Below are positions 1-64,000 of a stretch of DNA of 64,000 nt, piece after piece. The translations under genes were made by a program, and so were the position numbers. The notes under the pieces are model-generated. The model did not search any database and was not told the origin of the DNA. It worked only from the letters and a program-made list of their open reading frames with translations. Positions within the stretch are counted from its first letter, which is position 1; each line of letters opens with the position of its first letter. This DNA is from Pocillopora verrucosa (taxonomy: Eukaryota > Cnidaria > Anthozoa > Scleractinia > Pocilloporidae), in contig NC_089325.1 of assembly GCF_036669915.1 (NCBI RefSeq), forward strand, positions 7,093,359 to 7,157,358, written 5' to 3'.

Positions 1-691
1 TTTTATTCTGATCAGGAGCCCCAAAGTTTGATGATATGGTTAGGTTCAAATAATTGCATCTCGGGGAAAAGGCAAATATCTTTAGTATACCTTATGGTGA
101 TTTTTCCAGATATACTTTTCTTAGGCGACCTCCATTTGATCTGAATGCTATGCCAGTGCATGCTGTTTGTTGAGTTTTCAAGCACCTCGATCTAAAAATT
201 GTAAAAAGCAAAAAGCTAATAAATGAAGCGGGGTCGTGAGTTAGGAGGAAAAAAAAAGTAAACTTCGAAAATTTGTAATTTAACCTATTTTAGGGTTCTT
301 GACGATTTTTCAAAGGAAGGGAATGTTTTAACGTGATAACTGTTCTAATTTCGACATTTGATGAAATATTCCACGTAGTTTTGTAAAAGCATGGGAGATC
401 AGGTAAGTTTCCCGATCAAATCTGGTTATTACAATAAATTTCCAGATCCAGAAGCCTATTCCAGAAAATTTAGAAAGAGGCCACTGCAAAATGACGGGAG
501 GGCATCATCGCTCTGTGCCCTCAAACATATTAGCATTCAATCGATCGAACAGCGCTAGGTCACGAATGAAAAAAAGGAAAAATACAAATGATCCAAGACA
601 CTGAAAAGGGGAGCCAAAATCTCGCTCTCTGTTTCCAAATCAAATCATGAACTTTGCTTATAGCTACAAAATACATGGTCTTATACTCTAG
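1..691. other. 3' flank of the Reeler gene, no gene seen
   Basis: AT-rich sequence downstream of the minus-strand Reeler stop codon. I see no coding exon or structured element. It could hold the 3'UTR or, if the Reeler gene has further exons, intron sequence. Confidence 0.5.
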
Positions 692-1888
692 TTAGAATTT
701 CTCAAGACTTTGCCAACGGTCCTCGCTGTTTGAGTGAGCCTTACTCACAAATTGTCCCGTGTCATTGAAGTGACACTCCCTCTTGGACACTCCAGCAGGT
801 AGCGGGGACAAAAAGTCCCCACTGTCCTCGTCATCGAACTCATTGTAGGCATAAAGCATGAAGCCCGTGAAATTCTGTGTCATATTACCAGAGCGAGTTC
901 CATTCAGCGTTACTAGAGAGAAACAAGAAACAAAACTTTATATCAGCAAATATTTTTCAATCATTTACGATCGCTAGGACGTCCCTAGAATTCTTTCGTG
1001 GGGGTGAGGAAGCAGGGGCTCACACTATGTTACACCGAGGCTTCCTTCCCTAATGTCATGTCTACATCCACGCTGTGTTTTAATAAAAGTGATGTTTTCA
1101 TAAAGTGTAAATTCTTCGAATTTGTGCCTTTTTGCCTCCTGAATTGCATGGTTTGTGAGTTGTTGAATTAAAAAAAAATGTCCTCGTTGGAAAGGGGGGT
1201 GTTTTCACCGGCACTCAGGACCTCTCCCTAACTACGCCCCTATTCTTAGTTTTGTTAATTTCATTTCTAATCACCTAGTTCCATGTTAGAGCGAGTTCAA
1301 AATTTATTGGTGACTAGCGCAAAAAGATACGCCCCCCCTTTCACCATCTAGGAGGACTGTGTAATTTCCCTCCAAAGGCAAGAGTGGAAGTGAGGGAGTT
1401 GGGGATTAGTGTACATCTAACCATACCCTTGATGAGTCAAGACAAAGTGATAATATCAACAAATGCCATTAAAAAACATTAGTGTTGGATTTGCTCATTG
1501 AAAAATTTAGTTATATTAGGCTTCTGATAAGGTTTCAAATTGGCAATTTTATTATGTTTAAGAGGAAGTTATTCAAACGATATTCAGCTGATCCTAGAAA
1601 CATGCAAATAAATAAAAAATAAGTTTACTCACTTGTGTATGTCGTCTGCCCTGGTCCATAATGAGGTTCACCCATGTAGAGGTCATCGTAAACCGACCGC
1701 CCATCCGGATCAGTTATATTCAGCAAATAAGGGGGCTGTGAATTCTGAGGCTTTGTACCACTGGGAAACCAGTCTTTAACCATGCCACAGGGCAAACGAA
1801 CTTCTGTCTTCACCTGATCAATGTGAAAGATGGCTATGATGCACACCAGAGGAAGCAAAAATGCTCCCGGTAGATCGCGACGAACCAT
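692..1888 (-). CDS. Reeler-domain secreted protein, two exons
   Basis: Join of exon 1 (1888 down to 1633) and exon 2 (912 down to 692), giving 158 aa. The exon 1 donor reads GTGAGT, the exon 2 acceptor reads ctctctag, and the phase is kept across the junction. Residues 1 to about 24 form a hydrophobic signal peptide starting MVRRDLPGAF. The rest fits a Reeler domain as in the N-terminus of ferric-chelate reductase 1 and insect defence proteins: an early LPCGM cysteine, GTKPQNS, then YGPGQTTYTITLNG, NFTGFMLYA, a GDFLSPLP turn, a second Cys in ECHF, and AHSNSED. There are several N-glycosylation sequons. A lone Reeler domain suggests an extracellular protein, but the role is unknown. Reeler domains usually end in a K-x-Y-W stretch; here a stop follows LEKF. 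Either the protein is cut short, or a donor before the stop joins exons left of the window. In-frame upstream Met codons lie in a repeat and were not chosen. Confidence 0.72.
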
Positions 1889-1901
1889 TCTGGTTGCTAA
1901 G

Positions 1902-2076
1902 TGAATAAAGGGGCAAATTTCTAAACAAACTGTGGTGCTGCGTCGGTGGGAGAGTTTAAAAGTCATAAAACGGTGATTAAGTATTATCAACTGAGTTGAT
2001 AACGTAAATTGGCCACCGTAATTAAAGAGTTTAAAAGCTGTCGTTACGAGCTTTATACTAGCCCTTCGTCAGAGCG
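1902..2076 (-). repeat. Dispersed repeat family R1, copy A
   Basis: Antisense copy of a repeat seen six times here. The sense order of blocks is CTCTGACGAAGGGCTAACGC, CTTTACGGTGGCCAATTTAC, TATCAACTCAGTTGATA, TCTCCCACCGACGCAGCACC, then GAAACTTACCCCCTTTATTC. This copy ends 14 bp upstream of the Reeler start codon, so it likely supplies 5'UTR or promoter sequence. I recall similar sequences being common in coral genomes; no search was run. Confidence 0.8.
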
Positions 2077-3304
2077 ATTCTGGCCGCTGCTGACTTTGAA
2101 AATTTTAAAGAGTGACCAAAGAAATTATTACATATTACTGAAGTGTCTTACGTTCGTTGCTCGAGTATTCAGAGAATTCAAAGCAAAGATAAAATTCACC
2201 TGTACGTGCTTTTAAGCAGGATTCCTGCTTTTGGTGCGTCACATCTATTCGGTTTCTAAACTCTTTGGTAATTAGAGAAAGTAAATATTTGTGCCAAAAC
2301 CCTTTCTTACACCAGTGTTGTCAAGCATGTGTGTTCAGGCGTGAAAATCGGAGACACGAACCAGCGATACGTCGTTCGAATGTCATCGAAAAGGACATAT
2401 ACGTCGGCAAAACCGTGCAGAACATAATCATGTGCGGCCTTGTCGGTTTGCATTTCATTAGATATTAAAACTTCCATTACAAATCAAAGGAAAACTAGAA
2501 AAATAAGTCCTTATCGGAATAAATGAAAATATTTAGCATTTTCGGTTGAACGACTTTTCGACGATAACAGCTAGTATTGCTGTGGCTAAATATCCTACAA
2601 CCGCACACGGTCCTATAACGGACGAATAAAGTTCCCGGCAATCGGAGATTTTCACAAATTTCCTATTGCAACGTTGTTTCGTACTTCTTGAAAGTATCAG
2701 ATTCTCGTTTTGGAAATTTCAAGCGATTCGCAAAATAATGTAGGTTGTAAAGTTAACGAAATAGCCGAACCTGGGACAGTTTCTAAATGCCCAGCATTTA
2801 TCGATCTATCGATTTAATTAGAGAAAGTCACGGTCGTCGGGCATTTGGCAACAGCGAAATCTCAGCGATTGATATTCGCGAAGACGTGGTTCAAAGAGGT
2901 CTCACGATACCATCAAAATCTCCAAAATGTCCGACCTTCTAAATAATTTCAACTGTGTTTCACCCAATTTGAGGACGGGCAATCAATGAATTTTTTTTTC
3001 AACTACTTACCAAAGGAACTGAAATGCGATGAAAATGTCGAGGGAGAACTCTAGTCCTACCGGCAAGGTTTGCGCAACTGACCCCAAATTAAACTCGAGT
3101 GGAGTTTTGCGTGACTCTGTATTTGCAACATACAAATTTATGCTAATGTTGTTTTTTTGAAAGCAACATAAATAGGGCGTGAAGAAATAGGCAATTGTTT
3201 AATATTTTCGGAATAAGTCATCGGTAAAATCGAGATACTTTTTAAAAATAAATGGAAATTAAAAATTGGAATGGATGTGCAAGAATCCGGGGAAGATAAA
3301 CATT
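2077..3304. other. Intergenic, no gene seen
   Basis: AT-rich sequence with only short chance ORFs on both strands. I see no recognisable exon, RNA gene or element apart from the flanking R1 repeat and hairpin. Confidence 0.5.
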
Positions 3305-3362
3305 TTTAAGGTTGACCTTGAAGAACGTATTTAAAAATACGTTCTTCAAGGTCAACCTTAAA
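3305..3362. repeat. Perfect inverted repeat, 28-bp arms, 2-nt loop
   Basis: Positions 3305-3332 are the exact reverse complement of 3335-3362, with only AA between them. The inner part of the arm reads GAAGAACGTATTT. A transcript would fold into an almost loopless hairpin. It may be a fold-back transposon remnant or a recent inverted duplication. I see no miRNA-like terminal loop. Confidence 0.9.
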
Positions 3363-4010
3363 TAGACGCACGGTGACGATTAAATATAATATACCTATGC
3401 CTGTTCCCTTTGCTTTGTTGAAACAACATCGTGTCCATCGCCATCCAATTCTGCACAAATTTCTGCTGCTGCTTGTGTGTGTTTTGTTTTCGGCACGAGT
3501 GCTATTCAAGTCAGTCACATGTGACCAAGTTATTTTGTCCAAGTGTATTTTTGAGTGTTATTTAATTTTTTTTTTGTTTTGGATCATACGTTTTTATTTT
3601 CTTGTAGGTTTTACCTTCTCCAACCAGGTATTTTAGCCATCTTAAGTATTCTAGCCACTGTCTTCTCTTCCTTCCACGCCTTATTTTGTGATATCATCCC
3701 TAAACATTTCTCTTACGTAATTCCTGTTATGTGGGATTAATACACAATGCCATTTCCTTTATATGCAAATCCTGTGCATGAAACACAACCGTTTTTACTC
3801 CCTTATAACCTTATTTAGCTAATATTTATTTCTGTATTTTCTCTCTGGCTAAAACATAAATCTTAAACTCAAATCTGTTATTGAGCCGACCGTTTTGACT
3901 GCCTTACACAAATAAAAATGTCTTGTTTTGCGCATCTAAGAATGGCAGAAGAAAAAAAACATGAGACAGTTAAAGACAGGCTATAATGCTAGTTCAAGAC
4001 TCCGTCTCCG

Positions 4011-4015
4011 TGAAT

Positions 4016-4052
<37 letters not shown>

Positions 4053-4215
4053 TAGTTGGGAGAGTATAACAGGGTAATTTGGTTTCATCAACTGAGATGA
4101 TAATGTAAATTGGCCACCGCAAAGTTTTTCGGCTAAAGCTGACGGAGACGAGTGGTAGCCCTTCGTCATGCACTTCAGATGACGCAGGGGTAAGGCTCGA
4201 AACGTCAGCCTATAG
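4011..4215 (-). repeat. Dispersed repeat family R1, copy B
   Basis: Antisense R1 copy. It runs from TGAATAAAGG at 4011 through the GTGGTGCTGCG, TCAACTGAGATGATAA and TTGGCCACCG blocks to AGCCCTTCGTC near 4167. About 25 bp beyond, CTCGAAACGTCAGCC (4197-4211) resembles the sense orientation of the R1 end. That gives an antisense-then-sense arrangement like copy F. Confidence 0.75.
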
Positions 4216-4559
4216 ATATCGTCTGGATCCGTATTATTGCAAAGTCTTTGCTTATCTAACCCAACAAGAGACCAATTCTTTTGCAAGTTATCTTTGGTTT
4301 TAACAATTTATTTAGCAGTGGAAACGATTTGTCCACGATGATGGTTGAGCTTTAAACTGATTACAGTAATCTTTGATAAAGATCTATCTGACGAGCGTGT
4401 TTATGTCAATGATATAATTTATTGTGAAATATCTATTTACAAACTGCTTTTGTGGTTTGTATTCATTATGCTGGTTACGCAATGGATAATTAGAGAAAGG
4501 CAATTGGGTCAGTCACGTATTCTGTTATGTTATCACTACAATTAAGTCGTTTACTGGAA

Positions 4560-5000
4560 ATCAACTTATTTTGAGGGTGGCCAGCTGACCACCCAACAGA
4601 GCATGCGTGATACATGACCATGCGAGAGGCATGCTAGGTTCAGGAGGAGAGAAACGATTTTAAGATTTCCGGTGAGACAGTACCCAGATTGCACCTAACG
4701 ATGCCCTCTGAGCTCAGAGCACACTGCACATGATGGAAAGTTCGTGCTTCTCGCGAGAAACCGTTCTCTGCCTCTGAGTAAAATTTCGTTGGACATAAAT
4801 TCAAGATGAAGTTGTTCCAGGCGTCTCGTTCGTAAACGACCACGATAGCAGAGAAGCAGCGCGAGTCGTACCAAGTTCATAAGCCTGAATGATCATTTGT
4901 AAGATGGAAGATTTCTATCTCGACTTTCTCGCTTACTGCGTTATATGAGACTGCTTAGTGATCGAGTGTCGTTAAGACTCGCTCGGCTGTCGACGGCTTG
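4560..5000. promoter_or_regulatory. GC-richer island with a TTCTCGCGAGAA palindrome
   Basis: This patch is richer in G+C than its neighbours and holds the 12-bp palindrome TTCTCGCGAGAA at 4748-4759. TCTCGCGAGA is a known core-promoter motif in animals. A possible donor, TTTGTAAGA, lies near 4900. A promoter and non-coding first exon on the plus strand is possible, but no coding sequence follows nearby. Confidence 0.25.
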
Positions 5001-8000
5001 CTTGTTTAGTTAAGGACAATTTTTAAATTGTTGATAATATATCACTACAAGAGAGCTTTAAAATGTTCTCTTGGAGTGAAATTTATTATTAGTGAGTTAT
5101 ATTTAAGTAGTGGGGGAGTATAAAAAAAATTCAGAGATAAAAAGGTACGGTCAGTCTAATCTCACAGACGGTCAGTCTAAATTTATCTCAGCATTGGTTT
5201 CGTCGAATTAATGCCTTGTTCTTCTAGATTAAAAAATTATTGATTGACCATAAAGAGACATAAGATGGAATGTAAGGGGAAACTATTCTTGCAATCTTGA
5301 ATTCTGAGTGTAAAACAAATACCTTAAAATTCAAGTTTTTTTTAAAGTTCGCTGTGAAAATATCAAGGAAAGCCAATTTACCGTTATTGCCTCAATGTCT
5401 GTAATCCCAGAAAAAAAACTATCAAAATCGAGCAATTTGATTGGCTCAAAAACTTGACACCCAAGGAGTATAATACGCCATATTTTTGCAATTAGACACT
5501 CACTTATAAATATTGCTTTGCTGTTATTCGAGTTTTTCATTTGGTGCATCTGTTCAAGAGGATCAGATAAAACTATACCTGCCTTAGAAATTCAAGCCCC
5601 TAAACTCGCAGTAAGGAGAAACCTATGAGCATTGTGTTAAGGTAGGGACAATACATTATTGAAACAAATGGCTGTTTTGACATCTTCGCAATGAAAGGTT
5701 TAGAAGAATGGGCTGCATATAGACTACCTCTGTGAGACCAACAGACCAGCATCTGCATGATGGGGCTTTTTACTAAAACTTCGGGATCTGACGTTTGAAA
5801 TTTCGAAAGCGACTTCTTTAGAATTTGCATTAAGTAAAGATAAAATGATGACATAATGAAATTGAAAAAAGCATTCGCAATTTAAGCACGACTCTTAAAG
5901 GACAACAGTAACTTCAAGAATTGAAAAGTTACTTGAACAAATTTCGACTTGCTTTTATTTCGTCTTTCATACATAATACCATGAAACTAAATTCAATTCC
6001 TGTAAGTTGGTTGAAAACTGTTTAATTGTGAAACATTCTGCTTAACCTTTTAAGAAGGAAACGAAATTTCAAAAACCAGATGGCTTTGAAAGAATGAACG
6101 CCGTCGTTCTAATAAACAAAAACAAGCCGCTTACTGTCTGACTCTGGCTCTTTCATCGGTTAATCAAATTTTTTTTATTATATGCAAGATGCAGTATTTT
6201 CCGGGAAAGAATTAAAAGATACTTTACATTATAATCGTGAGTATTTCATGAAATTGTGTACTCATTTTCAGAATAAAACAATCTGTATTTTCCTGAGCGT
6301 GGGGGAAAAGCTTTTTAAATATATTTACTCAATTTTTGAAAGAAAATGACACCTCTAATAACATTATTTTTAAGACTTCCACCGACAAAACGGAATGGAT
6401 TTGTCTTATTCATGGAAAACATACGACGCATCTTTATTTATTTGGATTTGAAGAAAGATTGCATGTGCACGCAATGTAAAATGAAAGATGTTTAACTTTG
6501 TTTGAGCCTTGTCCATCTTAGTCTGAAGAATCTTTGATCAATATACCTCCTGTTGTGGTATTTTAGTATTTTCAAAACTGAACACAAACGTCTGTAAGTT
6601 AATGTCCAAAGCGACTGAAAATTTGATAAAACTTGGCTAACTGAATTGTGAAAATCATAGTCTGCGGTTTTTATGCATCAGTCATTTAGGCATAGTGTTT
6701 TTGTTCAGTAATTTGAAGAGTGGCCAAAGTTCGAAACCACATTCACCTAAATTTTAACATGACTTAAGCTGTGGGCAGTTAGAATGGTTTTACATTAATT
6801 GGGCGCTCAACAGGAATTATTGTTGTTATCGGGGTAAGCCATACGTGGTCCCTGCTATTTGGGGAAACGCCAGCGGAAAATGAAAATCATTTCTCGATCT
6901 ACTTTAATAGTTAGATCACTGAGAGCGCGCGAAAACTTAGTTGTACAAAAAAACAAACAAGTAAACAAATATTGAGAAGCTGGCTTCACTGGGCTCGTTA
7001 GCTGCCCTCGAGTTTAATAAAGTAAAGCCGATTTTGATATAAATTTTGTGGGGACCGTCTTGCGTTGATATCATTTTAACAGCGATTATAACCTGATTTT
7101 GATTTTGATTTGAAAGATGTTGCCTTTCTCAAATTTTAAGGTTCTTGAGTGGCGATATTTCTCTAAGTGCAAAATTTAGCTCGACAAGATCCTAGACGTA
7201 AGGGATTAAGATATTAGTGAATCAGGATTAGAGGTTGTTCCATTTTCAACCTACGTATTCATACATAGTACATGTATTAAAAACAAGACGTATTCGCTTA
7301 AATGACATCACGAACTGTTGCAGCCATAATTGATTATATCTAAAAGATTTAGCGAATGGTTTGTCGATATTTGGATACGCCCTATAATTTTAAACTTTAC
7401 GACGAAAGTTATTGCTAGTAAATATAATTATATTTCACCATCATCGTTGCTCAATATTTTGTCTTTGTTTTTACTGTGTTTTCATGAAAATTCGATGAGG
7501 TATCCTACCTGAAGGGAGGTAAATTGATAAAGTGGTATTCACATGGAATTAATGGGTAGCGTATTGGATAACTCATTGGTTTACCTTTGAGTATCGCAAA
7601 AAACGCTTAACAGACAGAGGGTTAACTAATCTAACCACGAAATCATCGAAAGTTTTTCAGGAAATCCAGTGCATAGGCATATTTGTTTCAGGGTAAGAGT
7701 CCAAAAATAGCGTGAATAAGCTACAACTGCGAGGCCCTTAAAAAACTCTTGGCTGACAGCTAACGGTTTTGCAGTAGGGCTAATGTATCGAAATAAAATC
7801 CAGATATTCGCGCAAGTTCAGCTATACCTCCGACCGCTACATCACAACCTACTACAGTATTTCTTTAAGTTACAGAGTATATATGGTCAGGATATTCCAT
7901 TCAGTTGACTTTCCTCATTAATTTATGTCCCTATCTATCTGGTTGCTGAAGCGTTGGACTTCCGAGGAATCTTCCGGATGTGAGCTTGTGACGGGTCGTT

Positions 8001-11000
8001 GTATGTTCTGTTCTTGGCAAGGGGAGGTTACCTAGGATGGACAAGCGTTTTATCTTTCATTGAAACTAGTGATAAGCACCGGTAGATCTGCATGGGGCTC
8101 CCGGTTTTAAGATTTAACCTATACAATTAGCTTGCTCTTTTATTAGGTTTGGGTAGTTTAGAATTTTCACTGATGGACACCTAGACATAAAGGAACGTTC
8201 TTCTAGATGACATCTGACTTAGTTAAGCCTCGCGTAGAAGAAACAGCAGACAAGTGGGCGACCTAGAACCACTTCTTCATTATTTCTGTTTGAGTTGCTC
8301 CAATAAATATGCGAAACGTTTATCAAGGGCCGATTATTAACACGAAGTCTAACCCAAACCACCGCCTTTCGCTATAAGAGCTTTGATTAAATGTAATAAA
8401 TGTTCTTCAAACTTTAGTTTTCGGCCCCCCTCACGCTGCTAACAAAACTAAATGTTTAGATAAAAAGTTCAGCTAAATTGAGGATTGTTTAGGACGCGGT
8501 CTTGTTAAACAACGGCTAAACTTTGTTTAAATGATCAAACCAAGTTTTTTTTTGTTTTTGTCACACGACTACCCTTTTCGTATAACGAAAACAAAAAACA
8601 AAAAAAGGGGGAAATTATACAAAGAAACAGGAATTTCCCTGTCTCTTAGCAGTAGTCCTCGCCAAGCTGTCTCATGTAAATGAAGACATTATCTTTGTTC
8701 GCAAAGCTTTTTTGTTTAACGGCATACAACTGTCGCCGACTCGTTTAAATTTGCGCCCAAGTACGGGCCAAATTTAACTCTAAAACCGCTTTTACACCGA
8801 CAAGCTCCGAGTAAGTTTTGTTTTTTCAATTAGAAACCGTCAAGTTTCAAATTACCACGCAAGCACATGAGTTTTTTTTCTGTTCAGGAATTAGTGTCAA
8901 AGGCATATCTTGCGGGCTGAAAGAGAAAGATGACAGTTCTTTTTACTCTGTTATGAGATAACGAATGTTGCAAGAGAAATAAAAGCTCACAATGAAATTT
9001 GATTCATAAAACTCGTTGCGCATGCACCTGCCAAAAGTGGAGATTGTTTTCACGATGGAGAGAAATCTTCATCAAGGCTGGACCTAATAAAGAAAAAATT
9101 GAAATTTTCTTACTTACACCCACATGGCAAATACGCATGATGTCTGTCTTTTTGCAACCCTTCAAGTGTATTTGCCTACGCACTTTAAAGGTGTTTTAAC
9201 TAATCAGCTGCAATCCTTACGTCAGGCGTATATATTGCATTATTAGAGGTAAGTTGGACTCACATTCAGAAAGTGCGAGTTTCACTTTGTTCCACATTTG
9301 ACCGCGCATAAGAGGGTGAGTAGGAACCTATCTTTATTTCGTTTCAACTTTTGATCCTGCCGGCACTCCTTTGAGATTACCGCTATCGTTGTATTAAATG
9401 ACAGTTCCCCATTATATCGGTCAAAATCTTCAGCCTATTCATCCTACGAAAATGATTTCTTAATGAGAAGGATCATGGTGTGGATAGTAAACGATGAAAA
9501 TTCTAGTCAAAATAAAGCAATTTATCAGAGAAGTGATATTTCAGGAAGTACGTCTGGAGTAGAGAATAGCATACTCTCATACATTAACTTATGAGTTTTC
9601 AAATTCTATTTTTCATTTTCTCAGCTTAATAAGCATCGTTTTCTAGTGCTGATGTAAATTCCACGTATAAATTTCAGCCGTAATTCAAGAAAAGGGTCTA
9701 TTCTCAAGGGATAATGATGCGGTAAAATAGAAGCAGTGATCATTAAAACTCTAGAAGACTCGATCTGTTTGGAGATAGACACCGAAAGAAAGCTAGATCA
9801 CGCAATTTAGACTTTTTGTTTCGAGAATTTACGAATGACATATATAATAAATAATATAATATAAATATAATATCGGCTCAAAAAATAAAGATTTAAAGCA
9901 AAGAAAAACGAAACAAACAAAAAGACAAGTCTCGCTGATTAGAGTTTGGTATTGAACGAGAATTTAACGGTCGTTTTTAAGTCGTGGTAAGCACAGCCCA
10001 GGAGGATATTGTTGGAAGATAGTCAGGCAAGTATAAGAATTTTTTTTTGTGGATGAATCGAAATCAGAAACAAGAAGCAAACCCAATCTCTTCAAGATGT
10101 TTGTCCTCCACTTGAAGATTTTAGCCAACTCATAATTAAATGAATAAACTTATAAAAAGGAAATTTCGTATAGCAGCGACAATTAGGCTTCTCATTTTTT
10201 TCAAATTTTCCTACAGATAGTGGTTTTTACGGAAGTATACTCGACTTTTAAGAGTCTTAGTCGGCTTCGTGATCGGTGTTTTTGAAACACGTTCGAGAAA
10301 CTTAAAGGAAATGACGGAGGGAAGTCTCCTGAATTTACCACCTACGAGACTTTCCCTCAAGCAAGGTGTTTGTAACCTAGTAAATCTGTCTCTGCTTTTG
10401 ATGAATGTTTGCATTATGGTTTTTGTTGTTTGCCAAAAATGAAACATGAAACGAGCCATACTTAATCAAAATCAAAACATTTTATAGGGTTTACGAAATA
10501 AGTTAGCTGAACCACTGAAAATGCGCAAATGTTTGCTTCGCCTTACGCACATAAAAGCATTGTAAGAAAAAGTAATTTTGTGGTTGTTTTGGTTCCGCTT
10601 ATGAAGAAGGGAAATTAATAAGGAGGCGGCCCGTAATCGGAGTCGAGTTGGAACATCAAAATATTGAAATGAATGTTCTCGTATTTGTTTTTCTTCCTTT
10701 GTTAGAAATAGTCTTTCTGTTCTTCAAGCAAACGATTTTAATGATTTTGCTGGAGGCTTTTTCTTTAAATTGTTGCGCTTTGAATAGTGGTATATCATTG
10801 AATAGCTCAAGAAACTGAGAATCACACTTCATGAAGTTAATATGACGTACGGTCTAATTAAAAGGCACCGGCTAAAAGACGCAAGCATCTTAAAAGCTGT
10901 CGCAGTTGCTCTAATGAAAAAGATTTGTTCGAGCTCCACCCGCAGACAGGATACAGATCAGTTAATTTTATCTCTTTTTTGAGGTATCATTTTTGAAGAT

Positions 11001-13180
11001 CGAACAATACCTCGATTGCGAAAATATGATGCAAAAACGTCAAAAAAAATTAAATGAAGGAATATAATAGATAAACGCCCCCGGTGGATCAATTCTGGTA
11101 CGGTATTGCGTCACCATTGAAAACCGGAAAAAAGAAAAACATTTTCTCTTCTTATGTCAGCCATGACTACTCCTAGTGATTATTTGGGGCTTTCACGGGT
11201 TGATGTCATTATATCATTCAGCTTACACGAGGAAAATTTTTCGTAAGAACAAAAAACACTTTTAACTTGAAGATCAACTTGAGCGGCTTAACACAGTAAA
11301 GGCCATTTGAGAAATCGGTAAGGAGAATCTGCCTTGTGTCATGAAAATAACTGATTCACATGTAGGACATTTTTAAACGTGTTTGTTGACGGTGATTAAG
11401 GGTGTACTAAGACGTAGACTACTTCAAATTACATTCTGTTTTATTATCATTGTTAAACCTTCGTATGATTTTTTACATTGAGTTCGCATAAACATAGAGA
11501 TTTTCGCTTATGGCACTGTTAATATAGTGCAGTATTTATTTCTAAAGTTTACCGTTCCGGTCAGTTAGTTTTTTTCTCTTTTTTTTTCCAATAGCAATGA
11601 GTTTGCCATGATATTGATGCTAGCACTTATTAGTACACCAGCTGATAAGATGACGGTCAGAGGGATTTGAAATTTGTTCCCTCAAAAAAAAAGGGGAAAA
11701 AACACACTTTTATAATAAGGCTTGATTTTTTAAGATATTTTTGCCCTTAGATGTTAATCATAATAAGTAAAATGAAGTGTGGCTCATTGGAGCCAACAGT
11801 TGTACTCATCAGTCAATATGTCTCGCTTCAATGACTTAAATTTTATCAAGTCCCCTTAAATCAGAAATCTATGTTAAGCTTTAACCCTGAGTGACCAAAC
11901 AATAATTTATCCTGACAATTTCGAAAAAATTTCAGACAAAAATATGATGAGTAAAAAGAAGAACATCAACATGGAGAACGATCACGTGATTTAGCATTGT
12001 ATTCTCAGGGCTAAAATGGAATAAAAAACGGCGGACATTGCGCTGAATTGACATTCAGGGCATAAAAATATTCCCGAAATATTTTGGTTTTTCGAGGGTG
12101 GTAAAACAAAAACCAAACTCCAAATCAACTAATCAGAGGGAAGAATTATATCAAAAGGAGCGAATAAGAACACACTAAAAATAAACGAACAACTTAAGGC
12201 AAAGGTTTTAGTCTTGGGTCTGCATGATTAGTCAAAAAAGTGAGAAAATAGCGCGAGTTTTCTTGACCAAGCAAAGGCAAAGTAATTCCGGATGTCTTTC
12301 GAAACTCAATTGAAAATGTCTCTAGTTCAGATTTCAAATTTTCTTTCATGGAGTGCTATTATTTCACAGATCATAAGTTGCAAAAAGGGTGAAAGACTTC
12401 CAAACCTTACTCCTTCAATCCTAGACGATCTTAACTTACAGAAGGGATACAAGGGATACAAGTGTAATTTCTCCTTGCCGTATCAGTACATTAAACAGCA
12501 TGCAAGTGATAAGAAGGGACACAACTTATCAGCTAGAGCTTGTCTTCAAGCTGATATAGTTCAAATTCTCTCAATCAGTCTATAGGAAAATGTATGACAA
12601 CTAGAATGGAGAATTACTCGTGAAATTTTTGTAGTTAAATTGTGAACCCCAAAAAGATCTCCAAGACTTCCTCTTTAAGAATCAATACGTGAATCTGTCT
12701 TGAGAACGAAACAGAAGAAACAGAGCGAGGAGTTGTTCTTTTTACTGGTTGGAAAACGGCAGTTGAGTGACAGGCAACGAACATACATTCCTGAGAATCC
12801 AGATTGTATATTATTGAAATTACGTGAGTGCACAAGACACTCGGCTGGTCGACGTGTGTGACTTTTTCCTTGTACCCCGAAGGCGATATGTATTAACTGA
12901 TCTGTTTTGAATCTGATATGATCTATGTAATTATTTAGTTTTCTAAAATTACGCTGTCAGAAAACAAATGATTCTTTTCTAGGACAGCTTAGCCGTGAAT
13001 TTGAATGCATTTTCAGATAAATAATTTGGACAATGATTGCCATAGTCTCGCAGACAGGAAATAAATGTTTGTCGTCGATGCACGCCATATTGCGTCAAAA
13101 TTAAAAATTGTCTAATATCACGTTTGCCTTTTATGGTAACAGACACTTCTGCCTTCACTTTTATTCATTATCGAACAGCA
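5001..13180. other. Gene-poor AT-rich stretch
   Basis: No recognisable coding exon was found on either strand. The longest Met-initiated ORF (12292-12585, 97 codons) matches no family I know and looks like chance. An AT-only tract lies near 9841-9875. A weak SINE-like trace sits at about 7945-8035 (CGTTGGACTTCCGAGGAAT, later GTTCTTGGCAAGG). The stretch could contain distal enhancers or introns, but nothing shows this directly. Confidence 0.45.
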
Positions 13181-13185
13181 GGTGA

Positions 13186-13325
13186 AGAAGGAGGGGGGGA
13201 GAGGGGAAGGGGGAGAGGGGAAGGGGAGAGGGGAAGGGGGAGAGGGGAAGGGGAGAGGGGAAGGGGGAGAGGGGAAGGGGGAGGGGAGAGGGGAAGGGGG
13301 AGAGGGGAAGGGGGAGGGGATGAAG
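13186..13325. repeat. G-rich purine minisatellite
   Basis: Tandem GGGGAGA and GGGGAAGG-type units run for about 140 bp with strong strand asymmetry. Dense runs of four or five G make G-quadruplex or triplex formation plausible. ORFs called through it on both strands are low-complexity artefacts. Confidence 0.92.
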
Positions 13326-13685
13326 GGAAGAGACAAGTAAGTCAAGATAGACATTGATCAATATCGCGGCTCAAGACTTCCTTCTTTTTTCTTTACTTTT
13401 TTTTGTCTTCTATTTATAAGTAGTTGACAAAATACAAAATGCTTTTTAATATCTTCTTCGAATATGATACCACTTCTTTAAACCTACGTTGAAAACCGGT
13501 GCACACACAGACAGACATGTCCTTGCATCAGATATTTCGCCAATGATACAGAAACAGGCAACCCAAGTAGTAAAGGGAAGAGGTTCACCTGTATTTCTTC
13601 TTCGCAACTTTTCGTTCCTGTAGCTAAACGAAAAAGGTTCACCATTCCGTTGGTCCATCCCCGCATAGTAGGTTGATGTTATATA

Positions 13686-13795
13686 CTCTGACGAAGGGCT
13701 AACGCTCAGCTTTTTTACCTTTTACGGTGGTTAATTTACGTTTTCAACTCAGTTGTTAACACTAAATTACCTGATGTTATATACCCCTGTCACCC
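13686..13795 (+). repeat. Dispersed repeat family R1, copy C
   Basis: Sense copy starting CTCTGACGAAGGGCTAACGC. It continues through TTTTACGGTGGTTAATTTACG and TTTTCAACTCAGTTGTTAAC and is truncated before the GCAGCACC block. It runs into a C-rich tract. Confidence 0.78.
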
Positions 13796-16700
13796 CCCCT
13801 CCTCCCCCCTCTGACCCCGTTCTCAGGCTGGGTACTTGGACATAATTTACACTGACCCTGATAAACTAGGGTTACACACTTACATGAAAGAGGAGCGGCT
13901 ATTCTTTGAAGTGAAATTAAATGGTCGGCATAGGAATTCGTTATTATCGCCCTTCAAACACCGTAGGCTAAGGTCATTGGGACTGGTACTAGAGCTCATT
14001 TATCAACTTTTCGCCGCACGCCTCAGTACCAGATGAGCCAGATCAATTAAGTGCAGTAGAAAGGTGTGCTTGCAGTTTTCTATGAAAGCCTCTCTGCTTA
14101 GATTCAAGTGGTAAGTTTAGTTCACAAGGAAACAGCTTCTAAATCAGCTTGAGAGGTTTGACCACATTGTCGGATATTTGTTTAGTAAGCTTATTATCAG
14201 TCTATGCTCGCGCAGTGGGTTGATTCAAAAGCCGTGTTCTACCACTGAGTTATCTTGTCCAACAGGCCTTAACACTCAATTATCTGTTAGCAGCTGCCTT
14301 CGAAGGGCACGCGAGTTGCTTCTTCCAAACCAAACTAACGTAAATTTCGGGCAATAGAAAAAACTTATTTGTGTGTTGAAATGTAACAGGAAACAGAGTT
14401 AGTCAAACACCCAGCAGGATAAACTTTATTTATCATAAACAAATTTTCTGGGGTTCATTAGACGCGTGCTTCTTTCCCGGCATTTTGTAAATTGTTTCAA
14501 AATTATCACGCGCACAAATCAGCGGGAACCCACTGACACGCACAATGGACAAAACGTTTCGTTCTGATGAACAACCCTTTTGCAATTCCGACGAACGACT
14601 GGGTGTCACAATAACTGTACATGTTTGTATGTGCTACTTAAAAACAACTAGTTACTAATTGTATCACAATGTTTACTGGCGCCTGAAACAGTTTACCGAA
14701 GTAAAGGAGGCCAATTATACGCAGTCTTAGTTTTGTAGGACGTGGTTACAAGATTTATAGCAGTGCTCCGAGTAAGCCGGCTATGGCCGGACAAAATTGG
14801 AATAGTTGATAATTGAGATGTATCGCTTGCTTTTAGCCAGAGGCAAGAGAACTCCAATTAGATCTCAGTGGGATATACATCTGGATGCCAAAAACTTCAA
14901 TGAATTTGGACAACAGTTTTGCTGAAAAACTCATCACTAATTACGAAAACCAAGCAAAACACGCAGTCGAATCTATGGGACTTTTATTTCATTTGATTAA
15001 CCTTTGCTTATTATATCTAAAACTTAAACTATAGCAAGTATCTTTGAAACATATCTTCTGAATGCATTCCTTTTTATTCGAAAATTTGGTATCAATTAAA
15101 GTCCTCTTTGCCTCTTTAATGTTTTTCGTTCTCAGCATCTGTTAAAAACTGGTATTGTTTCTGCGTGCCATCAAGTTTACAACTAAGTCGATTTGTACAT
15201 TTAACTGAAGTCGGGATTTCTTAAGTCCTTCCTCGAATGTTTCGAAGAGAATGGTTTGAATATGTAATAGGTTTCTTGTTCCTCTCATAAACAGAGCCTG
15301 CACGGAACTGTTAGCGTGGAACATGACTTAAAGATCTGTCATGATACTTTGCAATTAGCGCTTTAGCACCAAAAATAATTAATAAAAATCTGATAACTAA
15401 GATCGTGTAAAACAACTGGATTATTAAATGGTGATAAGAAAAAAATTTTAATGACAGAAAAAGGCGCCAGCTTGTCTTCAAATAGTTCCAGCAGTTAAGA
15501 ACGCTGAACAGAATTAATATGAACGTTTAAATGAGAGATATGATCCCTGATGAAAAATGGCAATTTGTTTTATCAGGAGTTCCAATGCTCTCTCCACGCA
15601 AACAAACAGTGAAAGATTGGCCTATGATAACTCACCTCAAAAGAGGATATCATCCTCCCCTTGTTCCCTTTAAATGTTGCCTCAGTGTAACGCGAATTTT
15701 TATCGATGTGGTGCAAACGCTTGAATTCTGAGCATAATCAGCCGCATCAGATAAGAAACACTCACCGGTTAAAGTAATTTACAGGCTGTGTACGCAAATT
15801 AAACATATTTAAAGGCTTAAGGATTAATTATCTGTTAAAAAATGATAAATCTTGAAAACTAGTCATCCACCGCAACTTGAACTTGAAGTCTGAAGTTGTT
15901 GCTGCTTTTATCAGTCTATCACGCGCACCAAATGACAGTACATTTGGATCGCGCTGGGTATTATCAACGTGTGATTGAAAACAAACAAATATCTTATAGA
16001 CATATCAACTCTGTACTAGGCAGAGCGAGTCAAAGTGTTATCGTAGACAAACGCCTCAGTCTTCACAAATCATTCAGTAACAGAGTGTAAAAGCTGTGTC
16101 TGAAATAACATTTCGTTAATTCAATATTTTGGCCAAAAATTTGAATAGTCTGTCAAACGCATTCGCTATTGTAAAGGTGAAGATAAATAATACGTACGAG
16201 AAATATATTGTGAGCATGAAACCCGACAAAGCGCAAATAATACATGTACAAACTTTATTGATTCATCCAACAAGGTTTTTTCAGAATTGATTTTAATTTC
16301 CAGGGAAAAACAGAATACTTCTAACGTAACAATTAATGTTTATAAAATGAAACGCCATAAAATTCAACAAAATTCCACAAATAATAACAGTATATATATG
16401 TATGAATTCCTAAATCTCGCACCTCCATTTTACTCTCGTGTTAGACTTTCTCAGTGAAGTTTTAATTCAAATATTGGTCGATTCTTATCTCTTCGACTGA
16501 TTTTTTTACCAACTATTTAAAAGCTTGTTGGATTTAGGTGGATTCCGTTGCATTGCTGTTTGTTGGGGAATCATATCTGATCCGATTCTACATTGACACT
16601 TTTTCTCATTTTTTCACTTAAGTCGCGGCGAAAAAGGTGTGAGGATATTTGAACAAGAAATACAAACATTCATTATTTGCTCGATATGGTGAAAGCTTAT

Positions 16701-18079
16701 AAAAAGACTTAAGCGAGATGGGAAGAGATGGTTGACCGAGAAAAACATTAATATTTGTCAGTTTGAGGTAGAGTCATCTTAGCTGATTCTCACAGCACAT
16801 TGCTGATCAATTAAAACAAAGGTAAATTTGGGCTAAAGACACGCTTAGGGTTCTTCTAGGATAGAGTCACGAAAACCCCCAAAACGCCTTTAGGATAATT
16901 TTCATCGTTCGAAAAGCTTACGTGGGATTTTATTTTGCTTTGCAGTGAGGGGATTTCAAATTTTTGTTTTCGTTGTAGAGCCTACTAGTTTTTTCTGAAG
17001 TTAGTTTTCGACGTGACTTTTAATATATTTTTTGCCACCTTATAGTGGGAGTAGAAATGAAAATTATCGAGTTATCGTTAATTTTATCGTTTATTAGTGC
17101 AAAATTTAAATTTTTAACTTCATTTACCTAAAATTCTGTAGATCACTTTGACCTCCTTCAGGGCAGCCATTAAGTGTCTGTAATTTGTTTCCCTCATAGC
17201 CAATAACTTGAGCCAACTCTTTATGCAGATGAGTGAAATGAATTAGCTAACATAATAAATTTCAAGTCTTTCCTTATTAAATAATCGACGATATATTTTT
17301 CGACCATCAGAGGCTTTGCAGTTAAAAAAACATTTTCCTCCGGCTATTTACTTTCAATGGGAGCAACGCACTTTTGTATTTGGAAATTTTGTGTTTTAGG
17401 GGTCTACAAAATTGAATTGGCTGTAGACGACGACATACGTGGGTGTAAGGAGGCAAATAAAAAAGGCCGATTGATCGCTCATTTTTTATTCAGACTAGGC
17501 ATCTTGCTGTTGTTCATGCAAAAATTTGCAAGCGACTTTTTCACAAAAAGAAATTAACTTCGCAGCACGCTCCCTTCTTTTCTCGTTATTTGTAAAAGCA
17601 GATTTCCCATGCTGATTGAGTTCCGTTTCGGCGTGAAAAACATTGAATTAATCAGGACCGGATTAGGAATTAATCTCCATTTCTAAATTGGCAGAACAGC
17701 ATAGTAGAATGAAGGCATTTCGACTTCTCTATTGGAAAGCTACTGTGGGACGTTTTTGTATTTCTTCGGCTGGGTGAGTGGCATTAAATACGGAAATTGC
17801 CATAAGAATGGAACTGTATACATGTAGTGCGTATAATTGAATCAGACACTTGGTAAATTATTTTTTCATTTATGTATACTGATATAATATTAGTAAAGCA
17901 GGATCGGCTTCTAAATACGAGTTCAACGATGAATTTAAGATTTTATTGCCGTTTGCGATACGAATTGTTCATAAAAATCTCATATTACCTTTTTTTATGT
18001 CATTGATTTGTTTTTGTACAGTGCTCATGATCATGCATCAGCTATTTTCTCGGATTTTTTACTCTTCATTTTTTCCGTT

Positions 18080-18125
<46 letters not shown>

Positions 18126-18900
18126 GGTAATTTTTGAAAGGAACAGGGATACAACGTAATCCTGGTGTAGCCGTTTTTATTTCCCTTTTTAGTTGTTATT
18201 CATGCATCAGCCTCTCCGTACCCTCTTCATCGAAAAACAAAAATCTCACCTAATTAATTCTGTTTGAAAAAACAACACAAGAGCGCCTGAAACGACAAAC
18301 TATATTGTTAAATCATCTCCCAGCTTTTAGCTGCATTACTTCTTCTTTTGCAGATAACGTTTTGCGCCAGTGCTGAAGATATGTCACGTATAATTGCACC
18401 TGGGAGTTAGGGCCGCCTTAGAATACAAAAATTTGCAAGCAGCAACTGAATATCCAACGACTTTGTAGTTCTGAAAGTCGGAAAAACACTATAATTCAAT
18501 AAATCCGATTTAGTTTATGGTATGACGAATTGAAACTTTGTGCGACGCTCAACGTTTACTTTGTGATCTACGTTTCGGAAAATTCAATTGATAGAAGTAT
18601 TGGTTCTGGCAGCTTAATTACAGCACTTGCTTACGAAAAGTCTGACCGGCACTTTGTAGATTGAGCTGAAGATATTGGATAATTCCAATTCTATCCAACA
18701 TCAATATGATTTGAGCAAACATAGTGTAAGTTTGCGCGAAAGTAAAAAGCTACCGCAGCAATTTGCTTTCTTAATCAACTGATCAAAGTTGTCGAACTAA
18801 AATGATTTTTAATGAATACAGCTGTGTTCCATTATTAATTTTCTGTTAAAAGAGAATAAAAATTTGTTAATTAGACACAGTATCAACGGGTCTATCTTCT
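13796..18900. other. Gene-poor stretch upstream of the GPCR
   Basis: No recognisable coding exon. A tRNA-like trace lies on the minus strand at about 14215-14270 (it contains TAACTCAGTGGTAGAAC), probably a decayed SINE head. A TATATATATGTATG tract lies near 16391. Non-coding 5' exons of the GPCR could lie here, but I cannot place them. Confidence 0.4.
18083..18118. repeat. (GA)n microsatellite
   Basis: An uninterrupted run of GA dinucleotides, followed by a slightly interrupted AAGAGAGG tail. Confidence 0.95.
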
Positions 18901-19059
18901 TTGAAGGCTAGTTATCGGTGAAGCAAGTGGTGAGAATGAAGAATGAAGAATGAAGGTTTTTAATTTCAGTCAATTCAGTGGACACTGAGAAGTAGATCAG
19001 TTGCTAAGTAAAATACAATAAAGATGAACGTAACTTATCTTTCCTCCTCATTTTCGCAG

Positions 19060-19190
19060 AACGGTTGCTGATCTGGATTAATTAGTGGAGACGAAGAGCT
19101 TAACTGCACAGCACAGACTGTGTTCTCATCGGAGGACTATCTTTAACAGATTATCGATAAACATTTGGAAACAGTTATCGATAACACACC
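19060..19190 (+). promoter_or_regulatory. Probable 5'UTR of the GPCR with paired TTATCGATAA motifs
   Basis: A pyrimidine-rich acceptor (ctcattttcgcag, ending at 19059) precedes this stretch, so it is probably the 5' end of a spliced transcript's coding exon. The palindromic decamer TTATCGATAA occurs twice, at 19151-19160 and 19175-19184, the second 6 nt before the ATG. TATCGATA is the core of the DRE/DREF element in insects. Whether it acts here is unknown. Confidence 0.5.
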
Positions 19191-20429
19191 ATGGGTGCTG
19201 ATGGGAGTCTCAACTCCACCTTGAATGAAACAGCTAATCCTGGCGCTTGCCCTGTACATTACGAAACAACGGCAACTCAAACCATAAAGACACTGGCTTA
19301 CTGTGTTATTATTTTACTCTCGCTAGTTGGAAACTCAATAGTAATATTTACAGTGTGGAGAAACAACAGTATGCGAAGCGTCACCAATCTCTTCATCGGA
19401 AACCTGGCCGCCAGTGATCTTTTAATCACGTTCCTTGGAATGCCAAACATGATAACTCAGCTTTATCTCGGACAAAAGTGGATTTTCGGAGAGGCCATTT
19501 GTAAGATTGTGGTCTTTTTCCAGAGTGTTTCCGTAGCAAGTTCTATTTTGACTCTGCTGGCGATTTCCTTCGATCGTTTCTGGGCCATCATCTTCCCATT
19601 TAAAAGACGGCCATCGTTCTTTGCGGCCAGATTAATGCTCGGTGTCACGTGGGTGATTTCTCTGGCAGTAATGGCTCCATTTCTGTACGCGCAAAGAGTT
19701 GTAGTTGTTGCAGATGGGTACGAGATGTGTATCGAAGATTGGGCCCCCGCTTTTAACCCCCAAACTGCGGCAAAGGACTACACCTTAATACTCTTCGTGA
19801 CATTGTACGCCTTTCCGTTACTTACAATGCTCTTCATGTACTCATTCATTGTCTCTAAACTATGGAAAAGGCAAATTCCGGGTTTTCGTTCAAGCGGAGA
19901 CGAAATCAGAACGCGCACATTGAGGAAAAAAGTCGTCAAAATGCTTATAACAGTGATAACTCTGTTCTGCGTATGTTGGCTGCCTCTTCACGTGTACCTG
20001 TTTATAGTTTTCTTCGCCTATGATAAAATACCCTGTTTTGACTCCTCTCTGAGCTTTTATTTCACTTCCCTGTTCTTAGGACATGCAAATTCGGCCATAA
20101 ACCCATATTTGTACGCGTTATTTCATCGAAAATATCGAGAGGGATTCAAAGCGGCTTGGACATGCTCCGCTATTATCCCGGATGATATGGGTTTTAGCAG
20201 GACTTACAGTCGCCGCCGAAGCTCGTCTAATATCACGTGGTTAACAAGATCTAACAGATCGCTGATGATCGACCGTCGATTTAGCACCGCTGCCATTAGC
20301 GAAAAACGCCGTCTAAGTGCAGTTACCATCGCCGAAAAACGCCGTTACAGTACGGCTACCATGCCAGGAACCACAAGGAATGCTTTGTCGAGAAAACAAG
20401 GCACAGTTACGAAACCTGTCAATGTCTAA
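19191..20429 (+). CDS. Class A (rhodopsin-like) GPCR, peptide-receptor type
   Basis: A seven-transmembrane receptor of 412 aa in one coding exon, expected at the plasma membrane to signal through G proteins. The N-terminus has NST and NET glycosylation sequons (residues 8 and 12). Family hallmarks are GNS in TM1 (47-49), LAASD in TM2 (D75), the TM3 Cys104 and loop-2 Cys180 disulphide pair, DRF at 128-130 in place of DRY, CWLP in TM6 (262-265) and NPYLY ending TM7 (304-308). General similarity is to the neuropeptide Y / NPFF / tachykinin receptor group. The ligand cannot be named, because cnidarian receptors of this type do not map one to one to vertebrate ones. The C-tail is unusual: RRRSSS near 341, then three 11-residue repeats beginning RRFS, RRLS and RRYS (362-393), which look like basophilic kinase sites. 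A strong context (CACACCATGG) supports the start. Confidence 0.93.
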   Translation: MGADGSLNSTLNETANPGACPVHYETTATQTIKTLAYCVIILLSLVGNSIVIFTVWRNNSMRSVTNLFIGNLAASDLLITFLGMPNMITQLYLGQKWIFGEAICKIVVFFQSVSVASSILTLLAISFDRFWAIIFPFKRRPSFFAARLMLGVTWVISLAVMAPFLYAQRVVVVADGYEMCIEDWAPAFNPQTAAKDYTLILFVTLYAFPLLTMLFMYSFIVSKLWKRQIPGFRSSGDEIRTRTLRKKVVKMLITVITLFCVCWLPLHVYLFIVFFAYDKIPCFDSSLSFYFTSLFLGHANSAINPYLYALFHRKYREGFKAAWTCSAIIPDDMGFSRTYSRRRSSSNITWLTRSNRSLMIDRRFSTAAISEKRRLSAVTIAEKRRYSTATMPGTTRNALSRKQGTVTKPVNV

Positions 20430-22136
20430 TCCGACTGACGAACTCTTATTTTTAAACAAATTACTCAGATGGTTGTGCATCTTTAAAAACATAGCTTAGG
20501 ATTTTTAAGTATATTAAACAAACCGTGATAACCCCTCTCCGAGTTTTTACAGTACTAGCTCCTGTTTGCTTTTGTTTTACCACTTTGGATTTTTTCTCTC
20601 TCAGTTACCAAAGTAATATTTTGTGGTTTTCAGTTCGCATGTCATAAAGAAACGACTCAAGCCGAGGGAAACTAAAACTAATGTAACATTTGTAACAGAT
20701 CACATCGATATCATTTGCGCTTTATTTTCCTCTTGCTTAACCTTTTCATTCCCAGGAGTGACCTAACGGAAATTTCTCTGTAAATGTGACGAGGAGAAAG
20801 AAAACTATCTACAAGAGGATACTGTTTGATTTTACACCAAACTCTCGGAGATAAGATTACAGCGGATGTATCAAAAACAGTAGGGATAGTTGATATTCAG
20901 ATCTTGCGGGTGAGAGGGTTAACTGACCTGACAGATCGTAAATAAATTAATCGCTTGGGTTTGAATATCTAATTCTTCAAGCTCTATAAGCTTTCCGAAA
21001 AATAAGAAGTAAGTTTTTGGAACAAAAACCTTTCTTGATACATGCGTAGGATTAAATTTATCATTGTATATACAAAGCGTGGTTTGAAATTACGTTCAAA
21101 ACAAAGCCTTAGAATTATTTACAAGAATAATAAAAATAAGATATTAAAAAACCGAAGAACGTTTGTCATGGATATTTTTAATTCCTTTTTATTTTTCGAA
21201 GATTTTCTTGGACACTTTACTTTGTCCGTCATTTTTCTTACCCTCTTAGGAAGGCATCGAAAATCTGCCTAGCTATTCCTTGTCAGTTTTCCAGATATTC
21301 TTCAGACGGCCAGGTTGACAGCAAGATTTTGGCGAGATATGGAACTTTATCAGTGAGTTATAACCCCTTACTGTGCTTTCCGTTTACCAGAGATTGGAGG
21401 TTTCTTTTTCAGCGTTTTCATTTACCGATGAGATTGGACTGTCGTAAAACCTCCGTTCTAGAAAGGGAGGGGGGGACGTACTTGCGACATAAGTGCAATC
21501 CTGTTACCTTTCCGTGAAATAGGCCTTATTTTGTCAGAAAGATTTGTATTTCCCTCATATGCGCCCTTTCTTCCACCATAAGATTCCTCTATTTCAGCAG
21601 TATCTTGACACAGATGAAGAGCTCGGCCTACTAATGGTCGATAGCGTGTTGATTTTATTAAGTCTCACGATGCAAACCTTTTTCTGACTTTTATAGAAAC
21701 TACTTCCTTGCTGGAAAACTCATGATGTACTAATTTGCTACAGTTGTAAAACTGCCTCCTTGTTGAAATACACATGATTCAGAGATGAGCCACAACCATG
21801 AAACTGATTTGTTGTTGAAATAAACGACTGATGCAAAACCGAGCCACAACAGTATCTGTACGTGTGTGCTATCTGTTCAGTAACACACATTCAAGATGCT
21901 AACAGAATAAGCTGGTTGGTATGGAATACGATCAACAATTTACTAGCTCCTTGCAACACTGAGCTGGTAAAGCGTTCGAATTTCGACCACGAGAAGTCTA
22001 AAGTTTGAATCGTTACGGAGGTCGGCCCCAAATTTGCTTTTGCCAGTAGATAAGCTATGGCATTTCGTGCAAACATTAACGACTGTAGTTTGTGAAAAAT
22101 AACCTGACAAACGTTATCGCGGGCTCACTTCTTCCG
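20430..22136. other. GPCR 3' flank and RFC3 upstream spacer
   Basis: No coding exon is recognised. About 21706-21860 holds two or three degenerate copies of a roughly 55-bp unit (TTGTTGAAATA then GAGCCACAACA). About 21950-22025 resembles a decayed tRNA-type sequence (GAGCTGGTAAAGCGTTCG, later GTTTGAATCGT). Confidence 0.4.
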
Positions 22137-22148
22137 TTTGGCGGCAAA
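22137..22148. promoter_or_regulatory. E2F-like site upstream of RFC3
   Basis: TTTGGCGGCAAA, close to the palindromic E2F consensus, lies 78 nt before the RFC3 start codon in a GC-rich patch with GCGCGCG. RFC subunit genes are typical S-phase E2F targets in animals, so regulation through this site is plausible. Confidence 0.5.
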
Positions 22149-22225
22149 GAGCGCGCGAAGGTCGACCGCCATTACAAGTTGACTACACGAATGTTGGTTA
22201 TTTGTACAGAATTTCGATCGACAGA

Positions 22226-25200
22226 ATGAGCTTATGGGTGGATAAATATCGTCCGACTTCCTTATCCAAGCTAGACTACCATAAGGATCTTGCGGCACAT
22301 TTAAAAAAACTGGTATGCTTAGTTTGTTTATGTACGAAATAATTCGGGCTGTAGTTTGGACGTTCAGAAGTACTTTATTCCTCGCTCGTTGACGCTGAAT
22401 ATTCTCTCAAATGTCTATAACGCTAAAAAGCGACTAATCTCAAGCGCTTGGATTCATCCTCGCTTGGTTCTCTCCTGTTTTGCAACGTATAAACCTAATC
22501 CAATTGCATGTAGGGTTAAAGTATGGCGGCCAGCGAATTTCGAGGAACATAACTTTTTGTAACATTGATACTCTCTCCTTCCATATCTACCCCCAACGCA
22601 AGCAGATACTTTCCCTTTGTGACTTGTTGTAAAATATCACATGCAGTATATTGTTAATAGAAATACTATTATCTGAAGGTGCACTGTGGAGACTTTCCAC
22701 ATCTATTAGTTTATGGCCCATCAGGGGCTGGGAAGAAGACTCGAATCATGTGCATCCTGAGAGAGCTCTATGGTCCTGGTGTGGAGAAATTGAGGATTGA
22801 AAAACAGAGTTTCACAGTAAGTCTTAGATGATATGTATATTTCAAACATTATCACCAGCTTGATAGAAAGGATCATTGGCCAAAAAAAAACTATTGCTCA
22901 CAGTAGATACCTTAACTGTACATGTACTTTTATGAAAACTGCACTCACTACATTACTGGAAATTCCAAAGAATGAATTAGAGAAACTGAAAATATCAATA
23001 AAAGGTGGCTTTTCAAGGGAGATACTCAAACAATTAACCAATCTTTATTCAATTTGTGATTACTGTTATCTTATTTCAAAATAGACCCCATCAAACAGGA
23101 AGATTGAGATGTCAACTATTGGCAGTGCTTATCACTTAGAAATAAATCCAAGGTAACATGTAATTTCCAAAAGATGCTTTATGCACTGCTGCCTGGTTAG
23201 CTCTTGTTGTAGAGCACCAAACTACCTTGCTGCAGGGTGACAGTTCAAGCCCCAGACCAGAACGACACTTAGGGTCTTAAAACTAACTGAGAATGTGCTG
23301 CCTTTGTTAAGACATCTGAAAATGGTTAGACATTCTAGTCGTCTTGCATAAGGATGATAAACCATAGGCCCTGTCTCCTGCATATTCTCTGTACTGGTTA
23401 GCAGGGCACATTAAAGAACCTACATACTTATGGCAAAGAGAAGGGAAGGTATCTCCCAGTATTGTGGTTTGGCCTTAATTCTGAAAATGGGAATTCATGT
23501 ATCAGTAAAAAGTTCCTTCAAAAATTGTAAACTTCTGAATGCAGTCAAGCCAGTCTCCCTCAGTCAGTGTTGTGAGGTACCATGAGCCAATTGTTGTGAT
23601 GTCATTGAAATCCTTTATCATTTTGATATTATCATTATCATTATTTAGGTAAACTGGTGTAATACTGTATGCTTATGAATTTTTCCATGTATTTTTTCGG
23701 TATCTTGCTCTGTTTATGTGCAATTCGACATAAGAAAAGAGAGGGTTTGCACTAGTGTATTTATGGACCTGTTCTCAGTCATGAGAACAGAGTCATTTTA
23801 CCATGAGCATGTTTGTTTAACTTGGAGCTTTTCTGTTTTCCTCTCTTCCTTTCCCTTAACCTCATTAAGGGCACAGTTTACTAGTGTGCAACACTATTAA
23901 GTCTGTACTTGAGCTAAGTGGCCCGTGTGGCTGGAGCTTATCTTGGTTTCCATGACACAGAGCAACTATGACTATTCCTATTGCCCCTAGGATGGGATGT
24001 TTGTCCACTGCAAGGATACCCCCCAGCATTTCATCAGGCTTCCCTGATTTCAACAGTACCCATTTGTACTTGTACCAGAGTCCACCGCACAAACCATTAG
24101 ACTACTACATCTCCCCATGACTGCTGAAAGACTGTTTTCAAAAGCCCCTGGATGCTTAGTTGTTTTTTTCTTCCTTTATTCCTAGAAGAAATGAAATGTA
24201 TGTTGATATTTTTGTTGTTGATTATTTTGTGTACAGTGATGCTGGGATTTATGATCGCGTTGTAGTCCAAGAACTTATCAAGACTGTTGCACAGTCACAC
24301 CAGTTAGATTCAACAACACAAAAGGAATTTAAAGGTAGCATTAACCATGATTTACCTCACCATACTATGTTTAATTTTAGTGCTTATTACAGACTCTATT
24401 TTACTGAGAGCACCATATCTAGTTTCATTGTGATACAAAGTACATATTTTGTATGTCTTGTGAGATACTATTGTAAGAGTACAAATTTATACAATATATA
24501 ATTGTGCTCAGTGGCCAAAGCTGCTGATGTTTTGGTTGCCAAGGGTGAAAAAAAAATTGGTGTCTGAATTTACAGTAAAAAGTCCTTAGTTTGGTAACTT
24601 GTGTTTTGGGTTATATGGTATTGTACTTTTAAAGTTGAAGTAAGATTAACATTTTCATGAAACATTATTTATATAATTTTGTTAATTTTGATAATAATGT
24701 GCTTCTTTGTATCTCTGAGTTCATCACATTATGTAACATTGTGCAAAGTAATCACAATTTTCTCTCTGGGGACTGTTTTATAACTTAAGGTCTCCATGAG
24801 GTAGCTTCTAAAAGAATACTGAATTACCAGTTCTGTGGGTGTGTATGGCAAATATCATGCTCATCTAACTTTCATACAATAAAACAACATGATAGATGAA
24901 TTCTTACAGGTTAGTGTCTTATTTTATTTTCAGTGGTAGTCTTAACAGAAGTAGACAGACTCACTAAGGATGCACAGCATTCTCTACGCCGAACCATGGA
25001 AAAGTACACAGCAACATGCAGACTGGTTCTTTGTTGTAACTCAACAAGCAAAGTCATTCCTGCAATTCGCAGTCGTTGTTTGGGAGTCAGGGTGGCTGCT
25101 CCATCAGTAGATGAGGTTTGTTATGAATGATTGACAAAACTTCACCAAAAAATGGCTATACATGATGAAAGATTTTCATTTTGCAATTTGGCAGAGAAAT

Positions 25201-27261
25201 ATTTTGAAAGATTGTAGAATTCAGGAAATTTCCTAAATGATTATCAAAATAGTTAAGATCATGTCTCATTTTTCTCTGCAAAACAAAACTTGTAAAATAT
25301 TTGTTCATGACAAACTACAGCATTACTGAGTGAAGTGAATTTCTTTATTGATATTTCCCAAATGTTCCTTAACAGAGAGAGGTGACTCTCCCTTTCCTTG
25401 TGTTAAAGTAGAACTTGTACCTTGGTGTTTCATAGAGGGTTATTTCACATAGCCCAGTGGAACTGTTAAGTGTTTTGTATTTATGCAAAGTTTGTGAAAT
25501 GTTAATTTAGTTCCATAAAACATGTTGATAATTGAAGAGATGTGTATGTAAACTGTGTAAATTTATCAGTTTTGTGTACAGGATAAGTTTACATTATTTC
25601 TGAATGTGCAACCCTCCACACCAGCAAACAGATTCTGATTTACTGGAATGATAATTTTTCTGATTGAATTTATTTACAGATTTGTCAAATACTTCACAAT
25701 GTTTGCAAAAAGGAGGGCTTGACTATTCCAGCAGAGCTTTCTAAGAGAATCGCTGAGAAGTCAAATAGGAATCTACGGAGGGCGCTGCTGATGTGTGAAG
25801 CTTGCAGAGTTCAACAGTAAGAGCTTCACAGTTAGACTGTACAGTGTACAGCCTAAAAATAATGACTAACAAAGCATAATTAGTGCAATTATGTGGAGGT
25901 TACCCTCAGAAGTACTAGACTATGGGTTGAATGGTCTAGGTTCAAGTTTTGGTTGGGATCAGAGTGTTATGTTCTTGAACAAGACAGTCACAGTGTCTCT
26001 CTCTCTCTCTCCCTGCCAAGGAGTGTAGGTGAGCACCAGCTAACCCTTAGGCAACTTGGTTAAATTTGGGAGGTAACCTTTGTACTTGGGGGAGTAGCAA
26101 CACTCACACCTTTTTCCTATACAATTACTTCTCAATTGCATTCCTGATCTTACCTTTTTTACATTGCATGCATGTGCAGGTACCCTTTCTCGCCTGATCA
26201 ACCTGTTCAAGAGGCAGACTGGGAGGTGTATTTGAGGGACACTGCACAGCAAATTGTTGAGCAACAAACACCTAAAAGGTCAGGTTACAACTTGCATTGC
26301 AATTCAATCCTGTTTGGTGGATATCTGCCATTGAATTAAAGTAATCATGCCAAGCAAGATGTTAGAAAAACATGCTAGTCAATTGATTGACTTAAAAAGG
26401 AGTGCATGCACATATTGATGGTACCTATCACACAATGCCCTGCTACTGTAAGAGCAAGCTAAAGTAATGCATGTACATGTTCACCCATGCTAAATGTGGC
26501 TTTGTTACTGACCTCAGTAATAGATACAGGGTTAATCTGTATTTTGTTGTTTTTTAATTTTGATTTTTTGTTCATGTATATTCAGGTTGCTAGAGATAAG
26601 AGGTAGATTTTATGAACTCTTGACCCACTGCATTCCTCCTGATGTAATATTTAAGGTAAGAGAATAATTATTATTGTAGTCAAAAAAGGGACAGACTCAC
26701 GCCTCTTCCATACATACATACATATACTTTATTTAAGCTCGAAATTCAGTGTAGCTGTAGAGCTAATATCTTCGAGAAAAAAAAGCTAAAATGAAATAAA
26801 AATATGCTATCTTACAATTTCAATATTATTTATAAACTATATACAACTAAAAGCTAAGAGAGAAAACTAAGAGGGAAACAATTAAAACTTTTTTCAATAA
26901 AACTTTTTTCTTGCTGTCAAAATTGTTGAAAAATTGGCTGTGATAAAATGAAGGTTACATAAATAGCTCCTATGCTTTGAAAGTTTGTGTTTGACCAGTC
27001 ACACCACAAGTAAGCTAAAAAACCTAATCTTTTATGTAGACACACTGACTGAGCTATCCTGTGGTTTTGTAGGGTCTGATCAAAGAATTAGTGACCAACT
27101 GTGATGGCAGTTTAAAAGCAGAAGTAACAGAAATGGCTGCCCACTATGAACACCGTATTCATCAGGGAAATAAGGCCATTTACCACTTAGAGGCTTTTGT
27201 GGCAAAGTTTATGAGTATTTACAAACGCTTCTTGGAGGAAGGAATGGCAGATTTGTTTTAG
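22226..27261 (+). CDS. RFC3: Replication factor C subunit 3, complete, nine exons
   Basis: Clamp-loader small subunit; with RFC1, 2, 4 and 5 it loads PCNA on DNA in the nucleus for replication and repair. Coding exons are 22226-22312, 22679-22816, 23085-23152, 24237-24334, 24934-25115, 25680-25816, 26180-26278, 26586-26655 and 27073-27261. All junctions are GT-AG and in phase, giving 1068 nt and 355 aa, against 356 in human. The protein begins [10 protein letters not shown]. It has the RFC3-type Walker [10 protein letters not shown] (residues 41-49), LTEVDRL where Walker B lies, the SRC motif in IRSRC, and the C-terminal collar region with [12 protein letters not shown] and [13 protein letters not shown]. 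As in other RFC3 proteins, the Walker A carries KKT. An AATAAA signal lies at 27337. Introns 3 and 6 hold SINEs. I see no defects. Confidence 0.97.
23185..23475 (+). mobile_element. tRNA-derived SINE (type 1) in RFC3 intron 3
   Basis: A box A-like GTTAGCTCTTGTTGTAGAGC (about 23196-23215) and a box B-like AGTTCAAGCCCC (23242-23253) head a body containing GACATCTGAAAATGGTTAGA and CCATAGGCCCTGTCTCC. I recognise it as a family common in cnidarian genomes, from memory. It is diverged and likely inactive. Confidence 0.7.
23905..24113 (-). mobile_element. tRNA-derived SINE (type 2) in RFC3 intron 3, antisense
   Basis: The reverse complement carries the same body as the SINE at 60600-60846: GTACCCATTT-type, GCAGGG/GCAAGG and CCATCC blocks and a GCGCTTATCC-like end. 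A tRNA-like start (GTAGTCTAATGGTTTGTGCG on the minus strand) lies near 24110. It appears internally shortened next to the head. Confidence 0.65.
25890..26105 (+). mobile_element. tRNA-derived SINE (type 2) in RFC3 intron 6
   Basis: The sense copy shows GGTTCAAGTTTTGG (box B-like), TGTTCTTGAACAAGACAGTC, CAGTGTCTCTCTC, a degraded CCCAGGAGT-like block, GAGCACCAGC, then GGTAACC and GGGGGAGTAGC. It is diverged, with an expanded CT run. Confidence 0.65.
26738..26778. repeat. CTCGAA...TTCGAG repeat, copy 1
   Basis: CTCGAAATTCAGTGTAGCT followed by TAATATCTTCGAGAA, preceded by CATA repeats. The same core recurs at 43079-43120. The ends CTCGAA and TTCGAG are inverted. It may be the tail of a retroelement. 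Confidence 0.5.
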
Positions 27262-27336
27262 GATTAGGGCCATTGTTGCGTTGGAATTAACACTTAAAAA
27301 TGAAAAAAATCTTGTAAACTTTAGGAAATAAGCATC

Positions 27337-27342
27337 AATAAA
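27337..27342 (+). terminator. RFC3 polyadenylation signal AATAAA
   Basis: A canonical hexamer 76 nt after the RFC3 stop codon, with GT/T-rich sequence following. Confidence 0.55.
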
Positions 27343-29931
27343 TGATGTATATTTGTGCTAAACTAGTTGCTTCCTCTGTCTCCCCCTACTCCTCTTCCAC
27401 CCCCTCCCCCCTCGAGTTTGGACTTTGTTTAGAATCCGGCATGCAACAACATGTCTCTTTGTTTATTAGCAACAACCTGAACAAGACAATACTTTATGGA
27501 AATTACGTATCGACCGACCCATCACATAAGGGACTTTTAATGTTTGTTCAACAACAGGAACTGTTGTGTTTGAAGCAAAGTTCGAGTTTTATCCAAAGAG
27601 TTCTGCAAACTAACAACGACGTAGATTGCGCTCGCCATCTTTCCTTAGTTTTTTGTCTATCAATTAAAATTGATACTACTCGGGGCCAAGTTTACAAAGA
27701 AACTGTGGCACTGGCTCGATGGGAGGTAATGCAAGATTATTTTGTTTAATCAACTGAGTTGATAATTTACATTGGTCACCGTGATTGACATTTCGAGCGT
27801 TAGCCCTTCGTTAGAGCAGAAGAATGTGTTCGGCTTTGGTTTCAAGTACTCTTCTTGTTTCCTCTTTCTCTCTTCCTTGTCGGTTATGTGCGCTAGGTTT
27901 AATATTAAAATTACACTTCCGGCAAGACTTACATGTCGTGACTTTCCGCAGTCACGTGTAAGGCCGTGAAAACACATTCTTTCGAAGTAATTGAGCTAAT
28001 TATAATAACTGAAAATGCTTTGAGTGCATTTTGCGTCTAAGTCAGTTGCGCACTGTTAAACTTTCAAAGTTATAGACACGTTGTGCTGAGCAGCTTCCTA
28101 AAGGGTACAGCCGTATAGATTTAAGTTTCTTACCGAAAAAACTGCAGGTGAGTTCATCAGAATGTTGCTAGATTGTTGTGACGAAATGAGCCGAAATTTG
28201 ACCATGAAGTTTATTTCAAAGCATGCATCCATACACTAATCGGAATAGCTCTAAACTTTTGATTTAAGCCACAAAATCAGAGATTGCATTCCTACAGTAG
28301 CATGGCTTCTGTAATTCATTTGTTACTCCCCTGAGAGGAACTAAACCGATAAGTGGTGGTTTACCCGTGCGGTTCAATGACTGTGATAAATAAACGACGA
28401 CGGCCGGACGTTGTGTCGAAAACGAACCTTCCACTCCTTCGATGCGTTTCTTTAAGAAGTTCACTCATTGCTGAATTCATTTTTATGCTTTTATTGGAAC
28501 CTTTTCCCTGCGAAGTATGTGCTTTCGATCGAGAGACAAAGCGGATCATTCACTAATAACCACGGCCTGTAGTGAGCTCCTCAACGCTCAGTTAACAAAT
28601 ATCAAGAAGTAGTGGAACCCTCGGCGCAGTGATACCTGAATGTAACCGACACTGTTTAGAAGCGATTGTTTGAAATATCACCGCACTACAGAATTTATTC
28701 TGATTTGAGACTTTTTGTAGCAAGTTTTCATGTAGGAAGTATACGCTTTCGAGAGAAGAATGGATCATGAAGATCACTCTACACTGAAATGAGTATGGAA
28801 GCGAAAGCTCGTCTATAGCTTAATTAGACTGTCAGGAACTCGAAAGCGAAACTGTTCAAGCGTAAGAGCTCCAGAAGTTTTTTCGTTTAGGTTAGAAGTT
28901 CTCCCTGTATTTGTTTTCAAGTTTTTTTCTTTTTTTTGCTTAATGTTCAGGATTTGGGACAATTTTGGTTCTCAAAGTCATACAGACATGAAAAAATTCT
29001 AGAAAAGTCTGTCATGACAGTTGAACCGTAAAGGCCGGCTTTACAAAGATTTATTTTTAGAAAAGTTCAAACGCAATGATTATGCCTGCAGCAGACACGA
29101 AACTTTCATTTTCGATTTTAACTTGAATCTTCAGCAAACTCGCAAGGCAATGTTTCATGCTATGTTGCGTCCTAGCCTCTTTGAAGGCTCTGCATCATTA
29201 AAAAATATTGCTACTGACATGTTTTATTGTCAATGTCAACCGCCAAGCTCAGTGCTTTTAAAGAATTCTTCGAATTCTGCTTCGAGACCTTTTTAATTTG
29301 TATCTCAGTTTATACACAGTCCATCAGACCAAAAAAACAGACTTAGAAACTTGCGAAAATGAAAATGCTGGTATCTGAAAATTCACCTGCCTGCCATGGT
29401 TTGAAAGTGAAGAGTTTTTTTTCTGTGTGCGTGAGCGTCTGTACGTAAACAACTTCATGTAAATACTGTCCAGTGTATTTGCACAATTTTTTGTAGAAGT
29501 TTCTGTTAGCAGGCTGTTGTATTCGTGGGATCAGTGATCAAACTATTCCTTTACCCCAAAACGTTTTTGCTCCGTATCAAAATGAAGTGCAGATGAAGAA
29601 CATTTCTTGACAACAAATGATCTAGCTTATCTCAAGCATATCGGACGATGTTTTTACTCTAATGCAAATTCAAACAAAAGGTACAAGATTAAATTTCGTC
29701 AGTATTAAGACAGGAGATGTATAGCGACCTTTCCTGTGAATTAAAGTCGTTTTCGAACTACTGCCGCGTATTTGGAAAATATTTCACAGTGAAATTAGCA
29801 CAAGTCAAGAAGAATAAATGCGAGTGAGCCGACATAATGCTCATTTCTTAGGACAGAAAAACTCGATTTACTGTGCTACACGTTTTCCTCACAATTATAT
29901 TTTTAATTCATTTGGTATTTTATGTTCCTAG
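27343..29931. other. Intergenic between RFC3 and the cysteine-rich gene
   Basis: It contains R1 copy D and several chance ORFs of 60-135 codons without recognisable domains. The patch 28300-28560 has open frames on both strands and slightly higher GC but no family match. Confidence 0.4.
27685..27818 (-). repeat. Dispersed repeat family R1, copy D
   Basis: An antisense copy, diverged at its first half (AAGAAACTGTGGCACTGGCT). It is clear at TCAACTGAGTTGATAA and in the final ATTTCGAGCGTTAGCCCTTC block. Confidence 0.78.
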
Positions 29932-29954
29932 ATCAGGTAGTCTTGACTTTTCTC

Positions 29955-31318
29955 ATGATGAAGATAAGCTTCCCATTAGCACTGCTCCTTCAAATTCTAT
30001 TCCTGTCTGCCGTATTTCAACTCATCAATGGACAAGGGGGATCCTGTGAACAGACGTCGAACACGACCCGATCTCAAATCTGCCTGACAGGAGTGTGTGA
30101 TCTTCAGTGCGGAAATACTGCGGACTATTCTCAATGTGACCAGGTTTGTGTGGTGGAACCTTGCCCAAATATCAGCTGCAACTCTTCAAGTTGTTATCAG
30201 CGATGCCTGTCAGGAAAGTGTAATTCAGTTGAATGTTCCGGCGACGATTGCACCCAGACTTGCCTCAGAAACTGCTCCCTGGTGAACTGCACTGCAACAT
30301 CGAAGTGTACTCAACACTGCGAGAAGGGAAACTGTGGCTTACTCGCCAGCGGTGCAGACGTAGTTCAAAATTGCGCCGAGAATTGCTCACATGTGGAATG
30401 TAAGGCTGACAACTGCAAGCAAGGCTGCGAGGGGGAGGGGTGTGGACTCGAGTGCTCCAAAGGTAAGTCCTTTGAAAAAGAAAAAGAAGAAGAAGAAGAA
30501 AAGAGGAAGAATAAGCAGGATAAAAGGGAAAAAAGAGGGCTACAAATGAGCTCAGGTGGCTTTTGACATCGCTGATCCTAGGAGCAGACAGGCCGCTTGT
30601 CGCATGTAAATCCAGTATAGAACGTAACTTGCTGTTAGTTCTCCTCATAGTTCAGTTATTAGTGCATCCGAATGAGAAATTGGAACAAGCTAAACTCAAA
30701 AAATTATTTTTACGATCTCTTATAGGTACCAAGGACTGTACACAGAGTTGCAAAGGGCCTTGCAAAATTCAGTGCGAAGCTTCAAAGTGTGAAAGTAATT
30801 GCATAGGAGGCAGCTGCAACTTGAAGTGCATGAACAGCGACTCCGAATCTTGTCAACAAACCTGCGCGCAAGGAGCCTGCGATATCAAGTGCACAGCGAA
30901 AGAATGCAAAAGTGAATGCTTGGGAGGCAATTGCGCCAATTTCAATTGTACTACTGACCAAGGTGACTGCAGCCAGGTCTGCGAAAAAAACTGCACCAAC
31001 ATGAGATGCAAGGCAAAGGAGTGTCAACAGACCTGCACAAAGGGACATTGCAAAATGCATTGTGAGACGGGTTCAGACATGTGTGTTATGTCCTGTCCTG
31101 GTGGAAATTGCTTGTTGGAGTGCAATGGAAGCAAGTGTAAACGCGACTGTAAAGGAGGCTATTGCGAGTATACCGGAACAGGTGTGGAAGTGAAAGACCC
31201 TACTGTGAAACCGTCAGTGCAGTCTACAACTCCTAAAGCTGACGCAAAAGGATTGGTCGTCACGTATTTGTCTTTCCTACTGCCTGTGATGTCAGCATAT
31301 GTCCTGTCTGGCCATTAA
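29955..31318 (+). CDS. Secreted cysteine-repeat protein, two exons, possible GPI anchor
   Basis: Join of 29955-30462 and 30726-31318, 366 aa; donor GGTAAGTCC and acceptor CTTATAG keep the frame. A signal peptide (MMKISFPLALLLQILFLSAV, residues 1 to about 27) precedes about 290 residues holding 57 cysteines by my count. The pattern is a loose repeat, C-x3/4-C-x4-8-C-x3-C-x3/4, of about 18-21 residues. Examples are CKIQC/SKC/SNC, CDIKC/KEC/SEC and CKMHC/DMC/MSC, often followed by GGN or GGS. Several NCS/NCT glycosylation sequons lie in the N-terminal half. After the last Cys there is a Thr/Ser/Pro linker and a hydrophobic C-terminus (GLVVTYLSFLLPVMSAYVLS) typical of a GPI-anchor signal. I do not recognise the family. 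Disulphide-rich surface or matrix roles are possible. An in-frame Met at 29922 is an alternative start, but a likely acceptor (TTCCTAG) falls between it and 29955. Confidence 0.78.
30463..30725 (+). other. Intron of the cysteine-repeat gene with a purine tract
   Basis: A short intron whose 5' third is a GAA/GGA-rich purine tract (about 30470-30540). The open frame running into it is read-through of the intron, not a real protein end. Confidence 0.8.
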
Positions 31319-34300
31319 TTCTGACAGTCCTGGATAAAAACTTCGACCGAGAGTGATACTTGTTATGCGAGCACCATACTTAATGGCTCGGTTGTTTTTC
31401 ATTGAACATTTTAGTTTTTGCACAGAGTTAGGAATTTCATAACATTGTGTCAACTAAACTGTAAGTTGTATTAGTTGAAGTTGTATTAGTTGTATTAGCA
31501 AATGCTGCTGTTTTCGCTGATTTAAAACAGGGCCTTACTCGGCAACCTACGTGTAGCCGTACCCTCCTCCTCAAAGTGAAACCTTGCGGGGGGAGAGTAC
31601 GGCGTTGAGGTAATTTTAAAGAAACGTAATCGCTTTTGTAACCACTGTGTTTCTGACACTGCTGAATTATAATCCCATCATAATAAAAGTTGACAATATT
31701 TCTAACGCATCCCATGAAAAGCTTTTACATGGTTATGAGAGTATAATCCTCTCTACGGATCCTAGGTAATGCATATGTTGATTAGATATTTTAGACGATG
31801 TAATAGTTCCCAGTTAAGCATTCATTCGAAGGTCACAGTGAACGCTGAATTTGATTATTCTTCGTCCAACTCAACTTGATTATCAGGCAGCTAAATACAC
31901 ATGGATATAAAACATTTAAACAAGCCATTAACTAACAATCAGCTAAACCCTCCAATATTTTTTCATTAATTTCAATGGAACATGCAAAATTTCTTTCATT
32001 TCAAGGGAACCACAAAATATTTGTTTGATAAGAGAGCAAAGTGATAAAATGGAAAGAATCACCACAAAAGGAATGCTTATGGCGAAGGGTGGACAAGATT
32101 GATGTGTTTTTGACAAGCGATCTGTTGTTCATTTGCGTGGGACGCCTTGTTTTTTCAGTTGAACGTCATCATTTGGTATCATGCTATTACTCATTAAAAT
32201 GTTGTATACAAAAAGCTTTTCCATGATGATGTAATTTCCTTCTTGAGGAAATGTACTTATTACGTATCTGCTGTTTCTAAGTTTCTTATTTTTATTTCCA
32301 TGACAAATAGGATTTTGTTCGCGGAAAAATACCCATGACATTCTTTTGGCGCCAAACAGGAACTGTCAATATATATTGAATTTGCATTGAAACGTAGGAA
32401 AATGAGATCTAGTTCCTATTAGTTTTTAAACGAACGCCAGACAACGGCGTGTTTAGGTCACTCTTAAAACTCTTACAAGTTTACTCCGTCGATAAAAACA
32501 ATTTCGCCCATTCCATTAGATTGGAAAAGTGTCAAGGAAAATTTCTAGCGCAGAGTTTCTACTAATTTTCTTTGACATGTGTCACATTTGTCTCGGCATG
32601 ATCTATATACACAAGGAAATATAATTTTTTCCTTGATAAATTTCTTCTTTTAGAAGTTATCTTGGCCATAGAGTAACATGTAATTCTTAAGACAATGGAA
32701 GGCTCCCAAGGAAAAGTGTTATATTTTTTCACAGCAAAATTCCCGCTGCTGATGACGCAACTCAGTGAAACACCAATTTAGCATGAGCGTTATTTTTGAC
32801 GATGGACGGCTATTGATTATACGTCTTGCTTGTTATTCGTCTGGGAGCCTATTTGGGAAGAACAAAGAGGAGAGCGTATAAATCTCCACTGAAAATGACG
32901 CAAATGGATTCATCATTCATAAAAATGAGAGCTTCAGTTTGAATCAAAATAATTAGCCTGTAAACAACTCTTTCCTCGTGGAAGTGAGATCATGGCAACC
33001 TCAGACATCCGTCAACAAACCGACGTTAGTCGCTAAAATGGCTCTAATTACATTAGAAATAAAATCTCAAAAAAATACTGTTCCATCATTTTGTGGTATG
33101 ATCCACAAACATTTAGATACGGCTGGACAGTCGCCTTTTGTAACCATGGACCGAATTTTTTCTGAGGTAATACTCCAACTCCTTTCGCGGAAGTAATTAT
33201 TGCGATCACACGAAGATACGCTGAGTTATAAAATAATCATGAGATTATGGGAATTTATGCGTGACCCCACCCGTCAGGAAAGTTCAAAGAAGTTATCCAT
33301 CTTCCTGTTTTTCAGTTTTATTCTTCAATTGCTGTTTTTAACGTGCTTTTCGTAAGGTGTCGATGAGGACTGCGTTAGTAAAGTTCTTATCAATTCCCAA
33401 AAGTTTTAAGTCGCAGTAATGATATTTACTTGCCAACTTTTCCTTCTTGTTTTGTTTTGTTTTGTTTTTTTCGTTATTTCTCTTTTTTATTTATGGGCAT
33501 CAAGCCCTAATTGCAATAGCCGATCTTTTGATCTTTTGGACCTATAGGCGGGAAGGTTGCCAAACTCTCTTCTACCCTCTATTAATTTTTCTTTTGTAAT
33601 TGCACTTGTTGTAATTAACATGTAAAAACGCGAGACTTTCAGTTTCTTGTGCAGGAAATCTTTCTAGAAATGGAATCTACGTGAGACTTTTTCCGTGCAA
33701 CGTAAAGCTTTTTTCATTTCCATGTTTACAAGCTGAGCACACATATAGTTCTGTTGATGGGGTAGCCAGATATCTGACGCAAGTAAGTCTGCCAAACATT
33801 ATTGATTTCCAAATGAAGACTTACATCGATCGCAGACTGACTGGTGCCTATATTACTTATCAAAACGATCTTAGTCACTGATTCCTAAAGACCGTTCTGA
33901 CTTTTCTTTTCTTGCAAGACTAAGATTCTATAAATTTGCATGGTGGATAAATCGCTCTTAGCAAGTTTAACGCCAGCGCGCGTATTCTGCCAAAGTCATA
34001 ATTTTCCAGTTTTAATTAAAATCCACTTTATTCTAGTATCTGAAATTTGAATGAAAATAGTTTTCTTTTCATTATTCTAAATAAATTCAGCTGACTTGTC
34101 AAATTCATTCGTAGCTGACATTTTACCAATATTATATATGTTTAGGTTACCATTAAATTTTCTAGCGCGCGTTTGAAAAAATTATCAGTACTATCTCCGT
34201 GCGATATTTCCCTACAAGATGTAGATATTTTATTCATCAAACACCACCGAGGAAAAAACAACAAATATAATTAAGCATTTGAAGCTTTCATGCACATCTG

Positions 34301-34387
34301 TTCGATTTTGTCAAATTCAAATTCGCACCACTTGCGTCACTGACGCGCAGCTTAGAAGTGCGTATGAATTGTCAAAGAGTCGTACAT
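31319..34387. other. Intergenic, no gene seen
   Basis: No recognisable exon. TTGTATTAG short repeats lie near 31460-31497. A palindromic TTTGGCGCCAAA (32345-32356) matches the E2F consensus with no nearby gene. A (TTTTG)n run lies near 33450. Confidence 0.4.
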
Positions 34388-34527
34388 TATATAAACGCCG
34401 CCATTTCTGCTTTCTGTTTTATACACTTATCACCAATACTGAAAGTCCTCGATCGATTCGCGAAAAATTCGCTCGACAGAAGCACGCTCATTGCGTTAAA
34501 ACAATTCTTCGGATCACAATCAACTCG
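34388..34527 (+). promoter_or_regulatory. Possible TATA promoter and non-coding first exon for Sprouty-like gene A
   Basis: TATATAAA at 34388-34395 is followed by a GC-richer patch. A good splice donor (CTCG then GTAAGC) begins at 34528. Sprouty-like gene A has an acceptor at 39752 just before its ATG and needs an upstream exon; this is the best candidate I see. The link across a 5.2-kb intron is inference. Confidence 0.28.
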
Positions 34528-37500
34528 GTAAGCTACAAAATAACTTCTTTTTGTTCAATATTTGCAACTTCGAAAAATTATTTATTTATTTATAAACACT
34601 GTGCGATTTTAAAGGTATTGGCGTGGCTAGCCACACGTGTATAATCTAGTTCGTTTCTAGCGTAAGGTCTTTTGATTTTCTCGCGGTTTATGAAGAAAAC
34701 ATGAAACCCTAATAAAAACTCTTTTCACTGTGGTGTTACTAACTTAGTCGGTTAATTACAGAGTACGGCGCTACGTTTGAGGCAAAAAATGACTGTATAT
34801 TTCCAATTGATTAGTCTGTAACACGGAAAAGAAAACTCCAGGGCTGCTACCAGAGGCAGCCTCATTTGGACCAGAAACAACAAACTCACTGAAAAATCTT
34901 GTCACAGATATTTGCTTACTCGAAACTGTTGTCCTCAAAGGTTCTCAGATGCACGACGACTCCAAAATGGGCAATTTATTGCAAAAAAATATCAGTTAGA
35001 TATTTCTCAAATTTGTAATCAGATTGTTTTTGGCTCTTTCCCTTCATGGCTCTTGTTTAGGCATAACTCACCGTGGTAATTCTCTCGGTTCTGTCTTTCT
35101 TTTTTTTTTTTTAATTCTCGATCTATTCGGATTCAATAAATCACAATAGAACCGCGACAACACGAAAGACAATTTAACCATCCGCGGAAGAAAAGCTGAA
35201 GATGACAACCTATCAGTCAAAGACGTTAATTTTGATGCCTCACTTTGCCAGCGCCTTACACATTTATCAGAAGATCTTTTTGTTCTTCAATAAAATATAG
35301 CTGTGCGACTGCTATAGCTTATTATAAGAACAATGCTTCCAGAAATTATTATTCTTCATTTATACATATTTAATGAGTATTTTTGTGTAACGAGGTCGCT
35401 GGAATATAAAAAAGCAGTCTTCAGTGAGTCTTGCAGACTGGAGAGAGTTAAAACTTTTATATATATATGAAACGAGACAGATGTGTTTTGGGGATGAGAT
35501 ATTTCAGCGAACAAATCACTTTTCTGACAAATGCAGAAATTTCCACGTTTTGGAATATAAAGGGGGGGGAAAATGCGCGTGGGTGATTGTTGCCTGCGAG
35601 TGAGACGTATGCCGTTAGCGCGAGTCTTTCGTTGCACAGATATGGGACCACCAGGACTGTACTTCCTTTAATAGGAAATAAAATACTGGAAGCGAAAAGA
35701 AAAAGTAGCTATTGTAATAAAAATAAAGGGATTTTAATGCTCATTTATTTAACAGCCGATATTGCATCGAGATAAGTTTAATTGGACATTTTAAAGACCT
35801 GAGCTCTGAAGTTACTCAAAGACGGTCCGAAAATTATATTTGCGTCTTCAATCCACGAGATTTATTCGTAAAGAGCAGGGATTTTGACGGGTGGGGAAAA
35901 TCATAGCGGAAAATCGACAAAAAAACAATGGAAGTACAGACACTAAAATGTCTAGTAATCGGGAAAAAAATGAATTATGAGGAAATGATCTTCAAAATTC
36001 CGACCGATCAAAATAGAAACTCTAGAAAGTTCACACAAACATCAAGTTGTTTGCCGGCTAAAAGTTCAGTTGTTTTCCTTGTTTTTGAACTTTAATTACG
36101 GACTCCAAAAATATTTCAGCTCGCCATCCCACTGGTCTGATCGCCACTGAGTTTTACCTGCGTCAGGATTTCCTTTTATCGCCGGTCTCAAGTTGAAGTT
36201 GAAGGTTTTTTGTTGTTGTTGTAGTTGTTGTCAACCTTCTGACTTCTTTTTAAATTCAGTGAAGTATGTGAGAAATCTGCTGAAAATGATTATAGGAAGA
36301 GATTTCGTGCGCTGCAAACGCGCATACGTGTGGCGCCTTCATAAAAGGGCCAAACATGTCTTCATAACCTGTAGAACTCATTGATGGAACTTTTTATTTA
36401 TGGTTAATTACGTCGTTCAATGACTCACTAATTTAGCGGTTTCTCATGATCACAACAACCTTGCACGTGAGTTGATAAAACCAGTTACCTTGCTATACTC
36501 TCCCACCAACGCAGCACCTAAGTGTCTATAGAAACTTACCACCTTTAGCACGGAAAAGTTTGTTTTTTCGGAAACAAGCGCTCGGAATCCAATATTTTGA
36601 CAGTTTCATTGTTGAAGCTTCAGTTCGATAAAGCAAGTTGCCCATGATTTTTTTACTTAGCGATCTATGTCATTTATAATACTTCTTATTTAATATGTAT
36701 CTTTTGATTTATTTTACTTTGGAAAATTTTTTGATACCTTCTCTACGATAAAAGATCGAAAAAATAAAACACCGACCCAAATATAGTTTGTAACGAGCCA
36801 GACTACTCAAAAACTGAAAAAGTTTCCTGACGCGACATAATTGAACACACATGAAATATGAAACGTCGTGTCATGAAAGAGAAGATAACAGACATTTAGT
36901 GTCATAGCTTTATGATCGGTCGTTTGATTTGACAGAGAAAATGTTGATAGCTTTTTGTTCAAGGCAGAAGGGAGATGTTTTCTGAGTTCGTTTGAAATTT
37001 TTCTTTCGCTTTCGGCCCTGCATGAGTAATGCTACCGGTTATAAATCATTTTGGCGACAGTTCTACCTGCAAATGGTTTATCTTTAGAGTATTTTCAAGT
37101 ATTATGACGTCAAAAGAACTGATCAGTTTTCCATATTCACTTTATTATTATTCATAAATGAAGTAGCGGCGAAAACGTGTAACCCTAAGCATATTTTAAT
37201 AGCTAACCGCAATACGTTCGTTTCGACACGAGACAATAACGACAGGTTTTGCAGCTAAAAGATCCTAAACTAGTTTCTAAAGATCAATATCCGCTGACTG
37301 GTGGACAAACGCACTAGGTATGATTCTTCAACAATGGTTTCATTAACATCTCAACGAGCCGAAGAACAATATAAATAGACAAAATAGCTCGTAAGTAAGG
37401 TAGTTGTCCCTGTCATTTTGCGTCAAGGGGCTCTCTAATGGATGCTCAAAATTTTAAAAATATTAGGAAGGTACTTCATATAAAAACTGGGGAAACAGGT

Positions 37501-39752
37501 TTGCCTTTCAGGGTTGAATTTTATGCTGAGCATATACAAGCTTCACAGGTGAACCTATGCATGCATGGTAGAAAATTTATCTTTTAATGACATTTCGTCA
37601 ACGTGAAAGATGAGGAGATATAAATAGCTTTTAAGTGATTTTATATAGATAACAAGAAAATATTCAACATATTATTAGTTGCCAAATTTCAATACTCGGA
37701 GTTTAAATGGTTAACCAAGTATTTTCAGCCGTAAGCTTCCTCGACACAAAGCCTTGAGATGATGAGCAAAGGACACTTAGTTGAAAGTAAACTTTGTTTG
37801 AGGGCCAGGAACCTCTGTCATGACGCAACGATGCGAAAAACCCATTCACCAAATGAGTTTTGAGAAATAGAAAACGCGCTGGAATAGAAATCCATAACCT
37901 TTACTTTATTCGACTATCTTCAACGTGGGTCATATTTTGAAAATCGTTCATTTATGTCATCGTTTACAATTACCTTCGAGGTTACTCTGTACGCAGCGAA
38001 ACGAGATAGAAAAGAAATGCTTCGGTTTCAAGCAAGGGCGGGATGGCGTGTTAAACAGGTTTCTTACACTAAAAACATCTAAATGTAAATAATGTGGTTT
38101 GGATACTTGTACACTTCGGTCATTGTTTTCCTAGCGGTATGGTATAGAGGAAAACTGAGAATAATTATTGTGATGTTTCTGTGAAAAAACCCTTCATAAG
38201 TTCTATGTTAAACCACTTAATTTAATGAACTCACTTATTGTTAGTGGTCCTTCTTTGAAACAAAGACCTCTAGACGCTAAATCCAAGCGCTAATCCACCA
38301 GTTTCCGCGGCCGGCTTATAAAAGGTGTTTCACGGTTAAAAAAGATAAAAAAAGGTTTTAAGGAAGATATGCAGATTAGAATACTTACTCCGAAATCAAC
38401 GAGTTTTCTGCGTTTGCATCAAGCATTGTTAGCAATCGAGAGCGGCGTGAGTATACATATGAAATTGTCTTACAACATGGTTTACCAGAAAGCTTATCCA
38501 TATTTGACGACTCTTTCATTTACGAAGAGTTTGCCTTTGGTTTTGTGATAAAAGGAAGTTCTTTGTGCGTGGGTGACTTATTTATTAAAGCAATTACAAT
38601 TCTTTCGAAATTGTTATTTAACCTGTAATAATTTGCGGGCGTCAGTTTCTATGTATCATTTCATAGTAATACGGAAATTATCAAAAATTTTTTGACGAAA
38701 CTTAATATGATCGCCTGAATCGGTGATTAAGATCAGACTGGTACCAGGATATGACGTAAATCTCGTGACAGAAACTAAAAGATTACATTGTTGTGCTAAT
38801 TTCGTTTCTACGCGTAATTCTGTTTTGTTTCTCACAATGACCTGATGCTCAATTTTATTTCATCGCGTGAAGAAACAGTAGACAATAGGTTTTCTTTAAA
38901 ATGTTTCATTTGGGAATCAACTGAGCTTAAAACAAACCGTTTTGTAAGGTGAGGATCTTGTTTTTCTTCAAGTATTTCGATTTAATTACCTTTTTTTTTC
39001 GAAATTGTCGCCGACGTTTAATGGAGATCTCAATTCATTCAAGAAAAAGCCTCTTTTCTGGGCTTCTCACAGGCTGAAAAATTTGGTTCTATTGATGTGA
39101 TATCGATTTTGTTTTGTAGACAATGTATTACCAGGACAGTAATTTCATAGAGGCTTTTGTGCTTTCGTGTTCTGAAAGGTTAATACAGGTTTAAGGTGTT
39201 CTCATTTAGTTGAGGCAGATGCAAATGTAAAAGACTTGACATTTTAAATCTCTAACACCTGTTTTCTATTGTCTAAGTAAAATATATATATAAACGACTC
39301 TGTTGTATCCTTAGATTTTAGTATGAAGTATAATTTTATTCTTGGAAAAAATTGAGGCGTGGGCCGGGACTAAACACTGAAATTTATCGTAGATATCTAC
39401 CACTAACATGATACATGGTTTGGATGACTGGTCTTCTTTTAAAATTATCATATTATGAATGCATTTTAAGGATCAGGTAATGTCTTAGTACAAAAGTAGA
39501 AGGATGTTTTTGGTTTTAATCTTAAAAGCTTCATACGCGATCAGTTACCGAAATAAGTGTGAAACTGGCAACAAACTTTTGTTCTTACACATCTTTCTTT
39601 GACAAATGCTTTTCGACATCCCAGCGGCGAAGTTCGTGAATGTGGAATTAAATTTCTTCATTTGCCTCTAAACCATTGTGCTCGTTTCCATATTTATTGT
39701 AACAGCTTGAAGGAAAAACAACACAAATTTCATTTTTTCAATTTTCTCTAGG
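34528..39752. other. Stretch upstream of Sprouty-like gene A, no coding exon seen
   Basis: AT-rich sequence with R1 copy E and a TATATATATATG tract near 35458. If the first exon above is right, this is its intron. Confidence 0.4.
36471..36547 (+). repeat. Dispersed repeat family R1, copy E (3' part)
   Basis: A sense copy of the distal half only: GTTGATAAAACCAGTTACC, TATACTCTCCCACCAACGCA, GCACC, GAAACTTACCACCTTTA. Confidence 0.72.
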
Positions 39753-39771
39753 AAATGACGGTATAGGAAAG

Positions 39772-40731
39772 ATGCTGCAAAACGAGAAAGAGTCGTGTTC
39801 AACTCCAGTACACCTCGACATGGGAGGCGAATATTGCACCTTAAGAGAAATTTCTGACGCGGCAGCTGCGGCTGGAGCAACAAAGAAGCTAACCAGTCAA
39901 AAACCTGAACAAAATGCACAAGCTAACCACGCAAGTCGAGACGATAAGGATATCAACCTGAGCCCGAGGCACAAAGTGTTACGCTCAAAGTCAACTCCCG
40001 CGCGAGAAACACCCGTGAACATCGCACTTGACACAGAAGGTGTGTCAGCTAAACACGTGAATGGTGTTCAGCCGAGTGCGAGTGGCCATTATGTGATAGC
40101 CCCAGCGAGACGAAGCACAGGTCATGTCAAACCGGGAGGCAGGCGAAGTCTCGGGTCTCTTTCTACTCGGGAGCCGCCTGCTCCACTCTGCTACTTCGCA
40201 TATCTAGGCAAGCTCACCCCAGCGCCGAAAGATACTCAGCGGGGACGGCTTCACTCGGCGCATGACATCTTAGCTGATCGGCCAGTGATAATAACGAGCA
40301 CGTCGATTATATCTCCTTACGCCACCAATGTTATTTGCCAGGAATTTGAAGCGATCGAGGAGGACGAAAGACGTGGAGATTGCCACGACCTCTTGGACTG
40401 TTGCACGTGCATGTGCTGTGTGAAAGGACTCTTTTACCACTGCACCAAAGATAACAAAGATGAAGGTCAAATTTCCGAGGATCCCTGTTCATGCCAGGGG
40501 CCTGTGAGCGAGTGCATGGGCCGCTGGGGGATCATGGGAGTCATGTCCATATTCATGCCTTGCCTGTGTTGTTACCTCCCTTTTGAGGCATATTTTAAGT
40601 GCCACGACTGTGTGAAAAGTATGAACAGCGGAGATGAACGTGAGAGAAGGAGGGATCCTATAGGATGCTCGTCTTCGGAAATGGAACCTGCATCAATACT
40701 GATGAATTCCAGAAATGGAACTGTGATATAG
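39772..40731 (+). CDS. Sprouty-like protein A (partial Sprouty cysteine-rich domain)
   Basis: Intronless CDS, 319 aa; an acceptor (ttttctctag, ending 39752) sits 19 nt before the ATG, so a 5'UTR intron is likely. Residues 204-280 match the C-terminal half of the Sprouty/Spred domain: CCTCMCCVKGLFYHC (210-224), EDPCSC, RWGIMGVMSIFMPCLCCYLP (251-270) and a final HDC. The usual upstream part of that domain, including the LPxCWLC region, is absent. Residues 139-146 (LCYFAYLG) form a block shared with the two genes downstream. The N-terminal 135 residues are polar and Ser/Arg-rich (RSKSTP, RRSLGSLS). Sprouty and Spred proteins are palmitoylated membrane-associated inhibitors of receptor tyrosine kinase to Ras/MAPK signalling; the Cys block suggests the same location. 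EYCTL at 20-24 is a candidate phosphotyrosine site, not a clear match to the Sprouty CBL-binding motif. Confidence 0.85.
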   Translation: MLQNEKESCSTPVHLDMGGEYCTLREISDAAAAAGATKKLTSQKPEQNAQANHASRDDKDINLSPRHKVLRSKSTPARETPVNIALDTEGVSAKHVNGVQPSASGHYVIAPARRSTGHVKPGGRRSLGSLSTREPPAPLCYFAYLGKLTPAPKDTQRGRLHSAHDILADRPVIITSTSIISPYATNVICQEFEAIEEDERRGDCHDLLDCCTCMCCVKGLFYHCTKDNKDEGQISEDPCSCQGPVSECMGRWGIMGVMSIFMPCLCCYLPFEAYFKCHDCVKSMNSGDERERRRDPIGCSSSEMEPASILMNSRNGTVI

Positions 40732-43352
40732 AAATTATTAATAATTTCGTCGCAGCCCTGTAGATTCACGTTTATCTCAGGGATAAAGTTTCCATCCTAT
40801 TTTACTCGCCGAATGTTAATATTTGGTATATCATGTCAATCCAAACATTTTGATCAGTAACAAGGTTGAAATTTGCTGGTCAAATTTAAGGTAGCTTTAA
40901 AATATTAAGCGCCGTGTTTAAAGTAGATCCCCCCTATCGGTTGTTTCCCCGTCAGCAGGAAGAGCGAAAACCTTGTAGTCAGTTAAATAAGGTATCGATT
41001 AGCAAGTATCTAGTAAGACGGTTACAAAACGGGACAATTCTTAGTTCCTTTTTATGTGTAGGGGTCTCGTAATGACTGCCATATATACCATTCAAAGATA
41101 AGAGTTTGTCGTTCAATCAATCGATGTCCTCCTTGTTAACATCTTTATTCTTATCGGCTGACTTCTTGACAGTGTATTGATGCTTTAATGAGAGATGACT
41201 TATTGATCACTCCCGGGAGTGAAAGGGTTTTTCTTTAGCTAGAAAGTAACCCAAAAACGCATTACAGTGTGGAATCATACCAGTTACTGATAACTGGAAA
41301 TATAGACACGTTCTAAACTAACCGCAAACCAGCAGACTGGGGCGGGATACCTTATATAGTATTAGAAATTGCATACTGCTGTAACATCGAGTGGTAACGA
41401 CTCCCAAATAACGCAAATCAAAGTAAAAAATAGATTCTGCATACCGTGCCTCTGGTCAGTAATAATAGATCACAAAAGAAAGTAATGGCACACGTGGCGC
41501 AGCCAAGTGGGGCACTGTGATCTTTAACTGTACAGACCAACGGTAACATGGAATCTCTTTGCTATGTATGATGAAAAAAACAACCAAAATGTTGTTTATG
41601 GTAACGTCATTTATGCGTCTGTCTAATAGGTCATAGGAACCAACTAAAATGTGTGCACAATTGATCTTATCATTTAACTTAAGAAAAAAAATACCAAATC
41701 ATTGACATATGATAGATTGCTTGATATAGATATAGTTCTGCTAGGTTTCACTCGGAAATCAGCTTCGTTCGATATGAAACACAATTTATAAATGGATGTC
41801 TGTAAATACTGTAGAAAATAGCAAACTGAATTTGTAACGATAACAAAACAGAGTGAGAAGTATATGGAGGCTCCTTGAACTTTTAATCCATTCCTGAGCT
41901 TATATCGGCGTGAAATATTTACGAAAACATTTCACACAGTTTCTTAGCTTCATTGCTTATCTTTTAGAAATATTACATGATTCATTACTAGTTGAAATAT
42001 CAAAGTAAGGGATAATTAAACTTCTATCCTGACCGAGGAGTTACATTTCTTAATATATACAATATCAGTCTAGTAGAATGAAACACCTCGTATGAAAAAT
42101 AAGGGAAAAAATGAAATGGTTTTAAGTAGTAAGCACAGTTCTTATCAGAGCTGCATGGTTACCTATACTAGGCTCTGCAAAATAACTCCCTATCATGTAG
42201 CATTTTGGCGTTTTTAACAATATCTCCCGCAGGACATACACAAACGGGTCATCTTGATGCTTTAATGCGGTTTGGGTTTTTTTGGGCCATCGCACTGCAG
42301 GTATTCTCACACAAGATTAAATTTACCGGCCTCTTAGTAAGTTTCTCAAAAACATATCATACCTGTAACCTTTGCTACCATATTTGGGTAGAAACGTATC
42401 CGTTTTGATTCGTTGGCTGTTAAACCTCAGCTTGTCTCAAATGTTATAAGTAAATTTTAACGTTTTCAGTTTCAGTATATGCCTCTTGTTTGAAAAACGC
42501 TCCCTCACATAAAGAAAAAAAAATTGAAAACAAATAATATAACAAACAGAAAAGAAAACAACCAAACCAAAATTCAAATTGACTATGGTTATTTTCGAAG
42601 GCTTGAGACATGACGTATTGAATGATCAAACAAATTACGTCAATGCAAAAATGCACGGAGGAAACAACGTTATAATCCACAAAAATTTTACCTTAGTTAT
42701 GTTCAACTCGTGAATCGAGAACGGGAAACTTATTCTCATAAAGCTCCGTGATTTTACGTGAAATAGAAAAAACTTCGGAACAGCTCCAGTTGTTTATTCG
42801 CTGACTAATCACTGAGCTTCTACTACGTCATCGGTAAGATATTTTTCTGTCTTTTTTTCAGAGCTCTGTTTTTTAGAATATATATATATATGTATGTATA
42901 CATATATATGCTCGGTCCGCGCAAACGTTTTGTAATCATCTCTCCACATTCGTATGTAGTAATTGTTCATTTTTATTCCCTTTCTGTTGCTCTTTCGAGT
43001 CTTAAAGAATTTTTTACGGTTAATTTTCTCAGCGACTAACTGTTAAAATTTGTCAATTTATTTTATTTATTCATTTATCTCGAATTAACAGGGTAGCTAA
43101 GTAGTTAATATCTTCGAGAACATTGAAATAAATTGGAAAATGGACTTTGTAAATATACATAAACATAGAGTTTAAAAACTCTAACTGGCAGGAACCGGAC
43201 CAGTCTGTTGTAATCAAAAAGCAGACAAGGGGCTGAAAGCAGGGCGGAGGATTTTAAGCTCCATGTATGTAGCCTAAAAATCATATCTTTGCGAATCGTT
43301 TTGAAGCGTAATTTTAGTTTAGAAATGGTTAACGAGCAGCTTGTAACCATCG
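40732..43352. other. Spacer between Sprouty-like genes A and B
   Basis: No coding exon is recognised. A TA/TGTA tract lies at about 42875-42910. A possible donor (CATCG then GTAAGA, at 42834) could end a non-coding first exon of gene B, with low certainty. Confidence 0.35.
43079..43120. repeat. CTCGAA...TTCGAG repeat, copy 2
   Basis: Shares GTAGCT and TAATATCTTCGAGAA with the copy at 26738-26778 and is flanked by a TTTATTTATT tract. Confidence 0.5.
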
Positions 43353-43470
43353 AGTTTAAAGGTTGACATTTCGAGCGTTAGCCCTTCGTCAGAGCCAAGG
43401 GCTCTGACGTCAGCTTTTAAACTCTTTACGGTGGCCAATTTACATTATCAACTCAGTTGACAAAACCAAA
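43353..43470. repeat. Dispersed repeat family R1, copy F, fold-back
   Basis: An antisense end (GTTTAAAGGTTGACATTTCG through GCCCTTCGTCAGAGC, 43353-43395) is joined almost directly to a sense copy (GGGCTCTGACG, then CTCTTTACGGTGGCCAATTT and TATCAACTCAGTTGAC) reaching 43470. The CAGAGCC and GGGCTCTG centre is palindromic. It ends 80 bp before Sprouty-like gene B. Confidence 0.8.
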
Positions 43471-43550
43471 CAGTCCAGAGAATAACCTAGCTTAGTTAGA
43501 ATACTCACGCCTCAAAATCTCCTTATCAGCAGCGATCCATAGAAAAAGAT

Positions 43551-44357
43551 ATGGCCATACGAAGATCACTATCAATATCGGAACTAGCAGATTCGCCTTC
43601 AGATTCAACACGCCATGATACCGCAATAAGTGTCCTTGTTAGTAATTCTGACAGCGATGACTCTAAGTTAAAAAAAGAGCAGCCAAAGGAAGGAAAGAAA
43701 AAAGATTCTCTTCGAAGATGCAAATCCTTTCCGTTTAGCGGACAAAGAAAACATAGCCAAGAAACTCAGCCAGGTGAGTGGAAGAGTGCTTGGGATAAAG
43801 AGAGAGGATATGTTACAGACCTTATAGCAGAAAACCAACCCGTCAAGAATCAACCTCAACTCTCCTATTTTGCCTATCTTGGTGCCAGATCCCCACATTT
43901 TGTGCGTTACCAAGCCGTTTCGAGCGATGCAGATGTCATTATTAACCTTGGGAGAGATATCATCTCTCAAAATAGGGCCACTGATCGTACAAATTCTACG
44001 GAAAGAAAGGAATTCCAGGGTGAATCTGTTTATGCTAGCGAGCCGTTAAAACTGGATAGAACACAACTGATAGAGTGCTGTACTTGTATGTGCTGTGTCA
44101 AAGCTGTGTTTTATCATTGCACCAAGGACGACGAAGATTCAGGGAGAAACTGGGCCGACGAGCCTTACTCGTGTGAGGAACCTGGGACCGATTGTGCGGC
44201 TAGATGGTGCATCATGGGAATCTTTTCTCTATTCATTCCTTGTTTGGTCTGTTACCCTGTCATGAATATCTGCTCTGACATTTCTTTTAAATCACTGGGT
44301 AAGCAGGACAGTAAGGGAAGGAAAGATTGTCGCTCTTGTCTATCGATAGTGAATTAG
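43551..44357 (+). CDS. Sprouty-like protein B (partial Sprouty cysteine-rich domain)
   Basis: Intronless CDS, 268 aa; a probable acceptor (CAG, ending 43529 or 43532) lies 18-21 nt before the ATG. Residues 176-241 give the Sprouty C-terminal half: CCTCMCCVKAVFYHC (176-190), EPYSC, RWCIMGIFSLFIPCLVCYP (218-236). The tail adds CRSC. As in gene A, the upstream half of the canonical domain is missing. Residues 76-93 (EWKSAWDKERGYVTDLIA) and 102-111 (PQLSYFAYLG) form a block nearly identical in gene C. The first 20 residues also match gene C (RRS, SP, DS). The start of the protein is Ser/Lys-rich with likely kinase sites (RRSLS, RRCKS). A membrane-associated modulator of growth-factor signalling is the family-based inference. 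Confidence 0.86.
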   Translation: MAIRRSLSISELADSPSDSTRHDTAISVLVSNSDSDDSKLKKEQPKEGKKKDSLRRCKSFPFSGQRKHSQETQPGEWKSAWDKERGYVTDLIAENQPVKNQPQLSYFAYLGARSPHFVRYQAVSSDADVIINLGRDIISQNRATDRTNSTERKEFQGESVYASEPLKLDRTQLIECCTCMCCVKAVFYHCTKDDEDSGRNWADEPYSCEEPGTDCAARWCIMGIFSLFIPCLVCYPVMNICSDISFKSLGKQDSKGRKDCRSCLSIVN

Positions 44358-46865
44358 GTGGGAGTTTAGCCCCCGAGGGAGTTAGGGTTAGGGGGTGGGG
44401 GGTGGGGGGGATCACACTAGATTCTTACTGAAGTTTGGAGACCTGGCGGGTTGTTTTACTGTTACAAAATTTTATTTCTTGACAAAGGTGGGAAAGGGGG
44501 CTGGTGGAGATAAGACATCTGGGCTACGCAGTACAGTACAGTGGCCTCCACATCGTACCCAATTAAAGCTTTATGCAAACGACAAAGCCTGATTTGACTC
44601 AGGCCATATTCGTGAGTTTGCTGCGATTTAAACAACAAATTTGGGCGTTATTCACCTATAAAGGTATCGTAGACACTTCTTGACAAGATACACACATTCG
44701 CCGTGACCAAGGACTTTGTTGGCAAGGCTCGAAGCTTAATGATTCGATCTAAAATTTTAGGATTATCATAATTTTTAACATCATATTGATATGTTAGTTA
44801 AATAACTTTTCACTTAATATTTATATCTTAGCTATCACTTGCATTTTGTTTAATAGTGGCTGCAACATAATTTTTATAATTAATTCATTTTGATCTTAAT
44901 TTTATATTCAAATTACTCGTAAAATATTCGTAAACTCGCCTCATGAATAAGCATATTTTCACGTTAAATAAAGCTATGCTGTTTGTTCTATTTATCATAT
45001 GAACTACGGTGTTATACAAGGATTTCCAGCCCTGAGAAAAGCTGTAACAACACACGTGAAAGAATACGATATTTTTCACGTGTGTTGGATATCGCCAATC
45101 AGCTGCTGACACGTCACTCGCCTTTCGCGCCACTCCTTCAGGTTGATGAATAAACGGCGAAGTCTTCACCATTCTCAATCCAAGATCGTTTGTCGGATTT
45201 TTTTCGGGTTATGGCAGCTAAAGCACTGAAAAATCCGTATCGATTATAGACAGTGACGTTCAAACTTTCCTAGAGGAGGAAGAAAACCAAAATACGGAAA
45301 GAAAAACCAAAGGTTATGTATTGAGTGGCTTTGGTAATGACATTTCTCGCGGCTGAGAACAAATATCGACCACTGGAACATTTTTCACAGGCTAATTTTG
45401 GCCATGAACCCGAGAGATTTCTTCTTTCGGTAAGGACCAAGTCAGTAACTAAGAATTTTGTACATTGAAAATTACGCCCGTTGTTTGTTTTTGTAGTACA
45501 GTATTACAACGCATCAAGATTTTTCATCTTGAGCCAGCTTATCTTCAACGCACTGTGCAATTTTTATTCGAAGATTGTCGATCCTTTTACTTTCGGTCAT
45601 TAGTTAAGTCGACTTTTCTTTCCAATAAAGGGCTGTTCTGTTTATATGATAAACAAAGTAATACATGGTTGTTTGTAGATATGAAATTTCTCTTCTCGTG
45701 TTCAACTCGACATCTCACTCGTTTGCAGCGCTCATTGGTTAGAAATCGAGGATCTATAGGAAGGTAAACGCAAACAGGAAATTTGCCTTAAGGCTATTTT
45801 TCTTACTTAATCGTTTAAATCAAAGCAGAGTCGCTGCACCAACACATTTTTTGTCAGATCCATGCCCCAAATTGAAATAGTTTTATGGTTCATTTTCTAA
45901 GCTGCAAAAGCGTTTTTCTCTCTCTTTTGACTTATACAAACAATTCAACAAAAGACCGTAGTGCAATTGATAGCTCAAATATGTTGTAGGCAACCTACCC
46001 CCCTTATGAGACGATGGCACAACTGCACTCGTAGTCAAACTCTTTTAGGCTGCAGCGCCTAGAGTGGTTGAACAAGGCGATTCTCGAGCCACAAGCTCTA
46101 TTGCAGGTGCTGCTGGTAAATACATTGTTTTTGACGCTGTTTAGCAGTGGCACTGAAGTAGCCTCTCTAGAGTGCAAGCCTGGGCGGAGTTCATGGTAAT
46201 CCTGGGCTGCCCAAGACGTCAGAATCCCCTCTCGGCTTTACTGATGTGGTCCAAAGGAAAGGAGAGAAGTACGTGTGGCACCAGCTTGGCTGCAGGAGTT
46301 TGCCAGGTAGTTGACGAAAAGAAGAACTAACCGCCTCAAAGGGGCTCTGCTCCTTGATTTTATGTCAGGGTTTACTCCCTCAGGTGGTTTGTCGACCAAG
46401 ACTAACGAGGTCCGCCTCCCCGTAGTGGATCTGATATTATATATTTCACCTATAATTGGAACCCTTAGCAGGTACTCGTGCTCCGGGTAAGAGCACTCCT
46501 GGGAGCAATAATGGCTAAGCGGTGGCTGGAGAAGGCTCTAATTGAGTACTGATGTCTAGAGACCCTCAAAACGGCTCGCGCACAAGATTAAGAACTTCGT
46601 GGAGCTGTCCGCACTGAAATAAAAACCTGGCTTAGTTTCCAGGCCCTGTTGGCTCAGTAATTCTTGGCCCCCTTTATATGACGTCGTCAAGAGGCTACGC
46701 TTCAACCCCTTTCTAGAACTTACGCAAAAACAACGGAACAAGAGAGTGGCTATGGACTAGGCTGGAAAAAACCTAACAACTACTCTTGTGCACCGGAAAT
46801 TGAAAGTTGGCCAATTGAAGTTGGCCATTTCCAGCTTAGTCGCGTCCTCTCTGAACATACAAACA
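44358..46865. other. Spacer between convergent Sprouty-like genes B and C
   Basis: No coding exon is recognised. A G-rich run lies at 44392-44411. A short palindrome lies at 45048-45087. The segment 46000-46560 has higher GC than its surroundings and no long ORF, and may be an old repeat. Confidence 0.4.
45048..45087. repeat. Inverted repeat containing CACGTG in each arm
   Basis: Arms CAACACACGTGAAA and TTTCACGTGTGTTG (14 bp each, perfect) surround a 12-nt loop. Each arm carries a CACGTG E-box. A similar arrangement is familiar to me from coral repeats, so this may be a transposon fragment. Confidence 0.7.
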
Positions 46866-47561
46866 TTACTTCCGGGATAGGGCAAAAGTAGAACTGCAGC
46901 ATAGTTTTGCTACAGGGTAGCACACCAAACAAGGCAAAAACGTTGAAAATATTCCCAGAAAGCTCCATCGGACCGCACAAGCTGTCCAAGGCATCTCGCA
47001 TGCGCAGGGCTCGTCGGCCCAGTTTCTCTCGAACTCTCCGTCCTCTGTGCAATGGTAAAAGACAGCTTTCACACAGCACATACAAGTAAAACACTCTACA
47101 AGCTGTGTCCTGTCAGTTTTTGACGACTTGGTAAGGGCGATATTTTTGCTTTCGAGTTCTTCAAAAGACTGAGCAGTGATTGGCGCCTTCTCTACAACAA
47201 AAATGGCGTTTGTCATATTAATTATCACTTCTGCATCGCTTGACACCGCTTGATAACGCCCCTTACTTGAAAAGGAGCTGCCAAGATAGGAAAAGTAAGA
47301 GAGCTGCGGTTGCCTTGTGACGGGTTGTCCATCTGCTATCAGGTCTGTAACGTAACCTCTTTCCTTGTCCCAAACACTCCTCCATTCCTCGGGGTTGATT
47401 TTTTGGCTCTGCCTTGCCATTCTTTTCTCTGGTGAAGACATACTTCTTCGTAGAGACCTTTTCTTAACTTTTTCTTGAAGTTCTTGGTAAATGAAAGGCT
47501 TCGATGAGTCTCTCGGCGACCCAACAAGATCGGTCAGCGAGGAGGACCTCCGTGATGTCAT
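46866..47561 (-). CDS. Sprouty-like protein C (partial Sprouty cysteine-rich domain)
   Basis: Intronless CDS, 231 aa; an acceptor on the minus strand (CTGTAATCTAG, ending at 47581) lies 19 nt before the ATG. Residues 157-222 carry CFTCMCCVKAVFYHC (157-171), EPCAC, RWSFLGIFSTFLPCLVCYP (198-216) and a final CC. It is a clear paralogue of gene B: the N-terminus (MTSRRSSSLTDL), EEWRSVWDKERGYVTDLIA (58-76), PQLSYFSYLG and RYQAVSSDAEVII all align. It is convergent with gene B, consistent with an inverted local duplication. The first Cys of gene B's CC pair is kept but the second is Phe. Function by family: control of receptor tyrosine kinase signalling at membranes. This is inferred. Confidence 0.86.
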   Translation of the reverse strand: MTSRRSSSLTDLVGSPRDSSKPFIYQELQEKVKKRSLRRSMSSPEKRMARQSQKINPEEWRSVWDKERGYVTDLIADGQPVTRQPQLSYFSYLGSSFSSKGRYQAVSSDAEVIINMTNAIFVVEKAPITAQSFEELESKNIALTKSSKTDRTQLVECFTCMCCVKAVFYHCTEDGEFERNWADEPCACEMPWTACAVRWSFLGIFSTFLPCLVCYPVAKLCCSSTFALSRK

Positions 47562-47581
47562 TCTATTTGAAGGTGATTGCC

Positions 47582-50500
47582 TAGATTACAGAAAGAACCA
47601 CTCCATGTTTCAAGATACAGACGCTCTTTATTTCAAAGATATTGAATTATAGATCAGTGTCAAGACTCCTGAAATGCCCAGTTTTCCCCTTCCCTTGTGT
47701 ATTGGTGTCCCCCCCCCTCTCCCTCTCCCCCACTCCTCCCCCACCAGCTTCATCCTCGTTACAGTGTTCAGTTCCTTAATAGCGCATTTTTCTGTGGTGG
47801 AAGAGAAGAGGAAAAGGAAAAAGGAGCACCTCGTTTAAGTAACGAATTAAACCCTAACCCTATAGCACGTTCTCAAAGAACGTCATTCATTCTCCCAAGT
47901 ACTTTTGCATATAATAATTAGCTACGTTCACGAGAAATATCCAGATTTCCTCTCTTCCGACACTTGACACCTTTTCAAAGTTAAACACGACCTTTCACGG
48001 CCAAGCTCAAGCTGATATGGCGACTTAAAACGCGCGATTTATTGGCTGCTTTATGTCATGTGGTGCAAAATCACCGGAAAGTTACTTTGCAATAACCTCA
48101 GTCTACTTCAATGTTTGTTCTCATTAATTCCGACGAAAAGAAAAAAGGGTAACCGTTAGCCGTAAGAGCCTTCACCCCAATGAGACCCTCTGTAAAGGTT
48201 GGAGGGAGGGAAAAAAACGAAAACAACGCTGGTAAGTCTTAGCAGTTTCAGTGATGCTTTGGTGATTCAAGAGTCAGTATCAATGACGCTTTCGGCAAAA
48301 GTTACACAGTCCGAAATTTCGCTGTCATCATGAAAAAAAAAATGAATTCAACGCTCAAATGCCGAACTCGCCTTTTCCTCAGACTAAATAAATTCAGTGT
48401 AATAATCAGTCTAACTTAATAACTCAGATTGTTGGTTTTATAAAAAATTTTTACTATTTTCAAAGCAAACTTACCAGCAGATGTTCCCTATTTCAATTTC
48501 CGCAGATTCTTCCATTAATGTCACTGTTTGCTCCTCCACAAACGCGAACAGTCTTGCCAATCGACAACGAGCGAGATTATGACACGAGGGAAATCAGAAA
48601 ACTAATGTTAATATAAACTTGAAGTGGCATTGACGTATATCTGGGAGATATTTACGTCAGCAGCTAGACAAGAAAGGTGCTGAAACTATCCTTTCAAGCC
48701 TGACCAAAACACAGCATGTTATTCCCGGCCAGGTTAAAGTTTTGAGCTCTCGTACTCAAACATACGCATCTAACCATCTTGCTCACTGTTAAAAGAATCA
48801 TTTCCCGATAAAGAGGCTAGCGACTACTCTCTGTTAGAAGTAGTCTAATAAATATGTTATATCCGACACAAATTTTGACTCGAAACAAAGCTTTCAAAAA
48901 ATTGTCTTAAACACACACAAAAAATTAAGCGAGATACTGAAGGTCAATAAAGGCTGAAATCGAAACTCAACTCAAAAAAACAAACGAGTGTCTACGAATT
49001 TTCCCACGTCAACCTCGATGTCAAGTTTAAGGTCTCTGAACATGATTGGTTGAAATGATCAGGTCGTTTAAATGTAATTAGTGAGTTTAATTAGTGTAAT
49101 TAATGTATTAACTTACCACCAACTTACTTATCTGTATTTTTTTCTTCTCTTTTTGGAGAAATCGAACCCAATCGTCAGGTTGGATTTGGCCGGGGTTCGA
49201 TCAGTTCCCAAATGGGACTTTTTTTCCGTGTCCTTCGTTCATGGATAACGTTCAGAACCTTTTCTGTTCACCTCAGATGGTCTAACAGAACAGAAAAAAC
49301 ACTTCTGAGTTGTGACGTCATTGTTGTCCGTTAATTACCCCTTCTATCAAATGACGCACTAGATTCGCCAGTAACGTCACAAGTTCCTTCTTTTTGGCAC
49401 TTTCAGGTCCAGCCATAACATTTCAATTACTTTGAGAGAGTATACCCCAGAGAGTCAACTCAGCAGAATAACATGATGGAAGGTACCTTAACTTCGTTTT
49501 CTTATTTACAGGGTCGAGAAAACCAATGTCCAAGCCGGACATATAAATCAGTTCAGGGCGTGGCTTTATCACTCGAACAGTCTTCCAAACACAAGGTCTC
49601 TATTTTTCCTTTCTCTTTTTTTCCACCAATGACCTTGGAGACCATCCACGGAAGACCTCCATAAACACAATAAACTGAATCAGATTTTCCATGAATATTT
49701 TGCCCTTTTTAACTCGTTAATTGCGCGCATGCACAAGAGCGAGTTGCAGATATGATGTGGAGAATGGCACTCGCTCGCTTGCTCGATTGATCGATTCCTG
49801 TAAACTTTTTTTCGATTTTAGGCCTTTGAGTGCATTTGATAGCTTTTGGCGAGTAATAAAAAAACGAAATAGCGACCTTCTTTGCGAAGAATAGTGCTGG
49901 AGTGAAAAAGAAGCCAATGATAATCTTAAAAGAGTTTATTTTTTTCGTTTTAGTTTCAACAAGCGGCGCCAGCGACTGGCAGGCGTGCGAGGATTCCCAC
50001 TGAAATAAGAGAACAACCTTCGCTTTTCATAAAATTGTAAGTTAAGATCCTTGAACTTGAAAACAATCCGAAGATTCATTAAAAATATCACTTACTCCGA
50101 AGCGCTCGGAGTTTACAGGTGTTCAAAAGCTTTTTTTGTTATGGCGTGAGATTGGGGACAAAATTGATCATTACATTTCGTATCGTGTGTTTTTTCTGTG
50201 TGAAGCAACAAAAGGTGCGGGCGACTGACGAAATTACAGGTTAACACGGAAATCAAATAACACCTAAACAAATAATTTTGGCTAGCGATTTTCAATGAAT
50301 TTTTAAAGAACAATTTTCTTTTAAGTTTCAAGGATATTTGAAGATTCGAACTAAATATTACGTACTAAAATGCGAAAGTTATACACCACAAAATTGATAA
50401 ATAGGCCTGAAATGAAATTCTGCCTTGTTCTTGATTATATGTTGCCTAGCACGTGACCAAAATCTACCCAAGCGGAAATCCAAAATGACGGTGGCAGCCT

Positions 50501-53465
50501 GGGCTTAGTTATATCACTCAAAACTCGTTTCCCCTTTGTCTCATTTGATAAAGAGGGAATCATTAATGTTTTCATTGAGACAGTATTGCCTTGATTTTCC
50601 AATATTCACAATGATAGACAGTAAATTTCACTTTTCACCCACATTTATTTCCAACCTTTTCTTTTGAACCAGAAACAAAAATAATATATGTTTAAAACAC
50701 GACATCATCCACCCTTGTCAAATGTCATAGCATGATTATTTCAATTGTAATGCCTTCTTATCCCAACGTTACTTTGTTTCTTTGCTACATTAGCGAACAC
50801 TGAACTACTGCTCGTACTCTAAATATGACAATCAACCACAAATCCCTAAACCAGATAACATTAAACGTAATCCAAAAAATCATGTTAGTCATCTGTCAAT
50901 TCACGAGTTTGCTCACAGAGCACTGCGAGAGATCTGAGAATTTATTGCCAGTTAATTCAGGTATGCTCTCACTATCAATGTCTAAAAAATGAACTGAACA
51001 TATCTATTTTTTCATTTGTTTTATCATGAAGTCACTTCAACAATCACTGCAAACATTACGAAGCGCTTAATTAGCTGCTTCAATCTTTATTCCTGTTGAC
51101 CATTTCGCTCTAGTAGACGGTCGGTAGTCGACCGTCACATATATTTTGAGAAGGCCCTTAGGCTCATGGGAATTTTTTCAATTCCATGGGAGTTTTGACA
51201 CCTCATGCTGTTTGAACGGTAGAGGTTTTCTTTTGCGAACAGCAAAAACATTTTCCATTTAATTTTCGAGTCATGTTTGTTTCTGCCGCTATCATGAGCG
51301 GCGGACGAATGACGAGAAAGCGCGGAACGACATGAGGAAACCTTGCATGGATGGGAAACGAGTTTCGTAGAGGAAATTTTAAAATATAATTTCTTTTTTT
51401 TTTTTTTTTGATTTAACCGTCGATATAAAAACATATTGCGACACCTTTACACCTCTCAAATAAATTTAATGGATTTCACTTGACATGAAACCTCGACCTT
51501 GCATCAAATGTAGCCTGTATGCATTTATTTGCCTGATATATTTTCATTTTCTTTGCTTTGCTGTGAAAAAGAAAAAAAAATAGTGATTGGACAAACTGTC
51601 TTCAATACATGCCGGCCCCTACTAATGACTGCAAACGAAGAGTCAAGGATTCAAAGTAAAAATTTTCTTTACTATTAAAACTTACATACAAATTAATTAA
51701 AGTTTAAGAAAGTGTAATATTCTAGATTCTGAATGAGTTTGTAAAGTTCGCCTTTTGTGCCTCTATAAAGTTCAGTTTATACACTAAATATTCACTATAA
51801 CGTCTAAGTTAACTGGCCTTAACATCGCTTAATTAAAGGCGTCTAAGACACAATTGTTAAAAATAAATTGGACTTAAAAAATGCACCAAGCCCACCTAGT
51901 GCTCGACACACATACGGCAAATGCCTTGTCATTAGTAAAGTTCATTATGAGAACTTCAAATGATTGCGGAAAATCGAGACGGCAAAAAACCTCTTCAGAA
52001 GAGCTATCACATTATTATTACCAAATTCTAAATTATTCTATCCTCATCATTACTTTTGCAATAATCTGTTCCGTATTTCAATAAATCTAGCTCGACAAAT
52101 TCGTGTTCGCATTTTGGTTACATGTCATAATATTTTCCTACAGAGCGACTAAGCACTTAATCCTAGCCCTCGAAGGATTGCAATTTTTTTTTTCAACATT
52201 AAAAAACGCAATCGCGAACACTCATAATAAATCAGACTTCTACATAATCACAGTATAACATTTAAAGACTGTTCCCGTAATAACGTTCTCGCTCTCTTTG
52301 TAGCCTTTACCAGCCGTTTGACGGTTAATTCTGAAGTCTACCTCAAATATATCAAAGAACAATGCTCGCAAGGAAAAATTACCATACTTTGCCTCACAAC
52401 TGTGATCTCATCAATAAAGCAAATTAAAATTATTTACATAGGAGAGAGGACGTTCTCCGCTCGTTCTTTAGTGCTCATCACCAATCAAAATAGCTACAAC
52501 TATTTATTTATGCGAATCTTAGCCCAAAATAAAAACACAGTCTCTACAATAACCTGGGGAGAAGTCGTCATTTCGGTGCGGAATTGTTTTAGCATTTGAT
52601 TCGCTTATTTTTCTTAATCATTATTATTATTTTGGTAATCTGAATGAAATCTAACGAAAAGTTGTTCCATTTTCTGAATCGGGACTCGATATTGCTAGCT
52701 ATATGTGATTTAAATATGATCAAGCTGTTAGATGTTTCACAGGGTCTGATCAATGCATCAAGCGGTCACCCCTTAAAATAATACACTGAGCAGTTCTTCA
52801 GTCGTAATGAGTTAATCCTTCTTCCAATACAATCCAACCCTAAGGTTTTTACAGAGCATATTAGCGAGCAAAAGACCCAGTTAAAAGGCACTGATTTGTT
52901 CGGCAAAGAAAAACATAAACTAACTGAAATATTAAACACATTTATGCGACAAATGTGAACACTAAGGGCCTTTCAATTTATACGAGACGAAACTAGATGC
53001 ATAAATTTATTCACGTTAAATAATTCGTCGCGGGCGTTCGAAACAACCAGAACTGATAATAAACAGAATTCTTGCTGATTTCTAGTTACAATTCAAGACA
53101 ATGTGATAAAATAACGAACTAGCCGGTTGCCGACTGGCCGTTTCGTCTCTTTGGGTTTTTATCTATGAAAATTTTTCTCCAATGCGATAGTTATCGCGTG
53201 AAAACTGTGCATCACTTTACACATCAAAAGCCTAAAATCGTGCAAAGACAAACACAATGTTGTGTGTTCAACAGTTGCTTTCTTGTCTACAAGGTGTCGC
53301 CTTGTTTCGAAAGCAAAACGTTACAACAATATAGTGAAACATACCACTTCGACACACTTCCGAGATACGCCGACGAAATTATACCGCCATGTACCGTAAA
53401 TTTTTTGAACGGTGCGTTATAACAATACGGGTGTAAACGTTGAATGGCAGGCGGTTAGTTTCAGT
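47582..53465. other. Intergenic between Sprouty-like gene C and the NCS gene
   Basis: No coding exon is recognised. On the minus strand an excellent donor (CTGCTG then GTAAGTTTG, at 48474) ends a GC-richer patch (about 48475-48620) that could be the non-coding first exon of gene C. A short inverted repeat (GACGGTCG, CGACCGTC) lies at 51117-51137. A poly-A/T tract lies near 51393-51410. Confidence 0.35.
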
Positions 53466-54065
53466 TTACTTCGCGCCGGCTGGATCCAGCAACCGCATAA
53501 GAGAAGGGTAACACTGAACACCGCGTACGAATTCATTCTGTGTAATTGTTCCATCATTGTCCCGGTCGAGCTTTGCAAACAGCTTGTGCGTGAACTTTTC
53601 CGGCGTGTTCTCGTCTCTTGGAAGATTTACCCGGTCGCCTGCAAGGCGAAAAATCCCTCGCACGATTTCCAACATCTCGGCACGAGAAACCGCGCCGCTT
53701 CCATCTGAATCGTACATCTCAAAGGCCCATCGTAGTTTCTGCTCTGTCGATCCTCGCGATATGATAGACAAACCTTGAATAAATTCGTGAAAATCAATTG
53801 TTCCATCCTTGTTTTTGTCGAATGTGCGAAAAACATGGCCTGCGAAGATAGTCGCGTCGCCTGTGGAATAGTGATTCTTGTAGATCTCCGCGAATTTTTT
53901 TTCGGACATTTTACCGTTTGGGCATTTCTCGCGAAACGCTTTATGCCAAGTGTGCAACTCGTCTTCCGTGAATTCGGTTGACAATCGCAACTCTTGGATA
54001 TCTTCCGCCGTCAATTTACTTTTGCCTTTTTTCAAAGCATTAGGTTTTGTCCCCTTGTTTCCCAT
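53466..54065 (-). CDS. Neuronal calcium sensor family EF-hand protein
   Basis: Intronless CDS, 199 aa, against about 190 for NCS-1, hippocalcin and visinin-like proteins. The start was placed at the ATG giving MGNKGTK, a good N-myristoylation signal; the frame is open further upstream but would bury that glycine. EF1 is degenerate with the family's CPNG signature (48-51). EF2 (83-94, DKNKDGTIDFHE), EF3 (119-130, DSDGSGAVSRAE) and EF4 (167-178, DRDNDGTITQNE) look able to bind calcium. The C-terminus (CYPSLMRLLD) is the hydrophobic helix typical of the family. Such proteins are calcium/myristoyl switches that act on membranes, receptors or lipid kinases. The N-terminus is about ten residues longer and more lysine-rich than in vertebrate members. 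Lack of introns may mean retroposition or lineage-specific loss. Confidence 0.9.
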   Translation of the reverse strand: MGNKGTKPNALKKGKSKLTAEDIQELRLSTEFTEDELHTWHKAFREKCPNGKMSEKKFAEIYKNHYSTGDATIFAGHVFRTFDKNKDGTIDFHEFIQGLSIISRGSTEQKLRWAFEMYDSDGSGAVSRAEMLEIVRGIFRLAGDRVNLPRDENTPEKFTHKLFAKLDRDNDGTITQNEFVRGVQCYPSLMRLLDPAGAK

Positions 54066-57000
54066 CTCCTTATGTTCGAAGTACGACGAACTAGCAATAC
54101 CCGCCCCCAAGTGAAAACCAACACTAGCTAAGCACTGCAAGTGTTGAATTTAAATTCACGACGCTGTACAGGACAGCCACAGCACACGATTGGTCGCAGG
54201 TTAATTTGCATAGAAAAACTCCAGAACCTCTCAATACAGTGACTTTGTCGTGGTGACGATATACAAATGATTCTTGATCGCGCCAAAGGTGCGTGTAAAT
54301 CATTAATGAGCTCAGTAATGGAAATGTTTTCATTTGCGCGACCGAGAAAAGCAAGATAAAAGAAATAAAAGTAGGTCAAAATCAGACCACAACGAAAGAT
54401 ATTTCTCAGCTGTAAAACTCCAATTTTTTTTAAAAGAATACTTGCGACGCGCACGTTTTATTAGTGTTTTCTTAATGATATGGAAATTTCCTCAGCACGC
54501 TTTTCCCTTTAATTTGGTCTATTAAAGGTTCGTCCTTAAAGGTACTTTTCAGTGCAACATCGGTTTTCAATGACAACTAAATAAGTTTTCCTCGTCTGAT
54601 AAGCGAACAATTACGCGAAAAAAACTTACCATCGTTAATATTAATGTGGCAAACAATTGAAATATTGGTCTCGGAAAAATTTAAAGTTCCGCGGCGGTCT
54701 TATTTCTGACCAATAACTTTGCCAAAATTTGGTTTTCTTATTCGAATAAAATCTTCCCCTTCACCCACGCGTTTGCGAAACCATTTGAAACACGCCTGTA
54801 ACCATCTGTTACGGCAACTTTCCTCATTAAAAGTCGAAGCGCAGGAGGCCGAAACTGTAAACATAGCACAACAGAAATAAAGAGAGTCTCCAAAAGCCGT
54901 CGAAGAGTTAACAGACAATTCAGGGGAAAAAATGTCCTCGCGTGGATACACTGTCATCATCAGTCTTCAGAATATCGAAGAACAGGATTCTTGATAAGCA
55001 GATTGTTTGGTCTGGAGTAAGAGATTAACCTTATCTACGCCAAGATGTTAATCTGTCGCGAATGTTTAGCGCGAGCGAGAAATTCAAACAGTAGATTTTT
55101 CGGTGATACTAAGTAATTTTGGAGGTAAGCAATTAGCAGGAAATTCTACAGTTTAACCATAACATAAAATCATAAGCCAAGTCTCATGACACTGATTCTA
55201 ATTATCGAAAAGAAAAAAACATTCTTCTAAATCTTTATTAAGCATCGAAAGAAGATGTAAACACATTCAGTGAAGAGCCTATAGCTAGTTTGTTTGTTTT
55301 TAACAGTACTAAAAATGTTGGATATTACACTTAAGCAGATTTATTAATACAAAAATGTTTACTCCAAAAAGCCTAAGGAAAGGCCGGAATCATGCTAGAT
55401 AAATATATGATATCCAAGCTGTATCAAAAATGCATGTTTATTATTGATTCAACCCACTAAAAAGATGAATAAATATTTTACAAGAAAACTCTTACTTCTT
55501 ATGAATATTTACAATGTTAATTTCTCGTTCTTTTTCTTCATCTCGATTTCATTTATTGAATTTTCGCTAATGTTGGATCATTCATTTTCGATCTATGATG
55601 TTATGAAGAACTTAGTAATGTGCAGTTTAGCGTGGATCATGATCAGATATCAAACAAAGCCCGTAGAATTTTTAATTCCCATAAGTAATTCAGTAGTGAC
55701 AGTGACATTTAAATTATCTTGTTCGGTGAAATATTATCAGTAGATAACTGGTATTAATTATTCGAATGTTTCGACAGAATTCTACAAACAATCAGCTAGT
55801 GAACTCGCATCAATTCGCTTCAGACAATAACAATCCTTGCATATCCGCAAATTTCCGGTATTAGGACGCAACCAAAATACGTCCAATATCATTAACCGCC
55901 TTGTCGGGGATCTTATAAATAGACGATGAAAATCTCGCTACAATTAATGAATGCTATACACTCCAGCACGAAAACAAATCAAAAACTTGTCCTTGCTTTG
56001 TTTCGGCTCAATTGGAACTTTCTATCAAGCGTTTAGATGAGTTTGAATTACAGTTTCATTTCAGTTCTAATCCCCAGGAGGTGATGCTCTCCATGTTAAG
56101 GAATAAATAAAGTGTTACTTTCCTAACAGCAGAATTGGAATTAAAATCAGGGCCCGAGGTTGCGGGCTCTGAGGCATAGTGCTAATTAAAAAGAATAGGA
56201 ACGGCTCGCTACAACACCAAGACACAACATGATCAACACAAATATCTCTAACACCTATATGTTCAAGAAACGGTATGGCATTAAAAGTGCTAATTACAAA
56301 AAATTCTTTTAACACTGAAACACCTAGAAAACAGTATTTACCTCTTTCTTCATTTACATGTTAGATTGTTTTAATTCATTATTCACGTTTTCCTCTCTGG
56401 CTTCTGTCTATCAACATTGTCCTATCCGATACTAAAATTTCCGAAGCTTGAAGAGTAAACTTGAAGTGTAAAAAAAAACTTACTCTAGCCTTCAAAGTTT
56501 CCTCCAAAACTCTTACGTGACGATTCAGGTCAGAAATTTTGCCCTTATTTGTATTGCAAATTGGAACTAATAGATCCTCTTCTAATACGGTAAAAGAATG
56601 CATTGGTTATTAAGAGGTTATTTCCCTAAATGACTATGGCTGAGTCTACATTTCAGCGATATTTAAACGCGCCCATTTCATCGGCTTTGGGATGACCGGT
56701 CAAACAAGAAAAGCCGGTCATACTGGTTTTTTTGGAACTCTTACCACCAGCCGTTGTGGCTGAATCAGTTACATTGCGGTCAACAGCCAAAAACCTTCAT
56801 GTAAACCATCTGTGTTAATCGCAGCTTGTTATCGCTACAATCAACGAACAGATCTCTGATCTTGGCGAGTGTAGGCGTTAATTCGCTCATATCGAACGAT
56901 CTAAAATCCGTTAGTTCTGCTTTAAAGTAAATATCACGTCCTTGTAAAACAATATCGATATCTACCGAATTCTTTTCCTTTTTTTTTTTTCGAATGAATC

Positions 57001-57671
57001 ACCACCCCTCTTAGGGTTACATCTAATTGCAATTCCATACAAAGAGTACAAAAATATTAACGAGGGCGATGCGACCAGAGCGCGATACTACACTTCACCA
57101 ATTAAAACCCACACTCCTTTACAGTCTTAAATGTTTATTTTCACGATGATCAGATACGATCCACTGATAAAACCGATATCAGTCTTTGTTCAATTTGCAC
57201 CTGGACGTGTTCCTTATCTACATAACAAATCTCATTTATTACTTCCAAATTAAAATGTGTGTTTTGGCGACCAGCCGCGTACAAGACTGAAACGGGTACA
57301 TTGAAATGCATTTTACGCCGCCAAACTTGCTCCTCTTCTGAATAGTTAAGCTCCGTGGAAAGCAAGGATTAGCTTATAAAACAGATGTTGCGAAAGAAGA
57401 CTGATACAAAAGAACAACTGAACGGATTGGTTTTTATCTCTTTCGCGCCCGCTACACATTAAGAACATTTATTGAAATCTTTACTACTGGACTGTGAATT
57501 AGAACCACTCTTGACTTTTTGAAAGCTTTGCCTGATGGTTTTTTCATTTCACGGGTTCTTTAAATTGGAAATAAATGAGGGATCCTTGAGTTCGTTTGAG
57601 AGAATTAGACCCTTGTTTAAGCTAAATAAATAAGCCATTTCGACCATTGCCTCTTATTCCGCACTGGGAAT

Positions 57672-57727
57672 CGGTTCATATTTAATTTGCACTGTGAAAC
57701 GGTTCATATTTAATTTGCACTGTGAAA
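57672..57727. repeat. Perfect 28-bp tandem duplication
   Basis: The unit beginning CGGTTCATATTTAATTTGCA and ending CTGTGAAA occurs twice with no mismatch (57672-57699 and 57700-57727), so the event is recent or the array is unstable. Confidence 0.93.
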
Positions 57728-58465
57728 GTTATTGCTTCGTTCCAAACAAAAGAGGAAATGGCGGGTGATCATCTCTGTTTACAGAAAATGATCAATCACT
57801 CCTACCTTGAGCTTCGGGCATGAAAACTATCGGCCGATTTTTAAATGTGCGCGCTGATCACGCTGAAATCTCGCGCAATCCCCTCTTTAAGTCTTTACTC
57901 AAAGTTTCTGCATAACTCTCCATCTGATGACACAAAGTATTCATGGCGGAAAACGTTTTCAGGTGCGCTGGTTCTCTGGAAGGTTATTTCCTAATTATGA
58001 CAAATTAATCATTACAGTTTCCTGCGAACGTTTTAATTTTTTCTTACATTTTGTGCCAGCAGTTGTTACTTATGTTTTTGTTTAAAATTTTACGCGCGAA
58101 ATATTAGCTCGCAGCGGGCCAAAATTGATTCACTTGCGCATGCCCAACTTTTGAAACACAGCGGTCCAACGTAAGGAGAAGGATAATTAAGAGTTTTCGT
58201 GCCCAAAGTTTTTCGATTGCGGGTATCCTTTAATCTATCATTTAGTTGTGAGCTTCATCAAAAAATTTGTACGCTCTTGAAAAAACGTAATTTTTTCCTT
58301 GGGTGGTTGAATACAATTCCTGAAAGACAACTTGGGTCTGACAGCCTGAAAGAACGCCACCTAGCAACTTCAACGTTCGCACATGCGTAGACGTTTGAAT
58401 ACTGTCAATCCAATGACAACTTAAGTATCAAAGGAAGACAGAGCTCGACAGAGCTGAATAACGTC

Positions 58466-58476
58466 TGCGCATGCGC
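58466..58476. promoter_or_regulatory. NRF1-like site TGCGCATGCGC
   Basis: A match to the NRF1 palindrome, with related GCGCATGC and GCACATGCG sequences within 350 bp upstream. It lies about 870 bp before the FERM gene start. The sites suggest a housekeeping-type promoter, but the transcription start is not visible. Confidence 0.35.
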
Positions 58477-59344
58477 TGGACTTTGACGCGAAAAACGGAT
58501 TTTGAGTCGTCTGAACGTTCGACTTTCTATTCTGTGGCATCTAGGCCTTGTTTCCTTGTTGCTTTTCTTTTACAGAAAAACCTCGAAAGACCTTGTACTT
58601 CCCTTAAATATTTTCAAAAATTGATTTTCTCCTTAACAACACTGGAAATGGGAAAATGCCTTCAACGATGCCAGCCCCTTTTTTCTCCGCAAATTTCGTT
58701 GAATTTTTAACCTCGAGCGCTTGGGCCCGCGTTATTGATCGCATAGCTGTGACGTGACATTTCGTTATTCAGTTCTGCCTCAAAGGAATGTTGTCGAGTA
58801 ACAAAGGTCTGTTATTAGTGTCATACAACTGAAGTCCACTTCCGATGGTTCTCTATTTTGACTTGGTCACAAACAAATCTGCCTCTTGATTGCTTAAAGA
58901 ATTCGTCACTCAAATTAACCAACGTTAAGGAGCCTAATTTGAAACAATTGCATTAAGTTATAACCTTACCAAGAGTTCTTCAGCCTTTATAAATACCGCG
59001 ACAGCCAGTGATTCATTTTGCTAAAGAATTCTTGAAAAAAATATTTCTAAATGATGATTTAAGTGCTTTTCATACTCTCTACATTATAGAATTAATTACG
59101 TTTTCTGTAAAAAGGAATTTGTCGTCTTATTCATAATTCAGAAGCTTTCTAAATTACACCAACCACTTAACTCATGTTTTGTCAAAACTGAAATGTGAAA
59201 GGTCTGTATTTTTTGATGTGCTAATTGCGGTTTAGAACCTTATTATCACTGATTTGTCTTCAGACAGAATTATCATCCGATGAAAGCGCAAAGATGCCTG
59301 GGGAACGCACGGAGTTTTAGTAAGTATGCTAAAATTCAGATAAA

Positions 59345-61347
59345 ATGGCGGAAACGAAATCGAAACCAATCCCACGAAAAGACAAAATTTGTGTGTGGAC
59401 TTTTCCTGAAGGGACACAGCCTGCAGTTCGAGTTGAAGTCGACGGAGGGAAAATCAAAGCTGAAGATCTCCTAGAAATAGCCGGGAAAACTTTGGGAATT
59501 AACGCCAACAGCCTACAGTTTTTCGGTCTCTTCCGCGGAATTGAAAATCCTACTAAGAAGTACGGTAACAACGAATTTATTTACCTTCCATGCCGCTACG
59601 TTATATCAATACAAAAGTGGTCTTTCGACGTTCCGAGAGAGCAAAAGCATCTTAAAACAGATGCCGGCGCAATGCACTTGATCTGTTTGCAGTGTATCGA
59701 GGATATTCGATGCGGTAGGCTTAAGCCGAAACCAGATCACATTCCTCTACTGAAGGAATACAGAAATCCAACTTTTCCTTGCGACAAGCAGTACGTGGAA
59801 CTTTGCCAAAAAATGTTCGGGTATGGCTACGTTTTCCTGCACGATTGCACAATTCAGAATGATGTTAAAATGAAGGAAGTCTCACTCACACAAGGAATGC
59901 AGGTTAATCTGATAGCCAACCGAAGAGGATTAATGATAAAATCAAGTGAGTGCGTGATAATTGTTCGCTCTTTAGCTAATAAAACCATAGAAAATTTACG
60001 TAATCATTGTAACGCAGTGTTTAGGAATTTAGTCATACATCATTGGATAACTTTCTTTAAAATAGATTGCCTGTTTCATGATCTAAAGCGAATCGAAATT
60101 ATCGAAAATAAGAGATTGTAATGTGAAGTAAAAATTTCCCTGCGCTCATTTCCATGGAAGAACATCAAGGTACCGACAAACGATGGAAAATTCTTTTTTC
60201 GAGTTGATGCGTAGATGGCTGGTCAAAAACGGCGCACAGGAAATAAATTAAAGAAAATTACAAATTCAGAGAACTCGAGCCGAAGGAACTCATACTTTTC
60301 GGCTCATTTCTTGTTGTTTCATTCATTTTGAAATTACGAAACAAACTCAAAATCATTATAACGACGACAACGTGAATAGCAACACTGAACTAACGATTCA
60401 AAACGTTTACGGTATTTCATCATAGAAGGATAGCGTTTTGGGATCACCACCCTGTGTTAGTTTTCATCGTTCATTTGTAGCTCGCTCACCGAGACAATGT
60501 TAAGGTAACAAATTTCTTTTGAAAATCATTATAACCCTCAAGACACACCTCTAGTTTTCACTTGTTTAGTGTGATTCTCAACTGAGACTTATGGGTCTGG
60601 TGAACGAAACGAACGAACGCTGAGCTCAGGGTCGATAAGTCCTGGGTCGAGTCCCGGCCTGGTCATTGTGTTCTTGTGCAAGGTATTACACTATCGTAGT
60701 GTCTCTCTCCACCCAGGAGTATAAATGGGTACCAGCAAATTGTGGGGGGATGGGGGTGGGGGAACCTGCGATGGACTGACATTCCATCCAGGGGGAGCAG
60801 CGACCACTTCTAGTCACTTTGTTCTTCAGCGACCAGGATAAGCGCAGAGATAAATTCTTTCGTTAGCCTTGGAACACCTAACCCCTTTTATTCACTCTCA
60901 ACAGAGAAGTCAGCATTTTTCGCTCCATGGCGAAAAATCCGTCGTTGGTCTCAGGCTCAGGGTGACAGCATTCACTTTGAGATTTACTTCACAGAGGAGC
61001 TGCGGTTTGAGTGGGTAGAGGTAGAAACAGAACAAGTGGCCTTCCTCATGTCAGTTATCGCCGAGTTTGTCTACCTTATGAAAAAAGATCTAGATGAACC
61101 AGAGGTGAACACATCCATTTGGAGCAAGGGAATCCCAGTAAAAAAGCTGACATGGAAGCTCATCAAGAAAGAGCTGTTCTCCAAAGACAAAAAACAAGAG
61201 GAGAGTGACGACGAAGAAGAACCCTGCCAGGGATTTGATAACCTGGAGGAAGAGGCTTCGACTGATGATGAAGGGTCAAGTGATGACGAAGAAGGGGCTA
61301 AAGCTGCTACATCTTCACGTAAAAGCTCCCAATACCGTTTCAGTTGA
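59345..61347 (+). CDS. SNX17/SNX31-like FERM protein lacking a PX domain
   Basis: Join of 59345-59945 and 60905-61347, 347 aa; donor CAAGTGAGTG and acceptor CTCTCAACAG keep the frame. The order matches the FERM-like module of sorting nexins 17, 27 and 31: an F1 ubiquitin-like lobe (about 14-95, with LQFFGLFRG), an F2 lobe (about 105-170, GAMHLICLQCIEDIRCGRL then YGYVFLHDC), and an F3 lobe (about 180-270, FFAPWRKIRRWS then IHFEIYFTEELRFEWVEVET and MSVIAEFVYLM). In those sorting nexins the module binds NPxY/NxxY cargo tails during endosomal recycling. No PX domain precedes F1: the start (AAAATGG) is about 14 residues before it. The tail is acidic (EESDDEEE, STDDEGSSDDEEG). Without PX, membrane targeting would have to come from a partner. 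An upstream PX exon using a different start is the main alternative. Confidence 0.8.
60600..60846 (+). mobile_element. tRNA-derived SINE (type 2) in the FERM gene intron
   Basis: Box B-like GGGTCGAGTCCC at 60644-60655 is followed by GTGTTCTTGTGCAAGG, CTCTCTCCACCCAGGAGTAT, AAATGGGTACCAGC, GCGATGGACTGACATTCCAT and CCAGGATAAGCGC. It is the best-preserved of three type 2 copies here. Confidence 0.8.
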
Positions 61348-62155
61348 TTTTTTTAGGATATCTTTCACAGTTGTCGTCGTAATTAGACCAGCAAAGCATC
61401 TGATTGCCGTTCTACTCCTTCATATAGACAAACAGTTTTTCGAATTGTGTTTTGCTCCTACCTCAATATAATAAAGGGAAATAACAAACACTCACAAGTA
61501 ATCATGGAAGTGACACGTCTCCTTAATATCATAAACGTTACGCAAGTAGGAAATAACCGGTTCTTCCCCCTCAACCTCTCCCCGCTTCCTGTTCTCTCCC
61601 TTTTACCCCTTCCTGTCCCCTGTTCCCTTCCCCCCCCATTTCACCCCTTCAGCCCCTTTTTCCATCCCTAGTCCCTGTTCCTTTCCCCCTCACCTTTCCC
61701 TGTTTATTTTTTTATTGAGATGAACTATGTGACCTGCGTAGGTAGCACAATTGAGATCTTGGTCTGTATAGCTTTAAAAAACTGTGTATGAGTCATATTT
61801 TTGAGGAAAAAGAAAACCTACAATTTAACTCAAGTATTCCATGCTTGTTAGTTAACAGTTGTTTATGATATCGATTTTTTTTTCAAGTAATCAATAAATG
61901 AGCCCAAAAATGGATAAAACAAACAATGTCAATTGATTATATTAACAGCACATGAGGTTTACTAAATAACCAAGAAATAAAAAATACAAGTCATTTCAAC
62001 ATCAGTGTCAGGACCAGACCCTAGTTCTAGTTTCATATTGTTTCCACATTGAAAAGAGAATATTGTTACATGTAGTTTGAAAGATCCTTACAGGCAGTAT
62101 GGAATCAAACCTTAACATTTATCATGGAACATTACTGCACAATTCACAAAGGAAC
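61348..62155. other. 3' to 3' spacer between the FERM gene and EMC7
   Basis: A tail-to-tail intergenic region with AATATAATAAAGG (61466-61478, probable FERM polyadenylation signal AATAAA) and a long C/T-rich pyrimidine tract at about 61560-61700. The minus-strand EMC7 3'UTR should lie in its right part. No coding exon is seen. Confidence 0.5.
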
Positions 62156-64000
62156 TCATCGTCTTCTTACACTGCCTACCCCAACTTTCTTCTGCCCAAC
62201 TTTGCTGGTTGTCTTTTTCTTACTTCCAGATGAAAAGTTCTTCGCAAACCAGTCTGAGATGTCAGGGAGATCTTTTGACTGGTTAAACATGTTCATTGAA
62301 GACTGCATTTCCTTGGTAAAAATCAAATAATGATTACACCAAAGGTACAAACAATTAATTAGTATTAATGTAACCCTAAAATGAACTATGCTGTGTATAG
62401 GAAAAAGCCAGAAACATTTTCTTTCTTAGGGATTCAGTTAGAAAACAGTCACATATCAGATCTAGTGGAACAATACACAGTGGAGCAAGAAAAAGGAGGG
62501 AGAGAACACAGGGAGCAGAAAAATCCTTCCATTTATTCCATTATTTTCTTGTAAGTTCCTCTTGTTTCTCCAGTCAGCACTACAGCATTATTGGACACAA
62601 ATAACATCAAGTACATGGCTGAGGATTTTTGAAAGAATGCATGATGCTACTTAAATACAGTTTATCCCTCTAGTCACCCAACATCAGTATGCACATTCTC
62701 CATACTGGCCTCTTTAACTTTTCTAAGGTGCTGACAAGGAGAATTTGTTCAACAATCAAGGGCTTCTTTATCTGGTGATCATTTCCTTTACTATTGTGAC
62801 CTTAATGTGGACTCAATATAATAATATTGTGAGGAGAATTAGAAGCTAGTCACTCCTATGGGTCAGAGGGTTAGGCACTAAGGATCAATATCAGTATCTG
62901 GGCAACTGCCCACCTACCCCTCCCCTAACCCAACAACAGTCAATTGATAACAACTTAAGGTTAATGTTGGGTTAGGGAAGGGGTAGGTGGGCAGTTGCCC
63001 AGATACTGATGTTGATCCAGCACTAATCCTGAAGTTTTTGATCATTTGATCAAGTCTTAGCTAAGACCAACACAAGCAGCCTGAGTGTTTACTCTGTTCA
63101 TACTTATTGTAAATGCTAAAAGTTTCTTCCTACCTTTTGTGTTTCTGGATCCTGACTGTTAATAAGTTTTGGTAAAACTAACAACAACAGGAGTGGTAGA
63201 ACCATCATCAGTACCTGTGAAGAAGAAAAAGAATAAATTGGGACCTTGGCTTTAATCCAGGATCAAAACTTAAACTTACAGTAGTTTTGGTATCTCTTGA
63301 ACATAGCATTATGGTTTATCTCAAAGTAGGAGAAAGCCGAAGGAACAAAAAGATGAACCATGTGCTACAAGATAGAGTCAAATATTCGAACTAACTCCAG
63401 GCTAGCCAAATGATGTTATCATATTCAAAGCAACCACAAGCTGAAGTGCACATGGTTGTAGGAAAACTTTCATCTGCCACTCATTAACCAGTGTCCTCCT
63501 TTTCAGTCAGTAACCATTAAACGGCTGTAATTTACCACCTGAAATACCACTTATTACCACCTCAAAATTGCTTTGGATTCTTGAAAACTAAACAGGTTAA
63601 AAGACTGTGCTACTGGTTTGAAAAGTTCTTTGACTTCTCATGCTCAAAATAAGAACATTGAACGACTGACAAAGCTTTCTGAGGAACTACTCTTCCTTTT
63701 TATTCTATACACAGTTGCTGGGACAACTCACCATGGGATTAAAAAGCATATCAGTGACTTTCCACTGTTCTCTCTTCTCAAAGAAAGGTGCTGGTTCTTT
63801 TACTTTGAACTTTAGGGGATATGGGACAGTGACAACAGCTGAATTCTGAAGAAAGTTCACTTTTCTTGCCCTGATTTTACCCTTTGCTCTGCCACTGATG
63901 TCAACTCTCACAGGCTCAAAGAGGTTGTTTGGTGACAGAACTTCTACTACATATGAACCAGCTGGAACATCATTTACAGTAAAACTGCCATCAGTTTTGA
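62156..64000 (-). CDS. EMC7: ER membrane protein complex subunit 7, 3' part
   Basis: The last three exons on the minus strand are 64000-63732 (continuing beyond the window), 63214-63134 and 62311-62156, all GT-AG and in phase. EMC7 is the subunit of the ER membrane protein complex with a lumenal beta-sandwich domain and one membrane segment; the complex inserts transmembrane proteins. Visible parts are the end of the lumenal domain ([63 protein letters not shown]), the transmembrane segment in the 27-codon middle exon ([19 protein letters not shown]), and the cytosolic tail with [18 protein letters not shown] and a basic Lys/Ser/Gly end. All agree with animal EMC7. The signal peptide and first exons lie beyond 64000. 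A fold-back element sits in the last intron. Confidence 0.95.
62890..63010. mobile_element. MITE-like fold-back element in the EMC7 intron
   Basis: Arms 62890-62935 and 62965-63010 are reverse complements at 45 of 46 positions around a 29-nt loop. Weaker pairing extends outward to about 62871 and 63028 (GGATCAA on both sides). The arm reads ATCAGTATCTGGGCAACTGC and onward. The structure suggests a small non-autonomous inverted-repeat transposon; no transposase is present. Confidence 0.82.

Follow-up and report, generated by a model that had tools for sequence, protein, structure and literature searches.

Three clustered Sprouty-like genes of the coral Pocillopora verrucosa look like old local duplicates that retain a putatively membrane-targeting core

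Introduction

Sprouty proteins control how strong FGF/EGF signalling is in animals. In a 64,000-nucleotide stretch of the coral Pocillopora verrucosa (contig NC_089325.1, positions 7,093,359 to 7,157,358 of the forward strand, termed the window), a sequence-only reading had pointed to three neighbouring open reading frames, which seemed to carry half of the Sprouty domain and were expected, as a lineage-specific expansion, to form a clade of their own. The locus raises the question of whether these are real Sprouty-type genes, whether the shortened domain is peculiar to them, and what such proteins might do.

The locus and its Sprouty domains

All three frames, designated as G1, G2 and G3, were recognised by the Pfam Sprouty profile (PF05210), with scores of 84, 76 and 75 bits, respectively, over a cut-off of 25 bits.

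39772..40731, plus strand: G1, one long coding frame of 319 aa, Sprouty-like, ATG at 39772; Pfam Sprouty E 1.2e-23
40357..40620, plus strand: Sprouty-domain match of G1, profile 29-109 of 116
43551..44357, plus strand: G2, one long coding frame of 268 aa, Sprouty-like, ATG at 43551; Pfam Sprouty E 3.4e-21
44022..44297, plus strand: Sprouty-domain match of G2, profile 18-107 of 116
46866..47561, minus strand: G3, one long coding frame of 231 aa, Sprouty-like, ATG at 47561; Pfam Sprouty E 6.4e-21
46890..47141, minus strand: Sprouty-domain match of G3, profile 20-102 of 116 (19-103 in a second scan)

G1, G2 and G3 are real genes with a Sprouty domain and lie where they had been placed, but neither the "half" domain nor the uniform motif strings ascribed to them held, as G3 reads FTCMCCVK and RWSFLG and both G2 and G3 read CLVCYPV. 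Sequence searches of the PDB returned no credible relative for G1 (7 matches, best E 0.87), the Sprouty core (4 matches, best E 0.094) or the N-terminus of G3 (3 matches, best E 0.23), and an AlphaFold model of G2 based on five sequences (mean pLDDT 39) was too poor for testing the fold. Pattern matches to the Sprouty-like genes in a viral contig collection (40) and in a prokaryotic/viral genome contig collection (26) gave no confirmed case, and repeat and RNA-family searches across the whole window found nothing.

Extent of the trimming

Across the genome (353 Mb), which GFP-type genes mark as anthozoan, five loci only exceeded the Pfam cut-off, namely the trio and two further genes on contig C1, S1 (locus L001) and S2 (locus L003), each of which is likewise a single long open reading frame. 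Trimming was gauged by the bits gained from the stretch before the core and by cysteine counts. The whole-protein alignments start at profile position 29 in G1, 18 in G2, 20 in G3, 18 in S1 and 4 in S2, and the stretch before the core contributes -0.3, 6.8, 4.1, 6.9 and 2.1 bits in the same order, while the domain of human SPRY2 covers profile 1-116 and gains 23.5 bits from that stretch. Among the 43 residues that precede the core there are four cysteines in G1, two in G2, one each in G3 and S1 and three in S2, compared with nine in the 35 residues ahead of residue 213 of SPRY2. Judged by these measures, the N-terminal cysteine-rich third of the domain appears unrecognisable in all five genes, which look trimmed. 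The absence proposed earlier was thus borne out in kind and overstated in extent, since what is lacking amounts to roughly a third of the 116 profile positions (about 1-33) plus the last 7-14, the core start at profile 34-35 being set by the chosen fragment cut points. The isolated N-terminal parts had no Pfam match in any of the five genes, but this was given no weight, as the corresponding stretch of SPRY2 is likewise unmatched.

It is quite unlikely that the genes are canonical, with the N-terminal cysteine part encoded in missed exons that splicing joins to the long frame. The acceptor-like sites close ahead of the ATG do suggest an upstream exon, which the genome-wide Pfam search to E 10 could miss, as the first 34 residues of the SPRY2 domain alone find no match. 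Nevertheless, the frames of all five genes run open across the junction at which the absent part would be expected, and the pattern C..C.{1,3}C.{1,3}C, of which SPRY2 has three matches, is absent from the sense strand of the flanks searched (window 37700-44357, window 46000-52000, L001 and L003). No cysteine-rich exon was found in these flanks; missed exons were what the sequence-only reading had named as speaking against it.

Origin of the cluster

Because the trimming is common to all five Sprouty-domain genes found, it cannot serve to define the cluster; the idea of a separate clade defined by the missing part fails on S1 and S2, which lie outside the trio and lack that part as well, and a half domain as the hallmark of the cluster is ruled out. 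Local duplication, on the other hand, is supported by the shared motif YF[AS]YLG and a shared acceptor-like site 19-21 nt before the ATG, both of which are absent from S1 and S2, and by the tree splits, in which the trio was recovered at 0.90-0.92 and G2 plus G3 at 0.98-1.00 (FastTree, local supports on 5-7 sequences). Such acceptor-like sites precede 40 of 2101 ATGs in the background.

40192..40209, plus strand: YFAYLG of G1, cluster-specific motif (pattern scan)
39750..39751, plus strand: acceptor-like AG of G1, 20 nt before the ATG
43528..43529, plus strand: acceptor-like AG of G2, 21 nt before the ATG
47581..47582, minus strand: acceptor-like AG of G3, 19 nt before the ATG

The cluster is best taken as the product of an old local duplication to which a segment of its own was added, rather than as a uniquely trimmed group, given that the other two Sprouty genes look shortened likewise.

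The conserved block and selection in G2 and G3

Ahead of the core, G2 and G3 share a block of 52 residues, 42 of which are identical, with dN values of 0.16 and 0.03 in its two parts versus 0.25 in the Sprouty core; the block has accordingly seen fewer amino-acid changes than the core itself.

43773..43886, plus strand: conserved N-terminal block of G2 (EW..WDKERGYVTDLIA..QPV..QPQLSYFAYLG), matching G3 at 29 of 38 residues (dN 0.16)
43905..43946, plus strand: second part of the G2 block (RYQAVSSDADVIIN), 13 of 14 residues identical to G3
47277..47390, minus strand: conserved N-terminal block of G3, by comparison with G2
47217..47258, minus strand: second part of the G3 block (RYQAVSSDAEVIIN), by comparison with G2

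Over their full length, G2 and G3 differ by dN 0.38 and dS 1.74, giving a dN/dS of about 0.22, which falls to 0.14 in the block EW..YLG; this is the only pair used, the full-length NG86 dS being saturated in 8 of 10 pairs and 2.19 for G1-G3. The split between G2 and G3 is an old one, and both have been under purifying selection. That the genes are decaying or unexpressed duplicates is highly improbable: the tail of G3 after the Sprouty core is short, but the frames of G2 and G3 have stayed intact after a dS of about 1.7 under this constraint, so decay, which had also been named as a finding that would count against the earlier reading, is ruled out for this pair. For G1 the sole argument is its intact frame, its full-length dS to the others being saturated or above 2.

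Docking motifs

Eight patterns were tried in a motif scan. The exact motif N-x-Y-[ST]-x-x-P, which we take to be the N-terminal CBL-docking motif of Sprouty (Y55 in SPRY2), was found in 0 of the 5 Sprouty-domain genes; S1 keeps ADYANKPTV, whose ADYANKP is the nearest thing present and which resembles the Y55 region of SPRY2. The loose pattern R..[ST].P occurs in 11-18% of shuffles, so its presence is within what chance would give.

39982..39999, plus strand: RSKSTP of G1, presumably a 14-3-3 mode-I-like site
43716..43733, plus strand: RCKSFP of G2, loose R..S.P site, a pattern present in 11% of shuffles
47430..47447, minus strand: RSMSSP of G3, presumably a 14-3-3 mode-I-like site

Altered partner binding in the cluster, as proposed from the sequence, is plausible, as no exact CBL-type motif occurs in the five genes and a new conserved block is present in G2 and G3.

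Putative membrane-targeting features

In SPRY2, the residues K223, R252, C265, C268 and D214 control S-acylation and membrane targeting, and changing D214 to alanine impairs S-acylation (PMC7657471). The alignment revealed that the equivalents of K223, R252, C265 and C268 are kept in 5 of 5 genes, while the D214 position holds D in S1, S2 and G1 and E in G2 and G3. The consensus [VIAP][VIT]xxQP recruits zDHHC17 (PMC7657471), and an exact match lies upstream of the core in three of the five genes (G2, G3 and S2), with LVESQP in S1 and a degenerate form in G1.

43839..43856, plus strand: PVKNQP of G2, candidate zDHHC17-recruiting motif
47307..47324, minus strand: PVTRQP of G3, candidate zDHHC17-recruiting motif

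This consensus, one of the eight patterns, appears in 1.4-2.2% of shuffled N-termini, and the matches align at one place. A zDHHC17-like locus is present on contig C8, where the PDB matches of an ankyrin exon at E 0.01 are all ZDHHC17/HIP14 (3 of 3, best E 1.4e-10) and a DHHC exon lies some 7 kb further downstream. Residues 161-315 of SPRY2 suffice for plasma membrane localisation (PMC12682140), and Spry4 lacking the N-terminal tyrosine retains an action on Raf1 through its cysteine-rich domain (PMC4113681).

The same core would also allow the trio to act as decoys or dominant negatives, which would oligomerise with S1 and S2, blunt their inhibition and raise MAPK output. Homo- and hetero-oligomers of SPRY2 are reported in PMC12682140, and G1-G3 have a trimmed domain and no exact CBL-type motif. 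However, the same trimming and the same lack of an exact motif are seen in S1 and S2, so the trio is not obviously the disabled partner, and PMC12682140 also reports that the C-terminal part of SPRY2 alone suppresses MAPK; a decoy role is doubtful.

Comparison with Spred and other Sproutys

The Spred family combines an EVH1 domain with the C-terminal Sprouty domain that the trio shares, and a Sprouty domain without its canonical N-terminus, in a genome where no Spred locus was detected, could be read as a Spred fragment that has lost EVH1. No EVH1 (WH1) match was found in the open reading frames (10 WH1 exon matches genome-wide, 0 on contig C14). This origin is very unlikely and was disfavoured, since core identity to SPRY2 exceeds that to SPRED1 in all five genes (G1, 42/89 vs 25/78; G2, 33/86 vs 21/76; G3, 35/72 vs 22/73; S1, 43/81 vs 28/78; S2, 40/85 vs 29/78). 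In the small tree the two human sequences group together close to S1, so it does not decide between Sprouty and Spred.

With the Sprouty family (SPRY1-4), the genes share the four retained core residues, the nearer core identity and, in 3 of 5, a candidate zDHHC17-type motif. The trio departs from SPRY2 in its unrecognisable N-terminal cysteine part, the missing tyrosine motif and a shorter domain end, and G2 and G3 additionally in their new block. CCGGAAR, presumably an ETS-type site, shows no enrichment in the window, where it occurs 10 times against 10.2 expected, and thus gives no hint in the sequence of feedback control by ERK. Nematostella sprouty, likewise an anthozoan Sprouty, is reduced in expression by MEK inhibition (PMC4968017).

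Proposed function

We lean towards the explanation that the trio arose as old local duplicates of one Sprouty-type gene and encodes Sprouty-like modulators that are S-acylated and tethered to the membrane and whose docking parts have been replaced. The N-terminus would have been rewired while the membrane-targeting core was kept; the core would be S-acylated and tether the protein at the membrane, where MAPK signalling may be modulated. As the N-terminal third and the CBL-type tyrosine motif appear to be lost, partner choice would be set by other parts, in G2 and G3 possibly by the new conserved block. Counted against this explanation are the lack of an exact zDHHC17 motif in G1 and S1, the E of G2 and G3 at the D214 position and the missing enrichment of ETS-type sites in the window.

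Implications

Two residues of the N-terminal cysteine module, K187 and Y191, are predicted to touch Ras. The coral Sprouty set, seemingly without a third of the hallmark domain and without the CBL-docking tyrosine motif, keeps the membrane-anchor residues; it sets the portion that anchors apart from those that bind partners, and it bears on the assembly of the Sprouty/Spred system in early animal evolution. We tentatively suggest, as a possibility rather than an expectation, that this anthozoan lineage has only "minimal" Sproutys, consisting of the membrane-anchoring core with neither the N-terminal cysteine module nor the CBL tyrosine motif, with Spred absent and a cluster bearing a replacement docking block. 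Should other cnidarians prove alike, the core alone could represent the ancestral form and the N-terminal cysteine module a later addition.

Sprouty-Domain Genes of the Window and the Genome

The three neighbouring Sprouty-domain genes of the window (G1, G2 and G3, the trio) are intact, local duplicates, and their trimmed domain recurs in each of the five Sproutys that the genome yielded. The three ORFs were recovered just as the sequence-only reading had claimed:

39772-40731, + strand: G1, single long open frame
43551-44357, + strand: G2, single long open frame
46866-47561, - strand: G3, single long open frame

All three match the Pfam Sprouty model (PF05210), the search which that reading had called for, with E values far beyond chance (1.2e-23, 3.4e-21 and 6.4e-21 for G1, G2 and G3). 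Their domain places them in the Sprouty-domain family; two of the features tested for a canonical Sprouty were not found in them. The motif strings first quoted for the trio (CTCMCCVK, RW-x-MG and CL-x-CY-P) fit G1 best, while G3 reads FTCMCCVK and RWSFLG, and both G2 and G3 read CLVCYPV.

The search of the genome (353.4 Mb in 52 contigs, the window lying on contig C14) yielded five Sprouty loci over the Pfam cut-off, namely the trio and two further genes, S1 (L001) and S2 (L003), which are situated about 64 kb apart on contig C1. Relaxation to E 10 brought in a single further match, at E 0.49 and interrupted by a stop (six of six candidates scored).

Several other features were recorded. An interspersed repeat (46040-46522) is located about 340 nt past the G3 stop codon, with at least nine further matches of 71-83% identity spread over seven more contigs (one each on C1, C2, C3, C4 and C9, and two each on C11 and C13). 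The window also harbors a rhodopsin-family GPCR in one open frame (19185-20429, +; 7tm_1, E 2.6e-56, profile 1-260 of 260), two long ORFs that overlap, consist of short, cysteine-rich repeat units and have no Pfam match (29907-31318, +), one of which opens, by eye, with a signal-like stretch, and an EF-hand protein (53466-54149, -; EF hands E 1.6e-23), which we take to be neuronal-calcium-sensor-like. GFP-family exons gave 74 matches in the genome, many with stops within the matched stretch, including two large arrays on C1, one near 28.36-28.79 Mb and the other near 0.67-0.88 Mb; among the best 60 of 280 PDB matches of one such exon, amFP486 was nearest, followed by other fluorescent proteins, all presumably anthozoan, which speaks for an anthozoan genome.

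The Trimmed Sprouty Domain

The whole-protein Pfam alignments begin at profile position 29, 18, 20, 18 and 4 of 116 in G1, G2, G3, S1 and S2, respectively. When compared with fragments cut by us just before the core (the kept part of the domain), the preceding stretch contributes -0.3, 6.8, 4.1, 6.9 and 2.1 bits in the same order, and the 43 residues ahead of the core hold 4, 2, 1, 1 and 3 cysteines. The human SPRY2 domain used for comparison covers profile 1-116 with 135.6 bits and retains 112.1 without the early part, which is thus worth 23.5 bits, and has nine cysteines before residue 213. On account of the low bit gain and the few cysteines, the N-terminal cysteine part, about one third of the profile, is unrecognisable in all five genome Sproutys. 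The half domain had been regarded as a mark of the cluster; as S1 and S2 are trimmed too, it is a trait of the whole set found. The isolated N-terminal part of this SPRY2 domain gives no Pfam match, so that missing matches of such isolated parts are uninformative. In the alignment, S1 and S2 retain a cysteine 13 residues ahead of the first core cysteine, which could be a remnant of the lost part.

An alternative is that missed exons encode the rest of the domain. The open frames of all five genes continue across the place where the absent part would be expected, and the pattern C..C.{1,3}C.{1,3}C, matched three times in SPRY2, was absent on the sense strand from 37700-44357 and 46000-52000 of the window and from L001 and L003, occurring once across the whole window in six frames. 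No such exon was found in the flanks covered by the pattern search.

Gene Structure and History

An acceptor-like site ends 20, 21 and 19 nt upstream of the ATG in G1, G2 and G3, compared with 40 of 2101 window ATGs having one in that span; S1 and S2 have none within 19-21 nt. FastTree separated the trio from S1 and S2 (support 0.92 at full length, 0.90 for the core) and grouped G2 with G3 (1.00 and 0.98). With human SPRY2 and SPRED1 included, the trio was still separated (0.91), with S1, S2 and the two human sequences on the other side; the human sequences paired with each other (0.85) and were placed near S1 with weak support (0.31). Decay of the genes had also been considered; the G2 and G3 frames are intact, and their divergence (dN 0.38, dS 1.74) reveals an old duplication under purifying selection.

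Core identity is higher to SPRY2 than to SPRED1 in all five. A whole-genome WH1/EVH1 exon search to E 1 gave ten matches (L006-L015), which we take, by eye, to be Ena/VASP, Homer and WASP-like exons plus two of no given family, and a SPRED1 EVH1 query to E 10 gave one match, an Ena/VASP-type exon on C7. Spred was not detected in this assembly by six-frame, exon-wise searches, which can miss split exons.

A New N-Terminal Block and Docking Motifs

A new conserved N-terminal block is present in two of the Sproutys, G2 and G3, and reads EW.S.WDKERGYVTDLIA..QPV..QPQLSYF.YLG plus RYQAVSSDA.VIIN, with 42 of 52 residues identical. The G2-G3 dN is 0.16 and 0.03 in the block parts, 0.25 in the Sprouty core, 0.61 in the N-tip and 0.66 in the linker; the block, the most informative new feature, is under constraint at least as strong as the core. 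The N-terminal parts had no Pfam match, and that of G3 met nothing credible in PDB and, in the genome, matched only itself, G2 and one stretch with stops at E 0.27.

YF[AS]YLG occurs in all three trio genes and is absent from S1 and S2. The CBL-type motif N-x-Y-[ST]-x-x-P was found in none of the five, and S1 carries ADYANKPTV, which resembles the SPRY2 Y55 region. What we take to be the 14-3-3 mode I form occurs in G1 and G3 (0.6% and 1.1% of shuffles), and G2 has a loose form only.

Cnidarian Sproutys and Ras Contacts in the Literature

Previous reports include a Sprouty table row with 2 (3) entries for Acropora (PMC4320547), a differentially expressed sprouty 2 homolog in Montipora (PMC5594617) and a Nematostella sprouty lowered by MEK inhibition (PMC4968017). 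The portions consulted of these three and of PMC12804838, PMC8180254, PMC7535936, PMC4113681 and PMC12682140 mention neither a trimmed domain nor a cnidarian cluster; subscription literature, including the original Nematostella FGF study, lay mostly outside this scope. PMC searches gave nothing on 'sprouty domain' with cnidarian or on Spred EVH1 with Nematostella and, judged from titles, no coral study that treats Sprouty together with Spred.

K187, Y191 and T298 are predicted SPRY2-K-Ras contacts (PMC12682140), and the first two positions fall in the missing part. The evidence on their role is mixed, because the interaction signal went up, not down, in alanine mutants of the three (PMC12682140).

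Membrane Targeting and zDHHC17

S-acylation of SPRY2 by zDHHC17 needs C265/C268, D214 and K223, mutants without it no longer localise to the plasma membrane, and R252 is reported to be important for PIP2 binding (PMC7657471). In the alignment, K223, R252, C265 and C268 are conserved in all five genome Sproutys, and at the D214 position S1, S2 and G1 keep aspartate (D) and G2 and G3 carry glutamate (E). When all 26 SPRY2 domain cysteines were mutated in blocks, only C265/268 lowered zDHHC17 acylation (PMC7657471); anchoring could therefore survive the loss of the N-terminal cysteines. Moreover, SPRY2 residues 161-315 suffice for membrane localisation (PMC12682140).

SPRY2 recruits zDHHC17 via an upstream motif centred on P154, with the consensus (VIAP)(VIT)XXQP (PMC7657471). 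Exact copies lie at the same alignment place in G2, G3 and S2, 81, 79 and 54 residues ahead of the core, and count as two independent occurrences, since G2 and G3 are close paralogues. When the N-termini of the five are shuffled, the motif, one of eight patterns tried, turns up in 1.4-2.2% of cases; the S1 counterpart is LVESQP, and that of G1 a degenerate STREPP. At a zDHHC17-like locus on C8, the PDB matches of one ankyrin exon at E 0.01 are exclusively ZDHHC17/HIP14 (three of three, best E 1.4e-10), ZDHHC17 ranks fourth to sixth for a second, and downstream lies a DHHC exon, which we take to resemble zDHHC17. As judged from sequence, G1-G3 would most likely be S-acylated, tethered to the membrane and active in modulating growth-factor signalling.
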